Assembly (NCBI RefSeq): GCF_932294415.1
Contig: NC_065535.1
Span: forward strand, 81,489,862-81,553,861
Length of the DNA: 64,000 nt
Source of the DNA: Quercus robur
Taxonomy: Eukaryota > Streptophyta > Magnoliopsida > Fagales > Fagaceae
Direction of reading: 5' to 3'
Under the pieces are notes generated by a model. The model worked only from the letters and a program-made list of their open reading frames with translations, was not told the DNA's origin and did not search any database. This document shows positions 1 through 64,000 of the stretch, one piece after another (within the stretch, counting starts at the first letter, position 1; each line of letters opens with the position of its first letter). The position numbers and the translations under genes are program-made.

Positions 1-333
1 TGGGGAGAGAAAGGGTCATCGGCAAAGGCATGGGAGAGAAAGAAAGAGCAAATGGTGACCGGTGAGAGAGAAAGAGAGGAGATAAGCTCTGTGAGAGATT
101 TTTCCGTGAGAAAGAGAGAGATGAGTTGAAAGAAAAAACTAAGAGAAAACAAAAGTGAAAAGAATAAAATATATTATTTTGGTTTACAATTGTGCTACAG
201 TGCCATCATACATTTAGGATGGCACTATAGCACAATTGCAAGATTTTGCAAGTCCGGGTAATGGGCTATTTTTGTGCCTTGATGCTAAAATTTACCAACA
301 TATGGCCTATAGAAGACCGGTTGTGAATGCTCT
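1..333 (-). mobile_element. Harbinger-like MITE, truncated by window edge
   Basis: This is the end of a non-autonomous DNA transposon whose other copy lies at 14414-15317 in the opposite orientation. The shared parts are a purine-rich GAGA tract, an internal hairpin at about 187-238 built on caattgtgctacagt and its near complement, and a terminus reading gaatgctc followed by TTA at 334-336. A TTA next to a GAGCATC-type terminal inverted repeat is typical of PIF/Harbinger. The left end is outside the window, so the target duplication cannot be checked here. Confidence 0.55.
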
Positions 334-336
334 TAG

Positions 337-1137
337 TGCTTACTTGTATACCCAATCGGCTATAGCCTTACTTCTTCTTCTTCTTTTTAAGAATTAACAC
401 AAGCTTTTTTACAACATTTTTACAAATTAATATTATGGCTAACTGGTTTTCATTTAGACCCACCATTAACATCATTTTTTCATTTACCAATAATCATTCA
501 TCATATCAGCAAGTTGTACATTTTGTTTTTATAAAATAGTTTGTATCTCTATTAGCATTACTCTTTCTTTTCTTTTTTTTCTTTTTTTTTTTCTTTCAAA
601 TTTCTCTCTTATGTGTAATATATATACATATGAAAAGCTTGACCCAAAATTATGATATTTTTGCTCAAAATAAGACCTACTTGTTTTCATGCAAAAACTA
701 TCTCCAAGGATATATTAATTTTCTAAATGTCTAAATAGTCATTCTTTATCAAGAAATTTGTAACTTAACTAGAAATATTTTTAACGAAAATATTCAAGGT
801 TTAATCTTCTCTTCAACACCATAACTATTGAATCGTAAAAAAGAAAAAGAAAAAAAAAAAAGAAAGAAAGAAAAGAAGAAGTTGTTCTCAATTTCATATA
901 ATGAGAAAGTTTAATGAAAAGAGTTGTGTTTATTATTTTTATTTGATAATTGAGTTTTTGGACCTAAGAATGTGGATGATGAGTGATATTTTTTGCTTAG
1001 GGAAGAGAATATAGATATTCAACTAATGACTTCTGTTTCATTTAGATGTAGTTCTCAGTAAATTATGTTTTTTTTTTTTTTTTCTTAACTAGAATTAAAA
1101 AAAAAAAAAAAAATTATGTTACACTGCGAATCAAAAG
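337..1137. other. AT-rich intergenic DNA, no gene seen
   Basis: Low-complexity A/T tracts and poly-purine runs. I see no coding frame, RNA gene or clear transposon end in this stretch. Confidence 0.6.
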
Positions 1138-1345
1138 CATCAAACCATATTGTACATAAAATAAAACAAATAAAAATGGTACTCCTTAATAAAGGTAGGT
1201 AAGATATGCTATCTACTAATTTAAATACTGACATTGAGTTTGCATCAAACCATATTGTACATAAAATAAAACAAATAAAAATGGTACTCCTTAATAAAGG
1301 TAGGTAAGATATGCTATCTACTAATTTAAATACTGACATTGAGTT
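1138..1345. repeat. 104-bp direct tandem duplication
   Basis: Two adjacent, practically identical 104-bp units, each beginning gcatcaaaccatattg (1138 and 1242). An apparent 84-residue minus-strand frame over this area only reflects the duplication and is not a gene. Confidence 0.9.
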
Positions 1346-1440
1346 TGTTGAAGTGTGTTTGGAGTAGGTTTAATAGAAGGAGGGTAAAATGAGAATCTCT
1401 CTCTCTCTCTCTCTCTCTCTTTACATATATATATATACAC

Positions 1441-1592
1441 ACACATATTAAGGGCATACATTAACCATCCATTTTAAGAAATTTTTTATGAGGAATTAAA
1501 AAAAACTCTCAAAACAGTTAATCATTTTTTCATAAAAATTTCTTAAAATAGTTTACTAATGTGTACCCTAAGGGCACATGTTGGTAAAACCC
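1441..1592. mobile_element. MULE-type MITE, copy 1 of 3
   Basis: A foldback element whose arms pair over about 40 bp (gggcatacattaacc on the left against the complement of ctaatgtgtaccct on the right). It is the same family as 27048-27222 and 37907-38097, which have perfect 9-bp duplications. The left terminus has run into a TA/CA microsatellite, so the boundary is approximate. The right end is the CCC at 1590-1592. Confidence 0.6.
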
Positions 1593-1999
1593 TATATATA
1601 TCCTTTTGTGGATTTAATGGTGCCAAGGTGTACAGTCCAAAGTTAGAAGGGAGGTCAATGTAATTTGAGTAAAGCTCGTGAGAGAAGAGTGCAATTTTCT
1701 TTTCCTTTTTTTATTATATGATATTCTGTTATTATTTGATTTGACATGAGGGGTAATTATACAAAACTCTCCGAGAATATATACCATAAACGCATACTTC
1801 CTCTTCTTATATAATAGTAAGTTTTATTAATTATATTCATAGTGGGATTCATAATTCATGCAAAATGGAGAGTTTACATTTATGGTACTTCTTTATAAAT
1901 TTTCAAGATAAGTTAATAGCTGATGACTAGTATAAATGTTCCAATAATGTAGTATCATTAAATTATTGTTTTTCCAAAGTGACAAAAATTAAAAAAAAA

Positions 2000-2034
<35 letters not shown>

Positions 2035-3075
2035 TATTTGAGTTACCATGTAATACCTACTAATGAATTTGACCTATGTCACTTTATAATGTGAAACATA
2101 AGTTAATAAGTTAATAAAGGATATAACCAGGGGCACGCCAAGTTCAGCCCAAGAGTTGGTTATTCTGACTTGGCCAAAATAAATAAGTGAATATATATAT
2201 ATATATATATATTTTTTTTTTTTTTAAATTTTTGACCCCCTAATATAAAAATTTGAACACTTTGACTAAACCCAACTGAAATAAACTTGAATATGATGAT
2301 CTTAATAATATCTTGACCTTTAAAAAAAAATGCCAACAATAAACCAATTTGATCTTTAATCCGGGAAAAAAAATAGTAAGTCTAATAATAAATGTAAAAA
2401 TTTGTTGATCTTAAACTTAAAAAGAAAAAAAGAAAAAAAAAGACCCATTTAGATCTTAACAAATTTCAAATAAATCAATAAAAAAAATCCCAACCGATAA
2501 GAGAAGAGGCAATTGTAAAATTTCATAAATTTGTGTGTATTTTTTTTTATAATGTATATTTAAGTTCTTTTTTTTGTTTTAGATTTTTTATAATTTATGT
2601 TTGATACTTACTCTTATAAAAAATAATAATAAAATACAAAAATTGGAGCCGCGACTTTGATATAACAAGATCATTGTCACATATCCTGTCACTGTTTGTC
2701 AAAGTGACCAAAAAAAAGAAGATTTGGTATAGGTACTGTCGTGAGTTGAGTATTAACAAATCTGATAAAATTACTATTATGTCTTATTTAGGTATCAATG
2801 TATAAAATACCTCTAAAACATCATAAAGGCATCAAAGAATTATTCCATGAAGGCATGAAACTTATATGTTTGAATCTCAAACTCACATTAAGTTCAAGAT
2901 AAATACTCTGAGTCTGAGTTCCAAAATAATTTAGATACTTATAAATCTATATCTTTTTCCGTCTTGATTCCTAAACTAAAATGCTGTTGTAGTATGAAGC
3001 TAACTAAGGTGATGTATCAGGGTTCTACCATGGGGAACTTCAGACTTTTACATGATATTGACTCAAACCATATAG
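1593..3075. other. AT-rich intergenic DNA with degenerate repeat
   Basis: Long A/T tracts and TA microsatellites (about 2010-2036 and 2192-2210). The part around 2130-2300 resembles 27358-27570 and 49216-49345 (shared gaccccctaa... block), so it is probably a decayed dispersed repeat. No gene seen. Confidence 0.5.
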
Positions 3076-3144
3076 GCGGGACAGGTTTCAGAAAAGCAAC
3101 CATTAAGGAATATATATATGCGGGACAGGTTTCAGAAAAGCAAC
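3076..3144. repeat. Short tandem duplication interrupted by the solo LTR
   Basis: The block cgggacaggtttcagaaaag plus caaccattaaggaatatat occurs at about 3077-3119 and begins again at 3121. The second copy is cut by the LTR at 3145 and resumes at 3752 after it. Confidence 0.8.
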
Positions 3145-3751
3145 TGTGGGGCCCGACAACAGATGGGCCAGGTCCACCTATTCACAGGAATACTTAAGGC
3201 CCAGGCCGAAGAGGATAGTAGTCCCAGCCCAATAAACGCAAAGCACCAATGGGCCATAGAAATCGCCGAGGAGGGTACAGTCCTCGGCTAGCCCAGAGCT
3301 ACACTAAGGAAAGGGGTAAAAGCGGCATAGGGATAATCTTGTAAGAAATCTAAAATATCTAGGAAAGGCTGCCCAAACTACCTGCCCTAGACGGAGCTTT
3401 GTCTTTCACAGAGTCGTGTCTCTTTAGCCTACTCAACCACTCCCAACAACTCAGGTCTTAAACTGATGGGACAAGTGTCAGGCTAGGAAAGTTCGACCCT
3501 ACACGTGGACGAAGGAAATTGAATGCATGTTAATATAAAAGGAAAATTTGCAACCTAAAAAAGGGGCCTTCCAGAAAGAAGAGGACCAAAGGGGTGAACA
3601 CCTCTAAATCATGCAGGAAAAACTTAACAAAACCACAGCCGAGTAAACATGACTTAGCCTTTCGACCCCACTCTCTACAAATAATATTGCACGGGTCCAT
3701 TTACGTGCGAACCCAATCCTACCGTGGTCCAACGCAAATCGTGTCCCTACA
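3145..3751 (+). mobile_element. Solo LTR, E1 family (607 bp)
   Basis: A single LTR starting tgtgggg and ending ccctaca, the same length (607 bp) as the two LTRs of the complete element at 4391-9914 and different at only a few sites. It is flanked by the 5-bp target-site duplication gcaac (3140-3144 and 3752-3756). It carries the promoter-like TATA segment taatataaaagg. Such a structure normally results from recombination between the two LTRs of a complete copy. Confidence 0.95.
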
Positions 3752-3756
3752 GCAAC

Positions 3757-4385
3757 CATTAAGGAATATATATATATATATATATATATATTTGTCTGGA
3801 TAATATTTTACGTCAAAGTAGCGTGATTGACTTGTTATTTATTATTGCTTATTAAATAAAAAAATGTCTCATATTTAATTGCTTTTCTATTTTCTCATGC
3901 GCATTGCATGAGTTATTAACTAGTTATTATTATATAATAAAAATTGTGTCGTTATTAATGTGGTTGTGCCTAGTGTATGCATTTTCCTTTTTTATGAATT
4001 GTTTTTGTTATAGTATGTAATGTGACACTATAAGTATAATGAAATAATTAATATAGTTGGTCTAAGAAAAATTATGTTGTCAAAATTTTAAAAATTCTAC
4101 TCTGATTAAAATTCTTTTACCAAAAGTTTTTAGGAATTAAAATATATTTTATTATTTTATTTTATATTATTTTAATAATTTATTATTATTCTATATTTTA
4201 ATAAAGAATTTGGGTCCTACACATCATATACTTATATTATGTGGTTTGATATAAGTATTATAAATTGTACAACCTAATTTAGCCACGTGACTAATTCTCA
4301 ACAAACAAAAAAATGATTAACATAGTTTATTTTAAATGCAAAAAATATTAACAAAATTTATACACAAAAAAGAAAAGAAAAGAAA
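3757..4385. other. AT-rich spacer between LTR insertions
   Basis: TA microsatellite (about 3766-3791) followed by A/T-rich sequence up to the next LTR insertion. No gene seen. Confidence 0.6.
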
Positions 4386-4390
4386 ACTAC

Positions 4391-4997
4391 TGTGGGGCCC
4401 GACAACAGATGGGCCAGGTCCACCTATTCACAGGAATACTTAAGGCCCAGGCCGAAGAGGATAGTAGTCCCAGCCCAATAAACGCAAAGCACCAATGGGC
4501 CATAGAAACCGCCGAGGAGGGTACAGTCCTCGGCTAGCCCAGAGCTACACTAAGGAAAGGGGTAAAAGCGGCATAGGGATAATCTTGTAAGAAATCTAAA
4601 ATATCTAGGAAAGGCTGCCCAAACTACCTGCCCTAGACGGAGCTTTGCCTCTCACAGAGTCGTGTCTCTTTAGCCTACTCAACCACTCCCAACAACTCAG
4701 GTCTTAAACTGATGGGACAAGTGTCAGGCTAGGAAAGTTCGACCCTACACGTGGACGAAGGAAATTGAATGCATGTTAATATAAAAGGAAAATTTGCAAC
4801 CTAAAAAAGGGGCCTTCCAGAAAGAAGAGGACCAAAGGGGTGAACACCTCTAAATCATGCAGGAAAAACTTAACAAAACCACAGCCGAGTAAACATGACT
4901 TAGCCTTTCGACCCCACTCTCTACAAATGATATTGCACGGGTCCATTTACGTGCGAACCCAATCCTACCGTGGTCCAACGCAAATCGTGTCCCTACA
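4391..4997 (+). repeat. 5' LTR of E1
   Basis: Starts tgtgggg and ends ctaca. It contains a palindromic stem (gccgaggag...cctcggc) near position 120 of the LTR and a TATA-like segment (taatataaaagg) about 380 bp in, consistent with the U3/R border. Confidence 0.93.
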
Positions 4998-4999
4998 AT

Positions 5000-5015
5000 T
5001 GGCGCCGTCTGTGGG
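5000..5015 (+). promoter_or_regulatory. Primer-binding site of E1
   Basis: TGGCGCCGTCTGTGGG lies two bases after the 5' LTR. The first nine bases are complementary to the 3' end of plant tRNA-Asp (…CGGCGCCA). The later bases diverge from it, so the primer identity is not certain. Confidence 0.7.
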
Positions 5016-5024
5016 AAGGCTTGC

Positions 5025-5213
5025 ATGTTAGCTCGCGCAGTGGTGAAGTTGAGCTTCTCTCGAACAAGGGGCTATGAAGGTGCCTATATCACCGGCGACA
5101 TATTGCTGATACTCCAACATAAGCTCTTGCTAGGGGCTACGTTCCACGTTGTCAACGACATGGACAAGCCTAGGGGCTTCAAACACCAAGCCAGCTCCCC
5201 CCACCTTATTTGA
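5025..5213 (+). CDS. Leader ORF of E1, unknown function
   Basis: A 62-residue frame starting MLARAVVKLSF just downstream of the primer-binding site. The E2 element has the corresponding protein (ALARAAVELSF...) at about 33707-33925 on the minus strand, continuing in a single frame to ...TLFEEL. In E1 the same homology moves to another frame near 5150, where the ORF at 5149-6276 takes over (SPTLFEEL versus PPTLFEEL). So either E1 has a frameshift or the two frames are joined. I do not recognise the family; it does not look like gag. Confidence 0.4.
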   Translation: MLARAVVKLSFSRTRGYEGAYITGDILLILQHKLLLGATFHVVNDMDKPRGFKHQASSPHLI

Positions 5214-6276
5214 GGAGCTAAACCTTCAGAAAACAAGCTACTTACAAAGAAAAATACAAGTTTTGGACAGAACCAAGGCCTTGCATGGTCCTCGGACCCA
5301 AGCCTCTGGGGAAACCAACTACTTAAAAAGAAAAATACAAGTTTTGGACAGAACCAAGGCCTTGCATGGTCCTCGGACCCAAGCCTCTGGGGAAACCAAC
5401 TACTTACAAAGAAAAATACAAGTTTTGGACAGAACCAAGGCCTTGCATGGTCCTCGGACCCAAGCCTCTGGGGAAACCAACTACTTAAAAAGAAAAATAC
5501 AAGTTTTGGACAGAACCAAGGCCTTGCATGGTCCTCGGACCCAAGCCTCTGGGGAAACCAACTACTTAAAAAGAAAAATACAAGTTTTGGACAGAACCAA
5601 GGCCTTGCATGGTCCTCGGACCCAAGCCTCTGGGGAAACCAACTACTTACAAAGAAAAATACAAGTTTTGGACAGAACCAAGGCCTTGCATGGTCCTCGG
5701 ACCCAAGCCTCTGGGGAAACCAACTACTTAAAAAGAAAAATACAAGTTTTGGACAGAACCAAGGCCTTGCATGGTCCTCGGACCCAAGCCTCTGGGGAAA
5801 CCAACTACTTAAAAAGAAGAATACAAGTTTTGGACAGAACCAAGGCCTTGCATGGTCCTCGGACTCAAGCCTCTGGGGAAACCAACTACTTAAAAAGAAT
5901 CATACAAGTTTTGGACAGAACCAAGGCCTTGCATGGTCCTCGGACCCAAGCCTCTGGGGAAACCAACTACTTAAAAAGAAAAATACAAGTTTTGGACAGA
6001 ACCAAGGCCTTGCATGGTCCTCGGACCCAAGCCTCTGGGGAAACCAACTACTTAAAAAGAAGAATACAAGTTTTGGACAGAACCAAGGCCTTGCATGGTC
6101 CTCGGACTCAAGCCTCTGGGGAAACCAACTACTTAAAAAGAATCATACAAGTTTTGGACAGAACCAAGGCCTTGCATGGTCCTCGGACCCAAGCCTCTGG
6201 GGAAACCAACTACTTAAAGGGAAGCATACAAGTCTCGGACCCTCAACACCAAAAGGGCCGATATGAAATGGAGTAA
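5149..6276 (+). CDS. Repeat ORF spanning the E1 tandem array
   Basis: A 375-residue open frame made almost entirely of twelve 27-residue repeats (consensus core IQVLDRTKALHGPRTQASGE, then TNYLKRK). It stays open because the DNA unit is 81 bp, exactly 27 codons. The N-terminal 28 residues continue the leader homology. In E2 the equivalent unit is 80 bp and the frame is lost. The repeat is rich in K/R, with no recognised domain. It may be translated or may simply be a lucky frame through a non-coding array; I lean to the latter. Confidence 0.3.
   Translation: MSTTWTSLGASNTKPAPPTLFEELNLQKTSYLQRKIQVLDRTKALHGPRTQASGETNYLKRKIQVLDRTKALHGPRTQASGETNYLQRKIQVLDRTKALHGPRTQASGETNYLKRKIQVLDRTKALHGPRTQASGETNYLKRKIQVLDRTKALHGPRTQASGETNYLQRKIQVLDRTKALHGPRTQASGETNYLKRKIQVLDRTKALHGPRTQASGETNYLKRRIQVLDRTKALHGPRTQASGETNYLKRIIQVLDRTKALHGPRTQASGETNYLKRKIQVLDRTKALHGPRTQASGETNYLKRRIQVLDRTKALHGPRTQASGETNYLKRIIQVLDRTKALHGPRTQASGETNYLKGSIQVSDPQHQKGRYEME
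5239..6240 (+). repeat. 81-bp tandem array, 12 full copies plus a partial
   Basis: Units repeat every 81 bp from 5239 to 6210, followed by a degenerate thirteenth. Units differ mainly at the junction codons (CAA/AAA and AAA/AGA/ATC). Units 7-9 and 10-12 carry the same ordered variants, including the shared ggactcaag variant in the middle unit, so a 243-bp block was duplicated as a whole. This indicates unequal exchange within the array. Confidence 0.95.
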
Positions 6277-6759
6277 CATGTTTCTAAAAACATAATCAAA
6301 GTCGCTCGATGCTCAGTCACCCCCTTCAATGAATTATTTGGAGTTCATCGTTTCTCGGACAGCATTCCCGCACATATCACGGGACGTTCAACCGATACCA
6401 AGGTTAGTTTCCTGAATTTAACTTATTGTCAATTATTATTATGCCTGGTAGTATAGGTAAGTTAGAACGAATTAGAACGAGTTGAATCGTGTTTCAAGGG
6501 GCTCCTGCCCTAAGTAGCGCTGAGAGAAAGCACATACGGGGAGTACACTCATTCACGAGATGATGTGCCAAAAGAACCATACCCAAAAACAAGTATATAA
6601 ACTGCTATTTTTATTACGATGAAGAAATAGTACATCGTGCAATGAAAAGCTGGAATCAGCCTGCGTCAAAGCTTACTACATGAGTACTACATAAGTAAGA
6701 AAAAGAAAAATACAAGAAAGCTGTAGAAAGCCGAGGAGGTATGTCGGAGGAAAGGTTGG

Positions 6760-6954
6760 CTACAGCTCCGAGACCTTATTCTTCCCCCGCACCCTTACCT
6801 GCCCATAACTCAGGCAGCCAAAAAGACCCAACTTGAACCTGACACCGTTGAAGAAAAGGTGCAGGGAGTTGAAGGTGATGGGGCTTTCTCTAAATATACA
6901 CCTGCCGCAAAGCAGAGGCGCTGATGGAGGAAAACCCTTCTTCTGCCATACCAA
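6760..6954 (-). CDS. Antisense ORF A2 of E1, unknown protein
   Basis: A 64-residue frame running from MVWQKK to ...KNKVSEL. The E2 counterpart (31855-32049) is the same length and aligns without gaps, sharing SLHL, FNGVR, KLG, CLSYG and KNKV and ending at the same stop. It overlaps the 3' part of A1 in another frame by about 65 bp, so A1 and A2 could be joined by splicing or frameshifting, or A2 could be the true C-terminus. No known domain recognised. Confidence 0.35.
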   Translation of the reverse strand: MVWQKKGFPPSAPLLCGRCIFRESPITFNSLHLFFNGVRFKLGLFGCLSYGQVRVRGKNKVSEL

Positions 6955-7147
6955 AGTGTTGGCATGAACAGAGACTGCTTCGGATTTTGGCTAAAAAAGG
7001 GAGAGACGCCGTTCTCCCTGGGTGGAGATGGAAAACTCTCCTGAACTTGTGCTTCCTGTGTCCATACCTTACTGTTATAAGCCTCATGAAGACACGGCGC
7101 TTCTGCGGCGGAGACATTTCTTTCTTCCCAACCCTCACTTTCAACAT
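6890..7147 (-). CDS. Antisense ORF A1 of E1, unknown basic protein
   Basis: I take the start at MLKVRVGKKE (7147), because that methionine aligns with the start of the E2 counterpart at 31662. The frame is also open upstream to 7246. The 85-residue products of E1 and E2 align end to end without gaps, sharing SPPQ, VRYG, RKHKF, KIRS and CSCQ. The protein is rich in R and K. The segment around KIRS also resembles antisense ORF B of the same element. Function unknown. Confidence 0.4.
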   Translation of the reverse strand: MLKVRVGKKEMSPPQKRRVFMRLITVRYGHRKHKFRRVFHLHPGRTASLPFLAKIRSSLCSCQHFGMAEEGFSSISASALRQVYI

Positions 7148-7585
7148 GTAATGCCAAGAAGGGAGAACTCCGAATATGGAAGCTGTGATGTGGGAGAAAA
7201 TCTGAAGGATTTGTGCGTATATAAAGCAACCTTCTCTCCTTCCCATTTATTGGAAAAGACAAGGTTATGGCAGTCAACTCATGTGGCTTCCCAAGAAACG
7301 CTACAGACAAAACAGTCTTGGCTCAACTTCCAACATCAATTGCAACCACAAGATTAAAAAGCCTCGTAAAGGTGCACCTCGGTCCCCGTGACATCAGAGA
7401 GTACCACGTGGCCAGAAGTTGCGGAAATATCTCTTAAATCAGGGGCTAGGTGGATTCGTGGCCCCGGGCCCGCTTTGGGTAAGGGCCCAGGTACTTTGGC
7501 CGACGCCGAGCAATGACCATGGCCGAGAACAACCACTGTTAAGCACCTCGGGAAATGCTCAAAGGAAGGGAAAACTTGAACTCAA

Positions 7586-7880
7586 GGTCTCGGACAGAAC
7601 CTAAGGCTTGCATGGTCCTCGGACTCAAGCTAAAAGAGAAAACCAAGTGCTAATGCGGACATTGGTCTCGGACAGAACCTAAGGCTTGCATGGTCCTCGG
7701 ACTCAAGCTAAAAGGGAAAACCAAGTACTAATGCGGACATTGGTCTCGGACAGAACCTAAGGCTTGCATGGTCCTCGGGCTCAAACTAAAAGGAAAAATC
7801 AAGTACATAAGATAAAACGCATAAATCCTGAACAAAACCCAGGTTTTGCAAAGTCCTCGGACTCAGGCTGCCCGGGAAAT
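7586..7880 (+). repeat. Secondary 78-bp repeats between antisense blocks
   Basis: Units beginning ggtctcggacagaacctaag at 7586, 7664 and 7742 (78-bp period), then a more diverged fourth. They are a divergent version of the main 81-bp unit (shared gacagaacc, tcctcgga and ggactcaag). E2 has one to two degenerate units in the same relative place (about 31085-31240). Confidence 0.85.
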
Positions 7881-8508
7881 CAACTGCCCAAATGAAGAAA
7901 CTTCTCGGCTTAAATACTGGAAAAGGTTAAGGCTCGCGTATCATCGAGATGGCAGAACAACCTAATGATCGTCAACTTAAAGAGGCCATTCATCCGGTGG
8001 GTAACACGTCCTCGGATAGCTACTTCTTATATCTAATCGGAGCATTTAATACCCATCACGGCTAATTTTAAGACAAGTCTCATTCCACACTGGTCGGATT
8101 GCTACGTTGAATAATTATTTTATTAAAGTCATCGTGGCATCTTTTTATCAACGATTACTTTGGCCTTATTTCTTATTAATTGAAATGCTATACTATTATG
8201 CCGAGCAGCGCATTCACATTTGTTAAAGTATATAAACAAGACATACGAAATAGAGTAACAATCACTTTTATTAATATGAAAAATTGTTACAACCTACAAG
8301 GAAGGGCTTAAATGAGCCAATACAAAAAATGAACTGCTAAAACAGTAACAACATCCGTAACACAAATAATTAAACCATCAGGTGTCTTCTGAATTCGCCT
8401 TCAAAGTTTTTCTGAAATCTATGCCTCAGTACTGTTCACATCAGGAGAAGATCCTTATACAAAAATAATGAAGGACAAGGAAGAAGAATTGGAACACATG
8501 GAAGCACT

Positions 8509-8847
8509 TCAGCAAGCTCTTGTTGCTGAAAAAAGTAAGGGAAAAAGAAGATGGAAGACATGAGCGGGAAGGAGGAGAAGAAGAGGGAAGCAATGAAAAG
8601 AAAGTAAAAGGAGCAAAAGAGGGAAAAGGGGAGTCATATTAGGTATGCTCATGAGAGAGCAGATGGAGATGACAAGGGAGGTTTTTGACTCGGCCACACC
8701 GGAAATAGGATGTGACGAGCCCCTGCTTCGGATTTTGGCTAAAAGAATGGGGAGACAAACCTTGAGTCTCCACCACCCTTTCCCTGACCGAGCCATCTCA
8801 AGTTTCGTTAAGGTATGGTGTTTCTGGGAAAGGAGGGATTCATTCAT
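8509..8847 (-). CDS. Antisense ORF B of E1, unknown protein
   Basis: A 112-residue frame starting MNESLLSQKHHTLTKLEMAR. The first 75 residues align with the E2 product (30103-30330): both contain LTKLEMARSG, GWWRLK, KIRSR and SLMSI. The remaining C-terminus is leucine-rich low complexity from a CT-rich stretch and is not conserved in frame. A conserved TATA box lies about 115 bp upstream. The KIRSR region resembles ORF A1, suggesting that A and B arose by duplication. Function unknown. Confidence 0.4.
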   Translation of the reverse strand: MNESLLSQKHHTLTKLEMARSGKGWWRLKVCLPILLAKIRSRGSSHPISGVAESKTSLVISICSLMSIPNMTPLFPLLLLLLSFHCFPLLLLLPAHVFHLLFPLLFSATRAC

Positions 8848-8960
8848 GGTTGATCACTATGGGGGACGTGTTATCGACTGAGGAATAACCAGAGGGAAGA
8901 AGGGGATTCTGAGAAGGGTCTAAGGGATTCGCATATGAGAGAATCACCTTCTTATCTTCT

Positions 8961-8973
8961 CTCTTTATATAGG
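8961..8973 (-). promoter_or_regulatory. TATA box of antisense block B (E1)
   Basis: Minus-strand sequence cctatataaagag, identical to the one at 29952-29964 in E2, with agaagataagaag versus agaagaaacaag following. Its position, about 115 bp before ORF B, fits a plant core promoter. Confidence 0.6.
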
Positions 8974-9289
8974 GAAAAAGACGAGGGTACGTGACACGCT
9001 CCGATCCTCTAAGAAATCTGCTAGTAAATGCAAAACCGTTTCGTTTCTCCAAGCTATCCATAACCGCTAGATTTAAGAGGCCTCGTAAAAGGAAGACATT
9101 AAAAGCGCACTACGGCTAACCAAACGGAATAAACGCCTCACGCGTAAGTCAAGGGAAATACCTCGTAGACCGGCGCATTCCTTGGGGAGGTGGAAAGTCG
9201 CAGACGTTGATTAAGGGCCGAACTTAATGAGCCGCAATAGAGTCTCGGTATCATCAAAACCCACCTTTCCAACCGAGGAGTTGGATAGC

Positions 9290-9307
9290 AGGGTTTTGAG
9301 GGGCTAT
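9290..9307 (+). other. Polypurine tract of E1
   Basis: agggttttgaggggctat directly precedes the 3' LTR. The same string precedes the 3' LTR of E2 on its own strand (29617-29634), which supports common ancestry of the two elements. Confidence 0.8.
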
Positions 9308-9914
9308 TGTGGGGCCCGACAACAGATGGGCCAGGTCCACCTATTCACAGGAATACTTAAGGCCCAGGCCGAAGAGGATAGTAGTCCCAGCCCAATAAAC
9401 GCAAAGCACCAATGGGCCATAGAAACCGCCGAGGAGGGTACAGTCCTCGGCTAGCCCAGAGCTACACTAAGGAAAGGGGTAAAAGCGGCATAGGGATAAT
9501 CTTGTAAAAAATCTAAAATATCTAGGAAAGGCTGCCCAAACTACCTGCCCTAGACGGAGCTTTGCCTCTCACAGAGTCGTGTCTCTTTAGCCTACTCAAC
9601 CACTCCCAACAACTCAGGTCTTAAACTGATGGGACAAGTGTCAGGCTAGGAAAGTTCGACCCTACATGTGGACGAAGGAAATTGAATGCATGTTAATATA
9701 AAAGGAAAATTTGCAACCTAAAAAAGGGGCCTTCCAGAAAGAAGAGGACCAAAGGGGTGAACACCTCTAAATCATGCAGGAAAAACTTAACAAAACCACA
9801 GCCGAGTAAACATGACTTAGCCTTTCGACCCCACTCTCTACAAATGATATTGCACGGGTCCATTTACGTGCGAACCCAATCCTACCGTGGTCCAACGCAA
9901 ATCGTGTCCCTACA
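9308..9914 (+). repeat. 3' LTR of E1
   Basis: 607 bp, same limits as the 5' LTR. By eye two changes: gtaagaaat to gtaaaaaat, and cacgtgg to catgtgg (a CpG transition). Confidence 0.93.
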
Positions 9915-9919
9915 ACTAC

Positions 9920-11165
9920 AATTAAGAATTAATCGTCAAAAGCTTCAATATATTTAAAATAAATTTCATTATTTATTTGTAAATTATTTTACAATCTACT
10001 ATAATATTTGGTTTTCGATAAAAACTTGCACTTACACAATGTGCATTCATGGTGTAGCTTACATTTTTTATTGCTAGATATTTTATTATTAAATAATTAT
10101 ATTATGGAAATTATTTCTTATCTTAGGTATGGTTCTTGATTAAGTTATGCATTACATAGGCTTGATACTAGTAAATGAGAAATTAAGGAAATTTCACATT
10201 ACTTATTAAAATGAAATTCTGACTAAAAAGGAAACTATTAAAGGTATTATCAAATATTTACTATAAAAAAATAACTTACAAATTGACACAGCAATTAATC
10301 AGCAACACAATGAAGAAATATCTTTATACATTTTTTTATGAAATTTTTTATAGGAATTAAAATTTGACATATTTATATATAAAGTTTATATATATAAAAT
10401 AAAATTTGTAGTACATTATTTAGGGCTAATTTTTTTATAGCTGTCCTAAGGCAATAGGCCCATTGTGGAAATATACCCATTTGGGGCCACAAAGATTGAC
10501 AAAGGCCTAATCCCTAGCTAAGATTAGACAAAATGGGTTTTGTCGAATAAATAATTTGAGGCAAAGCTGGATGGAAGTGTAAATAGATAAGGTCGAATCA
10601 AGGCCAACCAGGCAGCCACTTGTCAAACCTCTTATTCACAAGGCTGTGTATTCGAGCTTGAGCCCTAATCATTATTTAAATTATGTGGTTCAAACCCTCA
10701 TGAAAAATGCCAATTGAGGAGTGTGGCAGTTGAGGCTTAGAGGGCAACAAGGGTTTTTCCTTACCTATTTTTGGGTCTAATGGGAAACATCGAAAGTGGA
10801 ATTGTAGTGCTTGCAAAGCTCATGATGCGGAAGAAAAGCAGCAAGTAGAACTTACCTCTACGCGAATTAGGTAGTCGCCTATGCCCCAAGTAGACCAAGG
10901 CTGCTAAATTTTAACCAATAGGGATATTCTATACATATATATATAAGAGTATTAATTAGGTTCTAAATCTTAACCAATAGATTAAAACAAATTAATAATG
11001 CAACGGATGCAACAAAATATTATAATAATTTCACAACATTCCTAAATTAATGTGTAAACTCACACATGGGCTCACCATAATCTCTAATTTAAATTTTTTG
11101 CTATGTTAATTTAGGAATGTTGTGAAAATTTTGTGTCCATTGCATTACTCAAAAGAAATTGTTTG
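9920..11165. other. Intergenic DNA, partly less AT-rich
   Basis: AT-rich flanks surround a block at about 10435-10930 with more balanced base composition (aggcaataggcccattgtgg onward). It could be an old LTR or other transposon remnant. I found no coding frame or matching partner in the window. Confidence 0.4.
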
Positions 11166-11335
11166 GAGTAATGCTACGTCTACAACATTTTCACAACAAA
11201 TCCATAGTGGCAATCTATTATTGATGGGTAAAAAAGTGATATCAATGATGGGTCTAAATTAAAAACAATAATAGATTACAACTTAAGATTTGTGATGAAA
11301 TATTTGTGAAAAATATTGTAGATATAACATTACTC
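11166..11335. mobile_element. MITE with GAGTAATG termini, decayed
   Basis: Terminal inverted repeats gagtaatgctacgtc and gagtaatgttatatc enclose an approximately 170-bp foldback. Internal sequence (acattttcacaacaaat) matches the elements at 12290-12458 and 27588-27766. The flanking 9-mers agree only partly (aattgtttg/aattgatta), so the copy is old. Confidence 0.6.
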
Positions 11336-12289
11336 AATTGATTATCAAAGATACAACTTTTTTTTTTTTTTTTTGCAAAGTAGGTGTACCACTATCCACT
11401 CATTTCTTTGTTTTTATTTTTTATTTTTTTAATCTTCATAGCTTTATATATATATTAGTTGTTAACAAAAAATAAAATAAAAGTTTTGTGAAAAATTAAA
11501 TTAAGTCGCAAAAGTGTTTTCTAAATAATTTTTTACTAGCAATAAGTACAATATAATAATAATAAAAAGGTGAAAATCTTAAAAAAAGGAGAGATTTTCA
11601 ACAAAAGTTAAAAAGAAAATTAGATGAACAATTCACATAAGAACAAGAAATTCATTAAATATACTAAATATTTTTGCATCTAAACAAATTAAAAGAATAG
11701 ATTGCAAGTAAAATATATATGTATATATATATATATTATTTAATTAAATTTAAATATATAAAATATTTCAATTTAAACATTGTCTTAGGCCCCAAAATCC
11801 CTTGGACCTCCCCTGTGTCTACTTCAAGAAAATAATAAACAAAACATGTTTGTTTCTAAAAAAATAAACTTAAATCCAACAGGGTTTCTCAAATCCATGA
11901 GCATCCTTGAATCCACAAGGTGAAAAAAACAATTAAAGTCTAGAATCCACCAAAAAATTAATAGAGAAAAACTGATTTTTATTAAACTGAATCCAAAATG
12001 TTCTAAAAATGTTTTCAAACTTGGAGGTCTATTTAAAGACTTCGTATATAAAACTTGATAGACAAAAAATTATATTATAAAGAAGATCCTAATTAATATC
12101 TAACCATAATAAGTCTCTAATTTTACTTTAAAAGCATTAAAAATGCCTAAAAATAGGGAAATAATTATCCTAAATCTATAAAAAAAAAAAATACATAAAA
12201 ATTATAAAATTCTATCCTATATCAGGTCATGAAAAGTATGCTATGCGCAAAAAAAAAAATTAAAGTAGGGGTAGACACTTTATACCTAT

Positions 12290-12458
12290 GAGAAATGCTA
12301 TGTCCATAACATTTTCACAACAAATTCTAAGTGGTAGGTTGTTACTAGTTGTAATTGTTGGGGCAAAAAAGTAATTTCAGCAGTAGGTTCAAATTTGAAC
12401 CAATAATAACTAATCACTTATTATTTGTTGTGAAAATATTGTGGACGTAGCACGTCTC
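12290..12458. mobile_element. MITE with perfect 10-bp target duplication
   Basis: Foldback element with termini GAGAAATGCTA and TAGCACGTCTC. Flanks are identical over ttatacctat (12280-12289 and 12459-12468). A 9-10 bp duplication suits Mutator-type (MULE) elements. Confidence 0.8.
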
Positions 12459-12604
12459 TTATACCTATTGGAGATAAACCCACATTTGCAACCTCAAATT
12501 TGTATTTAATACTAGCCTAATCACAATTAAGGCGCATTGCTCTCAACAAGTAAATTTAGTAACTCCAAAAGCAATCACTCCCCTTATATCAACAAGTCTA
12601 ACTC

Positions 12605-12776
12605 GTGAGTTCCAGTTAGCTCAACTGGTAAAGTATCTAAAGGTTGAATAAGAAATTTAGAGTTCAATTTCCGCTTACACCAAAAATTGATTAGTGTCTT
12701 AGTCTGATGATAAATAGCACAATCATCAGAAGTGAACGTCATTGGTTGAAACTCTATTAATTTTTTTTTTTTTTTT
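12605..12776 (+). mobile_element. tRNA-derived SINE, T-tailed
   Basis: The 5' part contains RNA polymerase III box A-like (gttagctcaactggt) and box B-like (gagttcaatttcc) segments. A tRNA-unrelated body and a run of about 18 T follow. It is flanked by the target-site duplication aagtctaactc/aagtctaattc (12594-12604, 12777-12787). A second copy lies at 45856-46051 and a fragment near 54285-54350. Confidence 0.8.
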
Positions 12777-12799
12777 AAGTCTAATTCAAACCAGGTTAA

Positions 12800-14410
12800 C
12801 CAAATTGCTTTGCTTAGTGCAAAACAAGACTAGCCCAACATTCCGTAAACCCCACTGCCTAAAGCTTGAGTTCTACTAATACCCATTATTCCAACCAAGT
12901 CCTCTTATTTTGAAGAGTTTTTACGGTTCTTATAAAACTAGGAAAATTCAACATTAACTCATCTCAACTAAACCCTTGGTTTAATTAATTCCCCAATAAG
13001 AGGCACAAATGGAATGCTTTTTTTCTCCTTCCTCACAAAACTCCTACCATCTCTCATTTATCACTCATTAATGTGAGTTATTGTTTAGTTTCAATTTGTA
13101 CTCGCACTATTTCTAGCATCATACTGACTTGGCAAGATATATAAACCGCACCGGAAGCCATCCTTGTTTTCCTTGATGATGTGAGTAGCCTCATTTTCCT
13201 CACTAACGTGACTACCAGCCTCAACTCTTGAGTACAAATTTGGTCTATTAAAGTGTGAGTCAGAATTCAAGACATGACAAGACAACAAAAACAAAGAAAG
13301 ATCCCTAAATACCCCCAAGCATTCACTCCAATTAAAAATGTAAACAAATGATAATCTTTATGTCAAGAGTCCTATAATTCAACTTATACTTACTAGTGTT
13401 TCCAACCGAAATGTTTAGGGTTCAAATCTCTCCTCTCCCTCCCCTCCCCTCCCCTAATTGTTGAATAATAAAACCCTAATTGTTGAATAATAATAAATAA
13501 AGAGATAAAGAGATAAGCTTCATATTTGGTCGCTGCCCATTATGGAAATAAGTGTTAGAATCAAAGAATGCATTATAGTTTATGCTATTTAATTTTTAAA
13601 CCAAATGGATGATTATAGTCGCATTGAATTTAAACATATAGCTTCTTCATTAGTGGATAAATTGGTAGCATCATGAGACCTATCTGACTACAGCCCAGGA
13701 AAAAAAGGAAACGGTGCGTTTGACCAAACCTATTAGTCAAATTTATTTAGTAAGTTTGTAGTTAAAAGTCCAATGATAATAATACTGAATGCCAGGTTCA
13801 ACTGATCAAAGTCTCCCAGAATCTGATCCAACTCATCTCTAAACACAAGCAGTCTTTCGCCTCATCAGTACTCGGTAATTAGTGAGATAAAAAATATCCC
13901 ACTGATGTGACTACCAAAGAAACTATGATAAGAATTGAATTTAATAAGTTGTATTCAGATTTCAGACCACTGGTGAGCTTTGTTCTCTTCCCACATTAAA
14001 GTAAAAAGGAGCTAAACAGTCAAAATAAAATACTACTCCTATAATTTAATTAGACTAAAAAATAATAATAATCCCATTAAGCTGTAGCAAACAGGTTGTT
14101 GAAGAATCAAACATCTATAGGGGCAGCGAGGTTGGTGCAGGTCACAATCCTAGTAAATACATCGGCTGGAAATTATTGATGTTTGGTCACATGTAGCAGT
14201 CTAAAAAGCTCGAATAGACTTTGGTGTAAATTAGGCCTCCAAAACAATTCCTCTTATGGTAATTGTCAGATGCTTCTTTTTCTTCTTTTTTTTTTTTGAT
14301 AATACAGATGCTTCTTTGCCTCCTCTCTTTACTACCCCCCAACATCATTTTTTTTCATGGGCATCAACTCAGCTGACAGCCCCTTAAAACCCACTTTTTC
14401 CGTTGACTGC
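12800..14410. other. Intergenic DNA, no gene seen
   Basis: Mixed AT-rich sequence. A segment at about 13381-13470 (gggttcaaatctctcc followed by a C/T tract and two copies of aattgttgaataataa) could be another SINE remnant. No coding frame that I can support. Confidence 0.45.
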
Positions 14411-14413
14411 TTA

Positions 14414-15317
14414 GAGCATCCGTAGCTGGAGTTCTAAATGCCATATTTCAGAATGTTTTAGCATTAAGACATTAAAATAAAATTGTAAAAAAAATTTACA
14501 ATTGTGCTACAGTACCATCTTAAATGTAAGATGGTATTGTAGCTCAATTCTAAAAATAAATATTGTTTTTTATTTAGCACTCTCTCTTCACTCTCTCTCA
14601 GCACTCTCACTTTTGCTCTCTCTCCGTGTGATTGTACTCATTCCCTCTCTCATTTAAGACTTGCCAACGGAGCTGCTTGGGCCGTTTTGCATAGAGTTCA
14701 TTGTGGGGCGTGTGGGTTGTGGCTAGTCGTGCGTGGAGATCGGTGTGGCGAGGTGGGTTTTGATTTTGGGTGGGTTCAGATGGGGTTTTGATCGGCGGAA
14801 GGAGATCGGGTGGGTTCTGATGGAGTTTTGATCGGCGTGGGTTTTGTGGAGATCGAGTTTTGATTGTGTGGGTTTCGTTTTGATGGGGTTTTGATAGAGT
14901 AGATTTTTTCAGTGGGCGTGTGGCGTGGTGGTGGTGGTGGTGGTGATTGGTGGTTTGTTGGGGTTTGGCGGCAGTGGCGTGGGTCTGGTTTTTTACTGTG
15001 CGTTGTTGTTTTTTTTTTTTTTTTTTTTTTTTTTGGTGTTGACGGTAGATTATGAGTTGCTGGTGGTGGTGGTGGTGGTGGTGTCAGGTGTTTGTAGTGT
15101 AGCGATGGTGGTTATTGAATAGATAATAGGTTATATTGTAAATGATGGTAATTGTGAGATATATTATTTTATTGTGTTAAAATATTATTTTAATGAGTAA
15201 AATAAGAAAATAAAAGTTGGGATGTTAGAGTATTGTAAAATTGTATTGTATAATTGATAAAGTAACTTTTTGAAATGGTAAAATAGGATGGAATGACATA
15301 ACCTATTGGAGATGCTC
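14414..15317. mobile_element. Harbinger-like non-autonomous element (0.9 kb)
   Basis: Terminal inverted repeats GAGCATCCGTAGCTGGAG and GAGCATCTCCAATAGG are flanked by TTA on both sides (14411-14413, 15318-15320), as expected of PIF/Harbinger. Near the left end is a hairpin (about 14497-14548) shared with 1-333, followed by a CT-rich tract. The middle (14690-15120) is G/T-rich with TGG/GGT runs and a 23-26 bp T tract. The valine-rich frame there is a product of these runs. No transposase is present. Confidence 0.75.
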
Positions 15318-15320
15318 TTA

Positions 15321-16056
15321 TTGATTTTCATTTTATGTATAGCTTTTTATTAACATGTTTTTCTCCTCCTTTTTTTAATGTTTTTTTTTTTTTCCAAAAT
15401 ATTTACTTGAACCAATAGTAAATAACAATTTAGTTTCTAGGATTTCTAAAAAAAAAAGGTTGAAACATTGAAAAACAATTCGACGTCTACAAATTGCAAT
15501 TGTAACTTATTATTAGGATTCGAAATGTTGAAAAAGACAGTTCTCTTAGGACATTTTTCAGCATACTCGTACAGTTTTTATTTTTTTACTTTTTTTTCCT
15601 TTAAATGGTCTATTTCGAGAATCATTCAAACACGACTATCATATTTTACTATACTTGTCTAATCGATTACTACTTTATTGACTCAAACAGACCGCGTCTT
15701 TTCAACTAATAATCCTTTCTTTCTTTCTTTCTTTGATCCTACTCTTCTTCTTCTTTTTTTGATGAGATTGATCCTACTCTTTTTACTCTATAAATCTTTC
15801 TTTACCTAAATTCATTCTTTATTTTACCAATACCCACCTATTCTTATTTTAAACCTCAATTGGGGTCGCATAGTACAAGTGACACCAACACTTTGATAAG
15901 CTACGGACCTAAAACATAGGCACATATAGCCACGAGAAAAAAAAAGAAAAGAAAAAAAAAAAAGAAAGGCATTTTACCTAAAGTAAAAATCCCATAACGG
16001 TAAAAAAGAAAAGAAACATGAAAAAGTGACAGATTAGAAAGGAACGGAGTACAAAT
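15321..16056. other. 3' flank of the DELLA gene
   Basis: T-rich and A-rich tracts with no gene. The part closest to 16056 should hold the 3' UTR of the minus-strand DELLA gene. I could not fix a polyadenylation site. Confidence 0.4.
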
Positions 16057-17805
16057 TTACAGCGCGTTATGATTGTTATGATGATGATTTACTATCCCGA
16101 GTGGGGAGTTGGCGTCTGGTACGGCTTGCCAAGCCGAAGCCGATATGAGAGGTCGGCTATGCCAGCCGAGAGTCAAGCAACCTTCGTTCTCTTCTACACA
16201 GTACCCTTCAGCTGAAAACAGAGTCAAAAGCATCCTCGCTTGTTTGAACGCATTGGATCCCAGATGTGACGGACTAAATCCGGCTTGTCCGAGCCGGCTT
16301 CTCCACTTCGCTAACGGCTCGTGCCGCTCAAATCGAGCCGAGCCTTCGCAGCTCACCACGTTGCATATTTCTCTCTGTATGTAGATTTCGGCTAGGGCTT
16401 TCTCTGGCTGGAGAGTACAGGCTTCGAGTGAGTCGAACATGGTTGAGTAGTAGTATAGGGATTCCGTGAACCGGTCCATGAACCCGGGTTGGTTATGGTT
16501 CGCTTCGTGCTCAATTACTGTCATGATTTTCGGGTTCAATTGTCTGATCCACCCGAGAACGATTTCGATGGGCGGGCTTCTGTTCGGGTCGGATCCTAGA
16601 AGTCGATGGAGCTGCATGATTGAGTTTACAGCCACCGCTTCTTTGGAATTCACTTGCAGCATCCACGGCTTCACGTCTTCGAGCCGCTGAGCCGCCACGC
16701 CTCGAAAAGCGAACCGGACGTTGACCGAGCGAGCTAACTCGGCGAGTCGTAACCCGATTTCTCGGAGCGAGTCTCGTCCGTCCGGTGACGGAGGGCCAAT
16801 GCCGGTTAGCCGTAGCAGAGGAGGCCCGCCGGGCCGTAACGCCAAAGCTTGAATCAAAGCCGGCCATTGCAGACCGTGCATTAGGTTGAAATCGATGACG
16901 TGGACGCAATCGTGGCCGTCGAATGCTTCTAATATGGCTTGGTTGGCGGTGAAGTGAGCGAATTTCAGGTACGGACACGCCTCGTAAAAATGATGGTAGA
17001 GAAGCTCGTTCTCGTAAGCCGAAGCCGAGCCGGAGACGGAGCCGCCGAATAAGCTGCTGGCTTGCGGCGTGAAGATGCGGCGGCTGAGTGCTTCGATGAA
17101 GTAACCGGCGACCTTCCCAATGCCACAGGTGGTGTTGACACGTCTGAGCAAGGACTGCATTTCATCGATCAGAGAACCAGCCAATGAGAACTCGCCACGT
17201 TGCACTGATTCCGCACACGTCATCAGCAAATGCACCAGCCTTATACCCGAATCTTCTTCCATCGCCGTTACAACCGTCAACTGATTCGGCGGGATTGTTA
17301 AACTCTGCATATTCTGCTGCTGCTGTGGAGGCGCATCGTTGTCCGTCCACGTGGCATCCGCTTCGTTTTTTACCGTTGGATTGATCCCTGGGCCCACGAC
17401 GATGTCTGGAAGATCTGGGAGATCGGACGGTAGAGACGGGGTGTGGTTGAACTCGGAGAGGAGCGAGTCGACCCAGGAGGCGATATCGGAGGGGTTGTAG
17501 TGAACGGTATCGGAAGAAGCGAGCTGGGAGAGCTCGACGGGGGAGTTGACCATGGCAGTTTCGAGGCGCTCGAGTCGTTGAGCCACGTGGCGAAGATCGG
17601 AGGCGCGGACCTTGTAGCCGGCGCCGGCGAGGAGGCCATCGATATCGGCGGGTTTGGTGGAGGAGGAGGCGGAACTGCTGCCACTGCTGCTGCCAGCTGA
17701 CGTGGCGGAATCGTACGGAGACATATCTGCGAGGGATTGAATTTCGAAGTGGCTGGCTGTTTCTTTATTTTGTTGTTGGTTCTTGTGATCAGATACAAGG
17801 TACAA
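16057..17805 (-). CDS. DELLA-type GRAS transcriptional regulator
   Basis: Intronless 582-residue protein, the usual length and structure for a DELLA repressor of gibberellin signalling in the nucleus. N-terminal GID1-binding region: DGLLAGAGYKVRASD (residues 56-70), LERLE (78-82) and TVHYNP (100-105), then an S/T-rich linker. The GRAS domain covers about 187-560: LHRI from IRLVHLLMTCAES, VHVIDF at 301, LHRII, a PFYRE-type region around 425-460, and SAW with W559. The signature DELLA is DGLLA here (E to G). TVHYNP and LExLE are intact, so GA-dependent binding and degradation are plausible but not proven. An alternative start is M28 (MSPYDSATS, 17724), which would remove an unremarkable N-terminus and match typical starts. 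A CT-rich run sits just upstream in the probable 5' UTR. No frameshift or stop. Confidence 0.95.
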   Translation of the reverse strand: MYLVSDHKNQQQNKETASHFEIQSLADMSPYDSATSAGSSSGSSSASSSTKPADIDGLLAGAGYKVRASDLRHVAQRLERLETAMVNSPVELSQLASSDTVHYNPSDIASWVDSLLSEFNHTPSLPSDLPDLPDIVVGPGINPTVKNEADATWTDNDAPPQQQQNMQSLTIPPNQLTVVTAMEEDSGIRLVHLLMTCAESVQRGEFSLAGSLIDEMQSLLRRVNTTCGIGKVAGYFIEALSRRIFTPQASSLFGGSVSGSASAYENELLYHHFYEACPYLKFAHFTANQAILEAFDGHDCVHVIDFNLMHGLQWPALIQALALRPGGPPLLRLTGIGPPSPDGRDSLREIGLRLAELARSVNVRFAFRGVAAQRLEDVKPWMLQVNSKEAVAVNSIMQLHRLLGSDPNRSPPIEIVLGWIRQLNPKIMTVIEHEANHNQPGFMDRFTESLYYYSTMFDSLEACTLQPEKALAEIYIQREICNVVSCEGSARFERHEPLAKWRSRLGQAGFSPSHLGSNAFKQARMLLTLFSAEGYCVEENEGCLTLGWHSRPLISASAWQAVPDANSPLGIVNHHHNNHNAL

Positions 17806-17832
17806 CTTTGTGGATTTCGTAGATCATTCCTA

Positions 17833-17856
17833 GAGAGAGAGAGAGAGAGAGAGAGT
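17833..17856 (-). promoter_or_regulatory. CT repeat in DELLA 5' leader
   Basis: A GA run on the plus strand, hence (CT)n on the sense strand, about 30-50 bp upstream of the first ATG. Pyrimidine repeats like this are common in plant 5' UTRs and core promoters. Function here is inference. Confidence 0.4.
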
Positions 17857-17870
17857 GTATTGTTATGCAA

Positions 17871-19600
17871 GTGAATTAGTGAATGAGAGTGATATTGGGA
17901 GTGAAAACTGACAGGTGAAAAAGAGAGGAAGGGAGGGTTTTCAATCTTTTGATTTGATTCTTAGAGAGAGAAAGTGAAGCTGACATGTAATACGTCTAAT
18001 CATGATATATTTTTTACTTTTTTTCTTTAAAAGAAAAAACTAATTTAAAGGTGCTGGAGCCCATTTGTTAAATAGACTAATTAAAAAAAAAAATTTTAAT
18101 ATCAATTTTTTTGAAAAAATGAAAAACTAAAAAAAAAAAAAAAAATTCATAAAAAGTTTTTAAAAATATTTTTTTAAATAAATACTATTAAAAGTTTAAA
18201 ACATTCATTAACTTTTTCTGACATTAAACCCCAGATCTTTAAAGGTGATATTTTAAATCCCAAATTTTCATTAATGTATATTTAATGTCCAAAATGGTGA
18301 GATTTATTTTGAGATTTTTTTTAGGGTGCACTTACGAAAGTTTGGGGTTTAAAATGTTAAAGTATAGGACTTACTTTTTTATTGTTGTGAAAAGGTATTT
18401 AAGGTTACGATTAGGCGTGTAATGATTTTGTGTGACACGAGAGTAGTAGTTTTCGAACTGCTGCAGAGTAATCAATGTTTGAGGAGACCCACGTACAAGA
18501 TATTGAGGAATGGTCACAATATGATTTTTAGTCCCACCCCGAGATCCAGTAAATTTTTATTTTTTTTATTTTTTTTATTTTTATAGTAGAAGTAGAACCG
18601 TGAGATATTGTAAATTCAAGTTAGGTTTTTGAATTGACAGCCTCGCATTTTCTAGTGCAGTACTATTTCTGTCCCCCCTTTTCCTGGTTTCTTAAGCCAA
18701 ACTCTGCTTCAATACGACTTTTATGTGGAAGATTTTTGACTGGAGGATAAGTGAAAGTGGAATATGGATCCAAAGTTTGTTGAATTTAACATAAAATAAC
18801 TTTCCACCAAACAATCATTGAGGTATAACGTTTTTCTTTAAACGTATTTATGTTCATTTGTGCTTCTTCTTCTTCTTTTTTCACTTTCCCGACATATAAT
18901 GAAATTAATGTTCTTGTTGATTAAAAGGATGAATGACATATTCAATTTCCAATATTGACTTATAAATAAAATGATATGGCATAATCTTCTAAAAAAATTG
19001 ATATAATAATAATAATCCTTTGTAAATGGTTTTGAACTGAAAACAAGTTCTATATATATATATATATATATATATTGCACTGGTAATCAATTCTAACTGG
19101 ATAATTAAACTGAATTAATTTTTGGAAATGGAACTCAATTTTCCAAATTTTTGAATGTCTCAACTAATTTTAAGGAAAAAGAAAGGGATTATAATAATAG
19201 TGGAAAGGCAGCACCAATATGTAGTTTTATAGATATCCTTTTAGTTGATTTGCAAGTTAAATCAGCTGATTTAAACAAATAAACATGGACGATGTTTACA
19301 ACACTACATAGCATATATATTAACCTTCAAATGAGAGAGAGAGAGAGAATATATGAGCCCTCCATACATGCAGAATTAATTATTTGGATATAACGTCTAA
19401 ATCTCATTAAACATTATGTTTGACATGTCTTTAAGAGGTGTGGACACAAAGAAACACTACGTCAACGGGGTTACTGTAAGGTCATGACATTAATTTCACC
19501 TAAAGAAAAAAACACTATGGTCGTGACTCATGAGGTTCGCTTGAAATTATAAGAAAAACTCCCTTGTCAAAAAATGCTGCTTCATCCTTGAATCTTGATA
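17871..19600. other. Promoter flank and AT-rich intergenic DNA
   Basis: Upstream region of the DELLA gene, followed by AT-rich DNA with a TA microsatellite (about 19050-19074). I see no gene. Confidence 0.45.
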
Positions 19601-20340
19601 AAGTTTGACAAACGTAATTTGTAAACAATAACTTGTTAATTAGGTTGGAATGTCCATTTTTAAGTACAATATCAAGTTCGAAGATTCAGCTCAAGAGAAG
19701 ATAGTAATTTGATTTTCCACTGACCTTTGATCGAGTCTCGCTCGATCAAGATAAACCTCTCAACATACCCTTGACTGAGGCTCAATCAATCAAGATATGG
19801 GAAACCTAATTTTAAAATACGTTCATTAAGTCAGTTGTTGAGTTGGAAAACATGTCGTAATACGTGCATAACTATAAAAGGGGTAGTCGACTGAAAGAGA
19901 GGTTTTTGAGAGGATTGTCATATGCCACATCAATGAAACCCTAAACCACTATTTTCACAAAAAGTGAATTTGAAGATGGTGTTTCTCAATGGTGATCAAG
20001 GCTGAAACCACAAAACAATTTTTGTTTATTTTCAACGAAGAAGAAATTTTCAAGGTCTCCTTAGAGTTGCGAACACAATTTGGGGGAAAATTTTATATTA
20101 AAAGAGTTCAAGCAACATGGAGCAAGTAGAAGAGTTACCTCTATAAGTCCTTTTTTTTTTTTTTTTAGGAACACGTCTATAAGTCTTTTACTAGTTAGAA
20201 ACCAAGACCATAGGTATGATTCAATTAGAAATTTCAATTCTAATAGTGAAATTCTTCTTGGGGTTAGAATTAACTCCCATGTTGATTTTTTTTTTCTTTA
20301 GATACGTCCTTGGGTTTTTCACTTCGTCACTGATTACTTG
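19601..20340 (+). mobile_element. Possible degenerate LTR (Copia-like)
   Basis: Contains a palindrome-rich ctcgctcgatcaag block, a TATA-like segment (aactataaaaggggtag, about 19870-19886) and a downstream leader with aaaccctaaaccac. This arrangement is common in plant LTRs. No matching second LTR, clear termini or target duplication found, so this is tentative. Confidence 0.3.
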
Positions 20341-20753
20341 TGCTATGTGCTTTATTTGCTTTATACTTTAATTGGTGACTTATTTAATCTGTAATGCTTA
20401 ACCAAGAATCAAATTGAATACATAATTAGTTAATGTGCAAAGTTGGTTACCTTCCACTTAAAATCAACCAGTGGTGGTTCTTCTCTTAACCATCAGTGTG
20501 CCTTTCTTTTACCTAAATAAATTGAAGCCTCCCCCTAGAGTGGCTTTTATATACCATGATTAACTTTTTAGTTAGATATTATGGGTCAATTGAAAATATC
20601 ATAGAGAGAGTCATTTATAAAATTAAAATAAAAAAGGGATATATGAACATATCATCATGCAGGGCGAAACAGGATGGAGTAAGACAAATGCGAAGGAGAG
20701 CCAAAGACTTCATCTTTCGAACCACTCCATTGCCATCCCTACTAACTACCAAT

Positions 20754-20797
20754 GATTTGTTGTGAAAATATTGTAGACATAGTACCTCTCTTATTTT
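20754..20797. mobile_element. MITE terminal fragment
   Basis: gatttgttgtgaaaatattg followed by tagacatagtacctctctta matches the right arm of the element at 12290-12458. Only this end is present. Confidence 0.5.
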
Positions 20798-21039
20798 TAA
20801 GTCTTGAACTCTTTGATACATCAATAATTGAGGTGGGAGAATTTAAATCTTGAATGTTTCCTTAAAAACACCATGAGGTGCCTCTCGTGCCTCTTGTGCA
20901 TGTAGAAGCAATGTGGAGTCTTGCAGCCACTTGCAAGAGATAGTGTGCCCCTCTGAGTGAGGGTGTATGGTGGTCCTCTCTCCCTGAGAGGAGTCTTTTC
21001 TTACTCAATCTAGTGGATAGACTCAAGTAGAGGAATAGA

Positions 21040-22075
21040 ATGGCAGAGGAGCTTGAAAGGCTGTGGAGTAAACTGTCATTTACTGAGGAGGAGGATGAAG
21101 GAATCGAGCTTGATTTCAACTGTACCAAGGCAGCAAGGGAGATAGGGAAGAACTGTGCGTTAATGAAGATCTTAGCTCACAAAAGTATAAGCATTAAGGC
21201 ACTTAGAAAAAACATGAGAATGCTCTAGAAACCCAACAAGGGTGTCCAAATTTCTGAGGTTGATGAGGATCTATTCTTGGTGGAATTCGGGAATGGTAGG
21301 GACAAGAAAAAATTTTTGGATATGTGTCCATGGAGTTATGAAAAGTAGTTGGTTCTACTCCAAGAGTTCAATGGGAAACTTACCCCAAAGGAGGTCAAGA
21401 TCAGGTGGGCACCCTTTTGGGTCCAAATTTTCAACCTTCCCCTGAACTGTAGAACGAAGGAAATAGGACTAGCAATTGGTGCCAAGCTAGGTGAGGTGTT
21501 GGAGATAGATGTTCAAGAGTCTGGGGTTCATTGGGGAACGTGTTTGAGGGTGAAGGTGCATTTAGATGTGACCAAGACATTGCTTAGAGGTAAAAAGATC
21601 ACTATGGAAGGCGGGGAAAGCAGGTGGGTCAATTTCAAGTATGAGAGGCTGCCCAACTTCTGCTACCAGTGTGGACTGCTGAACCACGCTCTAAAAGAAT
21701 GCCCAAAAAATGGTGAAGGAAACAAGAGCACAGAGAGGTGATATCATAAGGAGATATGCGCAAGAACAAAACAAAATGGGTATGGGAAGAAGAGCGGACA
21801 CATATACAAGCCAGTGGGGCGCCGAAGCTAAATTGGAAAGGAGGAAGGTGACTCTCAGTGCAAACGAAATCTCAGTGGGGATTGGTGAGGCTCATGGCTC
21901 GAGACAACCAACCTTGGAGAAGAATCCGTTGACACAGCAGAAAGTTAAGGCTGGGGAAGGTGTGATGGCGTCAATGGTATTACACGAAAATGGGATGGGC
22001 GACGAGATGGCTAAAAAGAAAGAAAAGAAGATGACGGTTTCAGTAGTGGATGCATCGATCCAAGCAAAATCTTAG
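21040..22075 (+). pseudogene. LINE ORF1 (DUF4283-like plus CCHC knuckle), broken
   Basis: Begins MAEELERLWSKLSFTEEEDE about 160 bp into the element. In-frame stops occur at about 21226 and 21343 (the latter in YEK*LVLLQ, where a Q codon would fit, CAG to TAG). After the second stop comes the DUF4283-type segment (VKIRWAPFWVQIFNLP), then a zinc knuckle C-X2-C-X4-H-X4-C starting near 21661 (CYQCGLLNHALKECP). The frame ends at 21741, and the C-terminal tail continues in another frame (21710-22075). The intact family protein binds element RNA and DNA as a chaperone. Confidence 0.85.
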
Positions 22076-22446
22076 ATAAATGAGATAGAGAGCATGACGT
22101 GGGACAAAAGTATTGACCAAAGGGAAAAATTAGTGCTGAAAGAAATTTTGGCGCCAGCTTTAGATGTAAAAAACGGGTGGATTGAGGAAAAAATGGGCCA
22201 AAACAGTAGGCACTAGAAACGTTTGGCCCGAGAGGTTAAAAAGGAATCAAAAGGGGAGGAAAAAGGGCCTAAAAGCTTGAAACAGGAGGGCCAAACCCCA
22301 TTAAGTGACTTAGACCCAAATGTGCTAGATACAAAATGCAGAAAAGATGGTAGAAATGAAGGTAAACAAATTAGACGTAGGTCTAATGAAGAAATGGTGA
22401 TGGTTGGCAGAGAGGCGGTTGCTGCGAGGCAACACCGCCGAGCCTC

Positions 22447-25400
22447 ATGACAATCCTGGCATGGAACTGTCGAGGCATGGGGTCGGCCTTGGCAGTTCGG
22501 ACTCTTGCCGATGAGGCGAGATCAAAGGACCCACTGTTGGTTTTCTTAACAGAAACGAAGATAGGGGAGAGCAAAATGAAGGGAATTAGAAATAAATTGG
22601 AGTATACGCAGGGCATTACGGTTCCTAGTGATGGAAAAAGTGGAGGGCTAGCTATGATGTGGAAGGAAGGCTCAGATATCAAACTTAGAAGCTGCTCAAA
22701 CTCCCACATAGATGTGGAAGTCCATTCGAGCTCGGCACCAATTCCATGGAGAGCTACGGGTTTCTATGGGCACCCCGATATAGATAAACGTTTTATCTCG
22801 TGGCAATTGCTGGAATTTCTTAAAAATCAGTATACAATGTCGTGGATAGTGTTTGGTGATTTTAATTAAATTACACAGTCAGATGAGAAAATAGGGTGGT
22901 TGGACAGAGATGCTAAACAGATGGCGGAGTTTAGGGACTATTTGAATCGATGTGAGCTATGTGATTTAGGCTTTATTGGACAGAAGTTCACATGGTGCAA
23001 TGGGTAGGATGGTGAGCAGCGCACTAAGATTAGGCTTGACAGAATGGTCGCGAATGAGGATTGGTTGAGATTATACCCTGAGGCGAGAGTGAGGCATGTA
23101 GCGATGTCCATTTCGGATCATTGCTTATTAATGCTCTCTCTCACGTGCAAACAACCCAAAAAACAGGGGAGGAAACATTTTTTTATTGAAGCAATGTGGA
23201 CAAGGGATGAAAGGTGCAGAGAAATAATAGAAGGGGCATAGGAGTTGGATCGGGTGGACTCAAAGGGTGGTATAAGGGGTAGAATCAAAAGATGCCAGGA
23301 ACAAATTCAAAAATGGAATTGGATGGAGTTTGGGAATGTTAATAAGATGCTAAAACAAACAAAAAAAAAAAAAAAAAAAAAGGAGAAATTTCAACAACTG
23401 GAGTTATGGGACAGCTTACATGGGAATGCAAAGGAGATCAAGAGGGTGAGAAAGGACATTAATGAGATTCAGGTTAGAGAAGCAATGATGTGGAATCAAA
23501 GGTCTAGAACACTTTGGTTAAAATGGGGTGATAGAAACACAAAGTTCTTCCACGCTACCGCGAGTCAAAGACAGAGGAAAAATTGGATTGTGGGGCTACA
23601 AGACTCGCATGGGGTTTGGCAAGAAGATAAAGAAGAAATTGAGCGAACCATTTTGGGTTACTTTGAGACCATTTACAAGTCCAACCAGCCAACCTATTTT
23701 GAGGCTAGCTTGAGCTCAATAACTACCCGAGTCTCTATAGACATGAATGAAGAACTGCTTGCAGATTTCAAGGCTGAGAAATTTTGGTATGCCCTAAAGC
23801 AAATGCACCCAACAAAAGCTCACAGGCCGGACGGTATGTCACCAATCTTCTTTAAACACAATTGGAATATTGTTGGGCCAAAAGTGGTTAATTATGTTCT
23901 TTCTTCTCTTAATTTGGGTAGGATGCCATGTAGTCTGAATGGAACATATATATACCTTATCCCAAAGGTGAAATTCCCCCCAAAAAATTATGGAATTCAG
24001 GCCAATAAGTTTGTGCAATGTGGTGTATAAACTAATCTCTAAGGTTCTTGCTAATAGACTGAAAAGAGTGTTGGCTGTAGTGATTGATGAGTCGCAGAGC
24101 GCTTTTGTCCCTAGTAGACTTATTACTGATAACGTGCTTGTAGCCTTTGAAACCATGCATTGCATCAATCAAAGAAAGAAAGGGAAGGAAGCACTTATGG
24201 CCGTAAAACTTGACATGAGCAAGGCGTACGACTAGGTGTACTTGGAAGCTATGATGAGAAAGATGGGTTTTCATGAAAGGTGGACTTCCCTAATAATGAT
24301 GTGTGTAACTACAGTTTCCTACTCTGTGTTAATTAATGGCGAACCAAAAGGGAAAATTACTCCATCAAGGGGGTTACGCCAAGGTGACCCCATATCTCCC
24401 TACTTCTTCTTATTGTGTGCTGAAGGTCTATCAGCAATGATCAAAAAGGAGGAAGGGGGGGGGGGGGAGGCATTTAAAGGGGCTTGCAGTTAGTAGAAGA
24501 GCTCCAAGCATTACCCATATGTTGTTTGCTGACGATAGCTTAGTGTTTTGTAGAGCCACGAGGGAGGAATGTGATAGGGTTTTAAAAGTGCTTGAGGATT
24601 ATGAAGGGGATTTGAGGCAAAAATTCAATAAGGAAAAAACCTCTCTCTATTTTAGCAAGAACACTAGCAGGGAGATAAAGGAATATGTGAAGGAGAAGTT
24701 TGGGGCTAGAGTTGTTCAACACCATGAAAAGTACTTGGGGCTGCCACCGCTTGTGGGGAGGGGAAAAAGAAAGGCCTTCAATTGAATCAAGGACCAAGTA
24801 GGGAGGAAAATAGCTTGTCGGAAGGGTAAGCTTCTTTCTCATGCTAGTAGGGAAATTCTCATTAAGGCGGTCGCTCAAGCAATGCCAACGTATACGATGA
24901 GTTGTTTCAAACTCCCGAACACGTTGTGCAAAGAGCTGAACTCCCTAATGGGGAACTTTTGGTGGGGCCAAAAAGATAAGGAAAGGAAAATGGCTTGGAT
25001 CTCATGGGAGAGGTTGTGCACTCTAATGGCAAAGGGAGGTATGGGATTTAGGGACTTAAAAGCCTTCAATCTGGTGCTACTTGCTAAACAATGGTGGAGA
25101 ATGTAGCAAAATGCTGATTCTCTTGTCCATAGAGTGCTCAAAGTGAAATATTTCCCGAATAATGTGGCTAATGAGGCGGAGTTAGGAAGTAGGCATTCCT
25201 ATGCGTGGAGAAGCATATGGACAGCAAAAAAGGTGGTTGATAGAAGGTCTAGATGGTGCATAGGAAATGGGGAAGGGGTACGGATATGGAAGGATAGGTG
25301 GATTCCATCCCCGGAATCATTCAAAGTGACAAGCCCGGTTGATGCCCACTCGGGATTAGAGATGGTGTCGAGTTTGATGGATGTAGATAGGAGGGATTGG

Positions 25401-26518
25401 GATGTGGGGAAAGTAAGAAACACGTTCCTACCTCATGAGGCTGAACTGATTCTGAGTATTCCTATCAGTGCCAGACTACCAAAAGACTCCCTTATATGGG
25501 CTTGGACCTCAAATGGAAGATTCACAGTTAAAAGCGCATACAATGTGGCCCAAAAAGTACTAAAAGTAGAAGGGCGTAGAGGGGAGGAAGGGGGCAACTC
25601 AGACAGCACGGGGATGAGGGATATTTGGAGGATTGTATGGCATTTGAACTGTCCAAACAAAATCAAACATATTTTTTGGAGAGCATGTAAAAATATAATG
25701 CCCACAAAACTACGCCTAAAATCATGTGGAATTAGCAAGGATGGGGGGTGCGACATGTGTGGGTTAGGGGAATCGTCGGGGCACACCTTGTGGAGCTGCA
25801 GAATGGCCGAAGTTGTGTGGTGAGGTACCAGGTTAAAACTCTTTTATTTTCATGACCCCCCAAGTGATTTCATTGACATTGTGTGGGAAATCAAAAATAG
25901 GTGTGTAGGGGTTAACTAGGATTTGTTTGCAACAACTGTATGGGGACTATGGAACAACAGAAACCAAGTGAGACATGTGGGACAATGCAAAATCCATGAG
26001 ATGATTGTGAAGGAAGCCATAGAATGTTTAAAGGAATACCAAGCAGCAAACATGTGCATAGAAAACACTACTACACCGATGCGGTAACGTGGAGGCCACC
26101 AAAACAGGGCTGGTACAAAGTTAAAACAGATGGAGCTACGTTTGATGATATCAAGTGTTGTGGAGTCGGGGTGGTTATCAAAAATGAAAGGGGCGAAATA
26201 ATGGGGGCACTGAGTTAGAAATTTGGGCTGCCGTTGGATAGTTTGGAAGTTGAGGCAAAGGCAGTTGAGGAAGGTGTGGCGCTCGCGTGGGACCTCAGAT
26301 TAAAAGACATCATTATTGAAAGTGATGCACTGTTGGTGACAAACTCCCTGGAGAAACAGAGTGGGATGCTGAGCTCTATAAGAAAAGTGGTTGAAGGAAT
26401 TTTGGAGGGTCTGAGGAAGTTCAATGCTTGGGATATCAACCATACCCGTAGAAGTGGCAATATTGTGGCTCATATCATGGCTAGGCAAGCCAAATTTCTA
26501 ACTATGTGTAATATCTAG
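22447..26518 (+). pseudogene. LINE ORF2 (endonuclease, RT, RNase H), broken
   Basis: An apurinic-type endonuclease domain starts at MTILAWNCRGMGS (22447), with the stop after VFGDFN at 22867. Reverse transcriptase follows: PDGMSPIFFK (about 23830), [19 protein letters not shown] (about 24002), LDMSKAYD (about 24210), GLRQGDPISPYFF (about 24373) and the catalytic FADD (about 24525). Then come a zf-RVT-type C-terminal zinc-binding region (CDMCGLGESSGHTLW, about 25750) and RNase H (VKTDGA... to ...GNIVAHIMARQA, about 26120-26490). Stops also occur near 23006, 23239, 24233, 24784, 25105, 25916 and 26216. Frame changes occur near 23985 and at a G run near 24457. In several places TGG has become TAG or TGA. 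It cannot make an active protein. Confidence 0.93.
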
Positions 26519-27047
26519 GTCGAGGATACTCCGCCCAGTATAGCAGATCAAGTTCAAATGGATGTAGCCCAATGTATCTCTATTTCTAGTTAATGAAAGT
26601 TTGATCGGGCTGTTTATCAAAAAAAAAACCATGAGGTGCAAGTAGCTACAAGCCTACCAGGCTTTTGGCTTCTAAGTCTTGTATTAATGGTTAATTGTTC
26701 TCAATTCCTAGTCAGATTTACAAGTGCATGCAGCATGGTGCATATAACTTCGCATATTCACATAGTACCTGAAAGTTTTCCTAGGTTCCCAAAGACATTC
26801 TATATTAATATGTTGCTTTTGGTAGAGGGTTGCAGATAAAAAGGACATTTTATATTTTGAAGGGAATCGACCCAAACAATTCTTCAAACTAATTTTTATT
26901 TTTATTTTTTTGATGTGTTTAAAATAAATTTTAAATTTACTTGAAAATGACCATTTAACAGCATATTCAAGGGCCCAAAATTATGGGGGAAAAAAAATTA
27001 TATTTTTTAGGTAGTAATTAAATTGTTTTATTTGCATAATAAGATAA

Positions 27048-27222
27048 GGGTCCGGTTAATGTGTGTCCTTAAGACACACATTAACCATCCATTTTGGAAA
27101 AGTTTTTATGGAAAATTAAAAAAGCTGTCAAAACAGTGAATTACTTTTTTGTTTTTTTTCATAAAAAGTTTCCTAAAATGGATTACTAATATATGCCCTA
27201 AGGGCACACGTTAGTAAATCCC
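27048..27222. mobile_element. MULE-type MITE, copy 2 of 3
   Basis: 175-bp foldback starting GGGTCCGGTTAATGTG and ending CACGTTAGTAAATCCC. It is flanked by the perfect 9-bp duplication ataagataa (27039-27047, 27223-27231), the length typical of Mutator elements. Confidence 0.85.
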
Positions 27223-27357
27223 ATAAGATAATATTACTTGATGCTCTAAGCTAAGGGTATGATTGGAAGTTGAGCAGTCACTCTTGACGCCCACTTTGTG
27301 CAAGTGGGATTTCCACCACAGTAATTGAATGCAAAACTTCATACTATCTGAAATCAG

Positions 27358-27570
27358 GGCTGCGCCAAGTGTAGTGTAGGGTGGTCATGTGAATATCTTG
27401 ACTTGAATTTTTTTTTAAATATTTTTTTTTAAATTGAATTTCAAATTAATATAAGTTATTAAACACCTAAAAAAAATTGACCACCTTAAACAAACTTGAA
27501 CACCTTAAATAACAATTTGAGCCCATTAAAAATTAAATTTAACTTTTTCAAAATTTTGGTTTGTTGAATG
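27358..27570. repeat. Degenerate dispersed repeat
   Basis: Begins gggctgcgccaagtgtagtg and continues into A/T tracts. It resembles 2130-2300 and 49216-49345. Too decayed to classify. Confidence 0.35.
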
Positions 27571-27587
27571 TTGAACTAAAAAATTGC

Positions 27588-27766
27588 GAGAAATGTTATG
27601 TTTTCAATATTTTCGCAACACTTTTGCAATAAATCTTAAGTAGCAAGTTGTTACTCATAGGTTAAAAAATAATTTCATTGGTATGTTAAAATTAGAACTA
27701 GTAAAAACTTACCTCTTAGGCTTTGCTATGTAAGTGATGCAAAAATGTTGTGGATGTCTCACTTTC
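27588..27766. mobile_element. MITE with 9-bp target duplication
   Basis: Starts GAGAAATGTTATG; the right arm ends GTGGATGTCTCACTTTC. Flanked on both sides by aaaaattgc (27579-27587, 27767-27775). Same family as 11166-11335 and 12290-12458. Confidence 0.7.
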
Positions 27767-28372
27767 AAAAATTGCCTAAACAACCAAATTAGCCTAAAAA
27801 CCCAAATCAAATATTTAATTGTGATTTTTTAAATTGTGTTTTCAAAGGGCAGATTTTAAAATCGTTATTTTTTTATTAAAAAAATATACACTTTTCAAAT
27901 AGCTAGTCTGTTTGTCCTTGCTTTAGTTTATAACCAAATTTATTAGATTTATGTGATACATTTTTTCAAAAAGGTAATGCATTTTGTTTATATTGTTACT
28001 TATTTAGGCAATATGTTGGTAATTGAAAGAGAAATCAGTAGTTTAACGATTGCTTAATTATGTATATTGAAAAAGATGTAGTTTGATAACATTGATAGTG
28101 AAACTATCATATTATACAACGGTTTTAAAATATGAAAACTTGTGAAAGAAATTTTAAAATTTTATGTATTTGCGCATTTTTTTGTGATGTTAATATATTC
28201 AAGTTCTATTTTTATTTAAAAAAATTTTAATTTAAGTTTTTTAATATCCACCCTGAAAAAAAATCCCAGAAGTGTCTGAAAGGTAATAATAAGAGAAAAT
28301 TTTAAACCAATTTTGCCCCCCAAAAACATAAATGCAACATTGTCAATAATATACAGTCATAATTCTTAGTAT

Positions 28373-28515
28373 TGTACGATATGTATCGTATCATGTACAA
28401 AAAGTTTCGTATCGTAAGGGTGTATCGTAGGTGCTCATGAATCGTCCGATACATAAATGTGTATCGTATAAATCGTATCGTATCGTATGGGTGAATCGTA
28501 TAATACGTACGATAC
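28373..28515. repeat. GTATCG-rich subterminal repeat, left part
   Basis: Many iterations of gtatcgta/atcgtatc in about 140 bp. A matching patch in the opposite sense (cgatacgatacacgatac) lies at about 34825-34880, on the far side of the E2 insertion. Together they look like the two ends of one older DNA transposon split by E2. Confidence 0.5.
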
Positions 28516-28975
28516 ATAGACATAGGGGTTTAAAATGGGTTATTTTGTTAAAATTTGTGGTTTTATTTTATTTAAATAAGTTGTTAGAATTTTTGAACAC
28601 AAAATTATTGGGAAACTTAATTGAGTTTAATAAAATAGCAAGTCCATGACTTTTTTTTTTTTTTTCCTTCCTTCTCTTTTTCCTACAAAATTTAGACTAT
28701 ACTCACAACACTCAATTTCATATGTGCAAAAATATTTTCTATGCTATTAATAATGTATTATATGAAAATATAATTATTTTGTTATGAGTCTAAAAATCTA
28801 GAATGCCAAGAAAAAATATGAAGAAAATATTATTAGAATAAAACAACAAAAAATAGTAAATGATGATAATAATGAAGAAAATATCTATGAAAAAAATAAT
28901 TTTGCAAGATGTTGAACATGATGATAACATTGACTTATATGGAGTTGATTTGCCAAGATAATGAAAATATATTAT

Positions 28976-29616
28976 TGTAAGGTCACGTTCCGCGACGAAC
29001 CGCAGTAGTGTTGGGTTCGCACGTGAATGGGCCCAAATAATATCATTTGTAGAGAGTGGATTCGAAAGGCTAGGCCTTAGTTACCCAGCGGTGGTTTTTG
29101 TGGTGTTCATATGTGATTAAAGTGCCTTCACCCTTGGAGTCTTTCTCCTGGAGGTGGACTGGAAGCCCTTCCTTTTTGGCCAGTCTTCCCAGCCCCCTTC
29201 TCTAGATTACTTATTTTTTCTTTTATACTAGCCTGCATTCACTTTCCTTCGTCCACGTGTAGGGTCAACCTTTCCAACACTGATACTTGTCCCGTCAGTC
29301 TAAGACAAAAGTCGTAAGGAGTGGTTGATAAAGCTAAAGCCTACGACTCTGTTAGGTGCAGAGCTAGGTATGGGGAAGGTAGTAAGGGTAGCCTTTCCTA
29401 GATATTTTAGATTTTCTTTCAAGTTTGTCCCTATACCGTTTTTGCCCTTCTTCTTGATGGAGCTTAGGGCCAGCCGAGGACTACACTGTCCTCGGCTGCT
29501 TCTCCGGGCCCATTTGTGCTTCACATCATTGAGTTTGGATTGTAACACTCTTCGGCTTAGGCCTTAGGGCTCCCCATGAATAAATGAGCTCGGCCCATAA
29601 ATTGCTGGGCCCTACA
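28976..29616 (-). repeat. 3' LTR of E2
   Basis: 641 bp. On the element strand it starts tgtagggccc and ends ccttaca. Confidence 0.92.
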
Positions 29617-29634
29617 ATAGCCCCTCAAAACCCT
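29617..29634 (-). other. Polypurine tract of E2
   Basis: On the minus strand agggttttgaggggctat immediately precedes the 3' LTR, identical to the tract of E1. Confidence 0.8.
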
Positions 29635-29951
29635 GCTGTCCGACTTCCTGGTTGGAGAGGAGGGTTTTGATAATACCGAGCCTTTATTATGACTCATTTA
29701 ATTCAGCCCTTGACTGACGCTAGCGACTCTTCACTTGCTCAGGGAATGTACCGGTCCACAAGATGTTCCCCTTGATTTGCGCACGACGCGTTTATGCCGT
29801 TTAGTTATCTGAAGCGCGTCTTTAATATCTTCCCTTTACGAGACCTCCCAGGTTCAACGGTTTTGGATGGCGTGGGGGAATGAAACGGGCGTATTCATGT
29901 TTGCAGATTTCCTTGGAGATCTGAACTCATTAAGTACTCTTTTCTTCGTCC

Positions 29952-29964
29952 CCTATATAAAGAG
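29952..29964 (+). promoter_or_regulatory. TATA box of antisense block B (E2)
   Basis: cctatataaagag, about 140 bp before ORF B, identical to the E1 box at 8961-8973 although surrounding sequence has diverged. Confidence 0.6.
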
Positions 29965-30102
29965 AAGAAACAAGAGTTGTTTCTCCCACAGATGAATCCC
30001 TTTACTCCCCCCAAAATTTGAAACCCTTAGATTCCTTCCGGAGTTTACTTTCATTCTCCGGTTATACCTTAACCTGAAATACACTCATCGTAGTAATAAG
30101 CA

Positions 30103-30330
30103 ATGAAAAAATTATTCCCCTCCCAGAAACGCCATGCTCTAACAAAGCTCGAAATGGCTCGGTCAGGGCAAGGATGGTGGAGACTCAAGATTTGTCTTGC
30201 CTTTCTTTCAACCAAAATCCGAAGTAGGGACTCGTCACGTCACATTTTTGGCGTGACTGAGCCGAGGACACACATCATCAGTACTACCCGCTCTCTCATG
30301 AGCATATCTAATATGGCACCAGTGTGTTAG
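30103..30330 (+). CDS. Antisense ORF B of E2, unknown protein
   Basis: 75 residues, MKKLFPSQKRHALTKLEMAR onward. Conserved with E1 8847-8509: LTKLEMARSG, GWWRLK, KIRSR, SLMSI. After its stop another frame (30324-30620) continues with a CT-tract product and a tail, AEIGEILKTSLKDT, that matches DNA retained in E1. The ancestral product was therefore probably longer, and the frame break here may be a mutation or a lost intron border. Not a recognised family. Confidence 0.4.
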   Translation: MKKLFPSQKRHALTKLEMARSGQGWWRLKICLAFLSTKIRSRDSSRHIFGVTEPRTHIISTTRSLMSISNMAPVC

Positions 30331-31084
30331 GAGTCAGGACTGGGACAGGGACTAAGTGCCCCTGCTTCTTCCTCTCTTCGTTCACTGGCGCCTCCTTTTG
30401 CCTCTCTTTCTTCCTTCTCACCTTTTCCCTCTTCTTCTCCTCCTTCTTTTACTCATGTCCTCCATCTTCTTCATTCATCTCCTCCATCTTCCTCATTCAT
30501 CTCCTCCATCCTCTTCTTCCTTCTCCTTCATCTTTTTCTAAAGAAAGTTCTTCTCTCAATATGAGTAATACTGAGGCAGAGATTGGAGAGATTTTGAAGA
30601 CGAGTTTAAAAGACACCTGACTGTTTACTTATCCGTATTGCGGATGTTATTGTTATTTCGGCAATTCACCTTTTGTATAGGCTTGTTTAAGCCCCTTTTT
30701 GTACGTTGTAATAATTTTTCATATTAATAAAAATTGTTGTTATTTTACTTCGCATGTTCTATTTCTATGTTTTTACAAGTTTACAAGCGCTGCTCGGCAC
30801 AATAATAAAGCATTTGAACCAATGACAACTAAGGTCAAAATACTTGCTAATAAAAAGATGTCACCATAACTTTAATAGAATTATTTGACACAGCAATGCC
30901 TATCTGTGAATAACGATACTTACCCAAAACAATGCCGAGATTAGAATTGGATGCTCTATGCGGTGTAGGAGATAATCATCCGAGGACATATCCCTCGCAA
31001 GAATGAACAACCCCCATAGGCTACCAAATAGTGGGGCGTCTCGCCATCATCCTAACACTTTTATCGGCCTTAACATTTTAAAGT

Positions 31085-31240
31085 ATTTGAGCCGAGGGCT
31101 TTCCCCATTTGAGTAGTGGGCGTCCCAATAGGTTTGAGTCCGAGGACTTCACAACGCCTTGGTTCTGTCCAAAACCTAGTTTTGTCACCCAGGTAGTTGG
31201 TTTCCCCATAGGCTTGAGTCCGAAGGCTGTAGTTCAGTTT
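31085..31240 (-). repeat. Degenerate units of the 80-bp repeat in E2
   Basis: Two diverged units (ggtttgagtccgaggac and ggcttgagtccgaaggc on the plus strand) between antisense blocks A and B, corresponding to the 78-bp repeats of E1 at 7586-7880. Confidence 0.65.
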
Positions 31241-31661
31241 CTCCCTTTCCTCAGGTATTTCGCGAGGTGCCGAGCAGGAGGTTGTCCTCGGCAACGGCTA
31301 TTCCTCGGCGTGGGCCATTGTCCCTGGGCCCCCATGCAGAACGGGCCTGGGCCGCGAATTCACTAGGCCCACAACTTAAAGGGTATTTACGTAGTTTTTG
31401 GTCACGCAGTACTTTTTGGCATCCCAATGTTCGAGGTGCACCTTCCCGAGACTTCTTTAATCCCATGGTTGCAGGTGGCGTTAGAGATTGGGCCAGAGCC
31501 ATCTTGTCTATAGCGTTCCTTGGGACGCTGCGTGAATTAAATGCCACCACCTTATCTCTTTAAATAAATAGGAGAGAAAGTTGCTTCACCTACGCACCAA
31601 TTCTTCAGTTTCCTCCCAAATCACAACTCCCATATCCAGTGCTATCCCCCCTTAGCATAAC

Positions 31662-31922
31662 ATGTTTGAGGCGAGGGTTGGGGAGAAGAAACTCTCTCCG
31701 CCACAGAGGCACCGTGTCCTCTTGAGACTCAGAATAGTGAGGTACGGGCAAAGGAAACATAAATTCAAGAGAATACTCCGCTTCGACAGAGGGGAAAGGG
31801 TGTTTCTCCCTCTTCTAGTCAAAATCCGAAGCAGGTTCTGTTCATGCCAGAATTTTGGTGTGTCAGAAGAAAGATTCTCCGCCATCATCGTCTCTACCCT
31901 GTCGCAGGCAAATTTTTGGTGA
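31662..31922 (+). CDS. Antisense ORF A1 of E2, unknown basic protein
   Basis: 86 residues starting MFEARVGEKKLSPPQRHRVL. It aligns without a gap with the E1 product (start 7147) and is strongly enriched in R and K. The KIRSR...CSCQNFGVSEE segment is the part resembling ORF B (KIRSRDSSRHIFGVTE). Confidence 0.4.
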   Translation: MFEARVGEKKLSPPQRHRVLLRLRIVRYGQRKHKFKRILRFDRGERVFLPLLVKIRSRFCSCQNFGVSEERFSAIIVSTLSQANFW

Positions 31923-32049
31923 AGGCTTCTCAACTTCCGGCTCCCTGCACCTTTCCTTCAACGGTGTGAGGCTCAAGTTGGGTTTCTTTTGCTGCCTGAG
32001 TTATGGGCATGTAAAAGCATTGAGGAAGAACAAGGTCTTGGAGCAGTAG
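31855..32049 (+). CDS. Antisense ORF A2 of E2, unknown protein
   Basis: 64 residues, MVCQKKDSPPS to KNKVLEQ, the same length and stop as the E1 version. It overlaps the A1 frame by 68 bp. Having both overlapping frames kept in two diverged elements hints at a spliced or frameshifted joint product, but could also reflect limited divergence. Confidence 0.35.
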   Translation: MVCQKKDSPPSSSLPCRRQIFGEGFSTSGSLHLSFNGVRLKLGFFCCLSYGHVKALRKNKVLEQ

Positions 32050-32656
32050 CCAACCTCTCTTCTGATCCACTTCCTCGGCTTTATCTTATTCTCTTGTATC
32101 TTTCTTTCTTTTTGGTTATGTAGTGAGCTCTGACATAAGCTGATTCCAGCTTTTCATTGTACGCTGTACTGTTTCTTTGTTTTAGTAAAAATGAAAATTT
32201 ATTTACTTGTTTTGAATACTATTCTTTTGGCAACACCACTTTGTGAATGGGTGTGCTCCATGTGTTTGTTTCTCCTCGGCGATATTTAAAGCAAGAACCC
32301 TTGAAACACAATCCAACTAGTTCTAATTTGCCGACACTACCAGGCATAATAATAACAATTCATAGTAAGTTGAACTTAGGAAACTAACCGAGATAATGGT
32401 TGAACGTTCTGTAATAAGTGCGAGAATACTGTTTGAGAACGACCAATTCTAAATAATTCATCCGAGGGGGTGACCGAGCATTGAATGACTTCGCTTATGC
32501 TTTTGGAAACATGTTGCTCCATTCCGTACTAGTCCCTTTGGTTTTGAGGATCCGAGGGCAAACTAGAGAATCCATGTAGTTCAGGAATTAACTCAATTGT
32601 TAATGGAGAGTTTTCCTCGGGGAGATTCTAAGGTCCACGTAACGTAGTTTTTACTT

Positions 32657-33691
32657 TTAAGTAGTTGGTTTCCCCAGAGGCTTGGGTCTGAGGACCATAC
32701 AAGGCCTTGGTTTTGTCCAAAACTTGTATTCTTTTTGTAAGTAGTTGGTTTCCCCAGAGGCTTGGGTCCGAGGACCATACAAGGCCTTGGTTCTGTCCAA
32801 AACTTGCATTCTCTTTTTAAGTAGTTGGTTTCCCCAGAGGCTTGGGTCCGAGGACCATACAAGGCCTTGGTTCTGTCCAAAACTTGTATTCTCTTTGTAA
32901 GTAGTTGGTTTCCCCAGAGGCTTGGGTCCGAGGACCATACAAGGCCTTGGTTCTGTCCAAAACTTGTATTCTCTTTTTAAGTAGTTGGTTTCCCCAGAGG
33001 CTTGGGTCTGAGGACCATACAAGGCCTTGGTTCTGTCCAAAACTTGCATTCTCTTTTTAAGTAGTTGGTTTCCCCAGAGGCTTGGGTCCGAGGACCATAC
33101 AAGGCCTTGGTTCTGTCCAAAACTTGTATTCTCTTTTTAAGTAGTTGGTTTCCCCAGAGGCTTGGGTCCGAGGACCATACAAGACCTTGGTTCTGTCCAA
33201 AACTTGTATTCTTTTTTTAAGTAGTTAGTTTCCCCAGAGGCTTGGGTCTGAGGACCATACAAGGCCTTGGTTCTGTCCAAAACTTGTATTCTCTTTTTAA
33301 GTAGTTGGTTTCCCCAGAGGCTTGGGTCCGAGGACCATACAAGGCCTTGGTTCTGTCCAAAACTTGTATTCTCTTTGTAAGTAGTTGGTTTCCCCAGAGG
33401 CTTGGATCCGAGGACCATATAAGGCCTTGGTTCTGTCCAAAACTTGCATTCTCTTTTTAAGTAGTTGGTTTCCCCAGAGGCTTGGGTCCGAGGACCATAC
33501 AAGGCCTTGGTTCTGTCCAAAACTTGTATTCTCTTTGTAAGTAGTTGGTTTCCCCAGAGGCTTGGGTCCGAGGACCATACAAGGCCTTGGTTCTGTCCAA
33601 AACTTGTATTCTCTTTTTAAGTAGTTGGTTTCCCCAGAGGCTTGGGTCCGAGGACCATACAAGGCCTTGGTTCTGTCCAAAACTTGTATTC
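32657..33691 (-). repeat. 80-bp tandem array, about 13 copies (E2)
   Basis: Units with ccttggttctgtccaaaact recur every 80 bp from about 32701 to 33661. They are homologous to the 81-bp units of E1 but one base shorter, so the reading frame rotates each unit. Frames on the element strand run across several units until a unit with the TTAA junction variant closes them. Confidence 0.95.
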
Positions 33692-33706
33692 CGTTTCTTA
33701 ATTTAC

Positions 33707-34015
33707 CTACTTCCTAAAGGTTAGCTCCTCGAATAAGGTGGGGGAAGCTAACTTGATGTTTAAAGCCCCTAGACTTGCTATGCCATTGGCACTACGAGGC
33801 GTAGCCCCTAGTGGGAACTTGTGTCGGAACAACAACAACGTGTCGCCGGTCGTAAAGGCATCCTCATAGACCCTTGTTCGACAGAAGCTCAACTCCACCG
33901 CCGCTCGAGCTAACGCGCAAGCCTTCCCCACAGACGGCGCCAATTGTAAGGTCACGTTCCGCGACGAACTGCAGTAGTGTTGGGTTCGCACGTGAATAGG
34001 CGCAAACAATATCAT
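33707..34015 (-). CDS. Leader ORF of E2, unknown function
   Basis: The open frame begins inside the 5' LTR. The part matching E1 starts near ALARAAVELSFCRTRVYEDA (about 33922) and continues in one frame to SPTLFEELTFRK. It lies between the primer-binding site and the tandem array. No recognised domain. Confidence 0.35.
   Translation of the reverse strand: MILFAPIHVRTQHYCSSSRNVTLQLAPSVGKACALARAAVELSFCRTRVYEDAFTTGDTLLLFRHKFPLGATPRSANGIASLGALNIKLASPTLFEELTFRK
33927..33942 (-). promoter_or_regulatory. Primer-binding site of E2
   Basis: Minus strand TGGCGCCGTCTGTGGG, two bases after the 5' LTR and identical to that of E1. Confidence 0.7.
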
Positions 34016-34584
34016 TTGTAAAGAGTGGATTCGAAAGGCTAGGCCTTAGTTACCCAGCGGTGGTTTTTGTGGTGTTCATATGTGATTAAAGTGCCTTCAC
34101 CCTTGGAGTCTTTCTCCTGGAGGTGGACTGGAAGCCCTTCCTTTTTGGCCAATCTTCCCAGCCCCCTTCTCTAGATTACTTATTTTTCTTTTATACTAGC
34201 CTGCATTCACTTTCCTTCGTCCACGTGTAGGGTCAACCTTTCCAACACTGATACTTGTCCCGTCAGTCTAAGACAAAAGTCGTAGGGAGTGGTTGATAAA
34301 GCTAAAGCCTACGGCTCTGTTAGGTGCAGAGCTAGGTATGGGGAAGGTAGTAAGGGCAGCCTTTCCTAGATATTTTAGATTTTCTTTCAAGTTTGTCCCT
34401 ATACCGTTTTTGTCCTTCTTCTTGATGGAGCTTTGGGCCAGCCGAGGACTGCATTGTCCTCGGCTGCTTCTCCGAGCCCATTTGTGCTTCACATCATTGA
34501 GTTTGGATTGTAACACTCTTCGGCTTGGGCCTTAGGGCTCCCCATGAATAAATGAGCTCGGCCCATAAATTGCTGGGCCCCACA
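33945..34584 (-). repeat. 5' LTR of E2
   Basis: 640 bp, one base shorter than its partner through a T-run indel. On the element strand it starts tgtggggccc. Confidence 0.92.
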
Positions 34585-34811
34585 ATTATTATTTTAGTTC
34601 ATATATCATGTATTATCACTTCTAAGTTTTATAAATTAGAACGTGCATATTATAAGCATAAGTTAATTTGATTTATTTAGTTAGCTTTGTTAAATTTGAT
34701 TACATAAGGAATGATTAAATTGGTCATTAGTTGAAAATATTTCGAATTTATAATGAATATACCTTTTATACATGTATATCTATATTATTTTATAATTTTA
34801 TTAGGTGTTTG

Positions 34812-34890
34812 TGTATTTTATGATATACGATTCGATACGATACACGATACAGAAAAATCAAAAATCGATTCACGATACAATTCATGATTT
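34812..34890. repeat. GTATCG-rich subterminal repeat, right part
   Basis: cgattcgatacgatacacg and neighbouring iterations, opposite in sense to 28373-28515. Probably the other end of the transposon that E2 landed in. Confidence 0.45.
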
Positions 34891-35094
34891 GACAACTATG
34901 TATACAGTAATTACTATAATGACGATGTGACATATTGGTTTGATCCATGTGGTAGCTTAATAGCAACTTGCGATGACATGTGTTTTTAGTACGAGGGAGT
35001 GATGATCATGCCTTGATTGATAAGCAATATAGCTCATTGGAAATAAAGGCCAAAATGAGGCCTTCGAAAGGGATATTTAAACCTCTATTAGGGC

Positions 35095-35406
35095 TTGAGA
35101 ATTTCGGAACTAAATCATGAAATTTGGCTAGAGAAATCGAATTCCGTACCAAAATTCAAAATTCAAACCCCTAATGGAGAAAAGGAGGAACTTACTTTCA
35201 AATATAGCATAGATAATGATGATACTAAAAATCATCAATTTAGTCACTTGTCCAAATCTAGAGCTTTGGACGATCTTGTTGGATCTGTAAGAAAAGTAAA
35301 ATTGATTGACGAGACCACTGGGTGTGCCCCGGTAGGTAAGCCTCCGATGCTTAAATTAGTGTCCATCTATGTATACCATATGGAGATACAAGATAGTATT
35401 TTGTAG
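35095..35406 (+). CDS. Unrecognised 103-residue ORF
   Basis: An open frame starting MRISELNHEIWLEKSNSVPK, hydrophilic and with reasonable amino-acid composition, in otherwise non-coding DNA. No domain, signal peptide or membrane segment recognised. It may be a fragment of a decayed gene or transposon. Confidence 0.2.
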   Translation: MRISELNHEIWLEKSNSVPKFKIQTPNGEKEELTFKYSIDNDDTKNHQFSHLSKSRALDDLVGSVRKVKLIDETTGCAPVGKPPMLKLVSIYVYHMEIQDSIL

Positions 35407-35409
35407 TAT

Positions 35410-37038
35410 TATTTTTCCCATACCAAATAGATGAGGTAGGTTGTTCCTTTTATAAGCGACTTGAGTAGCTGTTGTGTTCATCGATGTCTTTCTTCACATA
35501 TCTGGATGTGATTATTACCCTGAGTGTAACGGTCATTTTCTTGATGAAAGTTAAAAGTTTTTGAGTAATGTTCATCATTTAATAAGATGCATTCGATAAG
35601 GAAAATGTATGAACAACACATCCTAGAAACTTACACATCATTTAATAAGACACATTCGATAGGGGTTTCTCCTTACACACCCTCTTGAGTTAGGAATTAA
35701 AGATTTCCTCAGCGAAAATCCCTAATGGTTTATCTAGTTTTTTTCATTCTTTTTTTACTGGTGTTCGTGGTTTTAAGTTATCCATGATCAACCAAGTGCA
35801 TCATCATACGCATTTCCAAATGGCCATATTGGAAGAATGTATAGAACATATTTGATATATCGTTTTAAACACCTTGATTGTATGTTTATTATTTTCAATT
35901 ATATGTTTTTTTTAAGGGAAAAAATTGTGAAACAATATTGGGTCCACAGGCAAGTGCTTCTCTGCTATTTCTGAGACATATCCCCCACATCATAAAGCTC
36001 CTTGGGTACCTATTGACTTTACCTAAAAAAGATCCATGCACCTTGTTAGGTACCCTAAATTAACAGTATTTCCATTAATGGTATTGTGTCACTGTAATTG
36101 CCAACATCTTCCACATAGGAAGACAAGTGTCAAAGAGACCAATCAACAGGTGTCGTTGTTGATGAATCAGATAAATAAATTACATTTATATTATATATTT
36201 TATGTATTTATGCATTAAGCATAAGTTGAAGTAACAACAGACTAAAGTATGTTTTTTTTAGTACATAATTGAGTGTTGAGATAAGGAAAGGGTTATATTT
36301 TACTTTGGTATATGCAACTTGGCTATTTAAAAAATATGGGTGCCAGGGCGTCAGTATTAATTTATTAAGATAGAAATATGAGATCAAGAGGCAGTACTTA
36401 AAACGAAAAATCCTAGGTAATGAGCACACCTCACGCCTAATAAAATGAGAGCTAACCCTCGTAATACCTCCATTTAATAGTCCAATGAGTCAATTATAAG
36501 ACAAGGGTCTCCTCTAAATTCTATTGCCTGTGAAGTTTGTGCCCCTCAAGATTACAAAATGTTATGTGAGCACTTTTTTCCAAGTATTAGTTCTGTAGTA
36601 TACATATTACTCTCTCTCACCCCATGTCTCAGGAGAAAATCATAAAAGCTTTATTGGAGTTAATTATAGAAATAGATGGCAAGCAATCGCAGAGTCAAGA
36701 AATTTCTCGGGGAATCAGTGAATACATTTTTGTGTAATTTTTAGATTTATTACCAAATATAAAAGAAGATTATTGGAAAACTTCAAAAGTTAGGGAGCCA
36801 TTAGCACCCCTAACTCCGTCTATGCATGAAAGGCTTATCAATTAAGATCTAAAAAATACAAAAATTTACTCTTTTATTTTTTTCCCAAACGAAATTAATG
36901 TGTATGTATAAAGAGCCTTCTTTCATAGAGGGGAGTGAAGTGGTCTTTGGACTATGTCAAACTTGGGACCAGTAATTTGAGAAGTGCAATAAGATCAGAC
37001 AAAGATTATTGGAGATAAAAGACGGTTCATGGGAGTTA

Positions 37039-37069
<31 letters not shown>

Positions 37070-37906
37070 TGCAGAACAAGTTGTCCAATTATTAAAAAAA
37101 AAATGCATAATCAGATCAAGATTCAAGAGCATAATAAAGAAATGAATTCTAGTCTGCATGAAAATATATATAGATTTTTTCCCAAAATAGGAGCAGTGAC
37201 CAGTGAGTGAGTGAGGTGAGGGTGGTCCACCACCATAGAATATGAGATAACATGGAATTTGGGACCATATGCATGCAATTGCAAAGCCCAAAAAGCACGA
37301 ATTTATAAGTGTAAAAGAAGTGTAACTATCAAGGACCCAATTGTGGTTTGGCCACGTACACACTGTGGGAATCAAAAACCAATTGAAATTTCTGCTCAAT
37401 TGCTTTTGATAAGGGGAAGAGAGAGGACTGGGAAACTGGGACCAGAGCATTACCTAGAGAACATGTTGTGTTTCGGCCTCACACACCTCTCTCTCTCTCT
37501 ATGGTGCCTCCATTCCGTTCTTTAAGCTGACACTATCACGTTATTGCACCTGTAAGGCTGTAAGGCTTTTTTCTTTTTATTCTTCTTCTTTTTTTTCTTT
37601 TTCTTTTTTGTGTGTGTGTGCTGGGAATTGGGAAGGACAAGATTGCACCTATGTATAGTAGAGAGAGCATATAGATAGATGGATGAGACTCGGACTAGGG
37701 AACAGGAAGTCCAGCCAACAAAATAAACAACAACAACAAAAAAGGTCTTAATATAAAAATAGAGAGAATCAGAGAGCTAAAGTAGATTCCCATGAAGATG
37801 GAATTTTGGCTATTTTGGTATGTTAATCAGAAATGCACGTTGCCTACCTAAGCTATAACACAATGGCCTACAACTAGGTCAGCCCAAGTAATTAGAATTT
37901 ATTTTA
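35410..37906. other. Intergenic DNA, no gene seen
   Basis: Contains an imperfect direct repeat (catcatttaataaga at about 35574 and 35637) and a TA microsatellite (about 37047-37069). The short frames here lack support. Confidence 0.45.
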
Positions 37907-38097
37907 GGGTTATGCTAACGAATGCTCTTAGGGCACTCATTAATAATCCATTTTAGAAAAGTTTTGATATCACTTTTATGAGAAATGAAAAAAACTGTTA
38001 AAATATTAATTGCTTTTTTTTTTTTTTCATTTCCCATAAAAAATTTCTTTAAATGGATTATTAATTAGTGCCCTAAGAACACTCGTTAGCATTTCCC
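37907..38097. mobile_element. MULE-type MITE, copy 3 of 3
   Basis: Best-preserved copy. Termini GGGTTATGCTAACGAATGC and GGGAAATGCTAACGAGTG pair over more than 45 bp, with a poly-T loop. Perfect 9-bp duplication tttatttta at 37898-37906 and 38098-38106. Confidence 0.9.
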
Positions 38098-38106
38098 TTT
38101 ATTTTA

Positions 38107-40717
38107 TATATATAATGTATTCATACTTTACTTCTTTTTTCACCTCAAAACATTAATCATTAGGGATGAAAATTTAATAAGTCCACCTCAAAGGATATCC
38201 AATCCCGAGATGAAAAAAAGAAAAAAGAAAAAAAAAATTGAGGGGTTGCTATTATACTAAAAATATTATATTTATAAGGTATATATATAGAGAGAGAAAT
38301 AAGTTCAAGTTACACATTTTTATAGCCATTGATTTTCAAAATATCTAATGGCTAAAAAGAAAACATCATTATGCATATTATTATTAAATATTTACCTAAT
38401 TAATAACATTCTTATTATCTCTCTCTTTATTAATTACACTCACAAATCTACTACTAACTTTTAGTGGAAGAGAGAAAACAAATAGCAAATATGGCAACAT
38501 CGTGTGTATTGCTCCAATCTACCACCACCTTCTCTCTCAACTTGTGACTCATTTTCTCATTCTGTTAATTAGGAACAAAATTTTCATATTCTCTTAACTG
38601 TTTTGTTTCTTGGCTTTGTGCTCACCAACAATTGACTCAGGAATTTGATAGAGGTAAATTCTTTAGCTTGATTACAAGAATAAATATTAGAGAGCAAAAA
38701 CTAAGAGCAAACGCCATCCAATTTTTCATTTCAATTATTAAATTGCTAAAAATTTTATTAAGAGTACAAAAAGGGAATGAAGGAATGATAAGAATCAAAT
38801 CAGCAGCACTCCAAGCAAGCAAAGTGATTGACTTTCAGTTTCATCTCTTTGTTATTCCATCTCCAGGCCAAAGTCCATTTACTCTGCCTCTTCAATCTTG
38901 CTCCTCATTGAAGACCACCTTAATGGTGTTTGAAGAGTGAAATTTATATATATATATATATATATATCAAAATTTTTAATATGAATATGAGCGAAACTTC
39001 TCTACCCAAATTACTTTTCCTCTGGTACTACTTCAACTTCTGTTCTACCCTTTTATGTTTTATATTTCACTAATCCATTTCTTTGTACTTAATTGTGTCA
39101 AAAACCAAAAACAATATAAAGAGAAAAGATTACATAAATTCGTATGAGAGAGAGAGAGAAAGAGGGAGAGAAATAAGTATATCTTTTTTGGGTTAAGAGA
39201 TAAGTATAAAATATCATAAATAAGGAATAATAAATGAAATCCTAATCTCAGTATTAATGAGTGTCTTTTTTTGAACCGTTAGATTTACTTAAATCCAATG
39301 ATTTAGAAAAAAACGTAACTTTAAAGAATTACATCAGGCGTAAGTTGAACCTATCTTTTATATATATATATATTCTTGATTCTTAAAATTTTGGGTTAAT
39401 TGTTTTAATGTTTTTTTTTACTACTTGAATTATTGTAGCGTTATTGTTTGAGAAGGTTTTGAAAGTTAGAACTTGATTTGTGATATGATGAGTTTTAATT
39501 CAATGTTAGGACTTAGGATGGATTTTAATACGAATTTCAATCAATTATGAAGGTATGAGTATATTGCGGAGCATGGTAGGACAATGGGTTGGGGAATTCC
39601 CTGTCTTGATCCTTTCTGATGTTCGTTATCTTCGCCACAGCCACAGGTAGTAGTAGGGTCGCTCACTTGCTCAAGCAAACCCACCTGATGGACCGACCTA
39701 ATTCTGAGAGGTCGGCTTCGAAAGAGAGTTTAGTCAACATCAAGTTGTAAGGACTAAGGAAGAAAAACAAATAAGATCGGTTGAGTTGGGTTTCCATTAT
39801 TTAATTCATGATAAACCCAACTCATCCAAATAGGTTTATTATAGGCATGCTTTAATTTTATGTCACCACCACCCACTAGTTGATACGTAACTCTCATTAG
39901 TCCTTTCTCTCTCAAGATCTACTTGCAAGTTGCAACAAAGACCAATATTATAACCATCAGGCCACTTGCCCTCCTTGTTTTTAATTATAATATTTTCTAA
40001 TATTTATTTTATAATTACATGGTTTATAATTTCTCAACATATTATATTATATCTCTCTCAATTTATTAAATATTACTAAAAAAATTTTCTTTGATAAATT
40101 TACTTGTGATTTAATAATAATTCTTATTTGCATGGGAATTTACTAAATTAATTAAAAGTGATTTTTTTTTAATTTAATCAAAATGATTTATACTTGAAGG
40201 ATAATTATACAAGTTTATTTTCATGCTTATTTATGTTGTATTATTTTCTATTAACCTTATAATATCATGAAAATTTATTTGAAAGTTTATTTCAATTTTT
40301 AGTCAATCTTGCTAATATTTACAAATTTAATATAATTATTTTATTTTACTTAATTACTAAATTAATTATAACATCATCACAATTCGACCTCAGTCTAGCC
40401 TTAAAAATCTTAAACCTCTCTCTTTACTAGTTCTTTGAATGATATGGGTCTAAAAACAATACTTTTTTCCGATTGCAAGAATTTAGAAGTCCTCCATTGA
40501 ATTGAATGGAATCTTGAGCAAAGGCATTGAGATAGGATTGGTTCCCCACTCTATGAAGCCAAATTTTGAGCAAAAAAGTTCAATGAAACGGGCACTTCCC
40601 CCTCCTACTTCACCTATCCCTTCATTCTCCAGGGATTCAGTACAACTAGACAATCACAGTTAATCACTCAGAAGGACTTAATTATAATATTATAATTAAT
40701 AATAGATATATAAATAT

Positions 40718-40749
<32 letters not shown>

Positions 40750-40874
40750 GTATATATAAATAATAAGAAAATCATTTTTTTATCCAATTCGCAGGTACAA
40801 CGTTTGAATCAATAGTGGACTCTTTCTTCTACATTTGTATCATTGTATGAAATGATATTATTTCATTCCATTTC
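38107..40874. other. AT-rich intergenic DNA, no gene seen
   Basis: TA microsatellites (about 38945-38966, 40700-40760) and AT-rich stretches. A short less AT-rich part near 39545-39740 has no identifiable frame. Confidence 0.45.
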
Positions 40875-41006
40875 CTTCTTGATGCTGAACAAACAGATTG
40901 TATAAAAAAATCATAATTATACTTAACAATAAAACACTAGCTTCTTGATGCTGAACAAACAGATTGTATAAAAAAATCATAATTATACTTAACAATAAAA
41001 CACTAG
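40875..41006. repeat. 66-bp direct tandem duplication
   Basis: Two adjacent, apparently identical 66-bp units, each starting cttcttgatgctgaac and ending aaaacactag. Confidence 0.93.
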
Positions 41007-41009
41007 GAA

Positions 41010-41587
41010 AAGCCCATGTGCCACCTAATTCCTTGGGTCTTTTCTTGCTCGTCTATAAATAGAGAGGGACTCAAAGCATTACAAATTTAAAAGGTCATTG
41101 TGGCTAAAAAAAAATTTAGAGCTAAAATTAAGAGATAAAAGTTCATAATAAAGTGCACCCCTTTTTATGAAAATCCGAACCTATACCCATGACCAATGAC
41201 CATATAACTAATAAGACAATTTTAGCCACTATCTAAAATATCCTAACCATTGTGTCGGCATGAAAATCCTAACTAAGAATGCCACTGTTTTTGACAATAT
41301 AATTAAGATAATTTTTTTTTCAAGTATGATATTTTAAATGATGGATCTAACATGAATTAGTGACGCACTTGATGATCATTAACTAGATTTGCATGATTAA
41401 AGTGATGAGACTAAGATTTGATTATTCATGTGGTTGAATGATTCATGAGTATTCCATAAGAGAAGTTAATCATAATTTCCAAAAATGATTATGTGATTTC
41501 TTCAAATGTGACCCCTATTATGATATGTGTTTGTCAGGAGTCATTTTTTTTTTTTTACAAAATGATTTTTCTTTTTATGATTTTATG

Positions 41588-41619
<32 letters not shown>

Positions 41620-42430
41620 GCTTAACACGGCATGGATAATTTGTGTGATTGAATTGGCCACTAATTGCTAGAAGACAGACATTCGGGTTAGGGGAGATAA
41701 GTGTCTAACATCTTCTTATCTCATAACCTAACCTACAAATTTAGATATAAGATTCTAAGGTAATGTTTTTTCATATAGCATTTTTGCTGCTGTTTTTAGA
41801 ATGTAACTAAGAGTTAAACCGGTGAAATTTCTTCTTTAGGTTATAACTAGGAGAAAACATCATATAATTTTCATTTTTTATTTATCTTTGTGAAAGACCA
41901 TGTAAGCTTAAATTCTATTTAAATAATATTTTCCTTCTTGATTATATGACCTTAAATAATAAAGTGAGAACTTCAAATTGTAAAACCCTCAATTTTAGGG
42001 GTTTAACTCATTGACATAGAATTCCTAGGTCATGGTTCACAAAATAGCTCTCAACAATATTTGAGAGCCTCCAACAATTGAAATAGATTAATGTTCTTTT
42101 CTCATTATTCAAAAAATAAATAAAAAAGATTAATGATCTTTTCTTCTTTCATTTGAGTCCTTCAAACAGTGGAAATCACTTTCAAAACATAAAATTTTGA
42201 AGCTTTTGTGTTTAAGATTTGGGTTATTTTTATGATTAATTATCTGATTTAGTGAATAATGTATTACTTGATTTACTTCTTTCAATTTTTTTACCCTCTT
42301 TTTTGTTTGGTTCTCTAGAAAGTGTAGTAAAATTAAGGTTTTTAAAAAAATAAATAAATAAATAAATAAATATGGTTAATTTATACTTAATTGTCCACCT
42401 TGGTAATCCGCTCAAGACGGTGTTGTAGTT
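41010..42430. other. AT-rich intergenic DNA, no gene seen
   Basis: Long T tract (about 41589-41616) and an AAAT microsatellite (about 42350-42371). No gene seen. Confidence 0.5.
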
Positions 42431-42438
42431 TAGCCCAA

Positions 42439-43288
42439 AGGGGTGGCAAATGGATGGGTTTGGGGTGGACATAATTGGGTTGAGTATATAAAACTCATTT
42501 ACTCATTAAAACTCATTTAACTAATTACTTCTAACTCAAATCCAACCCAACCCAATTATTATGGGTAAATCCCAACCCGCCCAATTACCCAATTATCAAA
42601 ATTACCAAAATGCCACTAAAGTTCAGTTCCTATCAAGCAATTCAATTTATAATTTTTTTTTAAAAAAGGAGAATTCAACAAAAGAATCCAAATTTTCTTT
42701 TTCTCTCTATCCCTTTCCCAGTTCACTTTCTTACATTTTCTCAGCAACCAAACATAGAGTACATCTCAAATTTCACAGAGAAAAAGGGAGAGGATTGAGT
42801 ACTTTTGGGATTCGTTCTTCCAGGAATCGAGCAGAGCTATAGCGGATTGGACTTGATCATCGGTAGGCAACTATGGCGTGAGAAGATCGAGCCTGAATTG
42901 GAGTGAGGAGAGCAAAGCCAAGGCGTCCTGTGCAAGCCCGTTCAACCTCGAAAGAGAATTCAAATTCTGTTCCTCCCTAGATTTACTGTACTCTTCGATC
43001 GCCTTTATATGCTCTTTGGCCCAACTATACGCTTCGTCCCATTCCTTCTTCGTCATTTCTACAACCTCCACCACCTTGTCCATCTAGATCTAGAAACAAG
43101 TCTAAATCATTTTGTGTTTGGTTGTTGAGAAAATGCGGGAAAATATAAAAATGGAGATTTTCTTGGTTCAGAAATGAAAATGCTGCTGAAGCCGTTGGGT
43201 TTCCGACTAAAACATGATTGGAGGTTGAGAAAATGAGGGAAAATGAAAACCCTCTTGAAACCCTGAAACGTCTGAGACTCTGAGGGCT

Positions 43289-43319
<31 letters not shown>

Positions 43320-43493
43320 GAGAAGGGTTGAGTTGAATTTAGGTGTATTGTTTTTGGGTTAAATGTGATTTAATTGGTTTCTAGTTAAAACCCAATAACT
43401 ACTGGGTTCAATTGGGTTGATGCTCGTTTAACCCAACTAATAATTGGGTGGGTTTGGGTGGACAAATAGGTTTGGACTTACTTTGCCACCCCT
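42439..43493. mobile_element. hAT-like non-autonomous element carrying a gene fragment
   Basis: 1.05-kb element with inverted termini AGGGGTGGCAAA and TTTGCCACCCCT, then GGGTTTGGG(T)GGAC-type subterminal sequence on both sides. Candidate 8-bp duplication tagcccaa/atgcccaa (six of eight match). No transposase. The middle holds a Sec20-like coding fragment and flanking sequence that looks like captured gene DNA. Confidence 0.7.
42814..43083 (-). pseudogene. Captured Sec20-like first-exon fragment
   Basis: On the minus strand the frame starts MDKVVEVVEMTKKEWDEAYS, continues through SRLNGLAQDALALLSSLQF and LDLLTP, then meets a TAG where related proteins have Q. It runs on in frame as LPTDDQVQSA and LLDSWKN. 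This matches, from my knowledge of the family, the N-terminus of plant Sec20 proteins (a Golgi-to-ER SNARE). Only about 90 of some 280-300 residues are present. The C-terminal SNARE-related region and membrane anchor are missing. The fragment ends near the likely exon border and lies wholly inside the hAT-like element, so it is best read as transposon gene capture. Family assignment is from memory and not searched. Confidence 0.6.
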
Positions 43494-44323
43494 ATGCCCA
43501 ATCCATGAAGTTGGCGGTAGGTCCAAAGATCTTTTTTTTTTTTTTTTGAATTTGGTCCAAAGATCTTTCATCCAACTTGATCGAGTCGAGTGATAGTTTA
43601 ATCCCGAGGCTGGTTTTAATGTTATAAGTACTTCCAAATAAGGTTTCGGCTTCACAGAGAATGGGCTTGTGGAACAGCTAAGTTGTTTCTCATTTGAAAG
43701 CCCAGTGATTTCCTAAATCCACGAGTACGAGTATAAAATACATTTAGTCACAACTCACAACCAAGCATGTAGATCTATGCCTAATAAAATACTGGCAGTC
43801 TTATTCAGGGAAGGAAAAAAATATATATATACCGGCAGGGTTTAAATCAAAATCTTGATACAACCAAGACAAATACCATTCTGTAACACATCTGACAGTA
43901 CCACTGGTTGAACTTCAAGTCTTCAATCCAGTATTTCGAGAGAATAGAATTTAAAAACCCCAGTTATTTTACTATTTGTTTGTAGTAGATTTCCAAATAA
44001 TTATAGCAATATGGACTTTTACTCAAAGTTAAACGAAGGCAAAAAGGCCTTAGATTATACTAAAGATCAAGATAATAACCTCACTCGTTGTAACGTAGCT
44101 GCAAAGTTCAAAGTTGAAATTTTTGTTTTTGGCCCAAATAGGATTTGCTTAGTTAGTTGGGGAGCAAGTTATCCTTGGAAAATAAACCGAAGGGATAAGA
44201 CTTATACCAAAAAAGAAAAAAGAAAAAGGTTTTATTTCACCAAAACTTAGGGATAGGATACAATTTAGGGGCACCACATTTGGTCTATGTGTACAATAGT
44301 GTTTAGTGGTGTGGAACTGTGGA

Positions 44324-45511
44324 TCATGACAAGGCAATGCCAGAGGAGAAGGCAAATCCAGCCATGTTTGAACCCTTCATCTTGCAATCAGGCAGTGTGA
44401 CCCAAATCCAATGCCTTGTCTGTATATCATATGTTAGCCATATAATGTGCCATAAACCTTCAAAATTTGACATCAAAGCAGCCCTAACTATCCCATCCCT
44501 TTTCTCTAAACAACCCACCATAACCCCATGAGGCTTCTTAATCTGCTCCATTAATTTACTAGGAACTTTTGAAATGTATTGCCAATGCCTACCATTTAAG
44601 CTTAAACCCCAAAGTTCTATGCCAGTCAACATCATTTTACCTACGCCATCAGACGTCACAATCATCATGTGACCATCACCGTACACGTGTAACCGATCAA
44701 TAACATTCCCCCAACTAAATCGGACGGTCAATTGTCCACCATCGTTACCTCCACCGCCAAATCGTGGCCGTAGAATCAATGGTGTAGTAACATCACCATG
44801 AGACTTCACTACAATTAAAACACTTTCACTTCTTCCATTAATCACACTAAGATAAATATTCTCACTCTCTCTTTCACTAAGACATGCCAAATTTGCAACA
44901 TTTTCTTTAGCTTCCATAGACTCCCACTTCTGACTTTCTGAGTCATACACAAACAAAATGGGCCGGTTTTCCACTAGCTCCACAAACAAAAACCGGAAAT
45001 GATCCAACCCGGGTGGCCCAGCCACTAATTTCATTCCGGATCTTCTCCAAGATGATGTGCCTCGTGGACCCAATGGACTTGGAGGGATCTTTTTAACGGT
45101 CTGAGTGACCAAATTAACGAAAATAACTACCTTCTTAGTATTAGAGACAAAAAGGAAAAAATTACCAGATGCTGTCAAAAAATAGAGATCTTCACCGGGA
45201 GAAATTATGGGTCTCAATGAATTGGCAATTGGAATTTGGAACCAACGCTGAGATTGATCAGTAAAGCCATGAAGTGTCAAATCACGAGGCCATCTCTTCT
45301 TGTACACAAAGAGCCATGTGCTAGACCTTGATCTTATATTGCATGCTCGAATGAAATCTTGGTCAGAGATAATGTGAGAAAAGGATTTGCTGACTAATTT
45401 TAATCGAATGATTTCGGGTAAAACTAGATAGAGCAAGATGTTTTGTATGAGTTCGGATGGGAGGAGGCAAAAACCAATGGCACTCGTCGTTGAATTCCGA
45501 TGATTATTCAT
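44324..45511 (-). CDS. F-box protein, substrate unknown
   Basis: Intronless, 395 residues. An N-terminal F-box at about residues 16-56 (LLPSELIQNILLYLVLPEII, then LKLVSKSFSHII) would bind SKP1 and place it in an SCF ubiquitin ligase. The remainder has repeated aromatic/hydrophobic strands (WFQIPI, LYFLTASGNFFLF, FVYDSESQKWESM, LWGLSLNGRHWQYIS), consistent with a beta-propeller-like or F-box-associated substrate-binding region, though no clear Kelch signature. The ATG is preceded by an A-rich leader (T-rich on the plus strand, 45531-45565). No stop or frameshift. Substrate cannot be told. Confidence 0.88.
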   Translation of the reverse strand: MNNHRNSTTSAIGFCLLPSELIQNILLYLVLPEIIRLKLVSKSFSHIISDQDFIRACNIRSRSSTWLFVYKKRWPRDLTLHGFTDQSQRWFQIPIANSLRPIISPGEDLYFLTASGNFFLFVSNTKKVVIFVNLVTQTVKKIPPSPLGPRGTSSWRRSGMKLVAGPPGLDHFRFLFVELVENRPILFVYDSESQKWESMEAKENVANLACLSERESENIYLSVINGRSESVLIVVKSHGDVTTPLILRPRFGGGGNDGGQLTVRFSWGNVIDRLHVYGDGHMMIVTSDGVGKMMLTGIELWGLSLNGRHWQYISKVPSKLMEQIKKPHGVMVGCLEKRDGIVRAALMSNFEGLWHIIWLTYDIQTRHWIWVTLPDCKMKGSNMAGFAFSSGIALS

Positions 45512-45855
45512 GTTGGGCAGGAGGCAGTTTTGTTTTTTTGTTTTTTGTTTTTTGTTTTTGTTTTGTGCTCAGTTTCTGGCTTGGTGATTTTATACTGGTT
45601 TGAGGTTACTCTCTTTAATTTTTAAAAAGCTTATGAATTATAATGGGCGGAAAATGTTTTGATTATATAATTAAATGACTCATTGTCTAATTGACATAAT
45701 TAAAGTGTAAATGTCCCTACAAAGCATCCGAAGCAAATTGTGAGTAATGGACGGAATGGACGGTGGCATTTGTAGACTTTAGTTGAGGATGAGGGTGATG
45801 ATTTTGACAAGCTACTGTCTCAATGTATGACAATTCAAAAATAAAGCACATAAAG

Positions 45856-46051
45856 TAGTTCAATTGACTCAACTGATAAAGTTTTATTATCGAAATAAGA
45901 AATTTGGAATCCGAACCCCACCTACATAAAAAACTAATTTGTATCTTAAATTCTTAGTTTGATGATAAATAACAATCATTATGGAGTACATGTCATAAGT
46001 TAAATTTCTATCTCTTCTATAATTAAAATTTAAAAAAAAAAAAAATCCAAC
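45856..46051 (+). mobile_element. tRNA-derived SINE, A-tailed
   Basis: Aligns along its length with 12605-12776 (ttgactcaactgataaag, cctacataaaaaac, gtttgatgataaa). It ends in an A-rich tail rather than T. Probable duplication gcacataaag/gcatataaaa (45846-45855, 46052-46061). Confidence 0.7.
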
Positions 46052-46327
46052 GCATATAAAATGACAAAGTTTAACTAATACACGTTCATAATGGCCTAAT
46101 GGGTGTTGATATTCCAAAATTAAAGCAAGGGAGCACTTATTAAGTGTTATCATCTTCAGTTTTGTGAGAGAGATGTTACAAATTGCCAACATAATAATGG
46201 AGAGTCCTAAATTCCGGAAAATTATTTAATGAGACAGTTTTATAAGATATTTCTCTCACAACACGTGGATCTCACATATTGTGAAAAAGAGGTCTCATAA
46301 AACAGTCTAATGAGATACCATCTCTTA

Positions 46328-46519
46328 GTGTGTGTTTAATTTTTGCCAACTTATTTTACTATTTAGCTTATTTTTGTTACTATTCATGGGTCTTATTGCA
46401 CTTTTTTATACTATTCATGGGTCCCACTGTACTATTTCAGCTAACTTTTACCTTTATTTACAGTATTTTCAACAAAAAGTTTTCAATTTCAGTCAAATAA
46501 GCGGATTCTAAACAGACCC
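46328..46519. mobile_element. MITE with TTA flanks, copy 1
   Basis: Termini GTGTGTGTTTA and GGGTCTGTTTA, interior with actattcatgggtcccac. TTA on both sides (46325-46327, 46520-46522). Confidence 0.5.
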
Positions 46520-46639
46520 TTAAACTTTTAATATTGATATTTAACCATGATGATATAGTTGATTAATGTTGAGATGTAAAGCATCAAAAGTATGCTTAAT
46601 TGTCTTTGCTATGAGCATCCTTCTCTAATCAACAACTTA

Positions 46640-46819
46640 GCGTGCTTTTGGATTGCGTCTTGAAGAAAAGATTTTTGCGTTTTGCTAAAAATTTGGTGGG
46701 TCCCATGTTACTGTCCATATACTTTTTGGTATTATTTCAACTAATTTTTACTTTTATCTACCATACTTTCAGCAATTAGTCTTCAATTTCAGCAAAATAA
46801 GCGGTATCTAAACACACCC
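46640..46819. mobile_element. MITE of the same family, copy 2
   Basis: Right arm caatttcagcaaaataagcg followed by gtatctaaacacaccc matches copy 1. The left end begins GCGTGCTTTTGGATTGCG. No clear duplication. Confidence 0.45.
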
Positions 46820-47100
46820 TAAATGAGCATAAAAAAATAACAACCTCCAAAAATATATGCATTGTCAGACTCATATACCAAAGCCACCTATACAATCAAA
46901 GCAAGTATTTATAAATTCTGGTCACCAAGGAGCAAAAAATTACAGATCCATGGATTTAACTATGAAGAACAGCCGAGAAAAGCCAGGAAATATTGCTAAA
47001 CCACATTACTCATGTCGTGTGTCAGTCTATCGCTTTGTGCAAAATGGATTTAACATTAACATCTCTTTTTCTACCCCAACACCCACGTCTACGCTACATT

Positions 47101-47850
47101 GGGCCGGCCTAGGCTAGGCCATTTAGGACTTTGCCTAAAAGGCCCCTAACATAGAAAGGGCCCTAAATATGGGGGCAGTAAGGGTTTTTTATTTTTTATT
47201 TTTTTAATAATAAATTAAAAAAAATGTGAGTTATCTGTATATTTTCACTTTTTTTACCCACACTTAAAAAAGCCTAAAAACTATTAGAATTATGATAGTA
47301 TATTACAAGTTTTATTACATAAGTTTTATAAATTAATATGTCACCTATTATAAGAAATAATTCAATACTCAGTTATTCTTTTTTGAAGTGCCATCTCATT
47401 GCCATATTAATTCGTAAGCTATTTTCAGTAAAATTTGTAATAACTTTAGCATTTTTTCAAAAAAAATATAATTAATAGAAATACAATCCAATCGTCATTA
47501 AAAGTGAATGAAAAATGCTAAAGCTAATACAAATTTTAAGACAAAAAACTTACAAATTGATGTGGCAGGAATATGATTGGTGTCGCTTAAACAATATAAT
47601 AAATGAATTTTTGAATACATTTTATTTATTTATTGGTAACACAATAGTTTGTAAAACCCATACAGTAAGTATTACTAACTAGCTCACTCTAGGGAATTAG
47701 TCATATTAATAATTAAGAATTAATAATAGACTTGAAATAAAAAATTATAATATAAAAAATAAACAAATATTATTTAAGTGATATTTAGATTTTAAAAGCC
47801 ACCTTTAAAATTTTCACCTTAAGTCTCAAACTATCTTGGGCCGGCCTTAG
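47101..47850. mobile_element. Insertion with GGGCCGGCC ends, unclassified
   Basis: In the partner at 60440-61250, ctacgctacattg runs straight into cacacacattt. Here 750 bp bounded by gggccggcct and gggccggccttag separate the two. The boundaries come from this empty-site comparison. Superfamily uncertain; no coding capacity. Confidence 0.55.
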
Positions 47851-48018
47851 CACATATTTTATTTTGGCCCTCAAAATTGTGATACAATTACCAAGTTTAA
47901 CTAAATATTTTTTTCCAACTAAGAAATTTATTATTTTTTAATAAAAAAGTTTAAAAACTTAATAAATCAGTAAAATTTTATTTTAGTCTTTACTTGAAAA
48001 GTAGAACGCACCCCTTAT

Positions 48019-48328
48019 CGTGCATTTGGCTTATTTCTAGTAACTTATTTGCATATTATTTATCAAAAAAGATAGTTTTTAATAAGTTTTATGTTAAAGT
48101 GTAACAAAAGGCTAAAAGCTAGCTTATTTTAAAAATGAAAAAAAATTATGGGGTTTGGTCAGTGGTAACTACCCTGTTTTTTTTCTTCTTTGTTTTTTTT
48201 TGAAATTCAATATACGTCTATTTTTTCTGTCAAAAAAAATGAAAAAAATTAAAAGTTTTTTTTTATTAAAAAAAAAAAAAAAACTTAAGACAAAAAGCAA
48301 AAGGCAAAAAATTATAGCCAAACCCACT
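48019..48328. mobile_element. Insertion with tttggctta ends, MITE-like
   Basis: Starts gtgcatttggcttatttc and ends with tagccaaacccacttg (inverted similarity). It is absent from the paralogous segment, where aaaacactccttag joins directly to tgtgtgcacaagg. Interior is A/T homopolymer-rich. Confidence 0.5.
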
Positions 48329-49614
48329 TGTGTGTGCACAAGGTACATTTTTAGCTTATTAATCTTTACTTGAAAGTAGAATGTGTCCCTTGGAGTGTAC
48401 ACAAGGTAGATCAATTGATATTCCATAAATAGATAATATAATATTATGTATTGAGAGTTCAAAAGAATGAAATACAATATAATAGAAATAATATGGACTA
48501 TTTTTTTTTTTAAAGAATATGTACTATTTTCTCTAATGTGTTTGGGGAGGAACTTTGTTTGAGAGAGAGAGAGAGAGAGAAAAACATAGGATGTTTATAA
48601 AAGAAATATATAAAATTATTTTTATAATTTTTACTCTTTATTTATCTTTTTTAAAGAAATAGAAATAAAATTAAAGACAAAATTTAGTTGCAAAATTAGT
48701 TGTAGTTACAAGCTACAACTTTACTCAATATTTTTTTTATTGGAAGTAAATTTTGACAAATTCATCACTGAATTACATCTTCTTCTTACATCCTCCATGC
48801 TTGCAAAATTTTTAGAAAATTAAAAATCAATAGTTATGTCATCAATAAATTGTTTAAATTATAAGTTTTTGTAGTTTAAAATTATGCATAAAATATAAGT
48901 TTATAGATCATAGAGTAAATAATATCCGATTGACCCAAAATTTGACATATGTATTATGAGCGTAAAGAACGTGCAATTCAACGGTTAGATTTTCAAAATA
49001 CATAGTAATATTTATTTTATTGAATAAAGTTATAATCTTAGACTACAACCAATTTTGTAACTAAATTTTATCTTAAAATTAATATTTTGTCAATAGTTTC
49101 AAATATCCAAGTGTTATTCACTAGGGAACTTCCTCATCATTAAAAGGGAGGAAAAACTGAATAATTATAAGTTTTGCTTGCCATCTCAAAGTGCGTAATT
49201 AATATGCAATGTACTCAGTGGCAGTGCCACATTGAAGACGGTAATTCAAATGGCCTAAAGAAAAAGAAAAAACTATATATAATATTTTTAAAATTTTTTG
49301 CTTTGACCCCCTAAAATAAACTTTTGAACACTCTAACCTTAAACAATAATGAACAAAAAAAAAAGACTGAACAAGAAATTGAAAGATGCATAGCTGTACG
49401 ATAAGTGGAGGAAAAGAAGAAGATGAGGAAAGAATACACAATGAGGACCGAGGAGTGTAAAATAGTTGGAAATGAGTTTTGAAATTAGATGAGAAATGAA
49501 AATATTGAAACTAGATAAGTTATATTAGAAATACACATGGGTGGGTGTAGGAATAGGAAATGTGAGTGGAGAAGATTATGCTCAAAAGATTTCTTACCAA
49601 TATTGAACCCGAAG

Positions 49615-50167
49615 GGTCCGTTTGAGAGTTCATAAGGGAATGAAATGATTATAAGGGAATGAAAATGAATGGAATATGTTTAAGTAAGGGAAAAGAATGG
49701 AAAAAAAAATGGAATGGAATGGAATTAAGTAACCTTGATTGGATATTTTAAAATAAAGGAATGGAAATGAATGAAAATGAATGGAATGTAAGTAATTTTA
49801 TTTGAGAGCAACATGGAAGGAATGAAATAGAATCATTTTATGACAATATTACTATTAGACCTCCTATTTTAAAATAAATGATTGAATATATAGGGGTATT
49901 TTGGGAGTTTTAGTAAAAAAATTATTAAATCTAATTTTATTCACTCCCATTTCTTCCAATTTCAGGGGGAATTAAAATTTGAGATTTTAAGGGAATAGAG
50001 AGGAATGAGTATTCCCTCCTACCTATTTCATCCCCTCACACTTAAACTCGCAAATAAGGGAATGGACCTTCCATTCTCTCCATTAAAACTCCCAAACAAG
50101 AGGAGGGAAGAATATTCTAAAAATATTCATTTTATTCCATTTCATTCCCTCCTTCCAAACGAAGCCT
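49615..50167. mobile_element. Non-autonomous DNA element rich in GGAATG
   Basis: Inverted termini gggtccgtttgagag and aggcttcgtttggaagg, with repeated ggaatgaaatg/ggaatgg on one arm and the complement on the other. No clear target duplication. No gene. Confidence 0.5.
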
Positions 50168-50175
50168 AAATAAAT

Positions 50176-50980
50176 TGTATGGGTATTAGGCCTAGTAGAA
50201 TGTATTGGGCCGGGGGCCCAGTCCGAGGACACTTCATAAGTCCGAGGATGTATAGACATGAGATAGAGATCAGCACTGATAAATAAAGGAAGAGATTTAG
50301 GCATTATGTTATAGGGAAGTAATCCAAGGATGAATGCTTCCTCGGCTAGGCAAAGCCGAGGCCAGAAGATGCGGTTTGACATCAAAAGCAATATTCCGGA
50401 CAATTCCACTAATGGAGGATAAGTATCTAAAGGGAACAAGACAAAAGGAGACCATGAAATATCTAAAGGAAAAGCTGATACTATTACATTAAATGCTTTA
50501 TAGCTAATTCTCTAAACGCATTAATGAAGAAATGTTACCTGAACAGTATCTTTCAGCCTTACAGCTACTCCTCAAATACTTCAAAATGGTGCTAATGAGA
50601 CAATGATCAATATCAGCAATCTAGTCTACACATGGAGGGTAAAGATGAAAAGATGAAGATAGTATAAAATAGAAAGGAGATCCTGAAGGGAAGGGATCGA
50701 GAAATTGAGAGAAAAACACTGTAGTAATCAAGAACTGAACTTGTAATCAAACTTGATAATCAATATATAAGAACTGATCTCCTCGGACTGTACCAAGAAC
50801 GATTTTCTTTAGATTAAATCAATCTACTTACATTTTCTTGTCATCTGAATCCACTTTACTTGTTGTCTAACTCACTAAAGTCCGGTTTTCCAACCCACTT
50901 TCTACAAATTCATTGTATTTGGCTTTTTGGGCCTAAGTTCATGTATCCTTTGGGTTAGGAACCCAAATCTGGTCCTTACA
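50176..50980 (+). mobile_element. Solo LTR of a third family (805 bp)
   Basis: Starts tgtatgggtattaggcc, ends ggtccttaca, with near-identical 5-bp flanks taaat/taaac (50171-50175, 50981-50985). Contains a cctcggc...gccgagg stem and a TATA-like agtataaaatag (about 50659-50670). It abuts the right end of the preceding DNA element. Confidence 0.75.
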
Positions 50981-50985
50981 TAAAC

Positions 50986-51757
50986 CATACTTGAGTTTTT
51001 TTATAAATAAATTTTATTTTATCTGGAATTTTCTTAAAAACACTGTATAAGTCTATAATTAAGTCATTAAGTTTACTATTATTTAGCTTAATAAGAATAA
51101 ATTGTAATTTTTTTTAAGAAAGGTAAGCAAATTTTGATCCGGTTAATTTGCTTATAATTTGTTATTTATAAGTTAGATGTCGACCAGACACTAACTCTTT
51201 ATTTGTTACACTATACGAGGCAATGGTAGTGGGGCATGGACAATAGGAAGTGAAGAAAAAAATTATTTTTAATTGAATTGTTGAGTTGAATTCTTAGTAG
51301 TCTAATGCTATAGACACAACAAAAATTCTTTTTAATAATTAATGCTACATACAACAACAACAACAACAATAATAATAATAGTTAAAATAATTACAAAGAT
51401 AAATAAGATGTTAAAGTTGACATTTAAAATAATTTTTTGAGGGCCACAACAACTGATTTTACCTTTGTCATTTTGATCTTCAGCTAGAATATGGTATAAT
51501 GGTATGATAATTAATTATTGGCACTTAGTCCAAATCTAAACCCTATGGGAGTGGTGCCAAGTCAAGTCACAATTACAGACTCCTCAAACTCATTATGAAA
51601 ATTAACGAGCACGAACAAAGATTGAGTTTATTACAATACTGATTCATCAAAAAGGAGAAATTGAGTTTAGTTTTTCTCCGTATATCTTGAAGGAGCCCTG
51701 TCAATCTTCGAGCAATTTAAGTCCTACTAGCCTCATCATACACTTCGTGCATGCAAT
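50986..51757. other. AT-rich intergenic DNA, no gene seen
   Basis: CAA/AAT microsatellite (about 51353-51380) in AT-rich DNA. Confidence 0.5.
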
Positions 51758-52056
51758 GAACACTCTTTTTTAATTCATCCCAATTTGAAGTTTACACATT
51801 TGCCTACCAATATTATGCATTTAGAAATTAGAACTACTACTTTAGCAAAAGAAGAATGACCTACCCAAACTCATTCGGAACCAAACGGCATCCAATTTTC
51901 CAATTTTTTTGCTGTGTGCTAGTGTCATTAAAAAATTTTATAGAATAAAAGAAAAGGAGAATATATATTGGTGTAGTTCTATAATATTGGTAGGCAAACG
52001 TGTAAACTTCAAATTGGGATGAATTAAAAAAGAGTGTTCATATTGGTGTAGTTCTA
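51758..52056. repeat. Inverted duplication with flanking 17-bp direct repeats
   Basis: The 58-bp sequence at 51758-51815 reappears as its reverse complement at 51982-52039 with one mismatch. That inverted copy lies exactly between two identical 17-bp direct repeats atattggtgtagttcta (51965-51981 and 52040-52056). It looks like a copy templated from nearby DNA and inserted at a staggered break. Confidence 0.9.
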
Positions 52057-52567
52057 AATTGTTGTAACTATTTGTTAGTGGATAATTTTTTTTTTTTTTT
52101 TTTGAATGGTTTAATTGATAAGTTTTAGTTGAATATAACCACTTGATAGTGGATTTGGATGAGGATCATTATTTGAATTGAAAATTGAAACATTAGATGT
52201 TTAATTTCTGGATAAGGGATTTTTAAAATTAGTAATTTTATTTATCAAACTCGATTATTTAAACTTTCCCAACAAGTAAATTTGGGAGTTTTTTGGGACA
52301 TGAAAGTCTTAAGAGCCCACGGTTTGGAAGCTGCTTAAATAGTAGTATAGAATATAGATTAACAAGACAGAAAAAATGATTTTAAATAGAGAGTTGCATT
52401 TTGTTCAAATTGACACTAACGAATTACAAATTTAAAAATAAGACTAGCACAGCTATATAATTTGAGGGTTTTTTTTTTTTTTTTGGAAAACTTATTCATA
52501 TATGAAAAATTAATTTTTAATTAATGGACATAAATTTTCTTTTTGGTCGACTTTTGCTTATGAGAGG

Positions 52568-53013
52568 GTTTTTTTTTTTTAATAAATAAAAAGATCGTAA
52601 CTTTATTAAGATGAAGATAAACACATTACATCTTGAGCCAAAGTCGACTAAATCATAATTGGATTTTCCTCAATCTAAGATACAAAACTAACTATATTCC
52701 TAGTATATTAAGCTAAGATGTGTGTAGGGTGATTGCCTTACTTTCGAATATGAGAGACTTGCACTCTCCTAAAATCTTTTAGCTTAAACTGTATTTCCTC
52801 AATTATATTGCGAATAGTTATTGGTGGTTCACACAATTTATTTACAGCCTCAGCAACAATCAAAATCACACTCAAAGATAACTTCTTGAACCCCCACATC
52901 ACATGCAAAAAGAACCCCTTCCTCCAAAGCTTTTGCTTCAATTTCCAATGGCCCTTGCGGGTATGGCATATTTTTACTTAGCTTTACCTCGACTCTTCCA
53001 GCAAAATCACGGA
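52568..53013 (-). mobile_element. 5'-truncated LINE with RNase H remnant
   Basis: Minus-strand insertion ending in an A tail (plus-strand T run 52568-52580) and flanked by ttatgagagg (52558-52567, 53014-53023). The coding remnant reads, with a frameshift, PLEIEAKALEEGVLFACD, then IVAEAVNKLCEPP and IIEEIQFKLKDFRRVQVSHI. These are hallmarks of the plant retroelement RNase H (RVT_3) domain near the ORF2 C-terminus. About 0.45 kb; typical of incomplete reverse transcription. Confidence 0.7.
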
Positions 53014-53660
53014 TTATGAGAGGTTTAAGTTAGAGAAAAGTCTTTTGATATTCTAACATGAACACCGATCTTCTTTTTGGCTCTTGATTAGCTTTGATAT
53101 AGAACTCCTTATAACCAAAAATGCTTCTGGCAATTGAACATTCATCATAAAAAAGAAAATTTTAAGAAAAGAAGGGTACAACATCATTTCACTCTTTAGT
53201 TAACTCTTTCTCTAACTAGTCCAATGGTCAGAAAAAGGTGCTGACCTTGGATTTATATAGGACCAAAGGTATATTTTCATATGCTTCTTATGCAACATTG
53301 AGTTGTAATATGTTATTCATTAAGACATGGTATGTTGAAAATTTCATGGCTAACAACTAATAACTTTGTTGTTCCTATTAACTCTCCATATTTGCAAAGA
53401 TATCTTAAGATCACCTACTAAAATCAGCCTGAACTGGTAATCTTGCATGATTTATTTTTCAATTGCACACCAAGGTCTCCTTCTTAAGCTTACGCAAGAG
53501 AAAAGCAATTACAATTATAAGATAAGGAAGAAAATTTGAAGTGCTCTCTAGCAACCAAATCTTGACTATTCACACGCAAAAGGTTTTCAATCAAGTGCTC
53601 CACAATTTGTTGGGTTTTTTTGTAACGAGAAACGAAGGAAATTAATTTTGAACCTAACAA
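53014..53660. repeat. Paralogous segment Y' (partner at 58824-59650)
   Basis: Long same-strand homology to 58824-59650: ccttataaccaaaaatgctt, aagaagggtacaacatcatt, agtccaatggtcagaaaa, ttcattaagacatggtatg, acaccaaggt and ccttcttaagcttacgcaag. The partner carries an extra insertion near 58970-59262. No coding frame recognised. Confidence 0.8.
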
Positions 53661-54628
53661 TTGAAAGCAAATCAGCCCTAAGAACACCAAATCATGAACC
53701 AGAAAATGTGATTTTCTTTTGCTATCTCATTTTCCTATTAATTTCTCTAAACTAAACAGGAAACCAAAACCCTGAAACCAAAACCCTAAAACCAACACAA
53801 ATACCCAATAAAAGAGAAAGAGGAAAAAAAAAATGTAAAACCCTCAGCTAACTTAGCAATTTTAAACAGACTGGAGTCTTTTAATGAAATTGTAAACAAA
53901 TAACGTGATCTACTATAAAAACTATATAATTTCTCGTGAAAAAGAAATCTTAGGACTTGTGGTGGACATTATTGATGATGGTAACGTTGGTGGTGTTTAG
54001 TTTTAGATGGTTGGGTTTGCATGGTATATTGAAGATTTCTTTAATTTTTTTTTTAAGCTTAATTATGTCAGTACACTTGTCATCCATGTGGCATAAAAAT
54101 AAAATTTTAATTTTGGTTATTAGCCACATTCACATTTTTCATCCATCACTTAACGGCATAGATTATTTTGACATAATACCAAAAAGTTAGGAATTAAACT
54201 GACACAAATGAAACATTAAAGACCAAATTAACTCATAGTATAAAAGTTAGAGACTAAATACATAATTTGCCCTACAAATTTTTAAAGTTTGAATCTTGCA
54301 TACACCAAAAACTAATTAATATCTTTATTGAAAATAAACAACAACCAATTTCTAAAGAAAATTTTCAATAAATTTTAAAATAATATGGAAAACGTTAGTT
54401 ATTGGAAAATTTTAAAAAATAATAATAATAATGTTAGCAATAAGCCTAAACGATAACTAGTAAAAATTGGCTACATAAACCATTTGTAAAAATATTATAA
54501 AATAATTTGTCACAATTACCCACGCTTATAAAATTTGGGAAATTCATGATTTAATTTGTTGTTTTATCTTCTTTCTCGGCAAAACCTCTATTTTCTTACG
54601 TCTCTCTCTGTGTCTGGCGAAGAAGAAA

Positions 54629-56856
54629 ATGGGGATCAGATTCATATTGATGGTAAACAAACAAGGACAAACCCGTCTTGCCCAATACTACGAGTACCTC
54701 ACTCTCGAAGAACGTCGTGCTCTCGAAGGTGAAATCGTTCGCAAATGCCTTGCCCGTAACGAGCAACAGGTCTCTCTCTCTCTCTCTCTCTAACTTTTTT
54801 TTTTTCTTAAGCCGAATTTGATTTGATGAACGTCTGCCACTTTTTTCTTTGCTTAAAATTGTTGGAAATTGATTAAGCCCCAGATCAATTTCCAGATCGT
54901 ACTTTATTCTTGAGTAAAAGCCCTTTGATATAACTTCTATATTGGAAACCCAATTTCGTGTATATATTTATAAACTACTGCGTGGTTGTTATATTAAATT
55001 GATTGAAAAGTTACAAATGGTTCATTTGGATGAAAGTATTTGAAGATTAGGAATTGGGTCTCAATTTTTAGTTTTTAAGAAGTATGAAAGTGCAAATATA
55101 TATATATATATATATATATTAATGAAAATATATGAATGGACTTAAGGCTTGATTGGAATTCATGTTGGAGCAAAATTTTCAAAGCTCAAACCCATCATTC
55201 GCTGTTAAGATTTATGACAATTAATTTATTTTAGAAAATTGTTCCAATTAAGGGAATTAGTGGGTCCATTGTAAGGATCTTAGCAATGACTGAGATCAAG
55301 GTAGAGTCACCTTAGATGGAATTTACAGCCTCAGATTTTTAAGGATTTAGGGTTCCATTGACAAACGAAATTGGTTCATGTCGTTTTGTTCTTGTATTTT
55401 ACAATGTTAGTGTTTGCTAACAATGAGCTCTGCCTTAAATGTCACTTCCTTCATCCGCAAGAATTGGTGGAGGGTGAGGTTGTGGTTGCCATAAAAAAAA
55501 ATTCATTGCTTGCTATGTGGTTGTTGAAAAAGGATTTTGGATTTCACTGATTTGGATGTGTTGTGGTGGGTTTTGTTATACATGAATCATGCCTAGGGTT
55601 AGGTGAATAAAAACATCATTTTGTTGTCAACATATTGCTTGTTTGTATTGATTAGGGAATCTCTTTTTTTTTTCTTTTTTCTTTTTTTTTCCGAATAAAT
55701 TGAAGGTCTTTGTTGGAGTGTCATTTATGTGATGGCAGGCATTCATGTTTCTGTTGCTGATATGTTTTGTTTTATGGTAACAGTGTTCTTTTGTTGAGCA
55801 TCGGAACTACAAAATTGTATACAGGCGCTATGCATCACTGTTTTTTCTGGTTGGAGTTGACAATGATGAGGTAAGTTTTTCTGTAAAATCCATATGTTGA
55901 GCAGATGCTTGTGTTTCGAAACTTTTGTGGCCACATAGAGAAGAAAATGATATGAACCATGCTGATCTAAAGAAAACTATATTCTATACAGGAAATTTGT
56001 CTGTGTGTGCAATTTCAAAGTCATTTCTATGCAATGAGGGTATTATGTAAATGTGTTGATTGGATTTGGCTTTCATAGTCTACATGAGAGAGAGAGAGAG
56101 AGTCCATTATTATGGCTAGGTTCTATAGAAGATGTGGATGACTTTTTTTTTATGACGACATGACGTGGAACCTCACCAAGGCAGGGCCCTTTGGACCCAC
56201 CCCTGGGAGTAAACCATAGATACACAACCCCACTCACTAGAACCGTGTATCAAGTAATCTAGGGAAACTCCTAATGGGGATCGAACCTAGGATGCTCATC
56301 CCAAGCCTCCAACCATTAGGCTGCACCCTGAATGGTGAAGATGTGGATATCTTATTGTAAAATGAGCCCACTTAAAAGCGCTTTTTTATGTGTTCAAAAC
56401 TCAACTTTGAACTCCTTTAGATATGGTAGTAGAAAATTTTCTTATTACATACTTTGTCCTAAATGCCTTGTAGCATATCTTTCTCAATATTCATTTCCCT
56501 TTCTTGCTTTCATGTTGTAGAATGAACTTGCAATTTTGGAATTCATTCATCTCTTGGTTGAAACCATGGACCGTCATTTTGGCAATGTGGTAAGTCTGCA
56601 TTCAGTTATGTTTTTAAATTATATACTGGTCTATTTCCTATCTCCTGAATTCAACTTTCCTTGTTTTTCCTTCAAAGAAGTTGATTTGGTTTCTCCTGTT
56701 TCTTTTTACTTAAATTTACAGTGTGAGCTAGACATCATGTTCCATTTGGAGAAAGCACATTTTATGCTGGAGGAAATGGTCATGAATGGTTGTATCGTGG
56801 AGACAAGCAAGACTAACATCCTGCAACCGATACAGCTGATGGAAAAATCGTCATGA
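54629..56856 (+). CDS. AP4S: AP-4 adaptor complex sigma subunit
   Basis: Four exons: 54629-54769, 55784-55870, 56521-56589 and 56722-56856 (stop included), all with GT..AG introns between whole codons. The joined product is 143 residues, the family's usual length. It begins MGIRFILMVNKQGQTRLAQY, includes NYKIVYRRYASLFFLVGVD and LAILEFIHLLVETMDRHFGN, and continues CELDIMFHLEKAHFMLEEMV. The MGIRFILMVNKQ start separates AP-4 sigma from AP-1/AP-2/AP-3 sigma. As the small core subunit of the AP-4 heterotetramer it supports cargo sorting at the trans-Golgi network, including vacuolar proteins. The start lies in a good context (gaagaaaATGG) after a CT-rich leader. A SINE sits in intron 2. No defects seen. 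Confidence 0.95.
56140..56336 (-). mobile_element. tRNA-derived SINE in AP4S intron 2
   Basis: On the minus strand it has a box A-like head (cctaatggttggaggct), a perfect box B core (ggttcgatcccc), a body and an A9 tail. Exact 12-bp duplication gaagatgtggat on both sides (56128-56139, 56337-56348). It is antisense to the host gene and away from the splice sites. Different family from the SINEs at 12605 and 45856. Confidence 0.9.
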
Positions 56857-57479
56857 AAACTCTCTGTTTTAGGCACTATAGAATTTCTTCAAGATTCTTC
56901 ATGTTTTGCTTCTTACTCATTGCTGCCTGTTGTACAATATGCTCAAAATATTTTCAAAATGATTAATTTTCTTCATCAATGAAAATTTTAGTGTTTGGTT
57001 GTATTCTGTTGTTTTGATCACATGCTAGTTGATGGATCAATTTTGAAGGTCCTCTAAGCAATTTCTTACGCTTTAGAATTGGGTAAACTACGGACTTTGC
57101 AACAATTAATCAGAAAAAAGAAAAACAAATAATTCATTCTTCATGATTTTATGCTGTGTTGAAGAATCGTTGATTGGGGCTAGGGCTGAGTGTCAGTTGC
57201 CAATATGTCCCTGACACTAGATGATCTGGGGTTTGAAGACTCCAAGCATTTTTAAAAGTTTTGAGACCTTTTAAATCTTAGACCCTATGTACAATGCCCT
57301 TCCGATGCACCTCTTTTTATTTTATTTTTTCTTTTTATTTTTTTTGAGAAACGCCCTTACAATTCACTACAACAGTGATTGATAAGTATAATTTGATTTT
57401 TGAGGTCGGTTTTTAGACTCTAGAATTAACGTTTAGCTTAAAATTCACTTACTGGTCTTCTTTGCTCACTCCATCACAT

Positions 57480-58383
57480 TCCAAAAAAAAAGATGATAAG
57501 AGTGGAATTTTGAAAGCATGGGCGAAATGTTAAAAGGAGTATAGCAGTGTGGGCTTATCTTATCAGGTGTCGTCTTGCATGCAATAATAACGGATACTGT
57601 CAAGTTATATCAAGATTGAGCTTTGCTCTGTCCCTAAACTCCCATTACCTCCCCCCCAAAAAAAAACCCTCCCATTACCCCCCACCCCCCAGGAATTTGG
57701 AAAAAAAGGGTAAAGTTGAGCTAATATTGATAGATTCATCTGATCTTTTTAGTTTTCATGAAATTGGTTAAGACAATGCCTAAATGTTTGTAGATTGAAT
57801 TGATATTAACATTTACAAAAAAAAAAAAATAATAATAATAATATATATATATATATATATGTTACAACAAGAGGGGCCAAGCTTGAAAACACTCCAACGG
57901 GAAGCCTGCTCTCCTTCCCATTCCAAAAAAAAAAGATGATAAGAGTGGAATTTTGAAAGCATAGGTGGGATGTTAAAAGGAGTATAGCAGTGTGGGCTTA
58001 TCTTATCAGGTGTCGTCTCGCATGCAATAATGACGGATACTATCAAGCTATATCAAGATTGAGCTTGGCTTTGTCCCTAAACTCCCATTACCCCCACCCC
58101 CCCCCCCCCCCCCCCAAAAAAAAAAAAAAAAAAAAAAAAAAAACCCTCCTATTACCCCCCAGGAATTTGGAAAAAAAGGGTAAAGTTGAGCTAATATTGA
58201 TGGATTTATCTGATCTTTTTAGTTTTCATGGAACTGGTTAAGACAATGCCTGAATGTTTGTAGATTGAATTGATATTAACATTTACATATATATATATAT
58301 ATATATATAGCCTATTTATGTTACAAGTTACAACAAGAGGGGCCAAGCTTGAAAACACTCAAACTGGAAGCCTGCTCTCCTTT
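57480..58383. repeat. Tandem duplication, about 450-bp units
   Basis: 57480-57921 and 57922-58383 share the order gatgataagagtggaattt, gtgtgggcttatcttatcag, caggaatttggaaaaaaagg, gtagattgaattgatatt and gaggggccaagcttgaaaac. The units differ mainly in homopolymer and TA-repeat length. The second has a run of 19 C followed by 28 A (58097-58143). Confidence 0.9.
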
Positions 58384-58418
58384 CCTCACAACATTTCAAC
58401 CTGAAACAGAAGTGGCAA

Positions 58419-58662
58419 CTACACAGCCGCAGGCCTCCCACCCTTTCTAGGGTCACTTACAGCAGTGAGTGTACCATGGAAAAGGTTGGCATTGAAATCT
58501 TTTCTACTTTTTCTTCCCATGTTAATGTGGTTTTGAAGGGTTTGAACAACCAACTGGACAATAGCTCCCCTGCCTGAGCCTTCAATGTGATAGCCATCAA
58601 TCACAGTCCAGTTTTCATAACAAACCACAGTATGTATTGGCTGCAATGGATCATGATACGCC
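58419..58662 (-). pseudogene. Last-exon fragment, gamma-glutamyl transpeptidase-like
   Basis: A minus-strand frame begins after an acceptor-like ttgattgtggcag and reads YHDPLQPIHTVVCYENWTVI, then DGYHIEGSGRGAIVQLVVQ, ending HGTLTAVSDPRKGGRPAAV and stop. The TAVSDPRK-G-PAAV ending and ENWTVI...GAIVQLVVQ are features I associate with the C-terminus of plant gamma-glutamyl transpeptidases (glutathione hydrolase). Family members have about 15-20 more residues between HIE and GAIVQ, so an internal stretch seems lost. No other exon of such an enzyme was found to the right, where it should lie. The 3' flank is the duplicated region at 57480-58383. Confidence 0.55.
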
Positions 58663-58823
58663 CTGCCACAATCAAGAAAAGCACAGTATTCAATAGATGA
58701 AACAATAACAAAGTCAAACCAAAAATATTTAAAGCAGAGGAACTAACATCTTCACTGGAAAAAATTCAAAATAGTTCTCATCATAACAATTAACACTAGA
58801 GACATGATAGGTTACCTGTTGAT

Positions 58824-59660
58824 TATGAGAGGTTTAAGTTAGAGAAAACTCTTTTGATATTCTAACATAAACTCTGATCTTCTTTTTTGGCTCTTGATTG
58901 ACTTTGATACAGAACTCCTTATAACCAAAAATGCTTCTAACAAGTTGAACATTCATCATGAAAACTGAAAAGTGAAAATATTGTAGCAAAATAATTTTTA
59001 AATGTGTAAATAGTACCGTAGGACCCATTTTTAAATATATTTTTTTTTCTGAATAAAGTGGTTGTGGGTCTTGTGAATGGTGCACAATGTCTCCTGTACA
59101 GTGTAATCCGCGTGCATGAACAGTGTGGGTTACTATTCATAAGCTAAATGCACTGTTCATGCGCTAAAAAAAAAAAAAAAAAAAGGCTGAAATGCAAACG
59201 CAAAACGCGCTGCGTTTCAGCTATCCAAACCGCACCGAAAAAGGAAATTAAAAAAAAAAAAGAAAAAAAAAGAAGGGTACAACATCATTTCACTCTCTAG
59301 TTAACTCTTTCTCTAGAACTCACTAGTCCAATGGTCAGAAAAGGTGATGACCTTGGATTTATATAAGTCTAGAGTTATAATTTCATATGCTTCTTATGCA
59401 ACAAAGTTGTAATATGTTATTCATTAAGACATGGTATGCAGAAAATTTCAAGGCTAACAACTAATAACTTTATTGTTACTATTAACTCTCCATATTTGCA
59501 AAGATATCCTAAGATCACCTGTCAAAATTAGATAGAACTCTTAATCTTGCATGATTTATTTTGAAATTGCACACCAAGGTTTCCTTCTTAAGCTTACGCA
59601 AGAGACAATTAGCTACAATTGTAAGATAAGGAAGAAAATTTGAGTGATGCTCAAACCTCT
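58824..59660. repeat. Paralogous segment Y (partner at 53014-53660)
   Basis: Homologous to Y' as listed there. Between about 58970 and 59262 it has extra sequence containing cgtgcatgaacagtg, its near complement cactgttcatgcgc, and gctgcgtttcagctatccaa, which looks like a nested MITE with an A20 run. Confidence 0.75.
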
Positions 59661-60439
59661 TGCATGTATTCTGTAAAAGGTGTGAGGTTCATTGGCAATT
59701 ACTTCATTTATCAAAAGTAGATTTTTGTTCCAAATTCATATATAAATCCAAGGGTTCTCTAATATTTGTGAATTTTTACATAGAAAATTGATGTTTCAAT
59801 AGAAATGAGAAATCCGAGAGAGAGAGAGAGAGAGAGAGTAAATTGAATCATAAATGTCTCTGCTAAAAATATCAAAAGGTGACAATTAAACTACAAAACT
59901 CTTGGCGTCATTAATAATTCCATAGGTACATTAGAATTAAACATGAGACAAAAATGATAGAAAAAATAAATATAAGAAGTTTCAATAGTCTTAGACCAGG
60001 AAGAAAAACAAATCAATATGATATTCCACATTAAAAAGAAAATTCCAACTTGCAACATGCCTATGGTAAATGACATTATAGTCATTCAAGTTAAAGGTAA
60101 GAGCAATTTGGACATTTTCGCCTCAAGAAGTTATTGTGGGACCCACCCGCCTCATGTGAAAGGAGGGAGCAATGTTCCTGGAGAACCCAATAAATTTATT
60201 TTCACCTCTACCATGCCACTTAACTCAGAAAACTACAATTTCAGTACACTGTTTAGTATTAAAGACCATCCCCTATTCTCATTATCTATCAATAGCTCTT
60301 TGATTGGTTATTGAAAAATGAGGAAAAACTCAACTTTAATCATTTTCAATTTTTATTGTTGGCACAAAAACATAACATTTATTCCCTTGGCGACTAAATA
60401 GTTTGTTAGGGTTTCAACTAAAAAGTTCGATAGATTATT
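59661..60439. other. Intergenic DNA, no gene seen
   Basis: GA microsatellite (59815-59838) and mixed sequence. The short frames present show no recognisable features. Confidence 0.45.
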
Positions 60440-61250
60440 TATTCCTTTCCTGCTAACCCAACATCCATGTTCTACGCTACATTGCACACACATTTTAATA
60501 TTAGCCTTCGAAATTGCTGTACAATTACCTACAATTACCAACATTAACTAAATGCTTTTTCTTTCTTTCTTTTTTTCCAACTAAGAAAATTAGAGTTTTA
60601 GTTTTTTTTTAACAAAAACTTAAAATACATAATAAATCAGTAAAAATTTATCTTTACTTGCAAAGTAGAAAACACTCCTTAGTGTGTGCACAAGGTACAT
60701 CTTTAGATCTTTACTTGAAAAGTAGAAGGTGCCCCCTTGGAGCATGCCCAAGATCAATTGATTTCCCGTTTCCTTTTCTTTTTCTTCTTTGCTCAGATTT
60801 CCCATGTGTTGGGGTTCAATATTGTGTTGGGGTTCAATATTATGTTGGGGTTTGAGACTTTGAGATTTCAAAAGAATAGAATATAATAGAAAAGAGAATG
60901 GAGTATTTTCTCAACTGTGTTTGGGAGGGGAATGAAAGAGGGAGGGAGGGGGGATATGATGTTTATAGATTTAATTAATATTATTCTTTTATATTCATTT
61001 TACATTTACATAATGGTTTATACAATATCCGTAATTGATGTGCTAATATAAAAATTTTAAAAGGAAAAAAATATGATATCTACAATTTAAAACATGAAAA
61101 ATAGATGTGAAAATAAAAAATGGATTTATAATGAGTATGAGAGAGTCATTGTCCATTTCAAATATCCAATAATTTTTTAAGGGGGGATTTAAATTCCTCA
61201 TTATTGGAAGGAAAGGGGAAAATACAAGGACATACCATGTTTGAAAAGAT
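60440..61250. repeat. Paralogous segment X (partner at 46970-49170)
   Basis: The short, apparently uninserted version of segment X'. It also has two copies of tgttggggttcaatatt in a row (about 60808-60841). It lies upstream of the PPR gene. Confidence 0.65.
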
Positions 61251-61537
61251 AAAAAAAAATATGAGTAATCTTGGGGATAAAAATTTTACTAGATAAATAT
61301 TACAAATTGACATATCTCCAATCACAAAAACTATTCTAAACATTTATTTAATATCTTGTTGACTGTGGTATCAAATTTATTTATTATCACGTTACTTTGT
61401 AATTTTTTTTTTTAAGAGCAAATGACGGGCATTTTCGCATTTACTCAAAAATAAATGAATAAATAAATATAAAATTGTAGCACTGGAGATTGTGAGCTTT
61501 CTTTAACAGAAATACCGAACATCCACAAGCAAAAGCA

Positions 61538-63691
61538 ATGGCTGCTCCATTGTCCCTCAACTACCTCAGACCACCCTTATCCTCAGACAATCCTCTTCCA
61601 AAAAACCCCACCATCATCACAGCCATTGCCACTGAGAACAAGAGCAACATCATCAACAACTCAACTCAGCCACACCCATGTCTAGTTTCGCTAGAAAATT
61701 GCTCCAACATGAAGGAGCTAAAGCAAATCCATGCCCAAATGCTCAGAACCGGCCTTTTCTTCGACGCATACACCGCCAGCAGAATCGTTGCCTTTTGTGC
61801 TCTCCAACAATCAGGGAATCTCCATTATGCTCGTTTGGCCTTAACCCAGATCGCCAATCCCACAACCTTTACTTGTAATTCGATAATCCGAGGCTACACG
61901 AACAAGAACTTGCCACGTGAGGCTGTTGTTTTCTACCAAGAAATGATAACTCAAGGTCTTGTTGTCCCTGATAGATTCACATTTCCTTCGTTGTTCAAAT
62001 CGTGTGTGGATTTGCGTGAAGGGAAACAGCTGCATTGTCATTCGACTAAGCTTGGTTTCGCTTCGGATACTTATATTCAGAACACGTTGATGAATATGTA
62101 CTCCCATTGCGGGTGCTTGGTTTCGGCCCACAAGGTGTTTGACAAAATGGTTGATAAGTGTGTGGTATCTTGGGCGACCATGATTGGAGCTTACACGCAA
62201 TGGGATCAACCGGGTGAAGCTATTAAGCTTTTTGATAGGATGGAAATTGAGGGTGTGAAAGCTAACGAGGTTACTTTGGTTAATGTTTTGACTGCGTGTG
62301 CTAGAGCGAGAGATTTGGGAACAGCGAGACGGGTGCATAAGTACATTGATGAGAATGGTTTTGGGTTCCATGCGGTCCTTATTACGGCTCTTATGGATGC
62401 TTATTGCAAGTGTGGTTGTGTGTCACTTGCTAGGGATTTATTTGACAACATGCCAGAGAAGAATTTGGTTTGTTGGAACATTATGTTCAATGGACATGTT
62501 GAGGATAGTGATTATGAGGAGGCATTGTTACTCTTTCGAGAGATGCAACTCAAGGGCGTTAAGGGGGATAAGGTGACTATGGTAAGCTTATTGCTTGCTT
62601 GCAGCCATTTGGGTGCTCTTGAGCTTGGTAAATGGTTGCATGCCTATATTGGGAAGGAAAAAATTGAGGTCGATGTTGCCTTAGGAACAGCACTTGTGGA
62701 CATGTATGCGAAGTGTGGGAGCATAGAAATTGCAGTGAGAGTATTCCAAGAACTTCCTGAGAAAGATGTTATGACTTGGACGGCCTTGATTGTAGGTCTT
62801 GCAATGTGTGGCCAAGGGGAGAAGGCATTGGAGTATTTCCATGTGATGCAGATTGGAGGGGTGACACCAGATGCAATTACCTTTGTTGGGGTCTTGGTAG
62901 CTTGTAGTCACGCCGGATTAGTGGATGAAGGAATTTCACATTTTAACTTGATGTCTAAGACATTTGGCATTCAACCTAGTATTGAACACTATGGTTGTAT
63001 GGTTGACCTATTAGGCCGAGCTGGCTGCATAGCTGAAGCAGAGGAGTTGATACAGAACATGCCAATGGCACCAGATCATTTCGTTTTGAGAGGGCTTCTG
63101 AGTGCCTGCAGAATCCATGGCAACCTTGAGGCTGCAGAAAGAGCAGCTCAACAGCTTCTAAAGTTGGATCCAAACCATGTAGGAACATATGTGCTTCTAT
63201 CAAAAATATATAGCTCGTTAAGGAAGTGGGATGAAGCTGAAAAAGTTAGGGAACTCATAGCTGAAAGAAACATAAAGAAGCCCCCAAGTTGCAGTTTGAT
63301 TGAGGTTGATGGTGTTGTTCATGAATTTGTGAAGGGAGATTCATCACATCCACAATCCTCAGAGATCTATGACATGTTAGAAGACATGATAAACCGATTA
63401 AAGAAAGCTGGTTATGTTCCTGACAAATCAGAAGTGTTGCTTGATGTGGAAGAGGAAGAAAAGGAGACTGCACTTAGCCTTCATAGTGAGAAGCTAGCCA
63501 TTGCATTTGGGCTTGTAAGTACTGAACCTGGTACCCCAATTCGAGTTGTAAAAAACCTTCGTGTATGCAGTGATTGCCACACTTTAACCAAACTCATCTC
63601 CCGGGTTTACAATAGGGAAATAATAGTGCGGGATAGGATTCGGTTTCACCACTTTAAGGATGGAGCTTGTTCTTGTAGGGATTTTTGGTGA
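61538..63691 (+). CDS. PLS-class pentatricopeptide repeat protein, E/DYW type
   Basis: Intronless, 717 residues. The N-terminal 50 residues are low in acidic residues and S/T/N/P-rich, fitting an organelle transit peptide (chloroplast or mitochondrion not decidable). PPR motifs run from about residue 57 (MKELKQIHAQMLRTG) to 550, for example VVSWATMIGAYTQWDQPGEA and TALVDMYAKCGSIEIAVRVF. E/E+ motifs (about 513-620) precede a DYW cytidine-deaminase domain (about 622-717) with H649-S-E651 and C677-S-D-C680 as the expected zinc/catalytic residues. The protein ends CSCRDFW, a DYW variant. Such proteins bind specific organelle RNAs and direct C-to-U editing; target unknown. A single start fits: ATG in agcaATGGCT with an upstream stop-rich leader. 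No defects seen. Confidence 0.96.
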   Translation: MAAPLSLNYLRPPLSSDNPLPKNPTIITAIATENKSNIINNSTQPHPCLVSLENCSNMKELKQIHAQMLRTGLFFDAYTASRIVAFCALQQSGNLHYARLALTQIANPTTFTCNSIIRGYTNKNLPREAVVFYQEMITQGLVVPDRFTFPSLFKSCVDLREGKQLHCHSTKLGFASDTYIQNTLMNMYSHCGCLVSAHKVFDKMVDKCVVSWATMIGAYTQWDQPGEAIKLFDRMEIEGVKANEVTLVNVLTACARARDLGTARRVHKYIDENGFGFHAVLITALMDAYCKCGCVSLARDLFDNMPEKNLVCWNIMFNGHVEDSDYEEALLLFREMQLKGVKGDKVTMVSLLLACSHLGALELGKWLHAYIGKEKIEVDVALGTALVDMYAKCGSIEIAVRVFQELPEKDVMTWTALIVGLAMCGQGEKALEYFHVMQIGGVTPDAITFVGVLVACSHAGLVDEGISHFNLMSKTFGIQPSIEHYGCMVDLLGRAGCIAEAEELIQNMPMAPDHFVLRGLLSACRIHGNLEAAERAAQQLLKLDPNHVGTYVLLSKIYSSLRKWDEAEKVRELIAERNIKKPPSCSLIEVDGVVHEFVKGDSSHPQSSEIYDMLEDMINRLKKAGYVPDKSEVLLDVEEEEKETALSLHSEKLAIAFGLVSTEPGTPIRVVKNLRVCSDCHTLTKLISRVYNREIIVRDRIRFHHFKDGACSCRDFW

Positions 63692-64000
63692 TGTAAGAAT
63701 CATCCTATACTCTTTAGATATTTACCAATTTTTTTGCATTGTGTACCATATTCATATATCTCAGGTTTCTTTTTTTTCACTTTTGAATCCGTTGATCTTT
63801 TGTGCATTAGGTACTAGTACATTCACATAAGGGCAAAACTTACAATATTTAGATGTTATTCCTTAAGTTTCCCTCATTCTACCATGTGGATTTTTTCTCA
63901 TGGGATGAAAGTGGATTTTTTTTAGTTAAGTAAACACATGACTGAATCTTAATAGGACAATTTAAGGAACAACACTTAAGGTATTGTACCTAAGTTTTGT
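63692..64000. other. 3' flank of the PPR gene
   Basis: T-rich sequence following the stop codon. The 3' UTR must be here, but I cannot set its end. Confidence 0.4.

What the first reader, a model, noticed from the sequence alone, without database searches (positions are those of the whole stretch)
6600..9000. Conserved antisense genes inside two non-autonomous LTR elements
E1 (4391-9914) and E2 (28976-34584) lack gag-pol, yet both carry two blocks reading opposite to the element. Seen directly: gap-free protein alignment of A1 (E1 start 7147 / E2 31662), A2 (6760-6954 / 31855-32049) and the first 75 residues of B (8847 / 30103); an identical TATA box cctatataaagag before B in both; a conserved A-rich 3' end. 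Tat-clade Ty3/gypsy elements such as Grande and Retand are known to carry antisense extra ORFs, so antisense ORFs have precedent. Two such units kept in an element that has lost everything else is unusual. Inference: the products or the antisense RNAs help the parasite, for example by modulating host silencing or complementing a partner.
Basis: partly seen in the sequence, partly recalled or inferred. Interest (0 to 1): 0.75.

Follow-up and report, generated by a model that had tools for sequence, protein, structure and literature searches.

The report
Duplicated antisense unit in gag-less retrotransposon
Two plant jumping genes that lack all the usual replication genes carry two diverged copies of one small backward-reading unit; the layout recurs across the host genome and resembles the antisense genes known from Retand elements, but whether the small proteins are still needed is only weakly supported.

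Summary
Observation partly confirmed. E1 (4391-9914, +) and E2 (28976-34584, -) are complete LTR insertions with PBS, PPT and target-site duplications; 0 of 89 ORF pieces outside arrays and LTRs match Pfam. A1, A2 and B are open as described, but A2 shows no coding signal. New: A1 and B are paralogues of one small basic protein (profile alignment 95.5%, E 1.4e-8); the inside is a duplicated module, [tandem array + antisense unit] twice. The layout recurs in the host genome: 2,931 copies of the shared 15-base core (control 3); 58 of the first 100 stand in same-strand pairs 1.6-2.2 kb apart; the B TATA box follows 29 of 100 copies of the PBS in antisense, 0 in sense. Four of ten further PBS loci carry gag: candidate helpers. 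Purifying selection on A1 and B is weak and uneven (omega about 0.5-0.8 in E2-type copies, none on A1 in E1-type). Antisense ORFs, arrays and non-autonomous members are published for Retand elements. Verdict: new variant of a known kind; a role against host silencing is untested.

The parts
4391..4997 (+). E1 5' LTR (607 bp)
   Evidence: 2 differences to the 3' LTR; TSD ACTAC
4998..5017 (+). E1 primer binding site ATTGGCGCCGTCTGTGGGAA (called PBS by position; tRNA not tested)
   Evidence: 1,925 exact copies in the genome, control 0
5231..6240 (+). E1 main tandem array, 81-bp unit, about 12 copies (module A)
6609..7300 (-). antisense unit A of E1 (5' limit approximate); core and 3' end homologous to unit B
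6890..7147 (-). ORF A1 (85 aa, pI 11.6), paralogue of B
6760..6954 (-). open frame A2: not supported as coding
   Evidence: pN/pS 0.61 and 0.98; variants neutral outside A1
7586..7900 (+). E1 second array, 78-bp unit, about 70% like the main array (module B)
8266..8369 (-). 3' end of unit B with AATAAA at 8267-8272, homologous to the 3' end of unit A (6609-6707)
8509..8847 (-). ORF B of E1 (112 aa; the first 71 codons align with E2)
8961..8973 (-). TATA-like box CCTATATAAAGAG before B
9308..9914 (+). E1 3' LTR, preceded by a polypurine-like tract
3145..3751 (+). solo LTR of the same family
   Evidence: 99.3%
28976..29616 (-). E2 3' LTR
29952..29964 (+). TATA-like box before B in E2
30103..30330 (+). 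ORF B of E2 (75 aa, pI 11.6)
30726..30731 (+). AATAAA at the 3' end of unit B in E2
31662..31922 (+). ORF A1 of E2 (86 aa, pI 11.6)
31855..32049 (+). open frame A2 of E2: not supported as coding
32648..33699 (-). E2 main tandem array, 80-bp unit
33945..34584 (-). E2 5' LTR; PBS at 33925-33944 (-)

Best explanation
E1 and E2 belong to a large, structurally uniform family of non-autonomous LTR elements (Ty3/gypsy Tat-like by layout) that have lost gag-pol and keep 5' LTR, PBS, leader, [array 1 + antisense unit A], [array 2 + antisense unit B], PPT and 3' LTR. Units A and B are diverged duplicates of one antisense unit (one short ORF for a basic protein, AATAAA-type end, and before B a TATA-like box). 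Shown: the duplication, the uniform structure in the copies read, the genome-wide recurrence of core, TATA box and PBS, and gag-bearing elements with the same PBS. Inferred: gag-pol proteins of such helpers copy the family in trans; the units are transcribed from their own promoters against the genomic RNA; the ancestral ORF made a small nucleic-acid-binding, probably nuclear, accessory protein, as Grande gene23 is reported to do; this protein was under purifying selection in the past and is now under weak or relaxed selection, differing between subfamilies.
For: No gag-pol: 0 of 89 pieces. Of 20 copies chosen by a non-coding stretch, 18 gave both LTRs; divergence 0.8-4.2%. Of these 18, the TATA 13-mer is exact in 17 and a polyA-region motif in 15. 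A1-B homology: hhalign E 1.4e-8; each profile finds the other ORF of E2 at 7.6e-7 and 1.9e-8; colinear DNA matches at core and 3' end in three of four pairings (the fourth, E2 A with E1 B, at the core only), none with reversed controls. Core 15-mer 2,931 against 3; 29 same-strand pairs at 1.57-2.24 kb among the first 100, no opposite-strand neighbour within 5 kb; 21 of 25 TATA 13-mers have the core 150-320 bp downstream. TATA antisense 1-9 kb after 29 of 100 PBS, sense 0, chance 0.5. gag behind the same PBS in 4 of 10 loci. Coding: A1 pN/pS 0.33 against 0.63 (P 0.02), its first 64 codons 0.22 (0 of 300 shuffles), B 0.40 against 0.63 (P 0.073); one stop among 180 internal-branch changes in the A1+B frames, against 10, 11, 11, 3 and 10 in the five other frames; neutral simulation keeps the frame open in 3-8% (context model) or 17-23% (flat model) of runs at the E1-E2 distance; net charge above nucleotide shuffles in 3 of 4 ORFs.
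Against: With a methylation-context neutral model, omega of shared variants is 0.52 for A1 (P 0.042), 0.78 for B (P 0.34), 0.64 together (P 0.057). On a tree the non-synonymous share does not differ between internal and terminal branches (P 0.63); shared against singleton variants gave P 0.058. A1 in E1-type copies: 27 non-synonymous to 9 synonymous shared variants, no constraint. E1-E2 alone: A1 0.48 (P 0.13), B 0.33 (P 0.059). Profile cross hits to the E1 ORFs are weak (0.0012, 0.04) and an unrelated window frame reached 0.0088. A sense frame over A1 is about as open as A1 (32 of 36 and 18 of 19 copies, against 34 of 36 and 14 of 19). Conservation equals that of the LTR. B is broken or missing in 11 of 39 E2-type rows. 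The TATA-like box was examined before B only. No transcript data. The gag-bearing loci were not shown to mobilise this family.
Confidence: 0.6

Rival explanations
1. The units are non-coding today: what is kept are cis signals (promoters, antisense RNA, packaging or dimerisation RNA), as recalled for barley LARDs; the ORFs are relics that look open because the stretch is poor in stops.
For: ORF conservation equals that of LTR and leader; sense frame over A1 equally open; A1 unconstrained in E1-type; the 15-nt core shared by A and B is identical in the four window units but for one base. In the structure scan the lowest z were -4.66 and -4.40 (sense, weak energies) and -3.58 (antisense, over the B core) among 70 windows.
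Against: A1-B similarity in one frame at profile level and codon-column tests for A1 of E2 against both B ORFs (P 0.013, 0.030; the two pairs with A1 of E1 gave 0.18 and 0.12); few stops on internal branches. No hairpin common to the four folded cores was seen by eye.
Confidence: 0.3
2. The real coding strand over unit A is the sense strand.
For: Sense frame open in 32 of 36 and 18 of 19 copies; E1-E2 score 244 against 243 for the antisense frame; in three of four A-B pairings the best sense and antisense protein scores are close (45/49, 44/44, 60/65).
Against: Sense pN/pS 0.59 (P 0.34) is weaker than antisense 0.48 (P 0.13); over B the sense frame is open in only 2 of 37 E2-type copies, though in 20 of 20 E1-type ones; within E2 the A-B protein alignment scores 82 antisense against 45 sense.
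Confidence: 0.05
3. The antisense ORFs are diverged remains of the TRP28 antisense gene of Retand elements.
For: Same place before the 3' LTR, same orientation, arrays beside them, LTRs near the published Retand average of 635 bp (PMC11963269); TRP28 matches abound in this genome (150 scored of 4,148 candidates).
Against: No PF04195 match in any of the 89 pieces at E<=0.01 or in the ORFs at E<=10; A1 and B profiles do not match three TRP28 loci (best E 0.76), nor is there DNA similarity.
Confidence: 0.05

Closest known systems
Retand lineage of Tat Ty3/gypsy elements (PMC11963269: abstract, find passages and part 1 of section 11 seen)
   Same: Antisense ORFs between pol and 3' LTR, tandem arrays there in about half, LTRs averaging 635 bp, some non-autonomous clusters recently active.
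   Different: Ten of its 63 clusters lack one or more of GAG, AP, RH, INT, but none in Table 1 lacks all four; here no gag-pol domain was found, no TRP28, ORFs are 75-112 aa instead of over 600 bp, and the antisense unit is duplicated.
Maize Grande gene23 (PMC7264820, passages seen; original paper not seen)
   Same: Antisense gene before the 3' LTR, transcribed from its own promoter; nuclear protein.
   Different: Grande carries gag-pol; no sequence comparison with gene23 was made here.
LARDs and the Dasheng/RIRE2 pair (recalled; only search listings seen)
   Same: No gag-pol, long conserved inside, dependence on helpers.
   Different: Recalled as non-coding inside; here there are paired antisense ORFs.
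82-bp tandem repeat of Coffea Gypsy/TAT elements (title seen in the reference list of PMC11963269)
   Same: 80-81-bp arrays.
   Different: Sequences not compared.

Membership tests
LTR retrotransposon | two near-identical LTRs, PBS, PPT, target-site duplication | tested here: met
   other copies
non-autonomous (LARD-like) element | no gag-pol coding domains, yet multi-copy with TSDs | tested here: met
   0 of 89, window elements; copies of the same layout
Tat/Retand lineage | placement in the lineage by reverse transcriptase phylogeny | not testable with these tools
   no RT in the elements; helper pol not fetched
Tat/Retand lineage | antisense ORF with TRP28 (PF04195) | tested here: not met
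   present elsewhere in the genome
Tat/Retand lineage | antisense ORFs and tandem arrays upstream of the 3' LTR | tested here: met
antisense accessory gene (gene23-like) | own promoter and transcript | not testable with these tools
   TATA-like box in a fitting place before B; no RNA data
antisense accessory gene (gene23-like) | protein under purifying selection | tested here: inconclusive

The most novel reading that the evidence does not exclude
A retrotransposon family that has given up all replication proteins but keeps, over several subfamilies and probably more than a thousand copies, a duplicated pair of antisense genes for a small basic protein: an accessory-gene-only parasite whose own products give it an edge in using the helper's machinery.
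Probability: 0.3. Interest if true: 0.75.

Novelty: new variant of a known kind. Interest (0 to 1): 0.5.

Why it matters
The function of the antisense genes of Tat elements is an open question. A family that has lost gag-pol but keeps paired antisense units separates the two: if the proteins or antisense RNAs matter, this is where their effect can be measured apart from gag-pol. If they are only relics, it shows that a conserved layout alone should not be read as gene function.

Tried and rejected
A2 as a gene: rejected. Known domain: no Pfam match for the 89 pieces at E<=0.01; at E<=10 the A and B frames gave only three matches, each below its cut-off, and the E1 array reading frame gave repeat-driven matches. 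Solved-structure relative: none. TRP28 kinship: not found. Relatives outside the host genome: no match in the searches made (viral contigs by B protein and by PBS and array patterns; GTDB contigs by array pattern; plasmids by unit A DNA); one search gave two viral contigs by one 19-base match, not followed. Rfam at gathering threshold: nothing. Conserved RNA structure: 70 windows, mean z -0.99; the lowest z (-4.66, -4.40, -3.58) were followed only through folds of the cores, where I see no common hairpin; not decisive. Hyperconservation of the 15-nt core within subfamilies: seen for A1 of E1-type (no variant; 1 of 244 windows as low), weak for A1 of E2-type (42 of 247) and B of E1-type (106 of 325), absent for B of E2-type (114 of 214). 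Splicing at the T-rich stretch before the core was considered by eye and dropped. The A1 list and the ratio 0.34 come from copies picked by protein score and are not used as evidence of selection; misread the orientation of loci and was replaced. Counts included unrelated or deleted rows (L077, L096, L060); repeated without them. Structure prediction was never accepted, so there is no fold evidence.
Full report
What is there. The window is plant DNA (DELLA/GRAS, F-box and DYW-type PPR genes) from a 786-Mb genome of 42 contigs. E1 (4391-9914, +) and E2 (28976-34584, -) are complete LTR insertions: LTRs of 607 and 640/641 bp, 99.7% and 97.5% identical within each element, target-site duplications ACTAC and ATAAT, the same PBS and a similar PPT. 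None of 89 ORF pieces of 40 aa or more outside arrays and LTRs matches Pfam at E<=0.01, so no gag-pol domain was found. A solo LTR of the family lies at 3145-3751.

Check of the frames. A1, A2 and B are open at the stated places; B aligns gap-free for about 71 codons. The ORFs are not better conserved between E1 and E2 than LTR or leader. In 1,000 column shuffles at each of two block sizes the longest co-open run of 87 codons is unremarkable (P 0.12-0.13), the number of runs of 60 or more (six) is not (P 0.001), and two of the six run in sense. Between E1 and E2, dN/dS is 0.48 for A1, 0.54-0.63 for A2, 0.33 for B, against shuffled medians of 0.60-0.68 (P 0.13, 0.28-0.43, 0.059).

A and B are one unit, duplicated. 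Local DNA alignment finds colinear matches between unit A and unit B at the core and at the 3' end within E1, within E2 and for E1 A with E2 B; for E2 A with E1 B only the core; none against reversed sequence. Profiles of A1 and B proteins align with 95.5% probability, E 1.4e-8, over 59 columns; each profile finds the other ORF of E2 (7.6e-7, 1.9e-8), while the hits to the E1 ORFs are weak (0.0012, 0.04) and one unrelated frame of the window reached 0.0088. The arrays beside them are related too (about 70%). So the inside is [array 1 + unit A][array 2 + unit B]. One copy, L109, has B fused to the tail of A1 at the shared core, as a deletion between the two units would make.

Across the genome. 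The shared core (15 bases, one of them C or T) occurs 2,931 times, its reversal 3 times. Among the first 100 places there are 30 same-strand neighbours within 5 kb, 29 of them at 1.57-2.24 kb, and no opposite-strand one; 21 of 25 TATA 13-mers have the core 150-320 bp downstream. The PBS 20-mer occurs 1,925 times, its reversal never. Of the first 100 PBS, 29 have the TATA 13-mer in antisense 1-9 kb downstream (27 of the 29 distances are 3.2-6.3 kb; the other two share one TATA box), none in sense, 0.5 expected; 28 of 45 TATA 13-mers are so placed. Of 53 PBS, 15 have two or more cores in antisense within 0.5-7 kb, 14 one, 24 none; none in sense. The first ten PBS without the TATA 13-mer were read for 1.3 kb: four carry gag (Pfam Retrotrans_gag); of the other six, four have arrays and a leader about 66-69% like ours (L144, L147, L149, L151), one a leader 75-84% like ours (L150), one only its first 36 bases (L148). 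L147, of the third type, has a core pair 1.58 and 3.54 kb after its PBS; none of the four gag-bearing loci has an exact core within 7 kb downstream. TRP28 matches are abundant in the genome (150 scored of 4,148 candidates) but three such loci share no DNA with E1 or E2.

Copies read. Twenty 6.2-kb stretches were fetched through the non-coding stretch before B (the best 20 after E2 itself of 40 listed, out of 2,108 candidates). Eighteen gave both LTRs, with divergence of 0.8-4.2%; 14 TSDs are perfect, three differ by one base and one is cut off by the stretch; of the other two, L042 runs beyond the stretch and L059 holds only LTR, promoter and the start of B. L043 and L050 lack parts of the units and L060 most of A1. 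For the remaining 19 listed places only the B and A1 stretches were fetched, and for the E1-type 20 of 40 listed places, every second rank, out of 1,305 candidates.

Is it coding? In 19 E2-type rows, pN/pS is 0.33 for A1 (null 0.63, P 0.02), 0.22 for its first 64 codons (0 of 300), 0.40 for B (P 0.073), 0.61 for A2 (P 0.48), 0.98 for A2 outside A1; the other forward frames of A1 and B gave 0.45-0.99 and four non-coding controls 0.70, 0.98, 0.45 and 1.33, none significantly low. Variants shared by two or more rows should be mostly older than insertion: 14 non-synonymous, 17 synonymous, 1 stop, P 0.005 against a neutral share of 0.70, but P 0.058 against singletons. With more rows (38 for B, 36 for A1; three unrelated or deleted rows dropped) and a neutral model by methylation context, the excess shrinks: omega 0.52 for A1 (P 0.042), 0.78 for B (P 0.34), together 0.64 (P 0.057); singletons 0.92. 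Over 55 A1 and 57 B rows of both types, internal branches carry 1 stop among 180 changes in the A1/B frames, but 10, 11, 11, 3 and 10 in the other five frames; the non-synonymous share is below 0.70 (P 0.007) yet does not differ from terminal branches (P 0.63). E1-type A1 shows no constraint (27 to 9), E1-type B 8 to 6. By the script's rule B is intact in 28 of 39 and A1 in 32 of 38 E2-type rows (two of the six A1 rows fail only because the fetched piece ended three bases short). The A1 stretch is about as open in sense as in antisense; for B the antisense frame is open in 30 of 37 and 20 of 20 copies, the sense frame in 2 of 37 and 20 of 20. The ORFs are basic, pI 10.1-11.6. I conclude that A1 and B probably descend from one protein-coding ORF, that A2 is not supported as a gene, and that present selection on A1 and B is weak, patchy or past.

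Mechanism. Best supported: the family moves in trans with gag-pol of elements that share its PBS (inferred), and carries two antisense units with polyA-type ends and, before B, a TATA-like box (sequence), whose product, if made, is a small basic protein that may act on nucleic acids in the nucleus, by analogy with Grande gene23 as reviewed in PMC7264820 (passages seen). Antisense RNA acting by itself is the main rival and the two are not exclusive.

Known or new. PMC11963269 (abstract, passages and part 1 of section 11 seen) reports antisense coding regions in all its Retand clusters, TRP28 in 97%, arrays in about half, and non-autonomous clusters lacking some domains. Four library searches on such elements and one on LARDs listed no title on a gag-pol-less family with duplicated antisense units; for the other papers only listings were seen and most subscription journals are not held, so this is not proof of absence.

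Noticed in passing
5231-6240 and 32648-33699: The main tandem arrays of E1 and E2 are 91-94% identical to each other while the LTRs are 74% and the 3' half about 68%: recombination between co-packaged subfamilies, or constraint on the repeat.
   Followed up: partly
21349-25820: A broken LINE-type element (zinc knuckle, DUF4283, endonuclease and zf-RVT pieces) reading +.
   Followed up: no
16060-17823 (-), 44327-45568 (-), 61496-63688 (+): Host genes: DELLA/GRAS protein, F-box protein, DYW-type PPR protein.
   Followed up: no
L109: Copy in which ORF B is fused to the tail of A1 at the shared core, a deletion between the two units. Whether the fusion multiplied did not complete.
   Followed up: partly
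L043: LTR-bounded 3.4-kb copy with TSD that lacks A1 and the later part of unit B: unit A may be dispensable in cis, or the deletion came after insertion.
   Followed up: partly
L127, L128, L134, L136: E1-type copies whose A1 middle part resembles E2-type by eye: a mosaic or intermediate subfamily.
   Followed up: no
6975-6989 (-), 8723-8737 (-) and counterparts in E2: CAAAATCCGAAGCAG is the longest block shared by units A and B; the four window units are identical but for one third-position C/T in B of E2. It is preceded by a T-rich stretch. Its role is unexplained.
   Followed up: partly
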